Shown piece after piece: positions 1 to 56,657 of a DNA stretch of 56,657 bases; positions within the stretch are counted from its first letter, which is position 1; each line of letters opens with the position of its first letter. Below the pieces are notes generated by a model. That model was given only the letters and a program-made list of their open reading frames with translations. It was not told the DNA's origin and did not search any database. A program made the position numbers and the translations under genes. Location: assembly GCA_022360015.1 (NCBI GenBank), contig JAKSDQ010000193.1, positions 1 to 56,657 of the forward strand, read 5' to 3'. The DNA is from Cytophagales bacterium. GTDB lineage: Bacteria > Bacteroidota > Bacteroidia > Cytophagales > Cyclobacteriaceae.

Positions 1-83
1 AAGGCCTGATACCCGGCGACAGGGTAATCACATCAAGCTATGATAATTTTGGAGACAACGAGGTGCTGATACTGAAGGATTAA
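1..83 (+). CDS. C-terminal end of an HlyD/MacA-type efflux adaptor (partial)
   Basis: The window opens inside a gene. Codons in phase with position 3 run to a TAA at 81-83 and encode a tail containing GLIPGDRVITSSYDNFGDNE. That glycine-rich tail is what I recall for periplasmic adaptor (membrane fusion) subunits of Bacteroidota MacAB-like exporters. Such adaptors link an inner-membrane ABC transporter to an outer-membrane channel. The ABC ATPase 65 bp downstream on the same strand supports this. Only about 26 codons are visible, so the family call rests on the tail and the context. Confidence 0.6.
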   Translation, partial: GLIPGDRVITSSYDNFGDNEVLILKD

Positions 84-147
84 AAAAGATTTTTATAAAT
101 TAGCTAATACGCAAAAAAAAATACATTAACCTTTAAATGCAAGATTT

Positions 148-837
148 ATGAAAAAAGCAGAAAACCTTAGCAAAGTTTACACTACGGACGAAGTGGAAAC
201 TACCGCCCTTGACGCTGTAAACCTTGAAATTAAGGAAGGTGAATTTGTAGCGGTGATGGGTCCTTCGGGCTGTGGAAAGTCAACCTTGTTAAATATCATG
301 GGATTGCTCGATAATCCTACCGGCGGCAAATATTATTTTCTCGAACATGAAGTTTCTAACCATTCTGAAAGGCAACGGGCGGGCCTCAGAAAAGGCTCCA
401 TCGGATTTATTTTCCAGAGCTTTAACCTGATCGACGAATTGACCGTGTTTGAAAATGTCGAGCTGCCACTCTTGTACCTGAAGGTAAACTCCGCAGAACG
501 CAAACAAAAGGTTGAGAAGGTTTTGGAGCACATGAATATAATGCACAGGCGCAATCATTTCCCTCAGCAACTGTCGGGAGGACAACAACAACGTGTAGCC
601 ATAGCCCGGGCAGTAGTGGCAGAACCAAAATTAATCCTTGCGGATGAGCCCACAGGTAACCTCGACTCTGCCAATGGCGAAGAGGTTATGAAACTGTTGA
701 CAGAGCTGAACCAGGGCGGAACTACCATCGTAATGGTGACACACTCTCCCTACGACGCCAAGTTCTCACATCGCATCATCAACCTGTTTGACGGTCAGAT
801 TGTTACAGAAAATATTAACGAAGAGTTTCATATTTAA
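148..837 (+). CDS. ABC transporter ATP-binding protein, MacB/LolD type
   Basis: Nucleotide-binding subunit that would power an inner-membrane FtsX-type permease together with the adaptor encoded just upstream. The 229 residues are full length for the LolD/MacB ATPase family. Visible motifs: Walker [10 protein letters not shown] at 38-46, Q-loop glutamine at about 90, signature LSGGQ at 142-146, Walker B LILADE at 162-167 followed by PTGNLD, and a late THS switch histidine. The motif [13 protein letters not shown] near the N-terminus is typical of the Bacteroidota subgroup. No permease survives next door: the downstream gene is reduced to a remnant, so the ATPase may be orphaned or serve another permease. 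Confidence 0.93.
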
Positions 838-879
838 GCTTTTTGCCCAAACACTGGAAAGAACAACACTGTACTGAAA

Positions 880-1132
880 GGTAAAACGGTGACATTGGTT
901 ATTGCCAGCATCAATTGTATGAATCCGGCTACTGCAAGACCGGCAGAAAGGGCCAGGGAAGTAGCCGTGCGAAAGGTTATGGCTCCAAAACTTTGCCTAC
1001 AGCGTAGATTTTTCTCTCCGGGTATTTGTTATCGCTGGTTTCACTGCTCCGGTTATTGCCTTGCTGACGGCAAGTTATCAGGCCTTAAAAACGGCGATGG
1101 TTAATCCTGTGCAGTCTCTGAAGTCTGCATAG
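880..1132 (+). pseudogene. Remnant of a MacB/FtsX-type ABC permease
   Basis: Two pieces of a Bacteroidota MacB-like permease are joined. The first frame (about 889-985) encodes IASINCMNPATARPAERARE, the motif just before a late transmembrane helix. After a frame change near 986 a second frame (989-1132) encodes FAYSVDFSLRVFVIAGFTAP and ends NPVQSLKSA, the classic C-terminus. The roughly 350 N-terminal residues and part of the last periplasmic/TM section are missing. The stop at 1130-1132 lies inside the 3' end of the convergent phoH gene, so the two ends overlap by about 30 bp. It should normally follow the ATPase in an operon. Non-functional. Confidence 0.8.
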
Positions 1133-2075
1133 CAGTTGCCGCCTTTTCGTAAGCTTCAATAATGTTTTTTACGATTTTATGGCGGATTACATCTTCGGGC
1201 CCTAGTTCCACGAAGCCAATGCCTTCTACATCCTTCAGGGTATTTACCGCATCAGACAGGCCTGACTTCTGTTTCTTAGGAAGGTCGATTTGTGACAAAT
1301 CTCCCGTAATAATCACTTTTGATTCGGGGCCCATCCTGGTGAGGAACATCTTGATTTGCATGGGCGTGGTATTCTGTGCTTCATCCAGCAAGATAAAAGC
1401 CTTGTTGAGCGTTCTCCCACGCATATAGGCCAATGGGGCAATTTCTATGACCCTGTTCTCAAGATAATATTTCAGTTTTTCATAGGGCACCATGTCATCC
1501 AACGCATCGTAGATAGGCCTTAAAAAAGGATCGATCTTCTCTTTCAGGTCACCGGGCAGGAATCCCAGGTTTTCACCCGCCTCCACAGCAGGCCTGGTGA
1601 TGATGATTTTCTTGACCTCCTTATTTTTCAATGCCTTCACAGCCAGTGCCACCGATATATAGGTTTTGCCGGTCCCTGCCGGTCCCAGGGCAAATACCAG
1701 ATCGTTACTGATGGCTGCATGAACCAGCTTTTTTTGATTATTGGTTTTGGGCTTAATAACAAACCCCTTGGTACCATATACCAATACATGCTGTTTTTCC
1801 TGCTCAAAGCTATCGCTTTCACGATTATGCTTTAAATAAGAATGCACGTTCTCTTCCGATACTTTGCCATACTTGTGGTAATGGTTGATCAGGGAATTGA
1901 GAATGTCGTTAATTTTAATGATTTCCGGACTGCTTCCCTGTATTTTTATTTCATTGCCCCTGGACACAATTTTACTTTTGGGAAATGCCTGCGCAACCTC
2001 TTTGATATTTTTGTTTTGAACCCCTAGAAAGTCAATTAAGGATATATTTTCAAGGGTAATTATTTTTTCTACCAA
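1101..2075 (-). CDS. PhoH family ATPase
   Basis: Cytoplasmic P-loop ATPase related to the helicase core and implicated in RNA metabolism (PhoH/YbeZ). At 324 residues it has the usual length. An N-terminal KH-like region (about 1-85, SKIVSRGNEIKIQG) precedes the ATPase domain. Walker A is GPAGTGKT at 131-138 and Walker B is AFILLDEAQN at about 228-237, followed by the sensor-like VIITGDLSQIDLP. The gene stands alone. It is divergent from the SAM hydroxide adenosyltransferase gene across a 94-bp AT-rich spacer that must hold both promoters. Its last codons overlap the decayed permease on the other strand. Confidence 0.93.
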   Translation of the reverse strand: MVEKIITLENISLIDFLGVQNKNIKEVAQAFPKSKIVSRGNEIKIQGSSPEIIKINDILNSLINHYHKYGKVSEENVHSYLKHNRESDSFEQEKQHVLVYGTKGFVIKPKTNNQKKLVHAAISNDLVFALGPAGTGKTYISVALAVKALKNKEVKKIIITRPAVEAGENLGFLPGDLKEKIDPFLRPIYDALDDMVPYEKLKYYLENRVIEIAPLAYMRGRTLNKAFILLDEAQNTTPMQIKMFLTRMGPESKVIITGDLSQIDLPKKQKSGLSDAVNTLKDVEGIGFVELGPEDVIRHKIVKNIIEAYEKAATAMQTSETAQD

Positions 2076-2169
2076 GCTATAATTTTATTTTATTGAATCG
2101 AATTTACTTTATAAGGTTAAAAAAATTAATTTTACTACACAAAAATACACAATAAATTTAATAGCTTAA

Positions 2170-2952
2170 ATGGCCCTCATTACATTTATGTCGGATTTCG
2201 GGGACTGCGATCATTATGTAGCTGCCGTAAAAGCTAAAATTTACAGTATTAATCCTGACGCCCGGATGCTGGATATCAGCCATGGCATCGCCCGTTTTAA
2301 TATTGCACACGGGTCTTTTGTATTAAAATCAGTTTTTAAATCCTTCCCTGAAGGGACCGTCCACCTAGTGGCTGTCAATTCCAACTACGATATTCAGCCC
2401 CGGTTTGTTGGGCTGGAAGTGGAAAAACATTACTTTGTAGGGCCGGACAACGGATTGTTGAGCCTCATAAGCGACCAGGAAGCCGGTGCAGTGGTATTAT
2501 TACCCAGGCCGGCAACCAATGGGATCTCGTATTTTCCCGAGCGCGACATCTTGGCGCAGGCTGCCGCAAAGTTGGCTGTCGGGAAATCCCTGGATGAAAT
2601 CGGGGAACCTTACGGGCAAATGAAAAGGATGATCAACAAACAAGCAAGAGCTACAAAGCAAAAAATATCCGGATCGGTGATTCATGTGGATCACTACGGC
2701 AACCTGATTACCAACATTCAATACAAGGACTTTGAAATTTTGAGTAAAGATAAAAAGTATAAAATCAACTACGGCCGCACATTTGCCGACCAGATCCACC
2801 CAAGCATCGCCAGCGTGGTGCAAGGCGAGTCTTTCCATATATTTAACAGTCTTGGGCTGCTGGAAATCGGCATTAACATGGGCAACGGCTCGGAGCTGCT
2901 GGGCCTGGGCTACGACAGCCCGGTACACATTATATTTGAAGATCAGCATTAA
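2170..2952 (+). CDS. SAM hydroxide adenosyltransferase (DUF62 family)
   Basis: Member of the SAM-dependent chlorinase/fluorinase fold family whose common members use water (hydroxide) to split S-adenosylmethionine into adenosine and methionine. The 260 residues match the family. The N-terminal FMSDFGDCDHYVAAVK carries the conserved aspartate. YFVGPDNGLLSL and VIHVDHYGNLITNI are the family's central and second-domain signatures. No halogenase-specific insertion was recognised, so the hydroxide reaction is inferred rather than shown. It is followed after 36 bp by a small monooxygenase-like gene on the same strand, probably co-transcribed. Confidence 0.88.
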   Translation: MALITFMSDFGDCDHYVAAVKAKIYSINPDARMLDISHGIARFNIAHGSFVLKSVFKSFPEGTVHLVAVNSNYDIQPRFVGLEVEKHYFVGPDNGLLSLISDQEAGAVVLLPRPATNGISYFPERDILAQAAAKLAVGKSLDEIGEPYGQMKRMINKQARATKQKISGSVIHVDHYGNLITNIQYKDFEILSKDKKYKINYGRTFADQIHPSIASVVQGESFHIFNSLGLLEIGINMGNGSELLGLGYDSPVHIIFEDQH

Positions 2953-2988
2953 TGACAAAACCATAAAACAAACCCTGAAAAAGCAACT

Positions 2989-3282
2989 ATGTTAGTAAGA
3001 ATCGTTAGGATGACCTTTAAAAGGCAGCATATGGATGATTTTCTGAAATTGTTCCAACGTATCAGTCCCAACATCCGCAGTTTCAAAGGTTGTAATCACC
3101 TGGAGCTCCTACGCGATTACAACCAGGAAAACATCTTTGTCACCTACAGCTATTGGGAAGACGAAGAAGCGCTCAACAACTACCGCTCCTCCACCCTGTT
3201 CAAGGAAAGTTGGGCCGCCACTAAAATATTTTTTGAAGAAAAACCGCAGGCGTTTTCTTTCAAGCGGTTTCTGGTGGTGTAA
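2989..3282 (+). CDS. Antibiotic biosynthesis monooxygenase (ABM) domain protein
   Basis: Small soluble protein of 97 residues with the dimeric ferredoxin-like ABM fold pattern. It starts MLVRIVRMTFK, continues through a helix (DDFLKLFQ) and a strand with LELLRDY, then VTYSYWEDEEALNNYRSS, the usual ABM motif before the last helix. Members are quinol monooxygenases, heme-degrading enzymes or uncharacterised. The substrate cannot be told here. It follows the SAM hydroxide adenosyltransferase gene by 36 bp and probably shares its transcript. Confidence 0.85.
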   Translation: MLVRIVRMTFKRQHMDDFLKLFQRISPNIRSFKGCNHLELLRDYNQENIFVTYSYWEDEEALNNYRSSTLFKESWAATKIFFEEKPQAFSFKRFLVV

Positions 3283-3623
3283 AAACGGATTTTTTGGTAT
3301 AATTATAAAATAGCCCATCAATCTATGGTGAAGTCAACCATGCATGTGTTGGGCTTTAAAGTAGTACTGTTAATAAATGGAAAGGGGTCAAAACCAATTT
3401 GAACAGTGTCAGCATTACGGTGCTAATACAGGATAGTAACGATTTTTACTTTATTGATCAGAATAGTTCAAATAAAATCGGATGGGAAAGATCCCGATAA
3501 GGCTATTACAAAGTAGGGGCAAAAAGTGGATAAAAAAGTGGATACCAAAACAATTCATTCAATATGGCAGTATTATTACAGGAATGAAATTAAGAAGATA
3601 AAATCTAAAACACCGGATGATTT
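3283..3623. other. Intergenic stretch, nothing recognised
   Basis: About 340 bp without a convincing gene on either strand. Several short open stretches exist, but none has a start, ribosome site and recognisable protein together. It may be decayed coding sequence upstream of the next hypothetical gene. Confidence 0.4.
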
Positions 3624-4121
3624 ATGAGTTATTGTAAATTACTATTTTGCATAGCAAATATTTCGATTGCTAGCTGTTCTTTGACTTATTCACAAGTAAA
3701 CGGTGATGAGGACATGATAAGCTATATGAAAGAAAGCAATGCTTTAGCAGGCAACGAAACTTCCGAAGATTCGACACCATATTCTTTATTTAAGGAACTG
3801 GTCAGGGATGGAATGCTTGAGGAAGAAGGTATTATTGTTAGCTACATGACCTTGGTGAAAACAAATAACAGGGCGCGTAAAGGTCGGGTTTATGACTTCG
3901 TAATTGAAAAATGGGTGGTCGGGGATAATAAATCTTTAGCTGACATACATAAAACAATAAGTGGAGTAATATATGATACATACTATGAAAAACCGCCTAA
4001 AGTAGTTCTAGTGAAAAAAAATTATATATATGTAATAGCTACTTGGGGTGCGGTTTACAGAAATGATTTATACGAAATCAGAAAAAATTTGGTTCAAAAA
4101 TATAGTATGGAAACATTGTAA
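3624..4121 (+). CDS. Hypothetical exported protein
   Basis: 165-residue protein of unknown function. The first 24 residues (MSYCKLLFCIANISIASCSL then TYSQ) look like a signal peptide, possibly with a lipoprotein-style cysteine at about 18. The mature part is mixed alpha/beta and polar, with VIEKWVVGDNKSLADIHKT and a basic C-terminus ending QKYSMETL. It lies 59 bp upstream of a second exported hypothetical gene on the same strand, so the two may be co-expressed. No family recognised. Confidence 0.6.
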   Translation: MSYCKLLFCIANISIASCSLTYSQVNGDEDMISYMKESNALAGNETSEDSTPYSLFKELVRDGMLEEEGIIVSYMTLVKTNNRARKGRVYDFVIEKWVVGDNKSLADIHKTISGVIYDTYYEKPPKVVLVKKNYIYVIATWGAVYRNDLYEIRKNLVQKYSMETL

Positions 4122-4180
4122 ACTTCAAAGGGACAAGTTTAGCATAAAAATAGAGGGAAACTTTACAAATAATTTAAATA

Positions 4181-4684
4181 ATGAGCAAAATCTTATGGGC
4201 CCTGCTTTACCTGTGCCTGTTTCTTTGCCTGAATTTGAGAGGTAGTCATTATTCATTCGGGCAGGTTGAACCGGATGTCCTATCACCGGAGAAACTAGGT
4301 ATTTCCGGCCTATCGATTGATACGGAAAAGAATACATTTTTAAGTATGCTAGGACAACCTGATTCTATAATTTCTCATATCGATGAATTTGAAGGTACAA
4401 CGTTTTATGAATATGTATACCTCAATTCCAGTTTCTACATATCTAATGGTGTATTTACAAGCTTCGATATCAGAGATAACAGCTTTCAATTTGATTATGG
4501 AGAAATCGAAGTTGGTGATCGTGCAGAAAATCTTGAGCCGATTTTCCCTAAATCTTATGCGAATAGGGAAAGGAGTACTACAAAATCAACGGTTCGGGTA
4601 AAAATTGGTGAAACGGAAGCTTATATATTATTTATTTGCTGTCACTCCATAATAACAAGAATTATGATTTGGGAGGATATCTGA
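4181..4684 (+). CDS. Hypothetical exported protein
   Basis: 167-residue protein with a clear N-terminal signal peptide (hydrophobic ILWALLYLCLFLCLNL, then polar). The mature region contains KNTFLSMLGQPDSI, reminiscent of the short SmpA/OmlA-like motif in small envelope proteins, but similarity is too weak to assign a family. The C-terminus is unusually hydrophobic and has adjacent cysteines (YILFICCHS). It pairs with the exported gene upstream. Function unknown. Confidence 0.6.
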   Translation: MSKILWALLYLCLFLCLNLRGSHYSFGQVEPDVLSPEKLGISGLSIDTEKNTFLSMLGQPDSIISHIDEFEGTTFYEYVYLNSSFYISNGVFTSFDIRDNSFQFDYGEIEVGDRAENLEPIFPKSYANRERSTTKSTVRVKIGETEAYILFICCHSIITRIMIWEDI

Positions 4685-4870
4685 TCATTAGCCGACATGA
4701 TCCTTTAGCATTTCTGCTTATCTACAAAAATATAGTTCTCACGGTGATCTTCTAGCCCCGAAAAAAATTGCAGCGAGTTTTTCACCGGTCTTTTTGGAAA
4801 AGTGCGTTAGCATTTACTTAAACTTTGCCAAAATTTCAGATGCATTTGTTGTGCACCAGTAAAATAAAAA

Positions 4871-4902
4871 TTTGTAAAATATTAAATGATTACACATATT
4901 TG
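4871..4902 (+). promoter_or_regulatory. Candidate Bacteroidota promoter for tRNA-Leu
   Basis: TTTG at 4871-4874 and CATATTTG at 4895-4902 are separated by 20 bp. They fit the Bacteroidota sigma consensus (-33 TTTG, -7 TAnnTTTG) with one mismatch. Transcription would start about 10 bp before the tRNA. Confidence 0.5.
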
Positions 4903-4920
4903 CCTCCCGTTTAGAGATAT

Positions 4921-5004
4921 GCCCAGGTGGCGGAATTGGTAGACGCGTTGGTCTCAAACACCAATGGCCGCAAGGCCGTGCCGGTTCGACTCCGGCCCTG
5001 GGTA
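4921..5004 (+). tRNA. tRNA-Leu (anticodon CAA)
   Basis: A class II tRNA of 84 nt. Acceptor arms GCCCAGG and CCTGGGT are at 4921-4927 and 4997-5003, with discriminator A at 5004. The D arm contains AATTGGTAGACGC. The anticodon stem TTGGT/ACCAA encloses loop CTCAAAC, giving anticodon CAA. A variable arm (TGGCCGCAAGGCCGT) and a TTCGACTCC T-loop follow. CCA is not encoded. The anticodon and long variable arm make this leucine. Confidence 0.96.
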
Positions 5005-5007
5005 CGG

Positions 5008-5051
5008 AAATCCTTGGTAACTAGTTGGTTATCAAGGATTTTTGGTTTTTT
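5008..5051 (+). terminator. Rho-independent terminator of tRNA-Leu
   Basis: AAATCCTTG at 5008-5016 pairs with CAAGGATTT at 5033-5041 and is followed by a T-rich run. It lies directly after the tRNA, so it is the likely end of that transcript. Confidence 0.75.
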
Positions 5052-5361
5052 GTGGGACAGAAATGGGACAATATTAAAGAGCAAATTTAATGGGCCGGCG
5101 TTAGACAAATTTTCGGATCCGTTCGACCTTTATTGGAGTAATATTTGAAGTTACAGGTTGAGAAAGAAAAAAAATGAACTCTGTTTGATAACCCTCATTA
5201 AGAAATTGATTGAAACTTAAATCAAAATCAATTGATACTCATTTATTCTCAATGGGTTTTCAATTGATGGACAATAAGATTTTGACTCTTACTAAAATAA
5301 CTTTGACTCTTACTATGTATCAATCGTCTCATTTTAGTATCCCCAATTATCCTCTCAATGA

Positions 5362-5748
5362 TTATGTGATCGCCCTTTTAGGATGTAATACATCTTTAAA
5401 TCTCCATAGGAAAAACAAAAGGTCGAGGTATTCATCTGATCCAGCAAAATCTTCCCTGTCGGTACCAAATGTTACAAACCAAATCCATTTTTCTAATTGC
5501 CTAACAAGAAACTTTCTTGAATATTCATCAAAAACGAAATCTTCAATGCGGTTCACAACATTGCCTCTACCATTTTTCCTTACCGGGACAAATTTGTTTT
5601 CGACCTTTTCAAAGTCTCCCATGCTAATTAATTGGTCACCCAATTGGTTACTAAGAGGTAAGTTTTGTGACTTTCCATTCAAACGAAGGTGAAGATTATA
5701 ACCCTTGTCGGAACCGGTTTTTTGAACTGAAATAATTTTTGTTTTCAT
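5362..5748 (-). CDS. Small hypothetical protein, paralogue of its upstream neighbour
   Basis: About 128 residues when started at the ATG at 5746-5748 (MKTKIISVQK). The frame stays open further upstream, but that part overlaps the neighbouring gene and looks non-coding. The start, the LHLRLNG core and the DQLISMGDFEKVENKFVPVRK segment align with the next gene (5765-5998), so the two are tandem duplicates. This copy has a longer, aromatic-rich C-terminus. No family recognised. They sit close to tRNA-Leu in a region rich in inverted repeats, which suggests acquired DNA. Confidence 0.6.
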   Translation of the reverse strand: MKTKIISVQKTGSDKGYNLHLRLNGKSQNLPLSNQLGDQLISMGDFEKVENKFVPVRKNGRGNVVNRIEDFVFDEYSRKFLVRQLEKWIWFVTFGTDREDFAGSDEYLDLLFFLWRFKDVLHPKRAIT

Positions 5749-5764
5749 AGTGGTCTTTATTTGG

Positions 5765-5998
5765 TTAAAAAATTGATTGAAAGATTTTCCAGGGGTTAAA
5801 TACTTTTTTCTTTTTTTTTGGAGGGTAAACCGCCTCATACCATCCACCTTCGGGCACCTCAAATTTTCCTGTGGCAAGCAATTGGTCTGCTTCATCTGGC
5901 TTAACTCTTACAAAAAAGTGTATGCCATTGCATTTTAAGAGCAGATCATGAGCACCATCCCTTGGTACTTTGGACAATGCGATTATATGTGCTTTCAT
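5765..5998 (-). CDS. Small hypothetical protein, paralogue of its downstream neighbour
   Basis: 77 residues starting MKAHIIALSK. The core LLLKCNGIHFF, then DQLLATGKFEVPEGGWYEAV, matches the architecture of the adjacent gene at 5362-5748. A polylysine stretch (PPKKKKK) lies near the C-terminus. The two genes are 16 bp apart and likely co-transcribed from a promoter in the inverted-repeat region above 6000. No known domain identified; the basic tail could contact nucleic acid, but that is only a guess. Confidence 0.6.
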   Translation of the reverse strand: MKAHIIALSKVPRDGAHDLLLKCNGIHFFVRVKPDEADQLLATGKFEVPEGGWYEAVYPPKKKKKVFNPWKIFQSIF

Positions 5999-6014
5999 AA
6001 TTTTATAAAAAAAA

Positions 6015-6480
6015 GCGTGGAACTTAAATCTATTGTCCTAAAGGTACTGGCATACCTTGTACTACAAATAAACTAAGCCCACGCCATAATGGTGGCCTTA
6101 TCCATTTTCTCTGTAGTACTTATAAATTGCCAGTTTCTTAGGACAGGGAGAAAATAGCTATTACCTATGTTTTCTATGTATTGTTAATCCTTTTTCTCGA
6201 TAAGATTTTATGTTTGTTTCCCTAAATATTACTATGTAAATTCACGTTTCTGGTTAAATAGTGGGCTACCCATTCTAAAGCCATCCTGGTCACCTCCCTA
6301 AGTTGCCCATTGCAAGCTAAAGAAGGGCAGCCCATACCTTTAAGTTTCAAATTGTGCCGGCGTAAAGAGACAACTGATCAAAAACTAATAGTAAAGGGAG
6401 TAACCCGCCTGCCGATCTTTTGACAGGCAGGAGGAACGGCAACCTATAACCGATCCGATGAAGAAGAGTCTACTCCCTTT
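6015..6480. repeat. Cluster of three imperfect inverted repeats
   Basis: No gene is visible between 5999 and 6527, but folding potential is high. (1) 6035-6066 pairs imperfectly with 6112-6144 (shared blocks GTCCTAA/TTAGGAC, ACTGGCA/TGCCAGT, TGTACTACA/TGTAGTAC). GCGTGG at 6015-6020 can also pair with CCACGC at 6079-6084 in its loop. (2) TGGGCTACCC at 6262-6271 pairs with GGGCAGCCCA at 6325-6334 with one mismatch. (3) AAAGGGAGTA at 6393-6402 pairs with TACTCCCTTT at 6471-6480 around an inner CCTGCC/GGCAGG hairpin. These may be structured RNA, ends of a lost mobile element or both. The 13-mer GCCCACGCCATAA in loop 1 recurs at 15474-15486. Confidence 0.5.
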
Positions 6481-6527
6481 ATCCACCCTACTTATTTTTT
6501 TTGTTCCGTTGCTGTTATTATTTGGTT

Positions 6528-7019
6528 TTACTTAGGTAAAACGGTCAAACCTGTAAATTCAAATTCACCATCACCCGGAATGCATTTTCCATCTGCTATT
6601 GAGCAAACGAGATATGTGTAATCACCCTTAATTAGTGGGTGTTCACCAAGTATCTTAACCTTTTGCTTAAAAACAGCTTTCTTGTCCATATAGCGATAGG
6701 TAGCATCCAAAATATTATCATACTTTTCCTTTGTATTCAAAGGAATTAATTCCCCCACTAGCTCATAGCTTTGATGAGGTTCAAAGTTGATCTCCGTAGG
6801 TGTTGGCCCAATTTCTGCATCAAAATCGTTTGAATAGATGTACCACGTATCGTCCAATTCTATGCGGAAAATCAATTCCACCACATCCCCTTTGTGAACT
6901 TCATCTTTTGAAACTTGATAACTCCAAGTCGCTGGATTAAGTATCTGGCCCGAAACCATTATTGAATACCAAAACAAAACCTGGATCAGTAGTATGTATC
7001 TTAATTGAAATCTCATCAT
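6528..7019 (-). CDS. DsbD N-terminal (alpha) domain-like periplasmic protein
   Basis: 163 residues with a signal peptide (hydrophobic 8-22, ending VSGQ). The rest resembles the immunoglobulin-like N-terminal domain of the thiol:disulfide interchange protein DsbD: WSYQVSKDEVHKGDVVELIF, then TWYIYSND. C139 and C146 in YLVCSIADGKCIPGD match the spacing of the redox cysteine pair in DsbD-alpha. The transmembrane and thioredoxin parts of DsbD are absent, so this is a free-standing electron carrier or scaffold. It overlaps the upstream TlpA-like gene by 4 bp, so the two are translationally coupled. Confidence 0.8.
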   Translation of the reverse strand: MMRFQLRYILLIQVLFWYSIMVSGQILNPATWSYQVSKDEVHKGDVVELIFRIELDDTWYIYSNDFDAEIGPTPTEINFEPHQSYELVGELIPLNTKEKYDNILDATYRYMDKKAVFKQKVKILGEHPLIKGDYTYLVCSIADGKCIPGDGEFEFTGLTVLPK

Positions 7020-8311
7020 TCTCTGTCTTTTATTACGTACATTTTCATTGGTCTATCTTCCACCGTCATATTCAGACCGTATTTCCTGAGTTCTTCAGCA
7101 ACGGCGTTTGGATCACTCATATTAACATCAAGCTCAATGTCTATATTTTTAGTAATCCCGGTTTCATCAATAAAAAACCTAATTTCCTTTTCAATCAGAA
7201 AATATTTCAATGTCTTAGTGAAATCCTTGAAAGGTCGATTTTTCAAGGTAACATAGAAATTTGTGTGATTTATGAAGGGTTCTTCCCCCTTGGTAGCAAG
7301 TTTCTCTTTTTTTGTTCGTTTTAGTACTACAACTTTTACATTCCGAACTTCTTGAATCACTTTATATCCAAAAACCCGTTTAAGGTCTTCTTGCATAATT
7401 TCTCGTAAATCCTTTAGTTCGGTATCTCCTAGAATCAATTCGTAACTGTATAAGTTAGAACTGTCTTTTTTGGAATTTGGTGGATTAAAACTTTCAATAT
7501 CTTCCATTTCTAAGCTCACTTCGTGAATCGGAAATAATTGATAAGCCTCCAAATAGAGATATGAAAGGGGTAAATTAACCATCCGTAGCCCACCCGCTTT
7601 GTCATCAGGTTTTGGTCTTTTTATATAAGGATAAGGTTTCAGACCTTTAATAAATGAGGTAAAACCAGAATAATACTTAATATGATGACCTGCATCTGAA
7701 TTATGTGTTAATAATAGAGGCTGACTAAAGTCATAGGGAAGTTCTTTAAGCACTCTATTTTTAACTATTTCGGCATTACCTACTTTATTACCATCCAAAA
7801 TATGGTGAATATCCTTTTCAGATACTTTGTCAGTTCGGGCAACAATTTTGCCGTTCATTATCCATACGTAAGCTCGGTCAAATGCACTATCATCAGTAAA
7901 AAACTTGAATAAGGAATCACCTTCAACCACACTGGGTAAAACATATTGATGTTTTTTTTTAAGCCGTGCAAAAAAACTCTCAATCAAGTCTCTCTTTTCT
8001 GCCGTCACTAGCATAAATTGTAGTCTTCCTTGAAACTGCCGTTGTAAGCTGTCCAACTTTGGAAAGGGGCGGATGCATGGCACACACCATGTAGCCCAAA
8101 AATCCAGAATGAGTAATTGATCGTTGAAGTCAGAAATTTTGGCAGTTTGCTTTTTGTAATTGACAATAGGAGACAACATTAAATCTGGCACGCTATCCCC
8201 AAATTCTAATGTTTTTGTACCCACATGTCCTAGCGGAGTTTTATCTGATTGTCCGTAGGCATGGGAACAAAAGTAAAATATACCCATACCTACTAAGCAA
8301 TATAATTTCAT
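7016..8311 (-). CDS. TlpA-like thioredoxin with long C-terminal domain
   Basis: 431-residue exported protein with a signal peptide at 1-20 (ends HAYGQ). The TlpA/AhpC-type thioredoxin domain (about 38-170) carries WCVPC at 75-79, the two redox cysteines. The remaining about 250 residues resemble the DUF3738-type module (paired half-domains with VVLKRTKK and YVTLKNRPFKDFTKTLKYFL) often fused to TlpA in Bacteroidota SusCD loci. It lies 95 bp downstream of susD and overlaps the DsbD-alpha-like gene by 4 bp. It probably reduces a periplasmic or outer-membrane protein linked to the SusCD importer; its partner is unknown. Confidence 0.85.
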   Translation of the reverse strand: MKLYCLVGMGIFYFCSHAYGQSDKTPLGHVGTKTLEFGDSVPDLMLSPIVNYKKQTAKISDFNDQLLILDFWATWCVPCIRPFPKLDSLQRQFQGRLQFMLVTAEKRDLIESFFARLKKKHQYVLPSVVEGDSLFKFFTDDSAFDRAYVWIMNGKIVARTDKVSEKDIHHILDGNKVGNAEIVKNRVLKELPYDFSQPLLLTHNSDAGHHIKYYSGFTSFIKGLKPYPYIKRPKPDDKAGGLRMVNLPLSYLYLEAYQLFPIHEVSLEMEDIESFNPPNSKKDSSNLYSYELILGDTELKDLREIMQEDLKRVFGYKVIQEVRNVKVVVLKRTKKEKLATKGEEPFINHTNFYVTLKNRPFKDFTKTLKYFLIEKEIRFFIDETGITKNIDIELDVNMSDPNAVAEELRKYGLNMTVEDRPMKMYVIKDRE

Positions 8312-8406
8312 TGTTATCTTTTTTCATTTATTGTAAAAGTTGAATTGCATTAATCAATCTATTCTTATGAATGCAACCAAATCCATATTTAAGCCTGTAA
8401 AACTTC

Positions 8407-9810
8407 CTAATAGCCTGGGTTCTGCGGCCTCAGATTAGAATTTTTGTCAAAATCCGCTCGGGGAAGAGGGTATAGTACATCCGTATTCTGCCAGTTAGGT
8501 TTGACAACGCCCAGTACGGCATCGGTTCGGCCTGTACGTTTTAAGTCGAGCCATCTGTGACTGTTTTCTGCAAATAGCTCGACCCTTCTTTCCTGTTCAA
8601 TAGCAGCTAAAAGGGACGTTTGATCGTTTGAGGTTGTGTTTGTAAGCCCTGCTCGATTTCTGATCATGTTTAAGTCATCCTGTGACCCTGTAACATTTCC
8701 TTGTTGTGCTCTGGCCTCTGCTCTAATTAGAAATTGTTCTGCCAATCGGAGCATTGACAACGCCTCGGTAATTGGTACACCCTGGTTCCCATCTTGAACT
8801 TTATATTTAAAAGGGTAATACCATGTATCCGTTCCATCTGAAAAGCTTCCAACCCAATTGGCGCCTCTTTCATCTCCAGTTTCAAAGGAGTTCAATAAAT
8901 CATCTCGTAATGCAACGTTTGTTGGGGTCGCTGAAAAAATTAATAGCTCACCATCAAAGGTGTTTATTCCTCCACCACTAAATACAGACCAAAGCTGCCA
9001 GATAGTTTCTGAGCTATTCAATAAAAAAACTTCATTCAAATCTGAGGCTAAGTTGTAGTTAGAATTAATGATTACCTCCGAGGCGCTTTCTTCAGCATTC
9101 TGCCAATCTCCTACATATAAATAGACTCTGCTCAATAGTGCCGAAGCTGCCGATTTATTTGGCCTACCTCTTTGCCCCCCGGAAAAAGAATAATCCTCCG
9201 CTAAAAGGTTTTGTGCTTCAATTAAATCTTGGATTATTTGCTCATACACTTGAGCGCTTGCAGTGCGAGAAACCCTTGAGTTAGTTTGAAAATCTGTTGT
9301 TGTAATTAATGGAACATCGCCCCATAAATTTACTAAGTAGAAGTGACACAAAGCCCTAATAAATTTGGCCTCTCCCTCCAACTGTTCTTTGATTTCTATG
9401 GTAACTCCTGTAGAATTGGCTAGACCCTCAATAATTGCGTTCGCCGAATGAATATAACCGTAAAACTCATTCCAATACGTTTCTAAATTGGGATTCATGG
9501 GGTCTAACCCATTGTCAAAAAAAGCCTGAAAGCTAACATCCGATGAGAAATTAATAAATTCATCAGCAGCCCTTCCATTATTTAGTGTTAGAGTATGAGT
9601 GAAGGCTTGAGCCCTAAACATTTCAGTGTAAATTCCTGAAATGGCCGCTGTTGCTATGGCATCATTATCAAAAACATCCTCACTAACTATTTCAGTTATT
9701 GGTGGATCAATGTCAACAAAATCTTCACATGACGGAAGCAAAAACGAAATACCTATTAGAACACTGCCTATTAGTATTCGAGTAGTTAAATAATATATTG
9801 TCCGTTTCAT
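8407..9810 (-). CDS. RagB/SusD family nutrient-binding lipoprotein
   Basis: 467-residue outer-surface lipoprotein that captures ligand for the TonB-dependent SusC partner. Signal peptide with lipobox LLPSC (cysteine at about 28). The SusD TPR scaffold is visible: AIATAAISGIYTEMF near the N-terminus, EQLEGEAKFIRALCHFYLVNLWGDVPL in the middle, EQERRVELFAENSHRWLDLKRTG late, and the canonical end PLPRADFDKNSNLRPQNPGY. Complete. It follows susC by 14 bp and is followed by the TlpA/DsbD-alpha pair. The ligand cannot be inferred; no glycosidase is attached, so a peptide or small organic ligand is as likely as a glycan. Confidence 0.95.
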   Translation of the reverse strand: MKRTIYYLTTRILIGSVLIGISFLLPSCEDFVDIDPPITEIVSEDVFDNDAIATAAISGIYTEMFRAQAFTHTLTLNNGRAADEFINFSSDVSFQAFFDNGLDPMNPNLETYWNEFYGYIHSANAIIEGLANSTGVTIEIKEQLEGEAKFIRALCHFYLVNLWGDVPLITTTDFQTNSRVSRTASAQVYEQIIQDLIEAQNLLAEDYSFSGGQRGRPNKSAASALLSRVYLYVGDWQNAEESASEVIINSNYNLASDLNEVFLLNSSETIWQLWSVFSGGGINTFDGELLIFSATPTNVALRDDLLNSFETGDERGANWVGSFSDGTDTWYYPFKYKVQDGNQGVPITEALSMLRLAEQFLIRAEARAQQGNVTGSQDDLNMIRNRAGLTNTTSNDQTSLLAAIEQERRVELFAENSHRWLDLKRTGRTDAVLGVVKPNWQNTDVLYPLPRADFDKNSNLRPQNPGY

Positions 9811-9824
9811 TCTTATTCAATTTT

Positions 9825-12800
9825 TTAAAATGTTACCTGAATACCAGCAGCAATCATTCTTAGAGGGGGCACACTGGTTCCAAAACTTTCGGGGTCAAGA
9901 CCTACATAATCTGTGAAGGTTAATAAATTCTGTCCCTGGAGATATATTTTACTCCTTTCTAGTTTCAACTTACCATTTAATTCTTCTGGTAAATTCCACG
10001 AAAGAGAAACGTTTTTAAGTCGAACAAATGAGGCATCAACAATATTGAGATCGGAATCTCCAACATTAAACCATGCAAAAACCGCATCTGTAAATCCTTG
10101 TGTAAACATTTGGACGTCCGTTATATCTCCGGGATTTTGCCAGCGATCCAAAACTGCCGTTGGCTGATTACCATGCCAACCAGGAGGGCGAAAATTGAAA
10201 ATGTAGCTGTTAGCAGTTTGCTTAACAAATTGGAAAAATATATCGAGTTCAAAACCTTTGTACCGAAAGGTATTTTGAAATCCTCCAAAAAATTCTGGCC
10301 CTATTTCCTGATCGAAAAGAAGATCGTCGCTAAATGAAGGAGCAAATCCATCGTCGTTTACATCCCTGTATGTATAAAGACCGGTTTGGGGATCAACTGA
10401 GGCCTCAAAAGCCCCTCTTACAAATAACGATGAACCAACCCTAAACCTAGTAGCAAATGGAGAATTTTCAATATTTGGATATGCTATAAGTTCATTTCTA
10501 GGGGCGGTGAAATTCACCGATGTCGTCCACTTAAAATTATTATTTTCAATGTTGATTGTAGTGAGTTCAAACTCCCATCCGGTATTTTCAACCTCGGCTG
10601 GAAGGTTATCCCTTACTCCAAGAAACCCCGTAGTCCCTGGTAAATCAAAACCAACTAATTGGTTTGATGAGCGATTACGGTAATAACTTACAGAAACAAG
10701 AACTTTATCGTTGTAAAAACCCAGTTCAAGACCAGCCTCTAGTTTCCTATTTGTCTCCCAACTATACTCCGGGTTGGCAATTCTGGCAGGTTGTATGCCT
10801 GGAACACCTAAGTAGGAGTCACCTGTATAGTCATAAGAATTTAAAAACTCATAGTCTAATATCTGATCATTCCCAGTAAGGCCGTAACTGCCTCGAAATT
10901 TACCGAAGCTAATAAACGGCAGGTTATTCTTAACAAAGGCTTCATTTGAGAAAATCCATGCTATTCCAACCGCCCCAAAATTTCCAAACCTCTTATCAGG
11001 CCCGAATCGGCTGGAGCCATCCCTTCGACCAGATAAGTTGACAATGTACTTTTCTTTCCAGTTATAGTTTATTCGGCCATACACCGCACTGTACCGATAT
11101 TCAGAATAGATATACTCTAAATTATTTAGGGTACTAGCGCCTGCAATGTTTTCCAAAGAACTGTCATCCTGGAATCCCGTTGCTCTCATCGTTTCCCTTT
11201 CGCTTATAGTTTCCTGAAATGTAGTTCCCACCAATACGGATAGTTGCCCTTGGGCTATCTCTTTATTATACTCTATTTGTGGTTCCACGATCCAAGAATT
11301 TGTACCACCATCTGTAAAATCGGCTGATCCTGAGGTTACCCCAAAAGCCGGATTATTAGACTCAATGGGTCTTGTCCTTGTTTCATCAAACGATAATCTA
11401 TTGAATCCAAGCCGTGCTTTGATATTTAGAAAGGGAACGGGTTTGTAATTAAGATCGGCGCTGGTAATAAGGTTGCTAGTTCTTATTACGTAATTTGTTA
11501 AAAGTCGGGCAAGAGGTTGTCCTAGTGGGCTATCCCAGTTAAGGCTCCCATCTTCATTTCGTAGGGGTGGGGCATTTGGAGCTAGAGTTATTGCCAGGCG
11601 GGTGGGATCGTTATTTGCGAGATCATTTTTATCAGTTGTATAGGTTGTAGTTAGGGCTATGTTGAATTTTCGATCTAAGGTGCTGTGACCTAAACTGAAC
11701 CGTCCAGAACCTTTTTCATACGAGAAATCTCCCGGTATTGGCGTAGTCTCTCTTTTAAATCCAACGCCAATCGAAAACTGTGTATTTGCATTGCCCCCTG
11801 ACATTGAAAGTTCAGCATTAGTCATGTGTGCGGTTTCACCTATTAACTCCTCTTGCCAATCGGTGTAACCATCTCCCCATTCGAGCACATCCAGATCATT
11901 AGGATTAAATGGATCGGGGGTTGCACCGTCATTACCAAAGGCTTCATTCCTCATTTCTAAGTATTGTTGCGTATCCAGTAAATCCATCCTATTGGCGACT
12001 TTTCCAGCACCTTGAGAAAAGTTTACATCAAATTTTGTCTTTCCCGGTGCCCCTTTTTTTGTCGTTATTAACACGACACCATTGGCGCCCCTAGACCCGT
12101 AGATAGCAGTAGCGTCAGCATCTTTCAACACTTGAATGCTTTCAATATCTGAGGGATTTATACTATTTAAAGGGTTACCTTGCTGTATTACCGAAGATAA
12201 CAGTGTAGTAAGAACGGGCTGTGAGGGATAAGGAACACCATCAATAATATACAATGGGAAGTTGCCATTGTCCGTATTACCAGTTCTCAGGCTATTTAGC
12301 CCGCGAATTTGTATATTCATTCCCCCTCCCGGAAGGCCGGTATTTTGAATCACATTTACCCCTGGCATACGGCCTTGAATGGTTTGTAAGGGATTAGAAA
12401 CTGGCTGTTTAGCTATATCCTCTGAATTAATTTTGGATATATTGCCAGGGTTGAGCTTTTCGCTAGTTTGCCAGTAACCGGTACTTACGGTTACTCCAGA
12501 CAGACTTGTAATATCTTCTTGTAGTGTGACGTCAATCACCGAGCGCCCCGCAATCTCAATCTCTTGGGTGCTATATCCTATATAAGAATACACCAGTACA
12601 GTAGCGTTATCGGGTGCACTAATTGTGTAATTACCGTCCACATCTGTTACTGTTCCTATGGTAGTAGCCTTCACTATGATGTTTGCACCCGCAAGTGGTT
12701 CACCACTTGAGTCAGTGATCTTACCCCTTATCAGTTGGTCTTGTTTAGCTTGCTTACTACTCTTTTCTTTCTTTTTATCCGGGATTGTTGAAGGTGCGGT

Positions 12801-13151
12801 TACCACAATGTTGTTATCCACTTGCCTAAAAGAAGCTTTCGTTTTATTGGCTATGACACCTAGTACATCAGCAACACTTTTGTTAGTCGCTTCAAGACTA
12901 ATTTGACTGTTCTTAACAAAGGAAAGTGCGTTACCTGAATACACAAACCTAAATCTGGTTTGTTGTTCTATAATCTCCAATGCGTTTTCAACGGAAGTTT
13001 CCCGAACATCAATGGAAATATTTACATCCTTAACGCTCTGAGATAAGGACTCACTGGTAACTAGAAGGCTTGCACAAAGGCATGGTATATATACTGCTAA
13101 AAGAAGATTAACCGTCATTATAATTGTTACCCATCGTAATAATTTTTTCAT
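9825..13151 (-). CDS. SusC/RagA family TonB-linked outer-membrane transporter with STN domain
   Basis: 1108-residue complete SusC-type receptor. Order: signal peptide (about 1-28), secretin/TonB short N-terminal domain (about 40-110, INISIDVRE-like start and FRFVYSG), carboxypeptidase-D-like beta domain (about 143-215), TonB-box region near VTVSTGYWQTSEK, plug (about 245-365, with GVNVIQNTGLPGGGMNIQIR) and a 22-stranded barrel ending IAAGIQVTF. The STN domain is the part that contacts a FecR-type anti-sigma factor, matching the FecR and ECF sigma genes upstream. This is therefore a trans-envelope-signalling importer. A hairpin between fecR and susC suggests separate transcription. Confidence 0.95.
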   Translation of the reverse strand: MKKLLRWVTIIMTVNLLLAVYIPCLCASLLVTSESLSQSVKDVNISIDVRETSVENALEIIEQQTRFRFVYSGNALSFVKNSQISLEATNKSVADVLGVIANKTKASFRQVDNNIVVTAPSTIPDKKKEKSSKQAKQDQLIRGKITDSSGEPLAGANIIVKATTIGTVTDVDGNYTISAPDNATVLVYSYIGYSTQEIEIAGRSVIDVTLQEDITSLSGVTVSTGYWQTSEKLNPGNISKINSEDIAKQPVSNPLQTIQGRMPGVNVIQNTGLPGGGMNIQIRGLNSLRTGNTDNGNFPLYIIDGVPYPSQPVLTTLLSSVIQQGNPLNSINPSDIESIQVLKDADATAIYGSRGANGVVLITTKKGAPGKTKFDVNFSQGAGKVANRMDLLDTQQYLEMRNEAFGNDGATPDPFNPNDLDVLEWGDGYTDWQEELIGETAHMTNAELSMSGGNANTQFSIGVGFKRETTPIPGDFSYEKGSGRFSLGHSTLDRKFNIALTTTYTTDKNDLANNDPTRLAITLAPNAPPLRNEDGSLNWDSPLGQPLARLLTNYVIRTSNLITSADLNYKPVPFLNIKARLGFNRLSFDETRTRPIESNNPAFGVTSGSADFTDGGTNSWIVEPQIEYNKEIAQGQLSVLVGTTFQETISERETMRATGFQDDSSLENIAGASTLNNLEYIYSEYRYSAVYGRINYNWKEKYIVNLSGRRDGSSRFGPDKRFGNFGAVGIAWIFSNEAFVKNNLPFISFGKFRGSYGLTGNDQILDYEFLNSYDYTGDSYLGVPGIQPARIANPEYSWETNRKLEAGLELGFYNDKVLVSVSYYRNRSSNQLVGFDLPGTTGFLGVRDNLPAEVENTGWEFELTTINIENNNFKWTTSVNFTAPRNELIAYPNIENSPFATRFRVGSSLFVRGAFEASVDPQTGLYTYRDVNDDGFAPSFSDDLLFDQEIGPEFFGGFQNTFRYKGFELDIFFQFVKQTANSYIFNFRPPGWHGNQPTAVLDRWQNPGDITDVQMFTQGFTDAVFAWFNVGDSDLNIVDASFVRLKNVSLSWNLPEELNGKLKLERSKIYLQGQNLLTFTDYVGLDPESFGTSVPPLRMIAAGIQVTF

Positions 13152-13204
13152 ATTTTTATAGAAATTTTTGATAAAACAATCTTCGTTTTGTTAGAAATTT
13201 TGCG

Positions 13205-13260
13205 AAAAGGCCCTCCCTGATTATGAATGCGGGAACATTTGTGAATTAGGGGGCCTTTTT
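13205..13260 (-). terminator. Hairpin terminator between fecR and susC
   Basis: A near-perfect inverted repeat, AAAAGGCCCTCCCTGATT at 13205-13222 against AATTAGGGGGCCTTTTT at 13244-13260. With T runs on both sides it could stop transcripts on either strand. It uncouples the sigma/fecR transcript from susC. Confidence 0.7.
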
Positions 13261-13331
13261 ACTCATTGTGTCGAAAATCACTTTTATATCATGGTGAGTT
13301 GTTCATTGTGATTAGGGCGGTCATAGTTTTT

Positions 13332-14411
13332 TTATTTGATGCGTTGACTTTTAATTTTATCTTCTGAATTGCAACCATTACCTTCTATAGTAACCCCTCC
13401 CTCATCAAACTCATAGGTAAAGTCTTCCATACTGTATTGTATGAGTTGTAAAATTCGATCAAGGCTTAAATTCTCAAATGTTCCTCTAATCAGACAGTAG
13501 CCTACCTGCTCGGTTTTCAAGGTAATTTTTATTCCAAACCACCGTTCCAAACTTCTAACTACTTCCCTCAGTTCAACTCCATCAAAAATGAGTATCCCAT
13601 CTTGCCAGGCTAAAAGTTTATGTAATTCAACCGGATTTTCCTTGTACATAACTTGTTCTGCCAGGTTAAAGGTTACCATTTCGTTTTTGAGCAAAATTAT
13701 TTCCTGGGACACACCACCACTTGTTGTCGGAACATTTTCAACAACTACCCTACCACTCGCAACTAAAACTTGCGCCTTTTCCTCATCGGGGAAAGCCCTG
13801 ACATTAAATGAGGTTCCTAATACTTTTGTATTAAGATGCTTTGACTTCACTACAAAAGGTCTTTTTTTATCAGGTTTAATCTCAAAAAACGCTTCTCCGA
13901 CTATGGTGACTTCACGAATAGCGTTAAACCGTGCCGGATATATTAGCTTACTTTCCGAGTTCATGCTTACTTTACTTCCATCTTGCAAAGTGACCGTTGC
14001 CTTATGCCCGGGTGCGGTTTCATGAACCATCAGTTTTGTTTCTTCAGTATTTTTTAAGATATAGATTGCAACGGAAGCAACCACGGCCAAAGAAATAACT
14101 GCTGCTATTCTGTTATATACCTTCTTCGATGGTGCGATGAATAGGCGGCGAACATTTGAGCCTCTGGAAAGTTCTTGTGCTTTTGCCAATGAGAGAATTG
14201 TACGGACTTTTAAGCGATCTTCTTCTGTGTTTGCTCTTTTACTTAAAATGTCCTCTTTATTAACCTCCTGAAAATACGTGTCGATTATAGCTTCAATTTT
14301 CAGGTCATTATCCCGGGATTTCAAAATTTTTAGTAACTGCCCAATCTCGTCCTCGGTGCTTCTATTTTCAATAAACCTTTGAATAAGGTATTTAATATCT
14401 TTTTCGCTCAC
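13332..14411 (-). CDS. FecR family anti-sigma factor
   Basis: 359-residue membrane-spanning regulator. N-terminal cytoplasmic region (about 1-95) with IENRSTEDEIGQLLKIL binds the ECF sigma factor. One transmembrane helix lies at about 103-121 (IAAVISLAVVASVAIYIL). The periplasmic FecR domain (about 130-235) has VTLQDGSKVSMNSESKLIYP, GEAFFEI and VKSKHLNTKVLGTSFNV. The C-terminal DUF4974 domain (about 285-350) has LEVVRSLERWFGIKI-like sequence. It sits 148 bp downstream of the ECF sigma gene and upstream of susC, the standard arrangement for substrate-induced expression of the SusCD importer. Confidence 0.95.
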   Translation of the reverse strand: MSEKDIKYLIQRFIENRSTEDEIGQLLKILKSRDNDLKIEAIIDTYFQEVNKEDILSKRANTEEDRLKVRTILSLAKAQELSRGSNVRRLFIAPSKKVYNRIAAVISLAVVASVAIYILKNTEETKLMVHETAPGHKATVTLQDGSKVSMNSESKLIYPARFNAIREVTIVGEAFFEIKPDKKRPFVVKSKHLNTKVLGTSFNVRAFPDEEKAQVLVASGRVVVENVPTTSGGVSQEIILLKNEMVTFNLAEQVMYKENPVELHKLLAWQDGILIFDGVELREVVRSLERWFGIKITLKTEQVGYCLIRGTFENLSLDRILQLIQYSMEDFTYEFDEGGVTIEGNGCNSEDKIKSQRIK

Positions 14412-14559
14412 AAATGTTAATCTTATTGATTAGCTTATATATAATACACGTATAAGCCGCCAATAACTAACCTTGCGCAGTTAAAAAAATGCCGTAAATA
14501 GATTTTAAGAACCCCTGGTAGTCGCTATGGAAGGAGGCGGAGGTTTGGCCAATTATAAA

Positions 14560-15120
14560 TCAATTATCAACCTTTTCTAATTGATCTCTGATTATTTCAA
14601 GGGCTTTTGAAATGTGATTACTTACCGCCTGTTTTGAGATACCCAATGCGTTGGCGATTTCTTCATGACTTTTTCCTTTCTCTCTGGATAAAGAATACAC
14701 AGCTCGCCTTCGTGGTGGTAAACTAGCTAAAATTCCATCGACTTGTTCTTTAAACATATTGAACCATACTTCATTCTCAGCATGATGGAAAGCACGCACA
14801 GTGTTTTGATATAATTCTTTTTGGTATCCGCTTCGATATGCACTCTCCCTTAGAAAGTCTATGGTTTGGTTCCGCACCATTGTATATATCATGGATTTTA
14901 GAGAACCTTTCTTTTTAATTTTTTTCCTTCGTTGCCAAATCTTAACAAATACATCCTGTACGATACCTTCGGAAGTTTCGTTTGATTTAGTCATTTTGAA
15001 AGCAATTGCAAATAAATGATGATAGTACCTTTCATAGAGTTCTTGAAAGGCGTTTTCATCACCGTTATTCAATCCTTTAAGGATTATGTGATCATTTGCC
15101 GTCAAGTAAGATTTCGCCAA
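14560..15120 (-). CDS. ECF RNA polymerase sigma factor (FecI-like)
   Basis: 186 residues. Region 2 (about 25-90) has FQELYERYYHHLFAIAFKMT and VQDVFVKIWQRR; region 4 (about 130-180) has LASLPPRRRAVYSLSREKGKSHEEIANALGISKQAVSNHISKAL. This is a complete two-domain ECF factor of the type paired with FecR. It heads the regulatory half of the sigma-fecR-susC-susD-tlpA locus and should direct transcription from the susC promoter when SusC signals through FecR. Confidence 0.95.
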   Translation of the reverse strand: MAKSYLTANDHIILKGLNNGDENAFQELYERYYHHLFAIAFKMTKSNETSEGIVQDVFVKIWQRRKKIKKKGSLKSMIYTMVRNQTIDFLRESAYRSGYQKELYQNTVRAFHHAENEVWFNMFKEQVDGILASLPPRRRAVYSLSREKGKSHEEIANALGISKQAVSNHISKALEIIRDQLEKVDN

Positions 15121-15851
15121 CTAGATACAGTTTTTGTAGTTCTCAAATTGTTAAATATAATTATCGTTCCTTGAAAAATCCAAGCTAATTGATCAGATTT
15201 TCCCTTTGCACAACATGCTCCTAATGAACTCATTACGAATAGTAGTAGTTTCAATCTGCATACAAAACATTGATAATGAGGAATTGCTGAATACAATCTT
15301 ATATTAATAATTTAATATTTTTCACCATGCAAGTTTTCCTTACCACTTTACACACCCCACAAGAAACTCGATTTAATCGACATTTAATGGCTTTTTGAAA
15401 ACAAAATAGCGTGAACCTTACAACTATCCACAGAACAACGCACCGCCAAGCGCACCGAACATGGATAGAGAAGGCCCACGCCATAAAAGGTTTGGACACT
15501 CCGGTACCATTCCCATTGTTCGGTAAATTCCTTTGGCGGTTTTTGTTCTTGGGAATAAAGACCGTTTGTTTCTACGTAATTTTGTTTTTACAACAGCAAT
15601 TTCGAAAATATTTAAATGTTTAGCAACTTTTGCAAAATATGATTTACCGTTTTGATAACTAGACAAATCTAATTTTGCGATAGAAATTTGATTAAACTTC
15701 AAAAGAATCATAAATATAATTATATTTACTGCATTCAATTACGAACCGCCCCGCACCGGGTTAGAGAGTACAGCAACCGGTAATCGTTGATTTTATTTCA
15801 GGTAGTTTAATTTGACGGGCAATTTAGCTCGGCTGTTAGGAAACGATTTCT
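15121..15851. other. Gene-poor stretch with an inverted repeat
   Basis: About 730 bp with no convincing gene. A minus-strand open stretch (15424-15738, 104 codons) gives no recognisable fold. 15443-15461 (CCGCCAA...ACCGAACA) and 15517-15539 (TGTTCGGT...TTGGCGG) form an imperfect inverted repeat. The 13-mer GCCCACGCCATAA at 15474-15486 in its loop also occurs in the loop of a large inverted repeat at 6077-6089. The shared motif in two hairpin loops suggests a dispersed structured element, possibly a non-coding RNA or a mobile-element relic. Confidence 0.4.
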
Positions 15852-16433
15852 TTATATAGTTGGCCTTCCTTTAGTCCTAGTCAGAGGGAATTGATTTGCT
15901 TCAAAAATCCTTTTGACTACTGACGGGGATAAAATGACTGGTCGGTCTTTTATCCCCTTTTTGTCTTTATCATAATTCATTGATAAAGAACGGCTTAGTT
16001 CAAAGACCGCATTCACTCTATTGGTTCGATAATGGTCATTTTGGCGGTAATAGTGAATTCCTTCCAGAAAGACCAACTTTTGAGGCTTCTGCTTCATGTT
16101 ATAACTTCCTAACTCCCATATTTCCAGCGAATTAGTTACAATTTCTACCACGCTGTCAAGCTCTTTTTCAAGGTTCGATAAATCAAACATTGAGTTCTCC
16201 AATTGATTTATAATTTCGTGCTTTTCCTTGCTGTATTTAGGCATGTATTTCTCGAACAATTCCTGGCTGATCTCCTCTAAAATAAACCGTTCTTCAATCC
16301 GTTCGATTTTCATTTCGATTTCCTTCAACTGCTTTTCCATCAATCCCTTTAACTGTGCTTTGTCTTTATTATAAAATTCAATACGATATTGCAACTCACG
16401 CTTTAGGGGTTTAACTAAAATCGGGCCATACAA
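15852..16433 (-). pseudogene. C-terminal fragment of a large serine recombinase
   Basis: 193 residues matching only the back half of a Bacteroidota recombinase-family (resolvase/invertase-type) protein. A coiled coil, MEKQLKEIEMKIERIEERF then ILEEISQELFEKYM, follows what would be the zinc-ribbon region, with a short C-terminal tail. The N-terminal catalytic domain with the active-site serine and the DNA-binding recombinase domain are missing; intact relatives are about 500-550 residues. It marks the left edge of the island with the helicase, restriction-modification and toxin genes, and was probably once the integrase of a mobile element carrying them. Non-functional. Confidence 0.7.
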
Positions 16434-16526
16434 TCGGTATTAAAAAAACTGCGAGAACGAAGTCCCAAAAAGGGGCTCGATGCTTGTGCGGGTATCCTGG
16501 ACTTTAGTATATTGATTTGGTCAATT

Positions 16527-16700
16527 ATGGGTTTTGATGGTAATCTTACGGATGAATTTACTGAATGGTACTTTGATCGTCAAACCCAACTGGTTGAAAA
16601 CATTGATCCGGAAAATGATAAAGAGCTTTTGGAGCAGGCTTTTAATTTTTATGTTGATCTGATGGTTAAAAAACGGGAGTTAGATACAAATATTAAATAG
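16527..16700 (+). CDS. Small hypothetical protein
   Basis: About 57 residues from the ATG at 16527 (MGFDGNLTDEFTEWYFD), acidic and helical (PENDKELLEQAFNFYVDLMVKK). The frame stays open upstream to about 16443, so it could be the 3' end of a larger lost gene. It is the only plus-strand candidate between the recombinase stump and the helicase. No family recognised; moderate chance of being real. Confidence 0.4.
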   Translation: MGFDGNLTDEFTEWYFDRQTQLVENIDPENDKELLEQAFNFYVDLMVKKRELDTNIK

Positions 16701-16815
16701 CAATGGTTATTACACACGATCAATAGGATTATCGAATTTGATCTTTGTTACGGCTTACTCTCTTCTTAAATTGGTGCATGCTGGCAACGGGATGGTGTTT
16801 GACGGAGGTGTGACA

Positions 16816-19122
16816 CTATTTAATAGCTTTTATGTAAGTACTCCTAAAAAGCGGTAGAGTTAAAGAGTGTGCAGTGAGTATTTTCAAAAGACTTTCTTCG
16901 GTGTGGGCCTTGGGATGAGTACCTTTTAAAGCATTTGCGAACTGTCTCAAATTCGTATGTAACAATTCTAAACTCACCTTATCAATTACTTTATGATGTT
17001 GATTAATAAAGACGTCTCTACTTTTCTTACCATTTGGTTGCAGATTCACAGCGGCATAATGCGCGTCTTCCCCATATTTCTCTTTAAACCATAATTCCGA
17101 TTGTTGCAATTGCTCGATATTGTCTTTTGAAATGGCATTTTTACCAAGCCTTCTGGATTTTGCTTCTAAGATTAAAAAATATCCATCGGGCATTCCCCAT
17201 AAACCATCAGGTCCAATTCCTGAATCAGGTCCTGGTTTTTGTGCTGCAAACCCTAAAAATCTACCTAGATCTTGCAGTTTCTCTTCAAATTCATTTGCCT
17301 CAATTTCAGGATTATATTGAAGGCCATTGATAATATTATTTACATGTAAAACTATGTCTTCCGGCCTTTCAAACTCTTCTAGTTTTTTCTTGACTAGTGA
17401 AGCTTGGGCACCCTTCTTTAAAATCTTATTATAAACATGACCTTGTGGTGGATGGAACATATTGGTTGTTAAATTGGCAGCCTTGGATTGTAGATCATTA
17501 GAAAGAGCTTTTTGGCCAGGATAAATGAGTTGTGCAGCAAATTGATAAAACCATGCCTTTTCCTTTTCACTTATACCGTTCTTGCCAATAATCTCATTGA
17601 GAATAATTTCACCTGCAGGTTGGTAGTTTCGTTTTCTAAATTCGGATAAAGCCTTTTTCTCAGATTCCGCTATTTCTAATCGGAGTCTCTTTTTTTTATG
17701 AACAGAATCCAAAGAAATATTTGATAATTCTGTATTGTGATATTTTAGCCAAGACTCATCGTCAGACAAACATAGGGCTACAGTATCCTTCAAAGTTTTT
17801 AGTGGATTTGTTGTTTCTTGTCCATCTAAAAGCTTTAAACCTAAATTTAACTGACCTTTGGTTATTGGAGTAAAGTGTTGCATATATTTTTCAACACCTA
17901 AGAAACTAGTGAGGTCACTACCCATTAAGTAAACAGAACAGTAGTCACCGCCAGATCTTACCGCTCGTCCAAGTCCTTGTTCAACTACCTGAGCCTTTTT
18001 TCCAGCGCTCAGTGTTTCCATTCTGGTTTCAGCATAATGTTCTAATAGCGAGTTATACTTAGGCAAGCCATCAAGTATTAACAATCGACATAAATCTCCA
18101 TGTAAGTCAATTCCATCATACCTATTGATAAATACCATGAAATTTCCTTTGCTATTCTTCAGTTTAACTATTGAATTTTCTATGTTTTTACGGTTAACTA
18201 ATAATGCACCTACCTTTTCCCATTCGGCTGCTTTTGCCTCTGAAGGAACTAATACCACGACATTATAACCCTCGCCAGGGTAAATGGCAATAAATTGGCG
18301 CAATGCGTCATCTGTCAGTAAAGTGTCAAATCTACGGGGCGCGAGAATTAATCTCTTTCCAACGTCACGTCTGTCTTTAGGGACAATTGGACTTACTATA
18401 CTATCGAATTCTATGCCTAAATCACGAATCAAATCAAAATCATCCTCAAAGGTAGCTGATAAAATGTATCTGTGATCTGCTTCATAAAATGATGGCACCA
18501 TGTGATATGGAACATGGATCGGTGTAATTTGAATGCTATTGCCTCCAAAATAACAATCGTAAGTCATTAGATTATCGGCCATAAAATCCCACTTTAGCGC
18601 AATGTCCTCTTCATTTTCAGGGTCAGAAGAGATTTCTTTAACATAATTATTGATTATCTCAATGACCTTCTCATTTTTATCTATCCATGCCCAATAAGGT
18701 ACTTTCATGCACATATTAGGATCTCCACCCTCAAGACGATGAAATGTGCCCGGGAGTTGATGTTTCAATGCTTGCTCAAAAAGGGTAAACAATTTTTTTG
18801 ATATGACGTGATCCCTTGATATACGTAGTGCTGATTGTTCACGAGCAATGTCTACGCATTTATGAGCATCATCTAGTATTATAGATCCGATTTTCATGTT
18901 TTCTCTTATGAAAATTGATTTTCCATTAAATAACTTGTAGAAGTTACAAATCAGTATTTTTTTACCATTAACAAAGTCCATCGGAAGTTCGCCAGGTTTA
19001 TCAAAGACACACACTGGAATTCCATAAAGTGTGGCTAGCTGTAAAGTCTGTTGAGTGAGTTGTTTATCTGGGCAAACATATAAACAGGGCATTCTTTTTT
19101 CAACAAGTTTGGAATAAAGCAT
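16816..19122 (-). CDS. Superfamily 2 helicase fused to a PD-(D/E)XK-like nuclease domain, main part (frameshifted)
   Basis: 768 residues covering everything after Walker A of a DinG/XPD-like helicase. Motif II is a DDAH variant at 84-87 (SIILDDAHKC). The second RecA lobe has INRYDGIDLHGD and the arginine-finger motif QGLGRAVRSGG at about 390. The C-terminal about 150 residues look like a restriction-type nuclease: GPDGLWGMPDGYFLILEAKS puts D and E-x-K in order. The P-loop is encoded in another frame just upstream (19100-19339), and one extra base separates them. This looks like a single-gene defence-type helicase-nuclease that is either broken or wrongly sequenced at one base. Confidence 0.75.
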   Translation of the reverse strand: MLYSKLVEKRMPCLYVCPDKQLTQQTLQLATLYGIPVCVFDKPGELPMDFVNGKKILICNFYKLFNGKSIFIRENMKIGSIILDDAHKCVDIAREQSALRISRDHVISKKLFTLFEQALKHQLPGTFHRLEGGDPNMCMKVPYWAWIDKNEKVIEIINNYVKEISSDPENEEDIALKWDFMADNLMTYDCYFGGNSIQITPIHVPYHMVPSFYEADHRYILSATFEDDFDLIRDLGIEFDSIVSPIVPKDRRDVGKRLILAPRRFDTLLTDDALRQFIAIYPGEGYNVVVLVPSEAKAAEWEKVGALLVNRKNIENSIVKLKNSKGNFMVFINRYDGIDLHGDLCRLLILDGLPKYNSLLEHYAETRMETLSAGKKAQVVEQGLGRAVRSGGDYCSVYLMGSDLTSFLGVEKYMQHFTPITKGQLNLGLKLLDGQETTNPLKTLKDTVALCLSDDESWLKYHNTELSNISLDSVHKKKRLRLEIAESEKKALSEFRKRNYQPAGEIILNEIIGKNGISEKEKAWFYQFAAQLIYPGQKALSNDLQSKAANLTTNMFHPPQGHVYNKILKKGAQASLVKKKLEEFERPEDIVLHVNNIINGLQYNPEIEANEFEEKLQDLGRFLGFAAQKPGPDSGIGPDGLWGMPDGYFLILEAKSRRLGKNAISKDNIEQLQQSELWFKEKYGEDAHYAAVNLQPNGKKSRDVFINQHHKVIDKVSLELLHTNLRQFANALKGTHPKAHTEESLLKILTAHSLTLPLFRSTYIKAIK

Positions 19123-19339
19123 TTAATAATCCAGTAAGTGTCTTTCCAGAACCTGTGTTCATTTTACAGATGATATCCCTTTGTGATCTGCTTTGATGCC
19201 AATTTTTTAGCACTTCTTCCTGTATACCCCTTAAATAACCATATCCATCCTTATAAGCACAGGTTTGATATAACTCTATAGGATCGATGGGTAATTCTGG
19301 CTCTGCAGATTCTTGTAGCTTTTTTTCGAAAATATTCAT
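19100..19339 (-). CDS. N-terminal, Walker A-bearing part of the helicase-nuclease (frameshifted)
   Basis: 79 residues from the ATG at 19339. A helical start is followed by YLRGIQEEVLKNWHQ (Q-motif-like) and Walker A NTGSGKT at 61-67, then LTGLL, after which the frame runs into a stop. Removing one base in the AAA run just after TTATTA restores LTGLL-MLYSKLVEKRMP and the rest of the helicase at 16816-19122. Overlap of the two frames is 23 bp. A separate Walker A peptide would have no function, so the pair should be read as one gene of about 845 codons with an indel. Confidence 0.75.
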   Translation of the reverse strand: MNIFEKKLQESAEPELPIDPIELYQTCAYKDGYGYLRGIQEEVLKNWHQSRSQRDIICKMNTGSGKTLTGLLNALFQTC

Positions 19340-19706
19340 ATTTAAATTTGCGGTTTATGGCTGGTCTATAATAAAATATCTATCCACACTATTTTAAGCA
19401 TTCCAGACTGGATTCCATCCATGACCAATATAAAAAATCTTATTTATTTTTGATGAAATATAAGCGGTTTTTGTCTTGATCAAATTTATTACTTATCAGA
19501 TCGCCTATCACCTTGGTGTCGCTACGTCTGGTCACGAAAATAAATAGAGTCTCAATCGTATTGCCAATGAAATCTTAAAAAGCCTTTACTTTCCTAAAAT
19601 CATTTAGCCCGAATTGGTGGATATTCCGGAATATACTAACCCCTCCCATATAAAAGAATTTTGGTTTTTCGCAGGTTTTGATAACCCTGCAAACAGAACA
19701 ATAACG
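19340..19706. other. Intergenic region before the IS21 fragment
   Basis: About 370 bp. It must contain the helicase promoter (minus strand) and the left end of the IS21-type element. I could not identify the terminal inverted repeat or a target duplication. The open frame of the transposase continues upstream of its likely ATG but without family similarity. Confidence 0.35.
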
Positions 19707-20226
19707 ATGGCTGGAAAACCAAAATCAATGAGTCAAATAAAACAATTATTACTACTTCATCAACAAGGCAGGGGGCGTAAAACTATCGTCCGTATCCTTG
19801 GTATGAGCAAGAATACGGTCAGATCGTATTTAGAAAAGCTCCAGGCACTTACTCATGGCCCCAAAGCACCGGTGAGTATTGCTTGGTCGATCAGGCTGGA
19901 AAACCCGGAACTGGAAGCTAAATTTCATGCGGGCAATCCTTCCTATAAAGATGATCGCTATGAACATTTTAAAAGCCTTATTCCTTATTTTCTTAAGGAG
20001 TTAAAACGAAAAGGAGTAAGCAAATACCTGCTAATGGCAAGAATATCGCCAGCAACATGCGGATAGTTATCGGTATTCTCAATTCTGCTTTCATATTCAG
20101 CAACAACAGATCGCCACTAACCTTTCTATAGTGCTGAATCATAAGCCTACCGAAAAGCTTTACATTGATTTTGCCGGCAAGAAACTATCCTATGTGGATA
20201 AATTGACCGGAGCGCTGATCGAATGG
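19707..20226 (+). pseudogene. IS21-family transposase IstA, truncated and frameshifted
   Basis: From the ATG at 19707 the protein begins MAGKPKSMSQIKQLLLLHQQ, then GRGRKTIVRILGMSKNTVRSYL, the IstA helix-turn-helix region. After KRKGVSKYLL an extra base (CTAATGG where CTATGG is expected, near 20032) breaks the frame. The correct frame resumes with WQEYRQQHADSYRYSQFCFH and reaches HKPTEKLYIDFAGKKLSYVD, the start of the DDE catalytic core. Homology stops near 20226, about 30 bp before the stop of the convergent endonuclease gene. The catalytic C-terminus and istB are absent, so the element is dead. It separates the restriction-modification operon from the helicase gene. Confidence 0.85.
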
Positions 20227-20252
20227 TTGCGTGATCCAGCAATATGTGTAGC

Positions 20253-21140
20253 TCATGAGAATGAACCTCTTTTCAAAGCCTCTTGTGGGTCGTACCAAGT
20301 TGCACTGATAAATTCCTGAAGTTCGTCGACAAACATTTTCATTACTTCCGCACTGATTGGGTAGTCTCTATGTTGATCCCTTACTTCTTCATAAACACTT
20401 CTTTTCTCGAAAGGTAGTCTCTTGGCTTTTCTTAGTAAAAAGACATTGTCGATATCTGTCAAACGAACATCTTCTGGTTGCATATCCAAGTATTCAACTA
20501 AAGCGTAGTATTTCGATAATGGGCAGCCTTGTTTTAACCTTGATGCGGTTCCTGCACACTCTTGAAACATTGTTTTGTCATAATTGACTTTAACTTCAGC
20601 AGCTAGTACTGCAAGAAACAGTTTTCCATTAGCAGTAACTTTCTTGTCAAAGGCACTGTCTGGCGATAATTGATAGAAAATACTCTTTCCAATTGTAAAG
20701 TCTTGGTCTTTTTGCTTGAGTACAATTTCCGGTTTTGTATTCAGAGAATCAATGTTGCTGGGTCTGAAGGAAAGCGACATGAATGCTGTATGAGAACCCG
20801 TTTCAATGCCATCAGGCAAGTTTTGTAAAACATCATCGTGCACAAGATGAATTAGGAATTCCTCAATAACACTATTATCCAATTTCATTTGGCCTTTCTG
20901 CCTTTTAATAAAAGCACTTCCTCTCTTTGCTATTAAGTCTACCTCAAGAAAATCTTTATACCCATTAAGTAAGGCAGTCATTTCCTCTACTCTTTTGGCT
21001 CCTGTGCTCTGAAGCTTTGTTAGTTTTTTCGTAAAATTGAGATATTCCTTGTAAGCTTCTTTAAGTAAATCCTTGTCTTTAGCAGCTTTTGGGTTATTAA
21101 TTGCTGCAACAAGCTTTTCCTTGTGGGGTGTTAATGCCAT
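20253..21140 (-). CDS. Type II restriction endonuclease, Bpu10I-like
   Basis: 295 residues, cytoplasmic. The region LAAEVKVNYDKTMFQECAGT (about 179-198) supplies an E182-x-K184 PD-(D/E)XK-type motif, with D165 and E139 as possible upstream acids. The downstream text GCPLSKYYALVEYLDMQPED and the C-terminus WYDPQEALKRGSF match what I recall of the Bpu10I-like endonuclease family, whose founder cuts an asymmetric CCTNAGC site. The gene starts 2 bp after the methyltransferase stop, so the two are co-translated. Specificity here is unknown. Complete. Confidence 0.7.
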   Translation of the reverse strand: MALTPHKEKLVAAINNPKAAKDKDLLKEAYKEYLNFTKKLTKLQSTGAKRVEEMTALLNGYKDFLEVDLIAKRGSAFIKRQKGQMKLDNSVIEEFLIHLVHDDVLQNLPDGIETGSHTAFMSLSFRPSNIDSLNTKPEIVLKQKDQDFTIGKSIFYQLSPDSAFDKKVTANGKLFLAVLAAEVKVNYDKTMFQECAGTASRLKQGCPLSKYYALVEYLDMQPEDVRLTDIDNVFLLRKAKRLPFEKRSVYEEVRDQHRDYPISAEVMKMFVDELQEFISATWYDPQEALKRGSFS

Positions 21141-21142
21141 GT

Positions 21143-22321
21143 CTATGCATTAAAAATTGGTGAAGGTTTAACATCATTTATTCTCTCCATTACATTTTCA
21201 AAGTCAACTACCACATCCTCCGGGGCTTTATTGTATGCTATTTTCAAGTGTTCTCGAGCAATATTTTGAGCATTATTTGGTGAAGGAGTAATTATAGAAT
21301 CTTTATCGAGAATTATAATATCCTCAATTATTCGTTTACCGAACTTGTTTGTGAAAGACCTTTCAGTGCAGTGAATGTTCTTAAACCCATTCATGTTCTG
21401 TAAAAGATCTAAAACTATTTTCCCATTGTAGAATGGTGTTTTGCGAACATTTGATTCTCTACCGACAACCATGACCATTTTAGCATCATCCTTTAAAGAT
21501 TTCCAAAAATTGACAAGGGAAGCTTCCATATCCATGCAATACTGAACTACAGTCAGCAATCTATTACCCCTATTTTTTCTATTTGATCCAAATTCAGAAT
21601 GAGCCACACCAAGAATATCATAATCAAATGTTTCCGTTACAGCTCGGTAATTTTGATGATAATTGAAAACATTGATGTATGGAGGACTTGTAAGGATCAA
21701 ATCAACTTGATTCGGATACATATTACCTATACTTCGCGCATCTTTATTGTGTACTTGAATATTGGTTTGATTAAAAGGAAGGTTTAATAAAGCTCTTTTG
21801 AAGAAGAAAAAAGATTGTTGTAAGGAGTTTTTGATGGTTAATTTTGTATCCTTTTCTGACATAAATAGCATGTTCATAAAGAAACAAACATCTTCAACAC
21901 TACTTGCAGCCTTTATTGATTGAGCGACTTCAATTAACCCATTATGGGCTATTCTATAGTCTTTCGACTCGCAGTAAATTAGTTGCCCGTTCAACTTGGA
22001 AATAATCCGTGATAATTTAGAACCAATTGAAAATAATAGATCATGACGTTCGGCTAAGCTTAAATTTGAGTATTTATAGAAACTAGCCATTTGGAATGCC
22101 GCAGGATTAATTTCGAAACCCAAACTCGAATGAGTTTTGGTAGCAGATTCGATTAGTACAGTACCACTTCCAGCAAAAGGGTCAGCAACTAAGGAGCCTA
22201 GCTTTAATTTAGACGAATCCAAAATATATTCTACAAACTCAGGTGTAAACTGTCCTCTCCAATTAAAAAGATTAGCCCGTTTTTTTGAGATTACATCTAG
22301 TTTTTCTTGAATTAGATTCAT
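21143..22321 (-). CDS. DNA amino-methyltransferase (m4C-type motif) of the R-M system
   Basis: 392 residues. The SAM-binding motif DPFAGSGT is at 47-54, followed by LGFEINPAA (motif II-like). The catalytic TSPPY is at 211-215, a form typical of N4-cytosine methyltransferases, although adenine specificity cannot be excluded. It overlaps the upstream XRE controller gene by 4 bp (22318-22321) and is followed 2 bp later by the endonuclease gene. The order controller-methylase-endonuclease is that of a self-regulated type II restriction-modification operon: the methylase protects host sites before the endonuclease accumulates. Confidence 0.88.
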   Translation of the reverse strand: MNLIQEKLDVISKKRANLFNWRGQFTPEFVEYILDSSKLKLGSLVADPFAGSGTVLIESATKTHSSLGFEINPAAFQMASFYKYSNLSLAERHDLLFSIGSKLSRIISKLNGQLIYCESKDYRIAHNGLIEVAQSIKAASSVEDVCFFMNMLFMSEKDTKLTIKNSLQQSFFFFKRALLNLPFNQTNIQVHNKDARSIGNMYPNQVDLILTSPPYINVFNYHQNYRAVTETFDYDILGVAHSEFGSNRKNRGNRLLTVVQYCMDMEASLVNFWKSLKDDAKMVMVVGRESNVRKTPFYNGKIVLDLLQNMNGFKNIHCTERSFTNKFGKRIIEDIIILDKDSIITPSPNNAQNIAREHLKIAYNKAPEDVVVDFENVMERINDVKPSPIFNA

Positions 22322-22725
22322 GATTTAAATTTTAAGTTTCCCTGCTCAGTATTTTTGCTTCTGTAGTATTTGATTTTTTCTTCAGCCAAAGTCAATATTT
22401 CATTACAACTTGGGTAGGAATATAGCTTTTTTGCGACTTTCTCACTTAAAAGCTCTTTTTCCACATCCTTTCTGTTTAACTCAAACGATGCGCACAATAA
22501 ATCAATCTTCTTCTCATCAAACTCTCTTTTACCATTTTCGATTTTGCTAAGATTAGCGGAGTCTAATTCAAGCTTAGCAGCTAGTTGAGTAAGAGTCAAC
22601 CCTTTCTGATTTCTTAGCCGCCTTATAAACTCTCCAAAGGTTTCTTTCATTTGACTTGAATTTTTCGACTTGTCTTTCTTTGACAAATCTATGAATTCAG
22701 GCGGAAAAACAAAAAAGAATAACAA
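22318..22725 (-). CDS. XRE-family HTH controller protein of the R-M operon
   Basis: 135 residues as the frame stands. The DNA-binding domain FGEFIRRLRNQKGLTLTQLAAKLELDSANLSKIENGKREFD (about 29-69) is a Cro/C1-type helix-turn-helix. The likely start is a downstream ATG such as MKETFGEF (residue 27), because the first about 25 residues are not family-like. It overlaps the methyltransferase start by 4 bp, so it is co-expressed and probably acts like a C protein that times R-M expression. Confidence 0.8.
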   Translation of the reverse strand: MLFFFVFPPEFIDLSKKDKSKNSSQMKETFGEFIRRLRNQKGLTLTQLAAKLELDSANLSKIENGKREFDEKKIDLLCASFELNRKDVEKELLSEKVAKKLYSYPSCNEILTLAEEKIKYYRSKNTEQGNLKFKS

Positions 22726-23105
22726 ATTAATTTAAGCCCTTTTGTAAGCTTTAGTTTGGAGGGTGAAGGTAATGAACACGTACACGTGAAACCAATGTAT
22801 TACCCAAGAAACAACCGGATTACCAAGCAGCTTTCTAAATAATCCGATCAAATCGAGCGGATTATGAAATTCGCAAAATTTTTGGCAAAACCTACCAAAA
22901 TTCTAGGCAAAACTTGGAAATGATAATACCTGTTGCAAATCGGCGATAACCAGGTTCGATATTGATCCCCTCGCCGGTACGGAAACTGTTCATCTAAAAG
23001 GCTATTCCAAATCTTAAGTTTGGTTTCCTTACCAGAAGTCATATTCTCTTGTAGTATATAGTAAAAATTGGCTAGTCGAACTTTACAATAAAATGGGTGA
23101 GACTG
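22726..23105. other. Unassigned stretch between the R-M operon and hicA
   Basis: About 380 bp. Short open stretches on both strands (for example 22848-23042 minus) give no recognisable protein. The segment includes the promoter of the R-M operon (minus strand, just above 22725) and the decayed distal part of hicA. Confidence 0.35.
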
Positions 23106-23183
23106 TCAAGGTGGAAATCCCCTTTGTGCCACCAAACACCATCCATCTTTTTCAATCAACTTCATGATCTCTTTAACCTTCAT
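23106..23183 (-). pseudogene. HicA-type mRNA interferase toxin, truncated
   Basis: From the ATG at 23183 the frame encodes MKVKEIMKLIEKDGWCLVAQ, then RG, the start of HicA toxins including the conserved G-W and R-G positions. The histidine expected right after RG and the RQFKHP-like motif are not in frame; a stop follows at 23106-23108. The downstream sequence is scrambled. The ATG overlaps the hicB stop (ATGA), so the pair was once a translationally coupled toxin-antitoxin operon. The toxin is certainly inactive. Confidence 0.7.
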
Positions 23184-23398
23184 GCAACTTTGGGCACTAT
23201 TAAGCTTAATGCATCAGTTTTCGACGAAGGAATTTCTAAGCCGTCTTCTTTCATTCCTGCTATGTGAAACAGAATAGCTTCATAGATATTTGTTTCAATC
23301 TCTTCACGTGTATCACCTACGGAGGCACAGCCTGGAAGATCGGGAACATAAGCGCTAAAACCTGTTTTTGTTTCTTCTATGATTACTAAATAACGTAT
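23180..23398 (-). pseudogene. HicB-type antitoxin without a recognisable start codon
   Basis: An uninterrupted frame encodes RYLVIIEETKTGFSAYVPDL, PGCASVGDTREEIETNI and FHIAGMKEDGLEIPSS, the full partial-RNase-H-like fold of HicB antitoxins (about 72 codons). At the position where these proteins start, the codon is ATA (23396-23398) and no in-frame ATG, GTG or TTG occurs before an upstream stop. Either the start was lost by G-to-A change or a rare start is used. It overlaps hicA by 4 bp. With the toxin truncated, selection to keep the antitoxin is gone. Confidence 0.7.
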
Positions 23399-23553
23399 GA
23401 TGTTAATCGTTTTCTATTATTCAAATTTGCTTCAAACACTACCATCAACAAAATTACAGCGTTTTGTGAGACTCCATTTTCGTGTAGTTTATAATCAGAG
23501 GTTTCCTCACACTTAGGATACTTTATAGTTTTACATCCTTGTTCTGATTGAAC

Positions 23554-24360
23554 CTACAAGTTGATAGTAAAAGACATTCCCCCGGATTTACCTTTTTTCA
23601 TAGCTTGTGCCTTATCAATTTCAAGTTTTAGATGGTAAGTGTATTCATGCTCCGGAAACTTCTGAAATGGTTGAACATCCTCTTTAGCCCGAGCATTTTT
23701 AATAGCAGCTATGTAGTCTGATTTGTTTTCGTGGCGTATGATCAATAGCGGTAGGTTATGTTTTAGCAATATTAGGTTTTGAAGAAGCCTTGCCGATCTT
23801 CCATTCCCATCGACAAAAGGGTGAATAGTTAATAGTTGAAGGTGTGCATAAGAAGATAGGGTCATTATATCATCTACAGATGAAACCTCATGAATACTTT
23901 TATTGACATTCCGATAGAGATCATCCATCATAGGCAAAATTTTATCATGACTTACATAATAGCTTCCTCCGGCAGCCCGCGAAGCTGATAGCCTGAAATC
24001 ACCTAACCGGGAGTCAACCGTTCCTAAAGCAGAACTGTACGCACCTCCGGTAGAACACATAACCAGGGCACCGATTTTCTTTATTACCGGTTCCGAAATG
24101 TGTTTAATTTTTTTCGACTGTTCAATGACATACTTTAATGCTTCATAATGGTCTTTGATCATTAATGAATGTTCCAAGGGCTTACCTTTTGGCGTAGTAT
24201 CTTCCTCAATAAGCATTTCAGTCTCATCCAATGTGAGGGTTGAACCCTCCATCACACTACTTGAATGAATCAGTAATAACTCATTATAGCGATCATAGTT
24301 TTGGATCTCATTTAGTTTGAGTGACTTATACTGATTATATAGGGTGCTGAGAATTGACAT
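23554..24360 (-). CDS. Fic-domain protein (AMPylase-type, class II)
   Basis: 268 residues. The Fic core motif HPFVDGNGRSAR is at 180-191, matching HPFx[D/E]GNGRxxR completely, so the catalytic histidine is present. An inhibitory helix motif, S34-S-V-M-E38-G39, fits [S/T]xxxE[G/N] on the N-terminal side of the Fic core, which places it in class II, where the glutamate blocks ATP binding until relieved. The protein probably transfers AMP to a cellular target. No separate antitoxin is needed because the inhibitor is in cis. It sits between the broken HicBA pair and an ATPase remnant in the defence island. Confidence 0.9.
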   Translation of the reverse strand: MSILSTLYNQYKSLKLNEIQNYDRYNELLLIHSSSVMEGSTLTLDETEMLIEEDTTPKGKPLEHSLMIKDHYEALKYVIEQSKKIKHISEPVIKKIGALVMCSTGGAYSSALGTVDSRLGDFRLSASRAAGGSYYVSHDKILPMMDDLYRNVNKSIHEVSSVDDIMTLSSYAHLQLLTIHPFVDGNGRSARLLQNLILLKHNLPLLIIRHENKSDYIAAIKNARAKEDVQPFQKFPEHEYTYHLKLEIDKAQAMKKGKSGGMSFTINL

Positions 24361-24362
24361 AT

Positions 24363-24650
24363 TCAGGGTTTGATGATGCTTAATTTTCTTTTCGAGTAGC
24401 TTCTTTCAAACAAATATAAAGCAATCAGCACCAAAAGATTAATCGACGTATAAATAATTACTCTTTTTTCAATGCCAATATTAATAATTCTAATTACCGA
24501 AATACTCAACCCAATGTAGAGAGCCATCTTAGCGTAAAAAATGAAAGGTTTGGCGAAACTTTTAATGGTTGGTTCAATTAGCGTACTAACACCAAAAAGC
24601 CTACCCCTATGTAACAGATTTGCGTGAAACAATAGAAGATATCGAACCAC
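24363..24650 (-). CDS. Possible small membrane protein or fragment
   Basis: 95-residue frame ending 2 bp before the Fic start codon. Two hydrophobic segments (about 37-57 and 64-81) and a basic end (RSYSKRKLSIIKP) suggest a membrane protein. The first about 20 residues run antisense to the ATPase remnant and look unnatural, so the true start is unclear and this may be the C-terminal piece of a larger lost protein. If real, it is co-transcribed with fic. Confidence 0.35.
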   Translation of the reverse strand: MVRYLLLFHANLLHRGRLFGVSTLIEPTIKSFAKPFIFYAKMALYIGLSISVIRIINIGIEKRVIIYTSINLLVLIALYLFERSYSKRKLSIIKP

Positions 24651-25213
24651 AATCCAAGGTGTTATTGCCCATGCCAGACGACAGAAGATTTGCCATAATA
24701 AAGAATAAAGCCGGCGAGATTTCTTGCTATAAACTGATGACTAAGCACAAAAAGAGAATCAGGGCGAAAGAAGGGTTATTTGAGACCATGGAAGAGTGTG
24801 TACTTTTTGAATTAAATTGGGAATCTCAGGGCACACAACGTCTCATGGACCTGGTTCCTTCGCTTTTTATTATGAAAAATAGTTCAAGCACTATTTTTAT
24901 AGATGAAATAGTAAGAAATCTTCATCCTGAGTTGTCATATAAACTCGTCAAATTAATTCTTTCAAATGAAAACTTATTCAGGTCACAAATTATATTTACC
25001 AGCCACGAAGATTATTTATTGGATTTCGAGCTTTTAAGAAGGGGCGAAATATGGTTCGTAGATAAAAATAAAAATGAAGAGTCATCCCTTTATTCATTGG
25101 GAGCGTTTAAACCACGTTATGATGCAGATATTCGGAAAGGATATTTGCAAGGTAGATTTGGGGGTATTCCGGTGATCAATGAGGAAAGAATAGAATACCT
25201 CTTATCGAAATAA
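24590..25213 (+). pseudogene. C-terminal fragment of an AAA/OLD-like ATP-binding protein
   Basis: About 200 codons matching the end of an AAA_21/RloA-type ATPase. LDLVPSLF-like helix, SSTIFIDEIVRNLHPELS (Walker B with catalytic E, then the D-loop-like region), QIIFTSHEDYLLD (switch histidine) and the very typical ending GAFKPRYDADIRKGYLQGRFGG. The N-terminal half with Walker A is missing and only a TTG start is available, so it cannot bind ATP in the usual way. Relatives are abortive-infection or anticodon-nuclease partners. A 63-bp piece of a second copy lies at 27510-27572. Confidence 0.75.
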
Positions 25214-25405
25214 TATCATAACATGATATGCGAAGGGATAGGAAATCAAATTTAGGTTCGAATGGCCATCACCGCTTTGTCAACTTGTAAAAAAGCGTAA
25301 ATAGCTATTGAATCAATAGTTTTTGTAAAAGATTAAGACAGTCATCTTTTCAACCGATTTTGCCATCCTGCCGCGTAACACTCATTCAAGTAAGTCATAA
25401 AATAA

Positions 25406-25738
25406 TTGAATGGAGTACCGGTATTATCCGGTGATCTGTTGGAAACATTTGCCAACACAAACAAAAATGCTGCAGAAAACCTATTTCAGTTTGCTTTTAG
25501 CAGAAAGGCAGAATTTACCTTTGGCTGGGGCGGTTTTTTTATGGGATATCCTAATATGAGTAAGGCCTTGGATGTAAGCTACAGTGGTTGGAATGCTTTT
25601 GTTACAATACCATCTGCATTCGATGCTTATGCTTCAAACGATCTGCGTAAAGATGCTACGTGGGAGATCTACCCTATTCCCCACACGCAAATCGCTGCCA
25701 ATCCCAATTTGAAACAAAATCCCGGGTATTCACAGTAA
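25406..25738 (+). pseudogene. RagB/SusD remnant with internal deletion
   Basis: 110 codons. The first part (LLETFANTNKNAAENLFQFA, then WGGFFMGYPN) resembles the central region of SusD-like proteins. It passes directly into a canonical SusD C-terminus (IYPIPHTQIAANPNLKQNPG). The roughly 100 residues that should lie between, including the LDLKRW-type motif, are gone, as is the N-terminal half. The only start is TTG. A hairpin terminator follows. Evidently a former SusCD locus was deleted here; an orphan FecR lies 3 kb downstream. Confidence 0.75.
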
Positions 25739-25748
25739 TTTTCAGATA

Positions 25749-25785
25749 GGAGGTCAGTGGATTATTTTCCACTGTCCTCTTTGAT
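25749..25785 (+). terminator. Hairpin terminator after the SusD remnant
   Basis: GGAGGTCAGTGG at 25749-25760 pairs with CCACTGTCCTCT at 25769-25780 with one mismatch, followed by TTTG. It lies 11 bp after the stop of the remnant, the expected place for the old operon terminator. Confidence 0.65.
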
Positions 25786-25972
25786 AAATTTCAAGAACCT
25801 TTAAAATGAGTTTTTAAAAAGTAATCTGGTTTCTAAGGGTATAAATTTATTTAAAAAAGCATATTTCAGTAATTGATGTGAACAGAAGACGTTATATCGA
25901 AATAAAGTCATTAACCTCAAGCGGCCCGGGTATAATTAACACGTTAGCCACCGAATATAAGCTATTGGTGCT

Positions 25973-26860
25973 TTAGCCTTCACTAAGCTCAGCATTTTTC
26001 TCGAACATGTTGTGAATTAACAGGATGAGAAACCCAAATAATACAGCTCCGATAATTAGTGCATTATTTACTATGCCGTCTACTGAAAAAGAAATTTTGA
26101 TCAGAATGGTTGAAATTACAAAACCCGAATTTCTTATTATCTTATGAAATTTATCAGAGTAAAAAAATGATGCCAGTAAAAGCAGCACGTCTACAATAAT
26201 TAAAATTGTAAAAAATTCATCAAAAAATATTTTATTAATATTTGCAAAAGCGGCTGTCCCATTTTCATGATCACTTATAGCTGCATTTGCCCAATTGAAA
26301 AAAGTATATACTGCAAGCACAATTAATACCGGCACTAGTAATGTAGCAATAGCCTTTTTCAAATTGATGAATTTCCGTATTCTTATGTCCTTATCGCCTG
26401 ATCTTTCCATATCGGGATCATCTCTTTTAACAATTTTTTGGTAAAAGAAATAGATCAAAATAAAGAGGATTAACGATGTCAGCACATCGTATGTGAATTG
26501 TAAGTCGCTTTTAATTTGAAACCATTCTGATGAAAGTTCTAAGTTGGCAATGTCCTTAAAAATTCTTCTGATAACAATGAGGGTAATAATTTCATATTGT
26601 TTCCCGATATAATAGGAAATTGATTTTGGTAAGAAGAAGATAAGTAAAAATACCTCGTAAACTAAAATGAATGAAAAAGGCGTATATATCGCGGCAATAG
26701 GGCTTTTAAAGAATTTTGATTCTATTTGGAGTACGCCGCAAGCCGTAAGAAGGATTAATACTAAATGTAATAGATAGCTGGATATGGCAATTGCCAGGAT
26801 AAGCCTTTCGCTTTGAAACTTAATTTTAGGTGATAGCAATTGATCGTATATTTTATTCAT
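25973..26860 (-). CDS. Hypothetical polytopic membrane protein
   Basis: 295 residues with about seven predicted hydrophobic segments (near 23-42, 50-75, 85-100, 130-142, 168-190, 215-232, 240-285). N- and C-termini look cytoplasmic. A charged central loop (KRDDPDMERSGDKDIRIRK) separates the two halves. No catalytic motif or transporter family was recognised. It lies alone between the SusD remnant terminator and the acetyltransferase gene (53 bp upstream, same strand), so the two may share a transcript. Confidence 0.75.
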   Translation of the reverse strand: MNKIYDQLLSPKIKFQSERLILAIAISSYLLHLVLILLTACGVLQIESKFFKSPIAAIYTPFSFILVYEVFLLIFFLPKSISYYIGKQYEIITLIVIRRIFKDIANLELSSEWFQIKSDLQFTYDVLTSLILFILIYFFYQKIVKRDDPDMERSGDKDIRIRKFINLKKAIATLLVPVLIVLAVYTFFNWANAAISDHENGTAAFANINKIFFDEFFTILIIVDVLLLLASFFYSDKFHKIIRNSGFVISTILIKISFSVDGIVNNALIIGAVLFGFLILLIHNMFEKNAELSEG

Positions 26861-26913
26861 AAAATACGTTTTTTCAGTAATTGCCGGTTTTCAGACAACA
26901 TAGGTTTTACAAT

Positions 26914-27405
26914 TCAACTTCTTAATTTATCTGCCTTTTTCATGGTCGCCGACGTTTCATTTTCCCAAACAGTCTCGAAGCCTGCCCGTTTATAAAGCTT
27001 GAAGGCGAGGTTTTGTTTGTCCACACTCAGAGACAGCGCTTTAACTCCTTTGTGTTTGTAGGCTTCGGAGACAGCATCAAGGAGTTTTGTACCGATTCCT
27101 TTACCCCTATGATTTTCCTTTACTGCCATACTCAGCTCGGGCGTTTCTTCATCGATAAATCCGTATCCCTTATTGTCAGTTGAGAACAGCCTCCCCCAGA
27201 TGGCACCAATCAAATCGCCATGGTGTTCAGCCACAATTCCCACATCCAGATCATCTTTACCCCAGTTTTCAATGTATTTAGACAAAGCAGGGTCATCGAG
27301 AATGGTTCTTGGCAATTTTGGGTGGCCCTCCGGAACAAATAATGCTTCGTAGAGCATTTCCTTCAAAAACCAGGTTTCATTCAGGGCTATTTCTCTGATG
27401 ATCAT
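26914..27405 (-). CDS. GNAT-family N-acetyltransferase
   Basis: 163 residues from the ATG at 27403-27405 (MIIREIALNETWFLKEM); the frame is open 66 bp further up, but the residues there are not family-like. The acetyl-CoA loop is ELSMAVKENHRGKGIGTKLL (Q/RxxGxG/A form R-G-K-G-I-G). The last strand-helix, LSLSVDKQNLAFKLYKRAGF, is the classic GNAT N-x-x-A-x-x-x-Y-x-x-x-G-F motif. Cytosolic; substrate not predictable. The gene probably follows an independent promoter in the short gap before 27510. Confidence 0.9.
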   Translation of the reverse strand: MIIREIALNETWFLKEMLYEALFVPEGHPKLPRTILDDPALSKYIENWGKDDLDVGIVAEHHGDLIGAIWGRLFSTDNKGYGFIDEETPELSMAVKENHRGKGIGTKLLDAVSEAYKHKGVKALSLSVDKQNLAFKLYKRAGFETVWENETSATMKKADKLRS

Positions 27406-27509
27406 GGAGGCTGTTTCTTTTTCAAATGGTAAAAGGCTCTTTTTACAATATCTTGTTAACTGTCTTTCCAAAATAATGAAGATTGATGAATAAAATGAAA
27501 TTAATAACA

Positions 27510-27572
27510 GAAGAGTCCGTACTGTTTGAATTAAATTGGGAATCTCAGGGCACGCAACGTCTCATGGATCTG
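27510..27572 (+). pseudogene. 63-bp fragment duplicating part of the AAA/OLD-like ATPase
   Basis: Encodes EESVLFELNWESQGTQRLMD and differs by about 5 of 63 bases from 24791-24853 in the larger remnant. Flanking sequence is unrelated, and preceding codons (KLITEES versus FETMEEC) differ. This suggests a piece of a second, related gene rather than a simple recent duplication. Non-functional. Confidence 0.7.
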
Positions 27573-27664
27573 CGTACCACCGCTTAGTATGAGTGTGGAT
27601 TTCTGACAGGGCCAACGAAGCTGCGTCCCGTGGGTGTTGCACAACGTTTTGGACAAAATTCTTG

Positions 27665-27738
27665 GTGTCTCTTTGTGTCTTGGTGCCTCCGTGGTTCACC
27701 ATTTTTCACCACGGAGGCACCAAGACACAAAGAGACAC
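27665..27738. repeat. Perfect 31-bp inverted repeat (REP-like hairpin)
   Basis: 27665-27695 is the exact reverse complement of 27708-27738, with a 12-nt spacer. The arm contains TGGTGCCTCCGTGGT. Just upstream (27630-27664) is the repeat beginning GTGGGTGTTGCACAACG. One arm recurs with a single change at 31548-31578, and upstream parts recur near 31332, 37448 and 41883. It lies downstream of the luxR-type gene (convergent) and could end transcripts from both sides. Confidence 0.85.
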
Positions 27739-27765
27739 AGCCGTTTTAGGCGATGAGAAGAGAAT

Positions 27766-28023
27766 TCAAATATCCGTATAAATTCCATGCGCTACAGCAT
27801 ACGTCAATATGCCGATACTGCCCCTGCTGCCTGTTTTTACCAGCAGTTTTTGCCTGTAACTGACTACCGACCTTTTACTGAGATTGAGTTGACTGGCAAT
27901 TTCTTCTGTGGTCTTTTCCTCACATATCATACGAATGATAGCGAGCTCTGTATCCGAAAAACTAACTTTTCCGGATGAATTCTGAAGATCACCTTCGTGA
28001 GGGTTGTTAATTTTATTTTCCAT
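27766..28023 (-). CDS. LuxR-type HTH transcriptional regulator
   Basis: 85 residues from the ATG at 28021-28023 (MENKINNPHE). The DNA-binding domain FSDTELAIIRMICEEKTTEEIASQLNLSKRSVVSYRQKLL is the C-terminal effector domain found in NarL/LuxR response regulators of Bacteroidota. No receiver domain is encoded upstream: the frame continues to 28146, but those codons give a low-complexity repeated peptide. It may be a stand-alone regulator or a truncated response regulator. It is downstream of the orphan fecR on the same strand. Confidence 0.75.
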   Translation of the reverse strand: MENKINNPHEGDLQNSSGKVSFSDTELAIIRMICEEKTTEEIASQLNLSKRSVVSYRQKLLVKTGSRGSIGILTYAVAHGIYTDI

Positions 28024-28379
28024 GACCTGGTAATTTTTGGTAAATGTTGTATGATTTTTTTCCCTATAGCTTTTTGGAATTGTTAGCCCGCTTTCACTGT
28101 AGCTTCCAGGTACTGTCAGCCTGCCCTCAGTAAAGCTTCTTGACATGCTCGGCCCGCCTGCGCTGAAGCTTTGGCGGGCGAGGCCGGTTGAAAGCCTGTA
28201 AGTAAGATAACGGATAAAAATTCGTATGGTTTACATGCCCCTTTTTGCTCTTGTTTTTTTTATATTTTACATAATTTTAGTGCTATTTAATAACTAAAAA
28301 ATTGCTTTGTCAGTCAGCATCGTGCTTTGATAGTCTGTGGAAGATGGCTCAAAGGCAGGCATGACTTGTCCGGAAAAAA

Positions 28380-29432
28380 TCAAAATTTGTCCTTTGCCGG
28401 GTCACATCCATGGCCACTTATTTTGACTGTCTTGGCTGTGAATTCGTATTCTATATTTATAGCCACCTGAATCAATTTTAGCACACTATTTAAGCTCGCG
28501 TTTTCAAATTCACCAAATAACGTACAATTTCCAATCCGCTCATTCCCGATGATAAACTTCACCCCATACCATTTTTCAAGTGTCCTGGCCACCTCATCGA
28601 ATCTGGCTCCATCAAATTTCACCACCCCCTCTTTCCAGGCAATAAGCCCTTCAACATTGGCTGAATCGATTTTAATTTCATCATCCACCGGATGGTAGAT
28701 AGCAAGCGTATTGGTGGTCAGGATATGTTGGCTGGTCTCGCTGTCTTGAGTTCCGCTTACGGCAACCCTTCCTTCGGCGACGGCAACTTCAATTTTTTGG
28801 TCTTCAGGATACGCCTTGATATTAAAAGAGGTACCAAGTACTTTGGTCTTAAGTTTTCCCGAAAAGACCGTAAAAGGTTTTTGAGCTTGCTGTGAGACTT
28901 CGAAAAAGGCTTCTCCCTCCAGCGTAAGTTTCCTTGTACGTGGTCCAAATTTTTCAGGAAATACCAGTTTGCTGGCAGAATTAAGATGTACTGTAGAACC
29001 ATCGGCAAGTAAAATCGTTGCTTTCTGACCTGGTAATGTCACTTTTTCCAGGAGTGTCACATTCCCGCCTCTCCACCATCCGGGGTGTTGGAAATGGTAA
29101 ACCAAAAAGGTCGCTGCCACTATGAGTAAAAACACAACTGCCTTTTTCCACAAATAATTTCTCCTGTTGCCAGTAAAAACATAGGTCTGTTTATCGCGGG
29201 CAGGTTCGTCTGTTAACTGTCCCGATGTTTTATCCCGGCGTTTAGGTAGCGAAGATTTTTGAGCGCCGCTCCTGGCACGTTCTATTTTCCATATCTCATA
29301 GGTTAAACGTGATCTTTCATCTTTATCGCCCATTTTTTTAACCAGGTCGAGCAAAATATCAAACTCTTCCCGGGTAATTGAATTATCCAGGAATTTTTGA
29401 TACAACCGTTTTATCTGCTCTTTTTTATGCAA
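28380..29432 (-). CDS. FecR family anti-sigma factor (orphan)
   Basis: 350 residues with cytoplasmic N-terminus (NSITREEFDILLDLVKKM), one transmembrane helix (about 94-110, WKKAVVFLLIVAATFLVYHF), FecR domain (ILLADGSTVHLNSASKLVFP, EGEAFFEVSQQ, KLKTKVLGTSFNIK) and a C-terminal DUF4974 domain (VARTLEKWYGVKF, LFGEFENASLNSVL). Complete. Unlike the copy at 13332-14411 it has no ECF sigma gene upstream on its strand and no susC downstream. The nearest sigma gene is divergent (29903) and has its own anti-sigma factor. It is probably left over from the SusCD locus whose remnant is at 25406-25738. Confidence 0.93.
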   Translation of the reverse strand: MHKKEQIKRLYQKFLDNSITREEFDILLDLVKKMGDKDERSRLTYEIWKIERARSGAQKSSLPKRRDKTSGQLTDEPARDKQTYVFTGNRRNYLWKKAVVFLLIVAATFLVYHFQHPGWWRGGNVTLLEKVTLPGQKATILLADGSTVHLNSASKLVFPEKFGPRTRKLTLEGEAFFEVSQQAQKPFTVFSGKLKTKVLGTSFNIKAYPEDQKIEVAVAEGRVAVSGTQDSETSQHILTTNTLAIYHPVDDEIKIDSANVEGLIAWKEGVVKFDGARFDEVARTLEKWYGVKFIIGNERIGNCTLFGEFENASLNSVLKLIQVAINIEYEFTAKTVKISGHGCDPAKDKF

Positions 29433-29902
29433 AGCGTTTGATATACCTGAAAAACTGCTGACAAAGCGCCATCAGTATTTGACCATACCCCCTTGTTATA
29501 AGCTACTTTTGTAAAAAGTTATTCAGCCAGCCCCCAGTTTAAAATATTGGTGACTTTTGAAGGATACACAAATTTAGGATAAACAGATATTTTTTGGTAA
29601 AATTAAGGGCTATTCAATTTTTCAGGCAATTGTGGTAATTTTAAATGTAAGTAAGTAAAAATTCCCCCATCATTATCTGCCTGGTAAGGCGGAAAGGGGC
29701 CATTGGGGAGCAGAAATCGCCTGGCTAATCAAAATTAATTGATTTCCAGGCACATACACCTTGTTGCGTCATCCCTGCAGCGAAGCTACTCTTAGGTCGT
29801 TTTTCTAAGTAAATAGCCACGCGAAAAAACAAAAAAAGATAATTTTACTTCAACTTTAAGGTTACAAATCTTTAATTCATTACGACTTATAATTGATGCT
29901 GC
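29433..29902. promoter_or_regulatory. Divergent promoter region between fecR and sigma gene
   Basis: About 470 bp with no gene. It must carry the promoter of the orphan fecR (minus) and of the ECF sigma operon (plus). No clear TTTG / TAnnTTTG pair could be singled out. An unusually GC-rich patch (about 29680-29790) interrupts the AT-rich DNA and may be an old coding fragment. Confidence 0.35.
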
Positions 29903-30514
29903 ATGCAGGTTTCCGGTAAATTAACTAACAAAGATTTGATTTTGGCCATCAAATCGGGAAAAAACATCGATGAAGCGATAAGTTTTATATATAAAAATTA
30001 TTACGGTCTGCTGGAAAACATTGTGCTTTCCAACAATGGTAATAAAGCCGACGCCGAAGATGTCATTCAAGAAGTGTTGGTAGTTTTTATAGAAATGGTT
30101 ACCAAAGATAAATATCGAGCCGAGGCAAGTATAAAATCGTTCTTGTATACACTGACGAGAAACCTGTGGATCAGTGAAATAAGAAAACGTAGCAGCGCCC
30201 AAAAAAGGAACACCACCTATGAGGATTCCAGGGAACTGATAGAAAAGGACATTTCGGATTACCTTGTGTATCACGAAAGTCAAAAGTTGATAATGACATT
30301 ATTTGAAAAGTTAGGTGAAAAATGTAACCAGATACTTACTTACTTTTATTACAATAATTATTCCATGAAGGAGATATTGGAAAAGGTGAGTTATGGTAAT
30401 GAGCAGGTGCTCAGAAATAAAAAATACAAATGTCTCAAGGGGTTAATTAATATGGTTAACAGTTCACCAGCAATTATGGAAAATCTAAAAACTGCTTTAC
30501 AAAATGGAAAATGA
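29903..30514 (+). CDS. ECF-type RNA polymerase sigma factor
   Basis: 203 residues. Region 2 (about 25-95): AISFIYKNYYGLLENIVLSN, then ADAEDVIQEVLVVFIE and IKSFLYTLTRNLWISEIRKR. Region 4 (about 125-185): LGEKCNQILTYFYYNNYSMKEI and ALRNKKYKCLKGL-like helix. It differs from FecI-type factors. It overlaps the anti-sigma gene by 11 bp (30504-30514), so their amounts are linked. In several Bacteroidota this sigma class is found near TPR-CHAT genes, and one lies at 37583-40339 here. Confidence 0.88.
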   Translation: MQVSGKLTNKDLILAIKSGKNIDEAISFIYKNYYGLLENIVLSNNGNKADAEDVIQEVLVVFIEMVTKDKYRAEASIKSFLYTLTRNLWISEIRKRSSAQKRNTTYEDSRELIEKDISDYLVYHESQKLIMTLFEKLGEKCNQILTYFYYNNYSMKEILEKVSYGNEQVLRNKKYKCLKGLINMVNSSPAIMENLKTALQNGK

Positions 30515-31286
30515 AAACAATTACAAAGATCTCGAGCTCCTCGACAGATATCTGGATGGAGAACTGGATACTGCTGAGCAGAGAGATTTGGAGCGCAGGA
30601 TTAGTGAAGATCAGAGGCTTAAAAATGATCTGGAAATTTTACGGATTTCAAGGGATGCCATCAGGACCAAAGCCCTGAAGGAAAAGGTAAAAAAGTTGCA
30701 TCAAACACTCGTGCCCGAAATAAGGGCTGACAAAACCAAGGTAATCCCCATCAGCAGGAAAAACAAATATATCAAACTGGCTATGGGTGTTGCCGCCAGC
30801 ATTATCATTGTGGCAGGCAGCTTTATCGTTTATCAGTATTCAAACGTTAGTGCTGATAAACTATATGCACAACAATTTCTTTCTTATGAGTTGCCCGTTA
30901 CCAGGAGCAATGGTGACGAGATGACAAAAATTGACTCTTTATACCTTTCCGGCAGCTATGGTAAGGTCATTGAATATTTTAACTCATTAACTCAAAGGAA
31001 TATCAGGGATTACTTTTTGACCGCTATGTCTTATTTGCACATTGACAAATTCAAAGAGGCAATAGATTTGTTTCAACATATTGTCGATAAAAACAATGCC
31101 CCGGAGGGTGAAAAGTTTTTTGAGCAGGAAACGGATTTTTACCTTTCCCTTGCCTACCTGAAAGTAGGTGAATTTTCAAAATGCAAAGAGCTATTCGTCA
31201 AAATGAAAGCTAATCCAAAACACCTTTATCATAAAAACGTCACCCGTAAGGATATATGGATGCTGGAAATTCTTGAGAAGGAGTAG
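30504..31286 (+). CDS. Anti-sigma factor with periplasmic TPR domain
   Basis: 260 residues. N-terminal cytoplasmic anti-sigma-like helix bundle (about 8-60: DRYLDGELDTAEQRDLERRI, the zinc-less ASD form), one transmembrane helix (about 95-112, GVAASIIIVAGSFIVYQY) and a C-terminal region of TPR-like helix pairs (about 140-250: SGSYGKVIEYFNSLTQRNIR, LSLAYLKVGEFSKCKELFVK). The TPR end would sit in the periplasm and could bind a partner such as the secreted TPR-CHAT protein encoded downstream. It overlaps its sigma gene by 11 bp. Confidence 0.8.
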   Translation: MENENNYKDLELLDRYLDGELDTAEQRDLERRISEDQRLKNDLEILRISRDAIRTKALKEKVKKLHQTLVPEIRADKTKVIPISRKNKYIKLAMGVAASIIIVAGSFIVYQYSNVSADKLYAQQFLSYELPVTRSNGDEMTKIDSLYLSGSYGKVIEYFNSLTQRNIRDYFLTAMSYLHIDKFKEAIDLFQHIVDKNNAPEGEKFFEQETDFYLSLAYLKVGEFSKCKELFVKMKANPKHLYHKNVTRKDIWMLEILEKE

Positions 31287-31378
31287 GGTTGCGGGGTGTG
31301 GTGGCTGCCATCAAGAGTGGGGAGGCACGGCTGTTGCACGACGCTTTCGACAAAATTCTTGGTGTCTCGGTGCCTCTC

Positions 31379-31450
31379 ATATAACTAAAGTTCTGTTATT
31401 TTCTGCGGATGGGAGCAATGCTGTTGGGAGACTACTATATAACTAATTCA
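31379..31450 (+). repeat. Dispersed 70-bp repeat, copy 1
   Basis: Contains GCGGATGGGAGCAATGCTG and ends ACTACTATATAACTAATTC. It matches 41791-41861 over about 70 bp with a handful of changes, same orientation. Preceded by a partial TGTTGCAC...TTGGTGTCT repeat at 31332-31369. Intergenic, non-coding. Confidence 0.75.
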
Positions 31451-31486
31451 TAAATTATTGAATATCAAATATTTATGAATTAGTTA
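31443..31486. terminator. 15-bp hairpin, likely terminator downstream of the anti-sigma gene
   Basis: ACTAATTCATAAAT at about 31442-31456 pairs perfectly with ATTTATGAATTAGT at about 31470-31485, followed by TATTTTTG. AT-rich stem, so a weaker terminator. Confidence 0.5.
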
Positions 31487-31547
31487 TTTTTGTTAGATGT
31501 TTGATCAATTGTCTGACCTAGGGGAACTTTGTGGTTCATCATTGTGC

Positions 31548-31578
31548 ACCACGGAGGCACTAAGACACAAAGAGACAC
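31548..31578 (+). repeat. Single arm of the 31-bp REP-like hairpin
   Basis: Matches the right arm of the hairpin at 27708-27738 with one change (CACTAAG for CACCAAG). The left arm is reduced to a few bases here (GTGGTTCATCATTGTGCACCAC). Confidence 0.7.
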
Positions 31579-31639
31579 AGCCGTGCAAGCTGGCGCTGAC
31601 TGGTTGGTGGATGGGATGGTAAGGCTATGATACCGTTTT

Positions 31640-31672
31640 AGTCATAGTATGACTTTGAGTCATACTATGACT
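31640..31672. repeat. AGTCATA double hairpin at the downstream end of the NTPase/exporter operon
   Basis: AGTCATAGTATGACT (31640-31654), loop TTG, then its exact reverse complement (31658-31672). Each arm is itself palindromic around its centre. It lies 11 bp beyond the exporter stop codon (operon on minus strand), as a terminator would. The same element is at 37394-37426 upstream of the operon. Confidence 0.85.
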
Positions 31673-31682
31673 TGTGAGTTTA

Positions 31683-33398
31683 TTATTTGATGCTAAGTGA
31701 GTGGTCGATTGTGTTATCCAGGGTAAAGCTATGATCAACATCGATATAATCATCAGGCACACACTGGTCTAAAATTATGACGGTTTTCTCGCCTTTTAAA
31801 CTATTGATAAGGTCAGCCATATGACGGCGAGAGGCTTCGTCGAGGCCACTGAACGGCTCATCAATGACTACAACTGGTTTGCCGGTAAGCAAGGCGCGGG
31901 TGTACGCCAACAGCTTTTTTTGCCCTTTGGATAGATTAGATCCCAAATCCCCTATTTTAGTATCCAGGGAAAGTTTCAGCTTCCCGGGACAATTTTTTTG
32001 AATGAAATCCAAAGTTTCCTGTGCTTTGGCTCTCTTTGCTGCTTTACGGCTATAGCTGATAGCTTCAAAGACTGTTCTCCCAAAAAATGGCCAGTCTTCG
32101 GGAACGATGGTAATAGCCTTTCTCAACGATTTTTTGTCTACCAGTTTAGTATGCTGGCCGTCAAAAAGAATTTTTCCCTTTGTTGGCAGGTAAAGTCCGG
32201 CCAGCAGCTTCAGCAAGGTGGTTTTTCCTGATCCGGTGCGGCCTTGTATGCAGGTGATCCGGCCCGCTGGAATTGTGAAGTCGCTGAAAAGGAATTTTTT
32301 TCCCGCACCGGGATACTGGAATGTTACGCTTTGAAAAACTATTTTCCCCTGCTTAAACCGAAATGAAGGTAAAGGTTCTTCACTTACCGGTGTATGATTT
32401 AGTACGATAAGCAGCTTTCTAAAAGATATATTTCCTAATTCCCAGACTGTATTGACCCTGAGCGTACGGCGGAACACAGGCATACCTGTTATGAGCAGTA
32501 AAATAGAGGCCAGCAAAGCCCCGGCGTCAATGTTGGCGTTGCCATATTCATATTGATAATAGGTATAGTATAAAATAGCGAACAACATGACATACAGCAG
32601 GCCGGGGATAATGGCCATAATAATGCTGTTAACCCGGTGATAACGGATACCGGCCTTGTATACTTTTTCAGATCTTTTACAATATCTGTTCATCTCAGGC
32701 CCAAGCCGGTTAAATGCTTTGAGTGAAAGTATACTCCGTAAGGTAGCGTTGACATATGACAGCAGGCCCGCTTTATAATTCCGTTGCACCAGGCTCCGGT
32801 CATGTAACGCCCGGTTTAATATGAACATCAAACCGCCAAATACCGGTAAAAACCCCAAAATAATAAGCAGTAACCCCTTGTCTAAAATTCCAATAGTCAC
32901 CAATACCAGCGATAATAAAAGGGCATCCACCATAAAGCCGATAAGTCCCTTGGTTACATAGTTTTGGGTGCTTTTAAGATCACCACTATGACGCAGGAGG
33001 TATTTGCCTATGCCCTTTTCATCATAGATTTGCATCGGCATCTGTAGTTGGGAAAGGAATAGTTTGTTCCTTATGAATAACAACATTTTCTCTCCTACCC
33101 TACCCACCTGGTAACGCTGTAAAAAATCAAAAATGATCTTTAACAGCACCAGCACCATAAAAAAGGTCAGGAAGCTCGGTATAGTGTCCCAAAACCAGTC
33201 AGGAAGAAAACCAAGCACCTGTGACCTGTGGGTATTCAAACCGAAAACAAGGTTGTAAAACCTGCCGATGCTTACAGGGATGATGATCGTAAAAATATTG
33301 GAAAGTAAGCTTACCAAAAAGGTGACCAAAATGATAAGCTTATTTCCAATAAAAAAATTCGCTAAAATTTTATTTTTTGTCAACATTTCATGCAACAT
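31683..33398 (-). CDS. ABC exporter, fused transmembrane and ATPase domains
   Basis: About 571 residues from the ATG at 33396-33398; a second ATG at 33386 is 1 bp past the upstream stop, and both are possible. Six hydrophobic segments in the first 330 residues (type I exporter fold). ATPase: Walker A GRTGSGKTT at about 395-403, signature NLSKGQ (usual LSGGQ changed at one position), Walker B VVVIDEPFSGLD, and a final ILDQ in place of the usual switch histidine. That substitution is unusual and may point to a slow or degenerate site in a homodimer. Last gene of the five-gene operon. Confidence 0.85.
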   Translation of the reverse strand: MLHEMLTKNKILANFFIGNKLIILVTFLVSLLSNIFTIIIPVSIGRFYNLVFGLNTHRSQVLGFLPDWFWDTIPSFLTFFMVLVLLKIIFDFLQRYQVGRVGEKMLLFIRNKLFLSQLQMPMQIYDEKGIGKYLLRHSGDLKSTQNYVTKGLIGFMVDALLLSLVLVTIGILDKGLLLIILGFLPVFGGLMFILNRALHDRSLVQRNYKAGLLSYVNATLRSILSLKAFNRLGPEMNRYCKRSEKVYKAGIRYHRVNSIIMAIIPGLLYVMLFAILYYTYYQYEYGNANIDAGALLASILLLITGMPVFRRTLRVNTVWELGNISFRKLLIVLNHTPVSEEPLPSFRFKQGKIVFQSVTFQYPGAGKKFLFSDFTIPAGRITCIQGRTGSGKTTLLKLLAGLYLPTKGKILFDGQHTKLVDKKSLRKAITIVPEDWPFFGRTVFEAISYSRKAAKRAKAQETLDFIQKNCPGKLKLSLDTKIGDLGSNLSKGQKKLLAYTRALLTGKPVVVIDEPFSGLDEASRRHMADLINSLKGEKTVIILDQCVPDDYIDVDHSFTLDNTIDHSLSIK

Positions 33399-34470
33399 CC
33401 AGTACCAACCTGTCGGCACCTATGTGTGATTTGACTGCAGGGCTAACAGTGGTTCTTATTAGTGAATGAACGACGTTTGAAGAAGCCAGGTGTTGCAGAT
33501 TCAATAAAGGCAATTTCAATTTACAATTTACCTCATCTACCAGCAAAGGACAAGTGTTGATCATACCACTGACGGCAAAAGGTTCAATTCCTTTACTGCG
33601 CAACGTCGCCACACCTTGCAAAGCGCTGAGACTATCACCACTTGAAAACAATACATGATCAATGGTGGACATGAACGCTTTATTGTCGATCAACATTTCC
33701 GTTTCGCGTTGCAACAGACCGTCGGCAATCTCAATAACGATGTACTCCGGATTAATAGGGGCCACGCTGGTCAACAAGCCCTCATAAAGGTCTATGATGC
33801 AGTCCAGTGAACACAGATAAGTGGATGGGAAACCCAGCTCTGAAAAATCAACCGCTACATCAGCGCCACAATCAAAGGCCAGCATCCTGTCCTTATTGAA
33901 GACTGTACCGGTGAGCTTCATAAAAGCTACCCTGTATCCGGCAGCCTTCAGCCCGCGACAAAGATATGCGGCGGAAGTGGTTTTGCCGCTATCCATGCTG
34001 GAACCGATGGAAAGAACTGTTTTGTGGCTCCGGGCCTTTTCAGGGGCAAATTTAACGGGTTGGGTATGGTGGTAAATGGAATTGACTACTTTTCCATTCC
34101 CATTGGTTGCATAGCCCACCAACCTTAACTTTGTGGCACCACGCAACGCCAGCTTATAGTACATAGATTTTACAACGCCAGCTACGCCACCTTTCCCCAT
34201 GAGGTCATACACTTCGTGATATCCCACCGGCACATAACCTTCAAATTGGTTGCTGGCGTATCTGTTACCAAAGGTAGCCATGATTTTATCCCCTGGGAAA
34301 ATATGGCAGTTTCTACCATCTTCATCCTGTATAGCCGTTAGCGTACCAAGTTCCAGTACTTCAAAGATCGCCACATCTCCTGCCTTAGGTTGGTGTTTTT
34401 TGATGATAGATTCATCGGTGTGGTAATCATTAATATTTTTACAGATAATAGATTTTTTAATACTTTTCAT
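33388..34470 (-). CDS. DUF1611-like P-loop NTPase
   Basis: 360 residues. The N-terminal about 150 residues form a separate beta-rich domain (GDVAIFEVLELGTLTAIQDE, then VPVGYHEVYDLM). The C-terminal half is a MobB/dethiobiotin-synthetase-like NTPase: Walker A IGSSMDSGKTT at about 171-181, FMKLTGTVFNKDRMLAFDCG, then IVIEIADGLLQRETEML as the Walker B/acidic region. It resembles DUF1611-type or cobyrinate-like ATP-dependent ligases; the substrate is unknown. It lies 81 bp downstream of the DUF2490-type gene and overlaps the exporter frame, so product synthesis and export may be linked. Confidence 0.7.
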   Translation of the reverse strand: MKSIKKSIICKNINDYHTDESIIKKHQPKAGDVAIFEVLELGTLTAIQDEDGRNCHIFPGDKIMATFGNRYASNQFEGYVPVGYHEVYDLMGKGGVAGVVKSMYYKLALRGATKLRLVGYATNGNGKVVNSIYHHTQPVKFAPEKARSHKTVLSIGSSMDSGKTTSAAYLCRGLKAAGYRVAFMKLTGTVFNKDRMLAFDCGADVAVDFSELGFPSTYLCSLDCIIDLYEGLLTSVAPINPEYIVIEIADGLLQRETEMLIDNKAFMSTIDHVLFSSGDSLSALQGVATLRSKGIEPFAVSGMINTCPLLVDEVNCKLKLPLLNLQHLASSNVVHSLIRTTVSPAVKSHIGADRLVLDVA

Positions 34471-34550
34471 AGTTATAATATTTAAACTTTTTTTGCCTGG
34501 TTTGTTATATCAATAGACAATTAGATGATGTTATTTAGGTAATTTTAAAT

Positions 34551-35318
34551 TTATTTTAATTTCAATCGATGCGAAACGGTCACGATAAAGACTGAAAAGT
34601 TGTTAAATCTCCTTCTTATCCTTCCGTTCCTCGGGTCTTCCACATTGATTCTGCGGTATTTGCTGCCGAGGTTAAATTCGGTTTGCCGCATAAATCGCAT
34701 GGTAAGATTGGTTCGCTTTAAGGGGGTGATCCTTAGCCCCAGCGTGAATCTGTGGGCATGAAGACCATTGGGTGATTGCTCCACCACCCTTTCCCCTTCG
34801 GCATCACGGTACCACAGCGGGTCTCCTGACAAGTAATAGTGAAACTCATTGGTCATGAAAGGTCTTGCCCTCAATGGTAAATCCAGATTTCTCGGATGTA
34901 TCCTCATTGCATAGCGGAGGCGGTATTCGAATTTGCTTCTCTCCGGAAGATGCCACTCGGCGCGGAAAGTATTCATAACCCTGAAACCCTTCCACTTGGT
35001 GTAGTAGCTGACGCGGCCCGTAAGCCGGCTTCTTGCCTGTTTACCAAGGTCACGCGGATCGACAGATAGTTGATAACCAAATCCCAGTCTCACCCGCTTG
35101 TTGTACCGGTAGCTGACGTTCAGACTGTTTTGAATGCGGCTTAGTTTGCGGGGGTTCCCGCTAAACATGAATAGTTGCCTTGCCGATACGCGCCATTCCT
35201 TGGTAAGCCTCGCTTCAGCACCATGGCCATACCAAATGCTCATACCGTCCTGTGCTAATGCTATGCTATGGAAAAAGAAAGTGATGAAGGCAATTAGTAT
35301 AGTTTTATTATTTTTCAT
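34551..35318 (-). CDS. DUF2490-type outer-membrane beta-barrel protein
   Basis: 255 residues from the ATG at 35316-35318 (MKNNKTILIAFITFFFHSIA, signal peptide ending ALAQ). The mature part is a run of amphipathic strands rich in Arg and Tyr/Trp (WRVSARQLFMFS, YRYNKRVRLGFGYQLS, YYTKWKGFRVMNTFRAEWHL) ending VTVSHRLKLK, the alternating C-terminal beta-signal. This is the pattern of DUF2490 proteins. It could form the outer-membrane exit of the operon's exporter, but that is inference. Confidence 0.75.
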   Translation of the reverse strand: MKNNKTILIAFITFFFHSIALAQDGMSIWYGHGAEARLTKEWRVSARQLFMFSGNPRKLSRIQNSLNVSYRYNKRVRLGFGYQLSVDPRDLGKQARSRLTGRVSYYTKWKGFRVMNTFRAEWHLPERSKFEYRLRYAMRIHPRNLDLPLRARPFMTNEFHYYLSGDPLWYRDAEGERVVEQSPNGLHAHRFTLGLRITPLKRTNLTMRFMRQTEFNLGSKYRRINVEDPRNGRIRRRFNNFSVFIVTVSHRLKLK

Positions 35319-35456
35319 AATGGTTTTACTATCACACTTAGTCAAAAAAAACTTCAGGCTTGTTACAATTTTCAGACATTCGATGTATCGGATATTTACT
35401 ATAAGTCGAAGCAGGTCGACGCTATGTAATCATCTTTTTAAAAAAATATTGAGTCT

Positions 35457-36797
35457 CTATAAAAACCTGGCCTGAATGCCCGGGTCAGGGATTTCACACA
35501 CATTTTTCATTCCGAACCATCGGTAGCGATACCGCGCAAATAACCGGTAAGCAGCCTCTCTGATGGGTTTAGGGATCAGGATAAATAGGTACATCCAATT
35601 CCAGGGGGCTTTGAGTTTTCCGGCTATCTGCAGTATGGCTGTACTGCGTGTATATACTTTTTTATTTTCTATCAATACAATCGTTGAAGTATCAGCCGGG
35701 GCCTTATACTCCTTTAACAGCTTCTGTCCTGTCTCTGACTGTTGTGAGGCAAAATGAAAATGTTTACGGTGATCATGGTCAAGAATGAATCGCACTGTTC
35801 TATCGCAAAAATTACAGGCACCATCAAACAAAACGACCGACTCGGTTTGCCCGGATTCCACATCAAGGGTATCAGGTTTTTGCTTTTTGCCAAACAGTCT
35901 TTTCAGATAGGGTATAGCTTTTTCCGTATCGAAAAAGGGCAAAAAAATCAAGCCGCTCATCTGGTACCGGAATCGGATACCCATGACAAAAAAGATTCCC
36001 CAATGCATAGTCCAGGTCAGGAAAGCCCAGATCATGCCTGCCCGTTTATTACCGAGCACCAGCGGTCCGCCCAGCTCAAGCACAAAGGTGAGAATACCCA
36101 TGAATAGGAATAATTCCGTATGCGGATATATCCATTCGAAAAGCGGGGAAAAGTTCTCACCTAACACCATCTTTCTCAGTGTATCGATCGCCACCTGCGA
36201 GCGCATGGCACTTCCTGATACCCAATCCCAGGCTAGCTCTCCAAACACTTTTGCCAAGCCTGCCAAGAAGTAGGTAAATACTGTGGCGGCACATACCAGT
36301 TTTATCGGCCAGCCATAACGCCAATGGCTGACGGTACTACTGATCATTCCTTTTCTTTTTTTCCACCAGGCATCCCAGGAGTAAGCATCTGCGGCAGCCA
36401 CAAAACCTATTACCAGCACATGCAGTACCAAAGCTATGCGGCCATGATAGATCATGGACCATGAGTTTCTGTAGCTCAGCAGGAATAAAAGCAAAATGGC
36501 AAAAAGAGGGCCTGTCCACTTGAACTTCCATCCCATTATGTAAGCAATGTTCAGTGCAATACCTAATGAAAATATTAATGTAAACAAATCAGGAGGCAAA
36601 GGGCCGTTAAGTAGGTTGGATAACCCAACCGCCTCGAACATGGCGCTGTCGGAGCGTGCTATTCTTTGCATCATATCAAACCTGGTGAGCAAATACCACA
36701 GTGAAAAACCACCCGATGCTATGCGCAGTATGGCCAGTCGTTCAGCCGGTGCCGGGCTAAACCAAAAGTTCTTGAGTTTTGTCAATAAGGTCTTCAT
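35457..36797 (-). CDS. HTTM membrane protein fused to a DCC1-like thiol-disulfide domain
   Basis: 446 residues. The first about 300 are an HTTM (vitamin K gamma-carboxylase-like) membrane domain: at least six helices, with ERLAILRIASGGFSLWYLLT and FLTWTMHWGIFFVMGIRFRY typical of it. The C-terminal about 130 residues are a DCC1-like (DUF393) domain with VVLFDGACNFCDRTVRFIL, carrying CxxC after DG, and FASQQSETGQ. HTTM domains occur next to DCC genes, but here the two are one chain. The start codon overlaps the upstream gene's stop by 4 bp. A membrane redox modification role is likely; the substrate is unknown. Confidence 0.85.
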   Translation of the reverse strand: MKTLLTKLKNFWFSPAPAERLAILRIASGGFSLWYLLTRFDMMQRIARSDSAMFEAVGLSNLLNGPLPPDLFTLIFSLGIALNIAYIMGWKFKWTGPLFAILLLFLLSYRNSWSMIYHGRIALVLHVLVIGFVAAADAYSWDAWWKKRKGMISSTVSHWRYGWPIKLVCAATVFTYFLAGLAKVFGELAWDWVSGSAMRSQVAIDTLRKMVLGENFSPLFEWIYPHTELFLFMGILTFVLELGGPLVLGNKRAGMIWAFLTWTMHWGIFFVMGIRFRYQMSGLIFLPFFDTEKAIPYLKRLFGKKQKPDTLDVESGQTESVVLFDGACNFCDRTVRFILDHDHRKHFHFASQQSETGQKLLKEYKAPADTSTIVLIENKKVYTRSTAILQIAGKLKAPWNWMYLFILIPKPIREAAYRLFARYRYRWFGMKNVCEIPDPGIQARFL

Positions 36798-37255
36798 TTC
36801 TTTTCAATATTTTGATAGCTATAAACTGTTTCTTTGATTGGAAGCTTGTTTTCGGACATAAAAAAATCATCCAGATTATACCTGCCTCTTACCATTTCAA
36901 CCCTTACCAATTCATTGTATGGAGCCTTGTTAGTCCGGGCTAACCTTGTGGCTACTTTTTTAGTGAGTTCCTCTACATCACCCTGCCTCGCCCGCTTATT
37001 AATTTGCCTTCTTACCTGGTTGAAGCCACCTGGTCCTGCGTACTTGTAGGGGATATAATGTCGCTTCCCGGAAATGTCATAACCCACAAAGTAAGGTAGC
37101 GAATGCGTTGCTTTTCGCTTGTGTGAAAACATGGGGTAATAGGAAAAAGGAAACTCATCCTGAGGGTTTTCTACCCAGTTTTGCCGTACCGGCCATAATA
37201 TGGCCATGATCATTATCACACTAAATATCGATGCGGCTGCTTTTGTCTTAATCAT
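36794..37255 (-). CDS. Small membrane-anchored protein, HTTM partner
   Basis: 153 residues, one N-terminal transmembrane helix (about 7-23). The segment FPFSYYPMFSHKRKATHSLP and the repeated basic stretches (KRARQGDVEELTKKVATRLA) resemble small proteins encoded beside HTTM genes. It overlaps the HTTM-DCC gene by 4 bp and is first in the operon. Function unknown; likely a periplasmic accessory. Confidence 0.65.
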   Translation of the reverse strand: MIKTKAAASIFSVIMIMAILWPVRQNWVENPQDEFPFSYYPMFSHKRKATHSLPYFVGYDISGKRHYIPYKYAGPGGFNQVRRQINKRARQGDVEELTKKVATRLARTNKAPYNELVRVEMVRGRYNLDDFFMSENKLPIKETVYSYQNIEKK

Positions 37256-37582
37256 GGTTATCGTATTTGGTTGTTAAACTTGCGTTGAATTCGAGGTTGT
37301 ACTGCTTAGTCGATGCTGGTGGTTAATATGTAATCTGGGGGAGGATCTTTTTTGGGGATTTTTAGGGGGGTGTGGGGCACACCGGAGATCACCAGTCATA
37401 GTATGACTCTAAGTCATACTATGACTAAAACGAAAATAAATGCAGCACCTATAATGAGTTGTGCAACACCCACGTCCCGCATGCGCCCTACTTTTAACCC
37501 TGAAAACTGAAAACCCGGAACCCGGAACTAGAAACCTGTGACCCGCAACCTCACAACCCGCAAACTTTCACTTCTTTTCTTC
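37256..37582. other. Intergenic region with repeats
   Basis: About 330 bp. It holds the promoter of the five-gene operon (minus strand), the AGTCATA double hairpin (37394-37426), an inverted copy of the TTGTGCAACACCCACG repeat (about 37455-37470) and a low-complexity patch of repeated AACCCGNAACC-type units (37488-37560). Confidence 0.55.
37394..37426. repeat. AGTCATA double hairpin at the upstream end of the operon
   Basis: Same 15+3+15 structure as 31640-31672, with loop CTA instead of TTG. It lies about 140 bp upstream of the first gene of the operon. Two identical elements bracketing 5.7 kb suggest either shared regulation or borders of a transferred cassette. Confidence 0.85.
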
Positions 37583-40339
37583 TTACACAGAGGTCCTGAA
37601 AAAGTTTCTCCACGCCAGTGCCGCAATGCCGGTTATCAAAAGAGCGATCATCATATAGTACCATATATTTCCGGAAGCGTCAGAGGTCTGGGGGTCTCCG
37701 ACAAAAATCAGGTGTGACCAATAGGAGGGGGAATGGAATTGCGCGTAATCCGGATTTTTCATCAAATCGATTTTAGCCAGTTTCAGGGACTGGGAGAATC
37801 CCAGCCCTTTTCTGAGATATTCATAAAACTTCTGGCTTATAAAAGCAGTGGCATGATCCTCGGCTTTCCAGAGGGAGGTTACCATATTCGGACAGCCGGC
37901 GATGGCAAAAGCCCTTGAAAGACTCATGATCCCTTCCCCGCTTACCAGTTTGCCATGGGCGGTTTCACAGGCGCTGAGAAAAGCCAGGTGCGTCTGGTTC
38001 AGGGAAATGTTGTACAACTCGTGGGCAAATAGTTTATAGCTGTTGTCGCCGGCCAAATCCGGGTAAAAAACAATAAACGAACGGGAAGGATCTTCGCTAT
38101 TAGCGATACTGTGTGTTGCCAGATGGATGATGGCCACACTGTCTTTATATTTCAGGAAATTTGATTTGGTGGCTTCGTCACCGGTGAGCCATTTACCATC
38201 CAGTTGGCTGGCCTCCTGTTCTGTGTAATGAAGCGGCAAAAACTCAGCTACCCTTTCCTTGGATTGTTCCGGCGGTCCGGAAAAGGGGGTAACAATGAGG
38301 GCATTTTGTAAATCCAGGGTCTCCTGACCTGCATGGCTCAGAAAGGAGGCCGCATATTGGTAAGTCACCCCATAATTTTTGATGAGATATTCGCCCGATT
38401 CATCTTCCAGTGCTTCAAAAGGCAGGTTATTAAGTCTTTGGTGGGGAATGATTATCATTGAACTTTTGCCTCTCAAATCTTCTTTTGCCGGAAGTATCAG
38501 TTTTTGATAGAGCGTTTTTGCAAATGAACTGCCAGCATAAACTTTACCGGGCACAAATTGGCGCAGTTCCTTTTCAAGTTGTTGCAAGGCCCGGCGATAG
38601 CCATCGTCTATGGGTATCTGATAATATTTCAGGTCAGCATTGGTCAGCACGAAAAGGACTATGCTAGTGTCACAATAAAAATACGACAGCAGGGCGGACC
38701 GGTCGTCGAGTATTTTGTGTTGAATATAAGACAGCGCCACACTATCATTACTAAACTTTTTCCGGTAGTATTCAGGGTATTCATGCAGTGTAGCCTGGAG
38801 TCTGGACAAATCCAGTTGTATATCCCGGATTTCAGTTTTCAACGAAGCAATTGCTTCTTCATCTTCCGTATTATCAATTTTAAGAAAAAGCCTGGACAGA
38901 TTAAATTTCAGGTTTTGTTCTTTTTCCAGCAATGAGTCCGGCAAGTCAGAGTAGGGTTTAATCTGATTCTCTTTTAAACTTATTGCTAATGCGGTGGCTT
39001 TACTCTTTTCTGCCCAGTAAAGGGCATGTTCCACATATTTCTTGTCATGGGTGGTCTCATAAGTATTTATAAGCAATTGCACACCTTGCTGATACGCTTT
39101 AAATACTTTTTGCCCGATAAAAAGCCGTGCATCTTCATTATCAAATGATTTGTTGATAAAATCAGCCATCCTGAAAGCAGCGTTGTAGGTATTTAATGAC
39201 GCGTTTAGATAGCGATCATCCTTTTCTTGATTGTACAAGCCATACAAACAGATCGCTTTGGCCACAAGACTTTCAAACAATGAAAAACTGCTAAAGCCGG
39301 TGGCAAAGTTTTTGGGGTTCAATAAAATATTGTTATCATCAAAATCATAATCCAACTGGATAATAGACTGTTGATAGTAGTCAAGTGCTTTCAGATAATC
39401 CTTTTTTTGATAATAAATATCGCCCAGCAGCTTGTAAGTAAATCCTATTCTATCGTATTTCCCCTCTCTTTTCCACATTGACAATGATTTTTGGAAATGT
39501 TCTTCCGCTAAATCGTACCGGCCCTGCTGGAAATAGGTGTGGCCAATTTTATTATGATAGACTACACTATGTCTTCTGACACTGTCTTTCACGTTGGTCA
39601 AGTATAGTAGTGCACTGTCAGGCTCATATTTTTTAAGAAAAGTCATGCCCAGATTAATATAAATCTCATCATTACGAACATTAAGGTCCAGGATCTCCTT
39701 GTATAACACTATCGCAGAATCATAAAGCTCCAGGCGTACCAAAGCGGTAGCGATATTACTTTTGAAAGTGTAAAGACCTCTGTCGATGTAATTCTCCTGC
39801 CGGGCTATTTCCAGGGCTTTACCGAAATAGTTGATGCTTTGGGCATAATTACCTGCCTCAAAGTGCAGTACGCCAAATGAATTATACAAATGAGGGTCCT
39901 GATTTTTGTAAAGACTTTTTTCTGCCTTTTCGAGATAGTATTTGGAGGAATCAAAGTTATGGAGGTAATAGTGGGAATTACCGGAGTAAACATAAGGGGT
40001 ATATAGCAATGAGTCCGCTAATTCAAATTTCTGACAAAGGCTTATCGCTTTTTTAAACAGCTCCAATGCTTCATTGTTTAGCCCATGGTCTTGTTTCAGA
40101 ATTCCTGCCCTTTCATAACAGTCAAAAAGCATGAGCGCATTTTCTTGTGTATGTGACAACATAGAGGCTACCTGAAGATATCTTGTGGTAGCAAGAGAAT
40201 CTGAATAAGCAGTGGGTGGATAGGTATTAAAGTATTCCTCGGCTTCGTGATAAAGTTGCCGGGCATTTTCTTCCTGTGCAACACAGTCGAAGAAAGAAAA
40301 GAGGTGGAATAGGGTAAAGCAAAAGGAAATCCGAGTCAT
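37583..40339 (-). CDS. Secreted TPR-CHAT protein (caspase-like protease fold)
   Basis: About 918 residues from the ATG at 40337-40339 (MTRISFCFTLFHLFSFFDC, signal peptide). At least eight TPR units span about 30-400 (YNSFGVLHFEAGNYAQSINYFGKAL, IGHTYFQQGRYDLAEEHFQKSL and others), then a helical linker. The CHAT domain (about 600-905) has HLATHS (histidine about 742) and LSACETA (cysteine about 789), the expected catalytic dyad. It ends in one transmembrane helix and a short basic tail. It faces the periplasm. Together with the ECF sigma and TPR anti-sigma genes at 29903-31286 it may form a signalling unit. Confidence 0.9.
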   Translation of the reverse strand: MTRISFCFTLFHLFSFFDCVAQEENARQLYHEAEEYFNTYPPTAYSDSLATTRYLQVASMLSHTQENALMLFDCYERAGILKQDHGLNNEALELFKKAISLCQKFELADSLLYTPYVYSGNSHYYLHNFDSSKYYLEKAEKSLYKNQDPHLYNSFGVLHFEAGNYAQSINYFGKALEIARQENYIDRGLYTFKSNIATALVRLELYDSAIVLYKEILDLNVRNDEIYINLGMTFLKKYEPDSALLYLTNVKDSVRRHSVVYHNKIGHTYFQQGRYDLAEEHFQKSLSMWKREGKYDRIGFTYKLLGDIYYQKKDYLKALDYYQQSIIQLDYDFDDNNILLNPKNFATGFSSFSLFESLVAKAICLYGLYNQEKDDRYLNASLNTYNAAFRMADFINKSFDNEDARLFIGQKVFKAYQQGVQLLINTYETTHDKKYVEHALYWAEKSKATALAISLKENQIKPYSDLPDSLLEKEQNLKFNLSRLFLKIDNTEDEEAIASLKTEIRDIQLDLSRLQATLHEYPEYYRKKFSNDSVALSYIQHKILDDRSALLSYFYCDTSIVLFVLTNADLKYYQIPIDDGYRRALQQLEKELRQFVPGKVYAGSSFAKTLYQKLILPAKEDLRGKSSMIIIPHQRLNNLPFEALEDESGEYLIKNYGVTYQYAASFLSHAGQETLDLQNALIVTPFSGPPEQSKERVAEFLPLHYTEQEASQLDGKWLTGDEATKSNFLKYKDSVAIIHLATHSIANSEDPSRSFIVFYPDLAGDNSYKLFAHELYNISLNQTHLAFLSACETAHGKLVSGEGIMSLSRAFAIAGCPNMVTSLWKAEDHATAFISQKFYEYLRKGLGFSQSLKLAKIDLMKNPDYAQFHSPSYWSHLIFVGDPQTSDASGNIWYYMMIALLITGIAALAWRNFFRTSV

Positions 40340-40588
40340 GCGTTGAATGATTTTAAACAAAATTACATTATTACCGTCAGGAATTATATTTTTCTGCAAT
40401 ACTTAAGAATCGGTGACTCCTGCTTATGGTGGTGTACCTTGAAAAAGTCTTGCTAAGTGGATTAATTCAACAAATCCGGTCGGAGGTCCAGGTGCTCAAC
40501 ATACAGCAGGCCGACACCAACCTTTTAAAGAACACAATGCTCCCTGCCCACCCCGAAAGGCAGGAGGAAGCAAGGGTATTCAATAGCT

Positions 40589-41581
40589 TTATTGGACTTT
40601 TCCGACAATCAGGATGTATCTGGGTCTTCTCATACCCGGTCTATCGGTCGCTGTCCTCGAAACGTTTGACCTCCTGCTGCCACTTCCCGGTGCTGCTGAA
40701 AGGCTATTCCTTTCGTTAATTTCATCAAGCAGGGAAGCAGGGATATCACCGCGGGTTTCAAAATAGAAGAAACGAACGTCAATGCCGTTGAGGGTGTGGT
40801 TACTGGCGTCGTTAAGGCGGTAATTGATTCTGAAGTCTTTTTCAGTTCCATTCACAGGATTAGGCCCAAATACGCCATTGGCGAGGGTATTTTTTACGTT
40901 AATAACACCGGTAGCTTTATTAATGTCGACTCCCTGAGGTATTACTTCTTGTCCTGGCAAAGGCTCGTCTCCTGTACCATCTCCGTCGTCATCATCGGGA
41001 CCGTCATCAAATTCGCATCCATCATCGTCGTCATCATCATGATCATCGTCGTCGTCGTCATCGTCGTCATCATCGTCATCGTCATCGTCATCTGAACATG
41101 GCGGAAGCAGTCCTTTTTGGGCGTTGTAAAACGGAATGGCCAGCGTATCGGCGGTATTGATTTCGTAAATATGATCTTCGTAATCTATTCCTGAAATTAC
41201 AATGGAAATCTTACAGCTATCTGTTGTGCCTTGTGGAATAAAAAAGACTTCATAGGCAAGCCCGGTTTCACTTTGACTTACATTGATTGCTCCGGTGGTG
41301 CTGTCGATAACTAATCCTCCGGGGAAAGCCCCGTAAGTACCTGTTTGCGCAATAAGGGGTGATTCGATATAGTCCGTGATTTGCTCTCTCAAGTAGAATA
41401 TGGTATCTGAATACTCAAAGTCAGCGCAAATAGCCGTTGAACCGTTGTTTGCTGTTCCGCTTGAATCAATCCCATTGTTATTTACCTGGTTGGGTGATAT
41501 GTCGTCATCACTGCATGACAAAATACTCATAGTTAGTATGGTCAAAACCAGGGTAGAAATTTTTAACATTCGATAGTTCAT
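40589..41581 (-). CDS. Lipoprotein with poly-aspartate tract
   Basis: 330 residues from the ATG at 41579-41581 (MNYRMLKISTLVLT); lipobox SILSC, so a lipoprotein. The centre contains a run of 17 aspartates, a histidine and six more, then further Asp-rich segments (41030-41095), encoded by mixed GAC/GAT codons. Such a tract should bind calcium or other cations. Domains on each side have VIDSTTGAINVSQSETG and DINKATGVINVKNTLANGVFG, two related half-repeats. The C-terminus is basic. No family recognised; probably a cell-surface protein. Confidence 0.7.
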   Translation of the reverse strand: MNYRMLKISTLVLTILTMSILSCSDDDISPNQVNNNGIDSSGTANNGSTAICADFEYSDTIFYLREQITDYIESPLIAQTGTYGAFPGGLVIDSTTGAINVSQSETGLAYEVFFIPQGTTDSCKISIVISGIDYEDHIYEINTADTLAIPFYNAQKGLLPPCSDDDDDDDDDDDDDDDDDHDDDDDDGCEFDDGPDDDDGDGTGDEPLPGQEVIPQGVDINKATGVINVKNTLANGVFGPNPVNGTEKDFRINYRLNDASNHTLNGIDVRFFYFETRGDIPASLLDEINERNSLSAAPGSGSRRSNVSRTATDRPGMRRPRYILIVGKVQ

Positions 41582-41790
41582 TGTTGGTTTTTGTATTAAG
41601 TCGTAATGGTTTGTAGTAATGTAACCGTTAAAGACAGACAATTCCTCTAAAACTTTACATTTTATTTTTTTTATCTCAGAATGTTTGCTTGGTGAATCGG
41701 TAGCTTTTCTTCAAAAACCTCTTTAAGCACTTTTCAGATGGCCTGGAGGTGGGCGGTAAGTTACAATCGTTTTTTATTATATTCACTTTC

Positions 41791-41861
41791 ATATCACTAA
41801 AGTTATGTTATTTTTTGCGGATGGGAGCAACGCTATGGGAAACTACTATATAACTTAATTC
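41791..41861 (+). repeat. Dispersed 70-bp repeat, copy 2
   Basis: Matches 31379-31450 in the same orientation (GCGGATGGGAGCAACGCTA core, TACTATATAACT end). It is followed by a GTGGGTGTTGCACAACG copy at 41883-41899, as the hairpin at 27665 is preceded by one. Confidence 0.75.
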
Positions 41862-41929
41862 TTAATCTGGCGCCAGCGTCTCGTGGGTGTTGCACAACGT
41901 TTTCGGCCAATGTTCGACCACTGATACTT

Positions 41930-42712
41930 TCAGGTAAGTCCAAGAAGAGCAACAGCCGAAGAAGGAAGCCGGCTTAAAGTTTCCTGCAGAATGTATTTCT
42001 TTTGGTCAACCTGCTGAGGCTGGTCTTTTCTGCAAAAATAGCTGTGAATAGCCCTTCGGGGATGACCGGTAGTGTTGTCGGTACCCCCGTGCCAGGCATG
42101 TGAATTAAAAATTACTACCGAACCTGCCGGTGCTTCTATGAGCACTTCGTCGGGGTGGGTGGCAAAGGGGTCCTGTAAAACATCTTGCGGCAACGAGCTG
42201 TTGCGGTGGGTTCCGGGTACGATCCTTGTCGCCCCGTTTTCTTTGGAAAAATCATCCAGAAGCCAGATGGAATTGCATACTTTGTAATCATGAGGTGAAA
42301 CCGCCTCGTGCCAATCTGCATGTAATTTTTGAAGACCTTGTCCGGCCCTGGCAGCACGGTAATTGAGTGAAGAAAGCTTAATTTCATGGCCCAGTACATG
42401 GGCCATACCGGCAAGCACACGGGGATGGGTATAAAAGATGTCGAATAATACGCCTTTATTTACAAGGTCAGCCAACCGATCGGCACCGGCCTCTTTGGGA
42501 TGTCGTATGTAGGGAGAATCCATCAATTCCGACCCTGCCTGTTCCCCTTCCGACTCCAGCAATCGGTTCAACCTGTTTCTGATTGCTTCAAGCTGCCGAT
42601 CATTCAGGAGTTGGCCTAAATTCAGATAACCATTCTCATCCAGAAAAGCTTTTTCAGAAGCCGTTAGCGTACTTTCCTGCACTCCTAACCGGGATAGCAT
42701 TGCGTCTTGCAT
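41930..42712 (-). CDS. Phytanoyl-CoA dioxygenase (PhyH) family protein
   Basis: About 260 residues from the ATG at 42710-42712 (MQDAMLSRLG); the open frame reaches 42766. A non-heme Fe(II)/2-oxoglutarate enzyme fold: HADWH (H and D of the facial triad), NGATRIVPGTHR, then VIFNSHAWHGGTDN with the distal histidine and GHPRRAIHSYF with the arginine that binds 2-oxoglutarate. Probably hydroxylates a small molecule; the substrate is unknown. A decayed fragment separates it from the DUF1501 gene upstream, and a repeat region follows. Confidence 0.88.
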   Translation of the reverse strand: MQDAMLSRLGVQESTLTASEKAFLDENGYLNLGQLLNDRQLEAIRNRLNRLLESEGEQAGSELMDSPYIRHPKEAGADRLADLVNKGVLFDIFYTHPRVLAGMAHVLGHEIKLSSLNYRAARAGQGLQKLHADWHEAVSPHDYKVCNSIWLLDDFSKENGATRIVPGTHRNSSLPQDVLQDPFATHPDEVLIEAPAGSVVIFNSHAWHGGTDNTTGHPRRAIHSYFCRKDQPQQVDQKKYILQETLSRLPSSAVALLGLT

Positions 42713-42786
42713 AAGATAAGGATTTGAATAAAGATAAAAAAAAATTGATCCAAAAGCTATGACCAAAGGGTTGCCGTAGGCTTAGC

Positions 42787-42990
42787 CTATCGATACACAG
42801 CCACCTCATCCACATAGATCCCGGACGGTACACACATTTCCAGTTGGGCCGGTGCGGGAATGATGGCCAAGGCATGGTTTTCTGTTGTAAAAAAAATTGT
42901 CGGAATCAAAAGCAGGCATTTTGAATTTACGGTGGTCCAGTCAACCCCTGCTGATTCAGGTTTGTTATTACCAGGTATATTAAAATCAAT
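42787..42990 (-). pseudogene. Fragment of a LamG-like domain end
   Basis: A 67-codon frame, entered just after the DUF1501 stop, ends PSGIYVDEVAVYR-stop. The motif GxxDEVAxY is typical of the last strand of LamG/concanavalin-like domains, which often accompany PSD1-type proteins. No start and no complete domain. Remnant of a gene that stood between the DUF1501 and PhyH genes. Confidence 0.45.
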
Positions 42991-44423
42991 CAGGTTAAAA
43001 TTCCTTCAATGAGATGGCCATGCACATCTGTCAACCTGACATCCCTTCCGCCAAAATGAAAGGTAAGTCTTTCGTGGTCAACACCTAGCAGGTGTAACAT
43101 GGTTGCATGGATATCATGGATGGTCGTTTTATTCTCAACAACTCTGTAGCCATAGTCATCTGTATGGCCATAAATGGTGCCTCCTTTGATACCGCCGCCA
43201 GCCATCCACATGCTGAATGCGGAAGGGTTGTGGTCCCGTCCATCGGTGCCCTGGGCAAAGGGTGTTCGTCCGAATTCTCCTGTCCATACCACCAGTGTTT
43301 CATCGAGCAGCCCCCGCCTTTTCAAATCTTTAATCAAACCGGCAATCGGTTGATCCACTGCATGGGCATTTCGCTCATGGCCATCTTTTAGCCCGCTGTG
43401 CTGATCCCAACGGTCGGCCTTCACCTTCGGACAGGTTAACTCTATAAATCTGACCCCTCTTTCTACAAGTCTTCTGGCCAAAAGGCATTGTGCACCATAA
43501 TTACGCGTATATGGATCATCGGACATCAGCCCGTACAGTTTTTGCGTTTCTTTGCTTTCTCTTGAAAATTCGGTTAATTCCGGCACGGAAGACTGCATGC
43601 GGTAGGCAAGCTCATAATTGGAAATGGCAGATTCCACCGCATCAGCGTGTCCCAGGTTTCCTATCAGGCTCTTATCCATACGGCTGATCAGGGCAAGTTT
43701 CTGATCCTGCAGCGCCTGACTTTCTTCCTGTGGCTGAATGTTGGCCAGCGGTGACGCACTGGCTTTAAGGATAGAGGCTTGATAAGAGGCAGGCAGGAAG
43801 CCGCTGTTAAAATTATCCAATCCTCCGGGAGGCACCAGGCCTCCGTCCAGCACTACATAGCCCGGAAGGTTTTGGTTCTCACTTCCCAAACCATACGTTA
43901 CCCAGGCACCCATACTGGGCCTGCCCTGGATGCCGCTGCCGGTGTGTAAAAAGTAGTTGGCATTGGTATGTTCGGGAAAATCCGAAACCATGGACCGTAT
44001 CAAAGCAATATCATCGGCACAACTGCCAATGTGTGGAAACAATTCGCTGACAGGCATACCGCATTCTCCGTATTGTCTGAATTTCCAGGGGCTTTTTAAT
44101 ATTTTTCCGACATTGCCAAACTGCGTGTCATCCACTTTGAACTTTTTATTGGGATCTTCGCCGTTTTCCTGATCGAGCCTGGGCTTTGGGTCGAAGGAGT
44201 CAACCTGTGATACCCCGCCATCCATGTAAAGGAAAATTACATGCTTTACTTTAGGTATATGATGGCGGATTGGTTGCATCAACCTTTTGAATTCCCCTGC
44301 TTTTGACTGGGGCATACTGCCAAACAAGCTGAGGAAAGCCAAAGAGCCAAACCCCGATTTACAGATACCCAGCATTTCTCTCCGGCTAATGGGTCGATAA
44401 ATATGGTGATTTGCTTTTCCCAT
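42990..44423 (-). CDS. DUF1501 (sulfatase-fold) protein with Tat-type signal
   Basis: 477 residues. The start SRREMLGICKSGFGSLAFLS fits a twin-arginine signal. The alkaline-phosphatase-like fold is visible: VIFLYMDGGVSQVDSFDPKP, later LVVWTGEFGRTPFAQGTDGRDH and GGGIKGGTIYGHTDDYG. This is the DUF1501 family, found in Planctomycetes and Bacteroidota and almost always next to a PSD1 cytochrome protein. The start is 1 bp from the PSD1 stop. Function unproven, probably periplasmic catabolism. Confidence 0.95.
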   Translation of the reverse strand: MGKANHHIYRPISRREMLGICKSGFGSLAFLSLFGSMPQSKAGEFKRLMQPIRHHIPKVKHVIFLYMDGGVSQVDSFDPKPRLDQENGEDPNKKFKVDDTQFGNVGKILKSPWKFRQYGECGMPVSELFPHIGSCADDIALIRSMVSDFPEHTNANYFLHTGSGIQGRPSMGAWVTYGLGSENQNLPGYVVLDGGLVPPGGLDNFNSGFLPASYQASILKASASPLANIQPQEESQALQDQKLALISRMDKSLIGNLGHADAVESAISNYELAYRMQSSVPELTEFSRESKETQKLYGLMSDDPYTRNYGAQCLLARRLVERGVRFIELTCPKVKADRWDQHSGLKDGHERNAHAVDQPIAGLIKDLKRRGLLDETLVVWTGEFGRTPFAQGTDGRDHNPSAFSMWMAGGGIKGGTIYGHTDDYGYRVVENKTTIHDIHATMLHLLGVDHERLTFHFGGRDVRLTDVHGHLIEGILT

Positions 44424-44424
44424 G

Positions 44425-47400
44425 TTAAATTAAATAAATAAATTCTTTCAGGTTAAATATCGCATGACAGTAATCATTCCAGACTTTTATTTCTTTAAGC
44501 GCTTTATCAGGACTAATCTTGTAAGATGCTGCCTGCTGATTCACAAAATTCCTGGCGTGCATCACCTCCTTTTCACTGGCCGGCCTTGATAACGCCCGCA
44601 TATATATCCATTGAATGCGCTCCTCAAAGCCCAGGTCTTGTTCGACTACTTCGGCAGCCATCGATCCGGCCTCCTGCATCACAAAAGGATCGTTCATCAA
44701 AAACAAGGATTGTGCAGGCACATTGGTCACATTCCTTTTCCCGAAAGTCGAAAAAGGAATGGGCCGGTCAAAGGCCAACATCATGGGTGACAGAAAGTTT
44801 CTGCGCACAGCTATATAAATACTGCGCCTGCCATGACCATCCGGAGGGCCAGACTCAGCAGGCCGCCCGGGGCCGGTCATAAAGTCGGTAAGATAAATGG
44901 GAACGGGCTCCCCATACATCCGGGGATCGAGGTTTCCGGAAATTGCAAGTATAGCATCCCTGATACTTTCGGCCTGGAGCCGTCTAATAGGATAATGTGC
45001 CAGCCAGAGATTTTGCGGATCTTTTTTTTGAAGGTCATCATCACCTACTACCCTGCGCTGGAAAGTCCGGGACATGACGATGTATTTTATCATGTTTTTG
45101 ATAGACCATTGCTCCCGCTGAAACTTGATAGCAAGGTAATCCAACAACGCGGGATGTGTGGGAATTTTTCCCTGTAAACCAAAGTTATCTACTGTTTCAA
45201 CAATGCCTCTTCCAAACAGGTGGTGCCATATTCTATTGACCATTACCCGCGAAGTCAGCGGGTTTTTTGGATTCAGGATGGCCTCGGTCAACTCTTCCCT
45301 ACCACTTCCCGGGGATTGAAAAGTAGTGTCCCCGAATGTCAGGGCTGAAAGAAAAGCCCTTGGAATGCGGTGCTCCGAAACATGTTGGTGACTGCCCCTG
45401 ATAAATATGGGGCTGTTAATTCCAAAACCATCAGTCATTCCTATGAAATAGGCAGCACCTTCAAAGCTCTTTTCAAGTGCCTCGCGCTTTGTAAACAGTT
45501 CTTTTATCCCGGGTAAACGAGCGTCTAAAGTACCTTGTGTGATTTTTTGATTAATCAGCCGAATCTGTTCGGTCGATCCCTTGTTAGCGGCCCAGCCCGC
45601 TATGGCACCCGACAATGATGGTACTTCAGGTTCGCCGGGTTCCGGAATTTCCCGCCAAGCTCCGTCAAAAACCAGCACATAAGCTGCTTCGATAAAAGCA
45701 CCTTCCGGCAGGTTGTACTCATGCTTTTTGAAAACCCCCGGAAGGATTTCCACATAGGCCTTACGGCCTTTCCATTTGGAAACATCAATTTTGTAGTTAT
45801 GCCATGTGTCACTGTTAACCTCCTTCATCAGAGCACCATAGATGGGATCCTGAATCAATTGAAAATTATCAATGATTATCCTGATGGTTCCGTTTTTACC
45901 CAACGCCCTGATACCTATGAAATCATGATCAATCACAAAATCAGGCGACCTCAGCGCACCGGGTATCCCTGCCCCCAATATCAGACTGGAGGCCTTGCCT
46001 TCAGATAACCCGGTTATTTTTTCTCCCTTCTGATCAAATATCGGCTCGCCCAGGGCAGAATGATTTCCAAAAGCTAAGCCATCACTTTTCCAGCCGTCTA
46101 AACCGCTTCCCCTGAAATCACCGAGCACCTGGCTCTCTTCCCCGTGATGATGTGCGGTGATCTGTCCGGTGGCCGGAGTTTCAACAGTGTGATCCGTTTC
46201 TTTACCTATCCAATTTGCAGCCAGCTTTTTCCGTATGTATTCTTTTGTTTTCTGAAATTCCCGTATGTCTTCTGTCTGTTGGAAAGTAAGATTAGCCATG
46301 CGGGGGGAAAACCGGCTGCTTTCCATCACTCCATACATCGCGTAATAGTCTGACGTAGGTATTGGATCGAACTTATGATCATGGCATCGTGAACACGACA
46401 CGGTGAGTGCCTGAAAAGCTTTGCTGGTAACATCGATCATGTTGTCAATCCGATCGGCTTCATCCTTTCTGATATCGACCGGGCTATGAGTACCTTCACC
46501 TAAGGCGAAAAATGCCGTTCCCAATACCGATTCATTAATGCCGGTTTCTTTGTTCCATCGGGGATTCGTTAAAAGATCACCGGCCAGATGTTCCCTGACC
46601 AACTGATCATAGGGCACATCACTATTCAGGGCCCTGATCAGATAGTCACGGTATCTCCATGCACCGGTTATCTGATAGTCAAACTCATGACCTTTGGTTT
46701 CCGCGTATCTGACAATATCCATCCAATGCCGGGCCCAGTGTTCACCGAAGTGCGGAGAAGATAAGTAGTAATCCACCAGTTTTTCATAGGCATCAGGGGT
46801 ATTGTCAGCCACAAATCGTTTTACTTCCTCTACCTTTGGGGGAAGTCCCGTAAGCAGGTATGAGAGTCTTCGGATCAAAGTGTTCTTTCCAGCGGTACCA
46901 ACAGGTTCCAGCCCGTTTTCTTCTATTTTTTTGAGGACAAAAGCATCGATTTCATTATTTATTTGCTTTGTACCGGAAGTTTCCGGTACTGTCGGTTCGA
47001 CAGGGGAGATGAAAGACCAGTGCGGCTTCCAGACGGCACCGTCATCAATCCATTTTTCTATTAATCGTTTTTCCCTTTCGCTTAAAGTAAGTTTCGATTC
47101 GGGTGGTGGCATTACTTCATCGGGATTATGATGCATAATGCGACGAATGACCTCACTCTTTCCAGGGCGTCCGGGGACTATCGCTGCAAGTCCGCTTTCA
47201 CCGGTACCGGTTGCTCCTTCAAAGGTATCGAGCCTTAATTCACTTTTTCGGCTACTCGGGTCAGGCCCGTGGCAAAGGTAACAGTTTTTTACAAGTATTG
47301 GCCGTATATGAAAGTTGAAATCCACGGTTTCAGGCATTGACGGATCTTCGCTTTCAGTGCATCGATTCATCAACAGTGACCCCATCAGAAAAGCGAGGGA

Positions 47401-47433
47401 AAGGGAAATTACCTTGATCCGTGACATTTTCAT
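44425..47433 (-). CDS. PSD1 / planctomycete cytochrome C domain protein (DUF1549-DUF1553)
   Basis: 1002 residues, exported (hydrophobic 8-22, cysteine C25). Heme-binding CYLCH at 51-55 in the planctomycete cytochrome C domain; DUF1549 (PSCyt2) at about 160-390 with a second CSRCH at about 346-350; a carbohydrate-binding-like middle (about 430-620); and DUF1553 (PSD1) at about 700-960 with NPLTSRVMVNRIWHHLFGRG and RNVTNVPAQSLFLMNDPF. Complete. It pairs with the DUF1501 gene immediately downstream. The two heme sites imply electron transfer in the periplasm. Regulation is not visible. Confidence 0.95.
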   Translation of the reverse strand: MKMSRIKVISLSLAFLMGSLLMNRCTESEDPSMPETVDFNFHIRPILVKNCYLCHGPDPSSRKSELRLDTFEGATGTGESGLAAIVPGRPGKSEVIRRIMHHNPDEVMPPPESKLTLSEREKRLIEKWIDDGAVWKPHWSFISPVEPTVPETSGTKQINNEIDAFVLKKIEENGLEPVGTAGKNTLIRRLSYLLTGLPPKVEEVKRFVADNTPDAYEKLVDYYLSSPHFGEHWARHWMDIVRYAETKGHEFDYQITGAWRYRDYLIRALNSDVPYDQLVREHLAGDLLTNPRWNKETGINESVLGTAFFALGEGTHSPVDIRKDEADRIDNMIDVTSKAFQALTVSCSRCHDHKFDPIPTSDYYAMYGVMESSRFSPRMANLTFQQTEDIREFQKTKEYIRKKLAANWIGKETDHTVETPATGQITAHHHGEESQVLGDFRGSGLDGWKSDGLAFGNHSALGEPIFDQKGEKITGLSEGKASSLILGAGIPGALRSPDFVIDHDFIGIRALGKNGTIRIIIDNFQLIQDPIYGALMKEVNSDTWHNYKIDVSKWKGRKAYVEILPGVFKKHEYNLPEGAFIEAAYVLVFDGAWREIPEPGEPEVPSLSGAIAGWAANKGSTEQIRLINQKITQGTLDARLPGIKELFTKREALEKSFEGAAYFIGMTDGFGINSPIFIRGSHQHVSEHRIPRAFLSALTFGDTTFQSPGSGREELTEAILNPKNPLTSRVMVNRIWHHLFGRGIVETVDNFGLQGKIPTHPALLDYLAIKFQREQWSIKNMIKYIVMSRTFQRRVVGDDDLQKKDPQNLWLAHYPIRRLQAESIRDAILAISGNLDPRMYGEPVPIYLTDFMTGPGRPAESGPPDGHGRRSIYIAVRRNFLSPMMLAFDRPIPFSTFGKRNVTNVPAQSLFLMNDPFVMQEAGSMAAEVVEQDLGFEERIQWIYMRALSRPASEKEVMHARNFVNQQAASYKISPDKALKEIKVWNDYCHAIFNLKEFIYLI

Positions 47434-47632
47434 AAAAATTTTCGTTTGTTTAAGCCCTTTGTTCTCAAACTTTCACCTTACCCGCCAAAGCTGTAGTCTC
47501 GGTAGTTGCTTACTTCTGTTTTAAAAATATAAGCGTTTTCCTAATATACTAATAAAAATACAATAAATGCCGGAATAATATCACAAAAAATAAGGCACAT
47601 CCATAGCCATTATTGTGATCCAGGTACTCTTC

Positions 47633-47788
47633 TTATTGCCCAATAAATGGGTTATCTAATAAAATATCTGCTTTATTGACTATGCGATCTCTAATTTCCG
47701 CTAGCTTTTCATCAGTAACCTTAGCTGCGATAAAATCCAATGCTTCTTGCAACCCTGCTAAAGCTTCTTCAGTATAAACCAACTTCAT
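47633..47788 (-). pseudogene. ParE/RelE-type toxin, interrupted by TAA
   Basis: From the ATG at 47786-47788 (overlapping the antitoxin stop as ATGA): MKLVYTEEALAGLQEALDFI, AAKVTDEKLAEIRDRIVNKA, DILLDNPFIGQ, then TAA, then EEYLDH in the same frame. ParE toxins continue GQxEEYL to a C-terminal RYKIIY-like core of about 95 residues. The second half is unrecognisable here. The toxin is inactive. Confidence 0.7.
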
Positions 47789-48015
47789 TTGTTAGTGCGC
47801 CTGATTACCTCCTCTTTGGTAAGAATGCGCCCAGCTTTGATATCCTCATCTGATCTCATAGCTCTACTGGTAAGTTTATCTTTAAGAACAGGATTTAGCC
47901 TGGTCTTTTGCAGCAAAGTACGTATGGCTTCCAGAACATGTATGTCATTTTCCTGCTCTATCATTTTTTGTAATTGTGTCTTGATATCCAGTACTTTCAT
48001 GATTTGCACTTTCAA
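47785..48015 (-). CDS. Antitoxin of the ParE-type pair
   Basis: 71-76 residues (start MKVQ at 48015 or MKVL at 48000). Helical, charged, with EAIRTLLQKTRLNPVLKDKL and a typical C-terminal SDEDIKAGRILTKEEVIRRT, the form of small antitoxins paired with ParE/RelE toxins in Bacteroidota. The stop overlaps the toxin start by 4 bp. Since the toxin is dead this may be a relic, but its own frame is intact. Confidence 0.75.
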   Translation of the reverse strand: MKVQIMKVLDIKTQLQKMIEQENDIHVLEAIRTLLQKTRLNPVLKDKLTSRAMRSDEDIKAGRILTKEEVIRRTNK

Positions 48016-48108
48016 GTAAAGATAATGATTTTTGGACCATTATGTTACTAACTTTAAAAGTTCAATTACAGACCTGAAACTTTTAAGGCAATTAAAAAAG
48101 CAGAGCAA

Positions 48109-48252
48109 ATGCCCGAAGACAGAAAAAAGCTGCCGGAAGCCAGGAAAAACAAGAATATCTCGCAGGAAGAACTAGCCAAAAAGCTAAGCACAAAGGGGCC
48201 TGTAATTGGCCGCTACTAAAGGGATGAGGCAAAATCTATTACAGCCCGTTGA
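48109..48252 (+). pseudogene. XRE-type HTH fragment with in-frame TAA
   Basis: MPEDRKKLPEARKNKNISQE, ELAKKLSTKGPVIGRY, TAA, RDEAKSITAR, TGA. The Cro/C1 helix-turn-helix normally reads GRYERDEAKPSI at this position, so the TAA (48217-48219) replaces the conserved glutamate. About half a domain survives. Its stop overlaps the end of the RHS remnant on the other strand. Confidence 0.65.
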
Positions 48253-49043
48253 AAGGAATTCTCTAAATCCTGCAATTTTGCAGTTGTTTCGGCATCATCC
48301 AATTTAATATCAACGCCCAAAGAAAATGCAGCACCACTTTCATCATTAAAAGACGCAATCACTGTAATCTCTTCTGCATTTTCAATGATTTGTTGTGCCT
48401 GATCTACAATTTGGGCACCTGACTTTAACGCATTCCCTGGTGCATTACCAAATGTATGTGTGTTTTCAGGGTTTTCCCTTGTTCCGGAACCTGAGGATCT
48501 TCCAAAAGAATTCGATGCACTATTTCCTCCAACTCCTCTGCTGGTTGTCTTAAATGTACTCGTTCTATATTAAGGTAGCTTTTTGTCTTCTTAAGTCGAA
48601 AAAGTAGATTGCCCTCTTGCAATGGCTGCTGCTTCTCTAGCTGCCTGAGCTATAGCCGGACGGTTTACACCTGTCGCCCTTCTACCACACCTGGCAGGTC
48701 TGGACGCAAGCCCTTCCAGTTCAAAATGTGCAACGACCTTATTCTCACTGAAAGCATACGGGGAATTATGAACATAGTCTTATGCTAAGGGATCCACTAC
48801 CATAAACCTGCCGATGGCCGGATCATGCGTTCTGAACTTAAACTGTACACAACCTAAATCCAGGTCATCCTGATGTTCTTGCCCGTGGAACTTGTACTTC
48901 TGATCGGGCGCTCCTTCTCTTTGGTAACTATGTTGAGCTATCTGCAACCCAAACGGATAATAATCATCCGCTGAGATGATAGGCGACTTGGTATGCGTTA
49001 TTTTAAAATCATCAATTTGCCAACTCTTCTGATGGGTCTTCAT
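48216..49043 (-). pseudogene. RHS repeat-associated core remnant with three in-frame TAA codons
   Basis: One frame runs 828 bp. It starts WQIDDFKITHTKSPIISADD, YYPFGLQIAQ, KYKFHGQEHQDDLDLGCVQF and HDPAIGRFMVVDPLA, the RHS-associated core. Then TAA (48780-48782), and in the same frame DYVHNSPYAFSENKVVAHFE. Further TAAs at 48591-48593 and 48570-48572 interrupt a polar 100-residue tail that ends RAVIDFASSL (48216). Family members have glutamate at the first TAA (DPLAEDYV). The N-terminal YD repeats are absent. Probably a decayed polymorphic-toxin tip or its C-terminal end. Confidence 0.7.
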
Positions 49044-49125
49044 CGCAGTAGTTTATTTCCTCCGGCATCATTCCGTCCGGGTCTATAAATCTGATTGGAT
49101 TGTCAAATACCGCGTTCACTAACTA
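49012..49125 (-). pseudogene. Second, out-of-order RHS fragment
   Basis: In another frame, immediately upstream and overlapping: VFDNPIRFIDPDGMMPEEIN. This NPIRFIDPDGM motif belongs after the core (YAFSxNPIRFIDPDGM) in intact RHS proteins, yet here it precedes it. Two RHS genes must have been recombined. Confidence 0.6.
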
Positions 49126-49149
49126 ATTCATAGTACAATCATTTATCTT

Positions 49150-52065
49150 TCATTGGATGACAGCCCATGTATAACCACCGCCAGCTACTTTTATTTCAAG
49201 TGTTATGTTATAATGCCTGTCAAGTTTATATGGTCTTTGAAGGCCGTTTTCCGTACTTACCATGGCTTTGTCTTTTAGCCCGGTATAATAAAGGGGTATT
49301 TTAATAGTCTTTGAAACATCATTTTTCAATGGGTTATATACCATCAACAATCCTTTTTCTTCGCCTTTTGGATTTACACTAAGCCAGTAATCCAGATCTT
49401 TTCCATCAGCCCTGCGCAGATGAATCAGATCACCTTCCAGTACTTCCCGGTGTTTTTTGTACCATTCCACCACCCGTTTTACCATCTTTTTGGTTTTGTC
49501 GGAGTCATATAATCGCGGGCCCCGGTAGCAAGCCTGTACACCAGCCCCGAGGTTACTGACCATCATCATTTCATAATGATCAAGATGTTCATGCAATGGT
49601 TCCACAGTCGCTGCCGGCCCCCCTCCATGATATTCTGTAAGTGGTACAAACATCCATCCCATGGCAGGGGTTTTTTGCCAGCTACCATCATAAATGTTCT
49701 GCCTCGTATGAAGCACCTGCTGCGCTCTTGGCAAACTCCAGTTGACCTCTCTATAACCCATGCCACATTTGTTAGATCCAATCATATAATAGTAATCAGG
49801 AACATTGAGGTATATACCCTTCTCCCTGCACCACTGATAAAACTGTGAGATGGTTTGGTATTGATTCCATCTGGAGTCCTCTAATCCGTTGTGACCGGGA
49901 TGATGCGTTGCCGTGCACACATCCCCGGGATATGAACCATCGTGTTCCAGCAATGTAAAACCGGTTTTTTCATAGAAGTCATAGAGTTTTTTAAAATACG
50001 ATTGTCCCCACACACTTTCGATACAGGGAGAATTTCCAAAAGCAGGCCGCTGACCCGGAGGCATAACCACGTCATTTCCCCCTCCTACTCTCCTGGATGC
50101 GAGCAATGAATATCCACCGATCTCCACCCCCTTACTTTTTGCATAATCTGCATATTGCTTCATTTTGGCTATGTATTCTTCACTGTCGTTTTCAATATTG
50201 AAACCACTTCCAAAGGTAAGGATGACCATTTCGAATCCTACTTCCGCAGCCTGATCGATCGCAACTTTTACACGCTCCCAATCGGCAAAACGGGCATGCA
50301 TCATCAGTGGGTTTTCAGTAGTCCAGGGAGCAAGGGTGCGGTACATCCTGCGCAGTGCCAAGCCCTGCCGCCCCCTGTCATAACTATCGTAAGGCAATAC
50401 AAAAGTCCTGAAAGATTTAAAAGATGCTCCCTTTTCCAGCGTTTGTGCAGGACCTATCTCAGGCCCGACCCGTAACAAGCAGGGAGTCAGGCGTAAATAA
50501 TTGACCTGGGTATGGTACTCCGGGTCGGGTTCCCAGCGTATCACATGATGATTGGCATCATCTACATTAAAACTCGCAAATGCATAATCTGTTTCAACAT
50601 GAATATTGGGTTTAGGCACGTTAAACTCCCTGGCTTCCACAGATGAGCCATATTCTACAGCGGCTATGATTTCACTTGTGAACTTATCTATCGTAATCGC
50701 TGCTTCACCATTATTTTCTATGGTAATCCATTTAGCCATGACCGGTATTCCATCGTAAAGTTCATAATGCACAGAAACCATGATCCCCTTCAAATCCAAG
50801 CCTTCTGTTTTTTCGAAATCAAGGTTACCGTACTCCGCATAATCCAATACATTCATCCGGATCAGTTCGCCTACTTCATCCTTAGCATCTACTCCTTCCC
50901 CTCGTGCGTTGGTTTTACCAACTCTGACCGAAACAGGCAAAGATTCAAAGGGTTTAAGTTTCTCTACAGTGATCCAATCGCCTCCTTGTGGACGGGCTTC
51001 ACAAAAAACTTCTGTTTTAGTAAGGCGAAAACGGAGCGTCCAGGGGGTACTCATATCCAGCTCCTGTCTCCCACCCGCAGCTTTGTTTTCTTTTTTTCCA
51101 TCCCAAAGGCCAAACATGGGTATCCCGTCATCATATGCATTGCCTCCGGGCCTTACATAAAATTTTACCGTTTTTTCCGGCCATACAAGGGTTATACCAG
51201 GGCCATAAGCTTTACTTTTATCCGTACCTGCATCGAAAGTGGCTTCTATAATTTTAGCGGTTTCATTAAAGGGCCTTTCAACATAAACACTGGTATTTCC
51301 CGGGGTATAAATTTCTCCTATCTTCCCTTCGTTCTCAAAAGAGGAACGTTCATGGGCCCGGGAATAGGTAACTTTCCAACCCTTGTCTAAACTACTGAAT
51401 GAGGTCTTGTAAAGTATCTCTCTGCGGTAGTCGCTTGGCAACAGGCCATCTCCCTTTAGCAGGGCCGAAGGATCGGGCATGTTATAGTCCATACGCAGGT
51501 GTATGCCTTTAGGTGGCCATACTACGTCATTGGCATGTGCTCTAAGCCGTTTCCAAGCAAAAGGGGCCCTGGGGTTACTCACCTCATAGCCTGTAAATTG
51601 CATCGCCGAAGGGTCCGTTTGCATTTCGTCGAGCCATTCAGGTTTAAGAAATGCGTAATTAGGTTGTCCTTTAAGCCCTCCTACTTCATAATGAATACCA
51701 TTAATTTTCACGATGGCTTCAGGCTTTACCCCTCTGAGCAAGGACTCGCCTGTCGTCAAATTGTCCAGCCCGACCGTTGCTGCATTCGGGGTCAGTCTGA
51801 AAGTTCTGGAGATGATGCCATTTGAAATGATCAATGCATTGCCTGCCTGGTTCCTGAAAACACCTGCCTTGATATTTGGCTTGTCTACCAGCCAATCTTT
51901 TTGGATTCCTTCCAGGTAAGGCCCTTCCACCACGGGCAAAGCCTGAAGCTTATCCCTATGGGTTTGGGCACCGGCCAAATGACGGTAGAAAAATGTTAGC
52001 ACCAACAGGAAAAGAAGTGTCTGAAGATTAAAAATCGTATAGCCTTTTTTACTTTTTATTTGCAT
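49150..52065 (-). CDS. Large secreted glycoside hydrolase, alpha-galactosidase-like
   Basis: 971 residues with a signal peptide (about 8-33, ending LAGAQ). N-terminal beta-sandwich (about 70-560) with a fitted LamG/CBM-like insert (about 215-400). A (beta/alpha)8 domain (about 590-900) has FEMVILTFGSGFNIE, then FTLLEHDGSYPGDVC with a candidate nucleophile aspartate at about 706 and YREVNWSLPRAQQ. This is the layout of GH-D-clan alpha-galactosidase relatives, but no CAZy family can be fixed by eye. It follows the GH36-like gene on the same strand by 138 bp. Likely acts on terminal alpha-galactosyl or N-acetylgalactosaminyl residues. Confidence 0.75.
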   Translation of the reverse strand: MQIKSKKGYTIFNLQTLLFLLVLTFFYRHLAGAQTHRDKLQALPVVEGPYLEGIQKDWLVDKPNIKAGVFRNQAGNALIISNGIISRTFRLTPNAATVGLDNLTTGESLLRGVKPEAIVKINGIHYEVGGLKGQPNYAFLKPEWLDEMQTDPSAMQFTGYEVSNPRAPFAWKRLRAHANDVVWPPKGIHLRMDYNMPDPSALLKGDGLLPSDYRREILYKTSFSSLDKGWKVTYSRAHERSSFENEGKIGEIYTPGNTSVYVERPFNETAKIIEATFDAGTDKSKAYGPGITLVWPEKTVKFYVRPGGNAYDDGIPMFGLWDGKKENKAAGGRQELDMSTPWTLRFRLTKTEVFCEARPQGGDWITVEKLKPFESLPVSVRVGKTNARGEGVDAKDEVGELIRMNVLDYAEYGNLDFEKTEGLDLKGIMVSVHYELYDGIPVMAKWITIENNGEAAITIDKFTSEIIAAVEYGSSVEAREFNVPKPNIHVETDYAFASFNVDDANHHVIRWEPDPEYHTQVNYLRLTPCLLRVGPEIGPAQTLEKGASFKSFRTFVLPYDSYDRGRQGLALRRMYRTLAPWTTENPLMMHARFADWERVKVAIDQAAEVGFEMVILTFGSGFNIENDSEEYIAKMKQYADYAKSKGVEIGGYSLLASRRVGGGNDVVMPPGQRPAFGNSPCIESVWGQSYFKKLYDFYEKTGFTLLEHDGSYPGDVCTATHHPGHNGLEDSRWNQYQTISQFYQWCREKGIYLNVPDYYYMIGSNKCGMGYREVNWSLPRAQQVLHTRQNIYDGSWQKTPAMGWMFVPLTEYHGGGPAATVEPLHEHLDHYEMMMVSNLGAGVQACYRGPRLYDSDKTKKMVKRVVEWYKKHREVLEGDLIHLRRADGKDLDYWLSVNPKGEEKGLLMVYNPLKNDVSKTIKIPLYYTGLKDKAMVSTENGLQRPYKLDRHYNITLEIKVAGGGYTWAVIQ

Positions 52066-52203
52066 AGTTTCTTTGAGTAATTATATGTCAAATTTAAAAA
52101 ATTGAATTTCCATATCGAATTTAAAACTGATGTAAAATGGAATGGCATCCAGTAGCCGGACGCTTGCTTGCAGGCGAAAACTTTGTTTTTAATATTTAGC
52201 ATA

Positions 52204-54339
52204 TCATTTCTTAAAGTCCAGTATTTTTACTTCAAGAGGTGCAAGCGTAACGGTCAGTTGATCTCCATAAGTTACCACTTTTCCGGAGAGTTCCTGGCCG
52301 TTATGCAGTGGTGAGGCGACCTTATAGCTTATTTTTGTGTTTTTTAATCCGAAAGTCCTGTCAAGGGTAATGGTATAGGTTCGCTCTTCTTTTGCCGGAT
52401 TGTGAAAGGATACATAGCCTCTGCTATCCTTCCAAGCGGTGTAACCATAGATTTCGGATTTCCCGGGAGGACCTCCATGCATTTTGACGTTTTGGAAGGT
52501 TGGGAATACGTCGTAAACCCATTTGAGGCCTTCAGCCATCACGTCCCAGTCTTGTTCGGAGAGGTTTTCAGTTTTGATATAGAATTCTATGAAGCCTGTA
52601 CCCCGGGAGAAATTCATGAAGAGATATTCCCTGAACTGCTCTTCGGATTCGCCGGTTTTTACTTTTTTGGGTTCATGGTTGAAGATGGCATGCATGGGAT
52701 ATTTGGTGTTTTCTTTTACCCAGATGTCGTGATAGATGCCATCCCGGTAAACCAACTCTCCGGAGCGCCCATCTCCCACCGCTCCATCATCGGCATTGAT
52801 AAGCCATACCAGATCTACATGTTGTAACCACCAGGGACTAAGATAAGCGCCATTGGTGATGGCCATAAATACCTCGGGGTTGATCTGGGATACTTTGGTG
52901 AAAATATCGATGAGGCGTTCGGTACCTGCAACGAGGTAGTAGGTTTTGAGTTCATCGTATTTGCTGTCATTCAGCCTTGGATCGGTACTGGAAAATCCTG
53001 TGGTGTTGAGTTGGGGCATGGCGGGGGTTCCCCTGCCATGGAGCTCGAAAGCGCGGGTATAGAGATGACCGAATATACCGTCGAATTTGAAGTAGCTGAT
53101 ACCTTGCCGGGCGAGCTCGAGGGTTCGTTCTTCAAATGCGGACATATATTTAGGGCCTGCCATGGACATGGAGAAATCGAGGCTTTCATAGCCTTGTTTA
53201 CCCAGTTTTTTTACCATGCGGTTGGCCCCAAAGAAGCAGCCGGGACTGTACCAGAGACCAAGCGTGCCGCTCTGAGATTTTACGAGTTCGTGGCTGCTTT
53301 TAAAATTGGGATCAAATCGGTCGGTGTTGATTTTCCATAGTTTGTCTGACCAGTCGGCTTCTTTGGAGAAGCTGTCCTGCCAACCATCGTCGATGACGTA
53401 GGCATCAATGGGTTTGCAACCCCTTTCCCCGACAAGTTCCCGGTACATTTTTTTGACGCTTTTCTGAAATTTTTCCCGGTTAACGGATTGGCCAAAGTCA
53501 AACCAGGAGTTGTATTGTACCTGGAGCCTAAGGGGGCGTATTTTGATATCATTAATGTAATTGTAGAATGCATCATCAATGTATCGGTAGTTATCAGCCA
53601 CTCCTACCACGGATCTGTATGTGCGGTAGGTCTGACCGGCTGTTATTTCCTTTCCCCATAAGTACCCGCAATTGAGCTCCCTATCTTCTACATAGTTGGT
53701 AGAGGCGGGAAATTCGACACCCCAAAAGGTGGCACTAGTAGTGGTGTAGAGGGGTTGTCCTAACCCAAACTTGTAATCAGTCACATTACCCGGCCTGTCG
53801 GGTTTATAGCCAGTGGGTGTAGTTATGAGGTTCATAGACCGGGCAGTGATCTGTTTGAGTTTGTAAGGCTGGAAGGCGTCTTCGAAGGTGTGGGTTTCAA
53901 TATTAATCTGTTCCAGGGTAAGGTCCTTGCCAGGGGTAATTTCGAGGTATTTACGCATGTAAGGTTCGTCTTCAGCTAACTCATAGTGTACAGTAACCAA
54001 AAGGTCGTGGGCAGCATTTTGCAGATCAAACGATAAACCGCTCAGACCGGCTTTATTGTATTCGGAGATAGATTTTACCTTAAAGTCTTTGGACGTAAGC
54101 AAATGATCGGTTCCTACTTCGCCAGTACCTTTTGAGATCCGGATCTTGAATTCATTGCTGTTTTTAATGGGGATCTCTTTTCCTGCCATCTTATTTATAA
54201 AAGTCTTGGTGCTCAACGTACCATGAGTCACGCTGAGCGTGCGGGAAAGATACTGATTGCTGAGGGTGTGATCTTGTTCAGGTGCACAGCTTATCGCTGC
54301 AACCAGGGAAATTAGTAAGAAGTATAGTATGGATCTCAT
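52204..54339 (-). CDS. Alpha-galactosidase-like glycoside hydrolase (GH36-like), lipoprotein
   Basis: 711 residues from the ATG at 54337-54339 (MRSILYFLLISLVAAISCAP; lipobox AISC). N-terminal beta-sandwich to about 270, then the catalytic barrel: YVIDDGWQDSF, GLWYSPGCFFG, GISYFKFDGIFG with the presumed nucleophile aspartate at about 418, and VWLINADDGAVGDGRSGE as a candidate acid/base region. C-terminal beta-sandwich ends LAPLEVKILDFKK. The fold and motifs fit clan GH-D (GH27/31/36). With the next gene it forms the enzymatic part of a PUL. Confidence 0.82.
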   Translation of the reverse strand: MRSILYFLLISLVAAISCAPEQDHTLSNQYLSRTLSVTHGTLSTKTFINKMAGKEIPIKNSNEFKIRISKGTGEVGTDHLLTSKDFKVKSISEYNKAGLSGLSFDLQNAAHDLLVTVHYELAEDEPYMRKYLEITPGKDLTLEQINIETHTFEDAFQPYKLKQITARSMNLITTPTGYKPDRPGNVTDYKFGLGQPLYTTTSATFWGVEFPASTNYVEDRELNCGYLWGKEITAGQTYRTYRSVVGVADNYRYIDDAFYNYINDIKIRPLRLQVQYNSWFDFGQSVNREKFQKSVKKMYRELVGERGCKPIDAYVIDDGWQDSFSKEADWSDKLWKINTDRFDPNFKSSHELVKSQSGTLGLWYSPGCFFGANRMVKKLGKQGYESLDFSMSMAGPKYMSAFEERTLELARQGISYFKFDGIFGHLYTRAFELHGRGTPAMPQLNTTGFSSTDPRLNDSKYDELKTYYLVAGTERLIDIFTKVSQINPEVFMAITNGAYLSPWWLQHVDLVWLINADDGAVGDGRSGELVYRDGIYHDIWVKENTKYPMHAIFNHEPKKVKTGESEEQFREYLFMNFSRGTGFIEFYIKTENLSEQDWDVMAEGLKWVYDVFPTFQNVKMHGGPPGKSEIYGYTAWKDSRGYVSFHNPAKEERTYTITLDRTFGLKNTKISYKVASPLHNGQELSGKVVTYGDQLTVTLAPLEVKILDFKK

Positions 54340-54391
54340 TAGTCGTTTTTTGTTTATTGATGATCGTTGTTGTTGAAAATAGGCCACTCGA

Positions 54392-54625
54392 TTATTGAAT
54401 GATGATTTCCGGTTTCAATGCCCTTTTCATAATCTCATCCTCCGCTGTGATGATATGATAAAAAAAGCCCCACCTGGATGATATCAACTGCTCCGGCCAG
54501 GTAAGATCCATGACGTCTTTATGGGCTTGTAAAGCTTTCCCCATAAATCTCCTGACCTGATAGATCAAGTATCTTCAGTTCCACCTTACCTGGCCAAGAC
54601 AGGTAAAGCCTGAAAGCAATTCATG
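54392..54625 (-). pseudogene. Degraded type IX secretion C-terminal domain
   Basis: In shifting frames the minus strand encodes FRLYLSWPGKVELKILDLSG, QEIYGESF, then SYLAGAVDIIQVGLF, and FYHIITAEDEIMKRALKPEI ending at TAA (54392-54394). This is the pattern of the Por/T9SS sorting domain (beta-strand, LxxxxG, GxYxYxI). At least two frame changes and no preceding gene. Remnant of a secreted enzyme that stood between susD and the GH36-like gene. Confidence 0.55.
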
Positions 54626-54698
54626 AATGACAACATCATCAAATAAAATAATACCAGATATTAATAAACATGCACTCTTTTCCGTTAGTTACCATGGA

Positions 54699-54739
54699 TT
54701 TAAAGGTCACCCTCACTTGAATGTAAGGTGACCTTTAAA
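54699..54739 (-). terminator. Hairpin terminator downstream of susD
   Basis: TTTAAAGGTCACC at 54699-54711 is the exact complement of 54727-54739. It lies 9 bp beyond the susD stop on the minus strand. It would end or attenuate the susCD transcript before the hydrolase genes. Confidence 0.75.
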
Positions 54740-54747
54740 ATGAAAAA

Positions 54748-56493
54748 CTAGAATGTTGGATCGAACGTACCACCCCAATCCACATTTTGCTCCAGGTTCC
54801 CATTTCTTTGTAGCTGATTCAGTGGGATCGGAGCGAAATAATAACTTTCCGGAATTTCATGCCGGACAAATGCAGCATTCAGGATTGGTACAACTTCGTA
54901 ATCAAAATCGGTGGGCAGGTAATCAAACGGACCTCTGGGATCCGTAGCCGGATCAATGCCGGATTTTAAAGTCGATCTTAATCCGGTTTCTGTTTCCCCG
55001 TTTAAATCTGTCAACCTTCTCCACCTTTTCAAATCCCAATATCTTTTTCCTTCATAGGCAAATTCAATGTATCTTTCATTGTATATTGCCTCTCTGATAG
55101 CCTCCCGAGAGGTGATACCGGCAAGCCCGTAATCATTACCGGCGCCTGGTTCTATTTCAGCCCTTTCCCGGATTTGTTTAAGCACATCGAGGGCATCAGC
55201 GCCTCTTCCCATTTCATTGGCCGCTTCTGCAAAATTCAGGAGCACTTCCGCATACCGGATTTCAACCCAATCGACATCATTCAATGCTACCTGCTCTACA
55301 ATAAGCTCTTCCTGAAGTCCTTTTCTTGTGTAAAATCCTGTTCTTCCAAATTCAAATGATTCATCAAATCCATCTTGCGGATCAGCTAGAACAGCGTCAG
55401 TATACTGCCTTCTGCCGGTTATACCACTTAACTCGAAAATGGCTCCATTGTATACTACATTCGTATAAAATCTCGGATCCCTGTTCTGCCAGTAGGTTTG
55501 TAGATCATAAGGATAGGTTGGCGAGCTTCCGGGCGCGTAACCATCCGCCATCGGGTAAGCCTCCACGTGTTTCCATACCGGCTGGTCACCTCCGGTTGCA
55601 TTCCTCGATTGGCTAAGTGGGCGTACTAAATCTTCCCTTCTGCCGTTAGACCGGTCGGGATCTGTAAACTTAATAGTCAGGACTGCCTCCGTATTTCCTT
55701 CATTACCAACCGACCATATGTCTGCATAAGTATTGTTCAGGCTAAACCCCATACTTTCCAATTGTGTCCTGGCTGTCTCGGTGGCTGTCAACGCCGCTGC
55801 CCAGTATTGATTAGAGAAAGGTGCTACCGGGTTGAAAAGAGGGCTGGCCATATATAAGGCCACTCTTCCTTTGAAAGCCAATACGCTGGCCAAACCAATT
55901 CGCCCCTTGTCATTTTCAGCAAATTTTTTTCCATCCAGCAATATTATTGCCTCATCGAGATCAGATAATATGGCATTGAATACCTCAAGCGTAGAGGCTC
56001 TTGGCACTAAAAGATCATCATCTAATCCCTGATATTCAAGCAACAACGGGACACCGCCATAGACCCTCACCAGGTTGAAATAACTCCAGGCCCTCAAAAA
56101 CAAAGCCTGACCAACAATGGTATTTCTTGTATCGCTTTCCAGGGAGCCACCATCAATTTCGTTGAGCAAAATATTGATACTTCTAATATCCTGGTATTGA
56201 TTGTCGAATGCACCACTCCATGCATGACCGATTTCTGTTATTGCATTCGGGCCAAAAACGCCAATAGTTTCATCGGCAGGATGTCCGCTTTCAATAGCGC
56301 TACTGCCCGCAGGCCATGCGGCTGGCATAACGTCATTGTACAGATTGGTCAGGTAGGCATTGGCCAACTGAGGATCATTCCAGGTAGCGTTAGGGTCAAA
56401 TGCTCCAAGATTTTTCACATCTAATACATCAGAACAACCTGACCAAAACACGATTGTTATTGATAATAATATAATTCTTAAAATATTGTTCAT
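54748..56493 (-). CDS. RagB/SusD family nutrient-binding lipoprotein
   Basis: 581 residues with lipobox FWSGC (C20). Longer than the copy at 8407-9810 and of the subclass with N-terminal SDVLDVKNLGAFDPNATWND. TPR scaffold: GQALFLRAWSYFNLVRVYGG and YAEVLLNFAEAANEMGRGAD; late REAIYNERYIEFAYEGKRYWDLKRWR; C-terminus IPLNQLQRNGNLEQNVDWGG. Complete. It starts 12 bp after the SusC stop, and the two GH-D-like hydrolases follow, so the ligand is most likely an alpha-galactoside-containing glycan. Confidence 0.95.
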   Translation of the reverse strand: MNNILRIILLSITIVFWSGCSDVLDVKNLGAFDPNATWNDPQLANAYLTNLYNDVMPAAWPAGSSAIESGHPADETIGVFGPNAITEIGHAWSGAFDNQYQDIRSINILLNEIDGGSLESDTRNTIVGQALFLRAWSYFNLVRVYGGVPLLLEYQGLDDDLLVPRASTLEVFNAILSDLDEAIILLDGKKFAENDKGRIGLASVLAFKGRVALYMASPLFNPVAPFSNQYWAAALTATETARTQLESMGFSLNNTYADIWSVGNEGNTEAVLTIKFTDPDRSNGRREDLVRPLSQSRNATGGDQPVWKHVEAYPMADGYAPGSSPTYPYDLQTYWQNRDPRFYTNVVYNGAIFELSGITGRRQYTDAVLADPQDGFDESFEFGRTGFYTRKGLQEELIVEQVALNDVDWVEIRYAEVLLNFAEAANEMGRGADALDVLKQIRERAEIEPGAGNDYGLAGITSREAIREAIYNERYIEFAYEGKRYWDLKRWRRLTDLNGETETGLRSTLKSGIDPATDPRGPFDYLPTDFDYEVVPILNAAFVRHEIPESYYFAPIPLNQLQRNGNLEQNVDWGGTFDPTF

Positions 56494-56505
56494 TTTACCA
56501 GGGTT

Positions 56506-56657
56506 TTAAAATGAGAAATTAATCCCTCCGGAGAAGGACTTGAAGATGGGATAGGAATCCAAAGTTTCCTGTTCCGGGTCGTATTCATCAAATCCGGAGA
56601 TAACAAAGAGATTGGTACCATTCACAAACACTGTAAATCGTTCAATGCCTATTCTGG
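56506..56657 (-). CDS. C-terminal end of a SusC/RagA TonB-linked transporter (partial)
   Basis: 50 codons to the window edge: TVFVNGTNLFVISGFDEYDP, then YPIFKSFSGGINFSF and TAA (56506-56508). This is the terminal beta-barrel strand typical of SusC. It precedes susD by 12 bp. Everything upstream, including the plug and any STN domain, is outside the window. Confidence 0.9.
   Translation of the reverse strand, partial: RIGIERFTVFVNGTNLFVISGFDEYDPEQETLDSYPIFKSFSGGINFSF

Follow-up and report, generated by a model that had tools for sequence, protein, structure and literature searches.

A recurrent set of genes, carried by many Bacteroidota and in part by some alphaproteobacterial plasmids, lies in the window (the whole 56.7-kb stretch of DNA analyzed here), where four putative transcription units are each preceded by a copy of one common promoter-like motif: sigma/anti-sigma; polyaspartate lipoprotein/CHAT protease; small protein/HTTM-DCC; and barrel/NTPase/ABC exporter. 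That these genes form a set, that the set recurs and that the motif is common to all four units is established at the level of sequence. We favor, with somewhat more confidence than doubt, the reading that these units form an ECF-sigma regulon in which a switch made of the lipoprotein, the CHAT protease and the anti-sigma factor would govern how a small compound derived from an amino acid is made at the expense of ATP and then exported. No description of such a system was found in the literature searched.

Gene content and transcription units

A preliminary description of this DNA had treated five minus-strand genes (31683-37255) as a single, tightly packed operon that might encode a modification-export system. 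The existence of all five is borne out by the ORF list and the Pfam scan (Table 1). The claim of tight packing holds for the small protein and HTTM-DCC genes, which overlap by 4 nt, and for the NTPase and ABC genes if the latter starts at GTG, but not for the barrel–NTPase and HTTM-DCC–barrel junctions, with gaps of 80 and 111 nt. Because of these gaps, and of a promoter-like site within the 111-nt one, two transcription units are likelier than one operon. Overlooked on either side were the sigma/anti-sigma, CHAT protease and lipoprotein genes, which flank the five genes under the same motif; the regulon likely extends to 29903-31286 and 37583-41641 as well, and the five genes look like its effector part.

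Table 1. Features of the locus, with positions in the window.
Feature	Position	Strand	Evidence
ECF-sigma promoter-like site, GTTACA-N15-TCGACT with 1 mismatch, upstream of sigma gene	29861..29887	+	Motif scan
ECF sigma factor	29903..30514	+	PF04542 over cut-off; TIGR02937 (sigma70-ECF) 58.2 bits, cut-off 42.9
Predicted anti-sigma factor, gene overlapping sigma	30504..31286	+	TM-like segment 92-110; TPR-like C-terminal half
Dispersed palindromic repeat, outside the system	31640..31672	.	Sequence comparison, genome-wide count
ABC exporter, MsbA/ABCB type, TM domain and ATPase	31683..33419	-	PF00664 100 bits; PF00005 90.2 bits
P-loop NTPase, dethiobiotin synthetase/DUF1611-like C-terminal and beta-rich N-terminal domain	33388..34470	-	Pfam, AlphaFold2, Foldseek
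DUF2490 protein, presumed outer-membrane barrel	34551..35345	-	PF10677 E 7.5e-15
ECF-sigma promoter-like site upstream of barrel-NTPase-ABC	35404..35430	-	Motif scan
HTTM-like membrane domain fused to DCC thiol-disulfide oxidoreductase	35457..36797	-	PF04134 E 8.9e-32; HTTM matches in family
Small protein, one N-terminal TM-like segment, no Pfam match	36794..37255	-	Invariant F-P-x-S-Y-Y-P-M-F motif
ECF-sigma promoter-like site upstream of small protein/HTTM-DCC	37308..37334	-	Motif scan
Dispersed palindromic repeat, outside the system	37394..37426	.	Sequence comparison, genome-wide count
TPR-CHAT protease, C-terminal TM-like segment	37583..40399	-	PF12770 E 9.4e-55, 186.5 bits
Predicted lipoprotein, Cys-bracketed polyaspartate loop	40589..41641	-	Lipoprotein signal by eye
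ECF-sigma promoter-like site upstream of lipoprotein-CHAT	41599..41625	-	Motif scan

The motif GTTACA-N15-TCGACT occurs in the window at exactly four sites with at most one mismatch, against 0.14 expected, one before each unit. Across 14 loci of the window type, a spacer of 15 yields 39 matches, 30 of them upstream of system genes, compared with 2-8 matches (0-2 upstream of system genes) at each remaining spacer length between 11 and 19. Loci of the Aquimarina type carry a different motif, TGTCAC-N17-CTTATA, for which 28 of 47 spacer-17 matches precede system genes, as against 0-2 of 6-18 matches at spacers 13-16 and 18-20. When the window and its congener were left out, TTACA-N15-TCGAC was again among the top 5-mer pairs (9/34 regions), and unrelated 6-mer pairs scored as high as the motif in this held-out derivation (5/34). 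Of 17 additional loci, 10 have a match before the lipoprotein gene, and 7 of these 10 belong to genomes that lack the NTPase. With strict gene starts, a match was absent from 25/44 upstream regions of the window type and 3/26 of the Aquimarina type; some motif-less regions reflect misplaced gene starts. A common candidate -35/-10 motif at fixed spacing, before both the sigma gene and its putative targets, points to an ECF regulon.

The NTPase–exporter core and its membrane partners

The NTPase in the window reaches no Pfam or NCBIfam cut-off; its matches to CbiA, DUF1611 and MobB are all below threshold, with DUF1611 (PF07755) scoring 16.7 bits over the P-loop part only, against a gathering score of 25 bits, and weak DUF1611 matches (E up to 1) recurring in 50 of 57 homologues. 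Structure prediction, which the preliminary description had proposed for the N-terminal domain, gave an AlphaFold2 model of the NTPase with pLDDT 93.9, in which that domain is beta-rich. The best Foldseek matches of this model are dethiobiotin synthetases and DUF1611 proteins, with DgcN lower (1dts, 3of5, 2obn [DUF1611] and 7xrj [DgcN]; E 1.9e-5 to 1.9e-4), at TM-scores by query of 0.35-0.40 with only part of the chain aligned. The model places the NTPase in the DUF1611/dethiobiotin synthetase P-loop fold class. DgcN, whose fold is related, is by its title an acetyltransferase, a point against reading the chemistry from the fold. The P-loop residues, K185, D194 and E247-I-A-D-G are invariant in all 57 homologues and presumably correspond to catalytic residues of BioD, the dethiobiotin synthetase that closes a ureido ring on diaminopelargonate with ATP; together with the predicted fold, they make dethiobiotin-like chemistry a plausible inference. 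The C-terminal fold type is held in common with BioD and DUF1611/DgcN enzymes, while 11-16% identity among the matches listed, the added N-terminal domain and the coupling to an ABC exporter set the protein apart. Only 12 of 395 Bacteroidia genomes match the NTPase profile at E <= 0.001 (9 below 1e-120), so the enzyme is not a housekeeping one; a clear place in a known housekeeping family, which would have spoken against the preliminary description, is also contradicted by the absence of any cut-off match.

The ABC protein carries ABC_membrane and ABC_tran domains over cut-off in one chain. It resembles MsbA/ABCB exporters in domain layout and sequence, and among proteins of solved structure ABCB proteins and MsbA are closest to it in sequence; however, it falls far under the NCBIfam cut-off for the MsbA lipid A flippase (TIGR02203, 204.4 bits vs 602). 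The DUF2490 protein we take to be an outer-membrane barrel; the ATG start of its gene is probably at 35318.

Among 82 loci, the NTPase ORF is present at 81, the ABC gene at 74, the DUF2490 barrel at 63 and all three at 59. NTPase and ABC genes are adjacent on one strand at 61 places (median gap -1), and barrel and NTPase genes at 64 (median gap 24). A same-genus genome carries the gene set, and the NTPase–ABC pair occurs on four Rhodobacterales plasmids, which suggests that the core moves between phyla. Adjacency of these genes in other genomes was therefore confirmed many times over, and the literature searched gave no description of the combination, whose recurrent part is NTPase, ABC and barrel. 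Co-occurrence of the NTPase with HTTM-DCC also recurs, but the HTTM-DCC gene is optional: together with the small-protein gene it is present at 21 of the 82 loci, and neither gene occurs at the others. A beta-aspartyl-peptidase-like gene is present in 18 of 82 loci (the one member scanned has E 5e-105 yet is under the NCBIfam cut-off), and some loci lacking the HTTM-DCC pair have a predicted secreted peptidase of this kind instead. Such a gene also lies beside two remote NTPases (L013 and L126), with the ABC gene absent in the stretch read, and a third remote NTPase (L014) adjoins an M20 peptidase.

The HTTM-DCC protein has a DCC domain over the PF04134 cut-off (111 bits) with a CxxC motif, found in 20/20 family members, and C328 and C331 are invariant in the alignment. 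A link to the vitamin K-dependent gamma-carboxylase family (HTTM, PF05090) comes from the protein family: of its 20 members, the window protein included, 5 match, with a best E of 1.4e-14. The window protein is not one of the 5, and its predicted model is poor (pLDDT 62.2). Unlike gamma-carboxylases, these proteins have a fused DCC domain, and their small partner is not lumenal-domain-like: hhalign gave a probability of 0.3 for the small-protein family against 16 gamma-carboxylase lumenal domains, and none of the PF22777 places listed from the same genome lies in the window.

Proposed sensor module and mechanism

The sigma factor exceeds its region 2 and sigma70-ECF cut-offs, and the sigma–anti-sigma gene pair is conserved across loci, with the anti-sigma TM-like segment present in 12/14 homologues. 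In the CHAT protease, His763 and Cys811, presumably the catalytic pair, are kept in 27/27 homologues of at least 800 aa, which together with the PF12770 match marks the protein as a CHAT protease. The lipoprotein has 19 Asp in 20 residues of its loop; its ATG start is probably at 41581. It is found in 5/6 genomes with the core NTPase vs 13/285 without (Fisher p 2.9e-6), or 5/8 vs 13/283 (p 2.5e-5) with two set-aside remote-NTPase genomes included, values that cover 291 genomes of the order, are uncorrected for kinship and use a lipoprotein profile built from NTPase loci. Sensor module and core are separable, which counts against the favored reading, since each occurs without the other: 13 genomes of the order have the lipoprotein without the NTPase, one (G206) has the whole sensor module alone, and no SIG or SIG2 family gene lies in the examined flanks of 54/82 NTPase loci, a count limited to these two sigma families and affected by the shortness of many contigs.

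Envelope stress pathways of the RseA/RpoE type likewise combine a membrane anti-sigma factor with an envelope protease; the present system differs in protease class, in its polyaspartate lipoprotein and in its export effector. PMC10028731 mentions these pathways and describes a TPR-CHAT protease that relieves the inhibitor of an ECF-type sigma factor: in the type III-E CRISPR system Csx29/Csx30/CASP-sigma, cleavage of the inhibitor frees the sigma factor. Both systems place a TPR-CHAT protease beside an inhibitor and the ECF-type sigma factor that it controls; they differ in the TM-like segments of protease (C-terminal) and anti-sigma factor (one) found here and in the lipoprotein.

In the favored reading, an envelope signal would be read via the polyaspartate lipoprotein, upon which the membrane-anchored CHAT protease would cut the anti-sigma factor in its periplasmic part; the freed sigma factor would then raise expression of all four units. 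At the expense of ATP, the NTPase would activate a small amino-acid-like compound at a carboxylate or carbamate. The product would cross the inner membrane by way of the ABC protein and be handled at the outer membrane by the DUF2490 protein, and, where present, HTTM-DCC and its partner may modify it at the inner membrane in a redox-linked step. Amide chemistry is suggested because beta-aspartyl peptidase genes and an M20 neighbor occur at NTPase loci.

Alternative readings and the polyaspartate tracts

An ordinary specialized-metabolite locus, whose NTPase and ABC protein make and export an antibiotic or metal-binding compound with sigma and CHAT genes as mere neighbors, would fit the sporadic presence in 12/395 genomes, the 54 loci with no SIG or SIG2 gene in view, and the setting of one remote NTPase, at 28% identity, in a cluster on a Priestia plasmid beside phosphoenolpyruvate-mutase-family, ATP-grasp and M20 genes. 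We judge it unlikely, as sigma and effector units have a motif in common in two lineages with different motifs, and the recurrent families included no conspicuous assembly-line or precursor-peptide genes. Far less credible still is the earlier proposal of a mobile or regulated cassette delimited by identical double hairpins. Two 33-nt palindromes do lie on both sides of the block in inverted orientation (95% over 44 nt), but they are 94% alike rather than identical, with a differing 3-nt loop. The repeat is dispersed rather than specific to the block, with 55 sites at <=3 mismatches in the 7.3 Mb genome (23 exact across 30 fixed positions), a density at which chance alone would give ~2.3 neighboring pairs no more than 5.8 kb apart; it is absent from the stretch of the same-genus genome, which has the full gene set.

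The polyaspartate proteins could instead be substrates, with the NTPase preparing and the ABC protein delivering a small group that would be added to, or taken off, the aspartate side chains of secreted polyaspartate proteins, and with HTTM-DCC, Asp beta-hydroxylase and beta-aspartyl peptidase as lineage-specific chemistry partners. Tracts of at least 11 Asp in 20 residues do occur in unrelated proteins at the loci (lipoproteins 12/14, S8 subtilases 16/20) and in only 5/784 unassigned ORFs of at least 100 aa, three of which are barrel-like by eye (L093, 425 aa; L075; L096) and a fourth PepSY-like (L047); of the three, only L075 has a DUF2490 match, weak and sub-cut-off. On alphaproteobacterial plasmids, the tract is found in S8 proteins at 3/4 NTPase-ABC loci read, and also in a protein that matches EF-hand families below their cut-offs. 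The tract codons are mixed GAT/GAC, with same-codon runs of at most 2-8. At the Paracoccus albus locus a DUF393 protein is accompanied by a full HTTM/gamma-carboxylase-like protein, at the Sulfitobacter locus an Asp/Asn beta-hydroxylase is encoded three genes ahead of the ABC exporter, and most of the beta-aspartyl peptidases inspected at other loci have signal-peptide-like starts by eye. Against this, long polyaspartate lipoproteins exist in five NTPase-less genomes (G671, G026, G635, G652 and G624), and no such tract was seen at the beta-aspartyl-peptidase loci or the Sulfitobacter locus; modification of this kind is, in our estimate, unlikely.

More broadly, and still only as a tentative minority view, polyaspartate tracts in unrelated, apparently secreted proteins of two phyla may be the common currency of the system, with the NTPase/exporter machinery either decorating polyaspartate or making a compound or ion complex that it recognizes; HTTM-DCC, Asp hydroxylase or beta-aspartyl peptidase would then be lineage-specific partners. 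If so, this would be an envelope system of a kind not described before. The regulon we favor brings a DUF1611-like enzyme family, an orphan ABC exporter, an HTTM–thiol oxidoreductase fusion and polyaspartate proteins into one testable unit, whose four mapped candidate promoters would let ordinary genetics test what bacterial HTTM proteins and polyaspartate tracts do.

Candidate promoters and the arrangement of the five genes

The positions given for the five genes in the preliminary description match those found here (see table), but the single operon that it proposed is not borne out. Promoter-like sites lie before the barrel–NTPase–ABC genes and again before the small protein/HTTM-DCC pair; since motif sites precede both effector units, the five genes most likely form two sigma-driven units, judging from the sequence.

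Coordinates of the effector genes, a neighbouring gene and the candidate promoter motif sites in the window
Feature	Position	Strand	Remarks
FecR-like gene	28380-29432		just past the sigma gene
Motif site	29861-29887		before sigma
ABC exporter	31683-33419	-	Pfam ABC_membrane and ABC_tran, both over cut-off
NTPase	33388-34470	-	Pfam CbiA, DUF1611 and MobB, all below cut-off
DUF2490 protein (barrel)	34551-35345	-	DUF2490, E 7.5e-15
Motif site	35404-35430		before barrel–NTPase–ABC
DCC fusion (HTTM-DCC)	35457-36797	-	DCC1-like, E 8.9e-32
Small membrane protein, 153 aa	36794-37255	-	no Pfam match
Motif site	37308-37334		before small protein/HTTM-DCC
Motif site	41599-41625		before lipoprotein–CHAT

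The motif consists of GTTACA and TCGACT, which are common to the regions upstream of the sigma, effector and lipoprotein genes in Cytophagia-type loci. They were the best pair, present in 13 of 40 regions (shuffles, 5 to 7), and when spacers of 13-19 nt were permitted, 19/44 Cytophagia-type regions matched, all 19 with a spacer of exactly 15 nt. Over 14 loci (280 kb), this spacer gave 39 matches, and 30 of these precede system genes; each other spacer from 11 to 19 gave 2-8 matches, with 0-2 before system genes. With the window and its congener excluded, TTACA-N15-TCGAC was again among the top 5-mer pairs (9/34), and among 6-mer pairs the motif tied with an unrelated AT-rich pair at 5/34 each. 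Within the window, allowing up to one mismatch yields exactly four matches against 0.14 expected, a number reached by 0/100 shuffles; up to two mismatches yields 11 against 2.64 expected. A match also stands shortly before the lipoprotein gene in 10/17 further lipoprotein loci, 7 of the 10 in genomes lacking the NTPase. Loci of the Aquimarina type carry TGTCAC and CTTATA instead, in 23/26 regions and always with a 17-nt spacer; of 47 matches at that spacer, 28 precede system genes (SIG2 13, barrel 11) and 17 have no assigned gene. In a Spirosomataceae MAG (L050), two extra genes, one VTC-like by eye, lie between anti-sigma and NTPase (3819-5184), with a motif match 21 nt before the first.

Two 33-nt palindromes border the five-gene block, and had been taken as the ends of a possible cassette. 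The 7.3-Mb genome contains 55 copies with up to 3 mismatches, of which 23 match fully at the fixed positions; at this density, chance alone would give about 2.3 pairs of neighbours no more than 5.8 kb apart. In the congener (G001) the arrangement is unchanged from sigma and anti-sigma through ABC, NTPase, barrel, HTTM-DCC and small protein to CHAT and lipoprotein; the 19 kb of its locus examined contains no copy of the palindrome. Being frequent genome-wide and absent there, the palindromes are a dispersed repeat and not cassette ends, and we reject a hairpin-delimited block.

Spread and gene order of the NTPase loci

The NTPase occurs in 7/98 genomes searched as relatives, the window's own included, and in 12/395 genomes of the class at E <= 0.001, nine of these below 1e-120 and three remote or doubtful. 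A collection scan supplied 80 of 88 loci, which together with the window and G070, a further genome, made 82 loci for ORF clustering. Counted by family HMMs, and as lower bounds because many contigs are short, the NTPase is present in at least 81 loci, the ABC exporter in at least 74, the barrel in at least 63 (all three jointly in at least 59), CHAT in at least 28 and a beta-aspartyl-peptidase-like enzyme in at least 18. The small protein and HTTM-DCC each occur in at least 21 loci, the identical ones, and are neighbours in 21 places with a median gap of -4. NTPase and ABC are same-strand neighbours in 61 places (median gap -1), and barrel and NTPase in 64 (median gap 24). In Aquimarina the small protein/HTTM-DCC pair sits between NTPase and ABC, whereas in the window it lies upstream of the barrel, a difference in position that favours a functional link over shared descent of the gene order. 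On the NTPase tree (93 rows), three changes are required for the HTTM-DCC label and four for the peptidase label; only rows bearing other labels enter this comparison, 38 rows are unlabelled and some long-branch joins are flagged. Three MAG records (L044, L052, L054) are probably misnamed: labelled Chitinophaga pinensis, Streptomyces griseus and Sphingobacterium thalpophilum, they carry NTPases close to ones found in MAGs of Flavobacteriales.

Of eight plasmid records matched by tblastn, seven were examined. Four, all from Rhodobacterales, carry NTPase then ABC, preceded by an alpha/beta hydrolase (two annotated, the others by eye), and in three of the four a sigma factor is encoded as well, together with an S8 protein that contains an Asp-rich tract. 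On the Paracoccus albus plasmid there are, in addition, genes for an HTTM gamma-carboxylase-like protein and for a DUF393 (DCC) protein. No ABC gene adjoins the NTPase on the Priestia, Microvirga and Paracoccus marcusii plasmids.

The HTTM label is carried by 5/20 members of the HTTM-DCC family, but the window protein by itself does not carry it; the family profile matched no solved structure, and the predicted structure was too poor in quality for interpretation. For the small-protein family, the three matches to solved structures were weak and implausible, and its identity as a split gamma-carboxylase lumenal domain was rejected (profile-comparison probability 0.3). Matches to that domain occur elsewhere in the window's genome (C135:12833-13273 and C236:46976-47413), and at least one in 58/98 searched genomes.

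Proposed sensor module and polyAsp lipoprotein

The anti-sigma protein has a TPR-like C-terminal half and one TM-like segment, the latter found in 12/14 homologues. The CHAT protein ends in a C-terminal TM-like segment, and its His763 and Cys811 are conserved in 27/27 homologues of 800 aa or more. As described in PMC10028731, a TPR-CHAT protease cleaves the inhibitor of an ECF-type sigma factor. In Algoriphagus, a small lipoprotein-like protein adjoining sigma/anti-sigma (L060:2861-3604, without a Pfam match; L170:13099-13824) seems to be part of the sensor module.

The lipoprotein is Ig-like (a He_PIG match is weak and below cut-off), and its polyAsp loop is bracketed by C162 and C189, both invariant in 14 sequences. 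Tracts with 11 or more Asp in 20 residues occur in 12/14 lipoproteins and 16/20 S8 proteins, against 5/784 unassigned ORFs. Recent codon slippage is an unlikely origin because the codons are mixed in most tracts; the L027 locus has a same-codon run of 8. Three proteins that look barrel-like by eye carry an Asp-rich insertion within the chain (L093:8582-9859, L075:16127-16924, L096:1398-2324).

The lipoprotein adjoins CHAT in 18/20 loci examined. Among 291 genomes of the order, it is present in 18, the core NTPase in 6 and both in 5 (5/8 NTPase genomes if two remote NTPases are also counted), a strong association, uncorrected for kinship and obtained with a lipoprotein profile derived from NTPase loci. 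A strict tie between polyAsp and NTPase is rejected, since five of the 13 genomes with lipoprotein and no NTPase have long tracts. One genome (G206) has sigma, anti-sigma, CHAT and lipoprotein, with both NTPase and polyAsp absent; another (G223) has sensor module and NTPase on separate contigs.

Possible NTPase chemistry and the nature of the system

The AlphaFold2 model of the NTPase (pLDDT 93.9, pTM 0.89) has dethiobiotin synthetases as its top structural matches, followed by MipZ, HypB, SRP GTPases, DUF1611 proteins and DgcN; a sequence search against solved structures gave weak matches only. Invariant in 57 sequences are G156, M159-D-S-G-K-T-T165, K185, T187-G-T, D194, D208-F and E247-I-A-D-G. 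Two remote NTPases (L013, L126) pair with a beta-aspartyl peptidase, with no ABC gene in the stretch examined, and a remote paralogue in the window's genome (C112:67041-67709; L009/L014) adjoins an M20 peptidase and a flavin reductase, a neighbourhood that L015 and L016 resemble by eye. On a Priestia megaterium plasmid, an NTPase relative lies in a cluster (L099, 3730-12418) that resembles one for a phosphonate natural product; ATP-grasp, M20, PEP-mutase-family, ornithine carbamoyltransferase and thiamine-pyrophosphate genes are annotated there. The peptidase, M20, ATP-grasp and PEP-mutase-family neighbours may point to chemistry on amide bonds formed by acidic or small amino acids.

The locus could instead be an ordinary specialised-metabolite locus, with the sigma/CHAT module a mere neighbour. 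We consider this unlikely, given that motif sites precede both sigma and effector units in two lineages with different motifs. In 54/82 NTPase loci neither SIG nor SIG2 is seen within the available flanks, which makes it slightly more probable, and sigma-regulated synthesis and export slightly less so. In a bolder interpretation, less likely than the one favoured here, the system would be directed at polyAsp itself. The suggestion of an undescribed modification-export set is upheld in part, and the set is now tied to a candidate regulon. Within the paper library searched, no description of the system was found. We lean towards a system of sigma-regulated synthesis and export.
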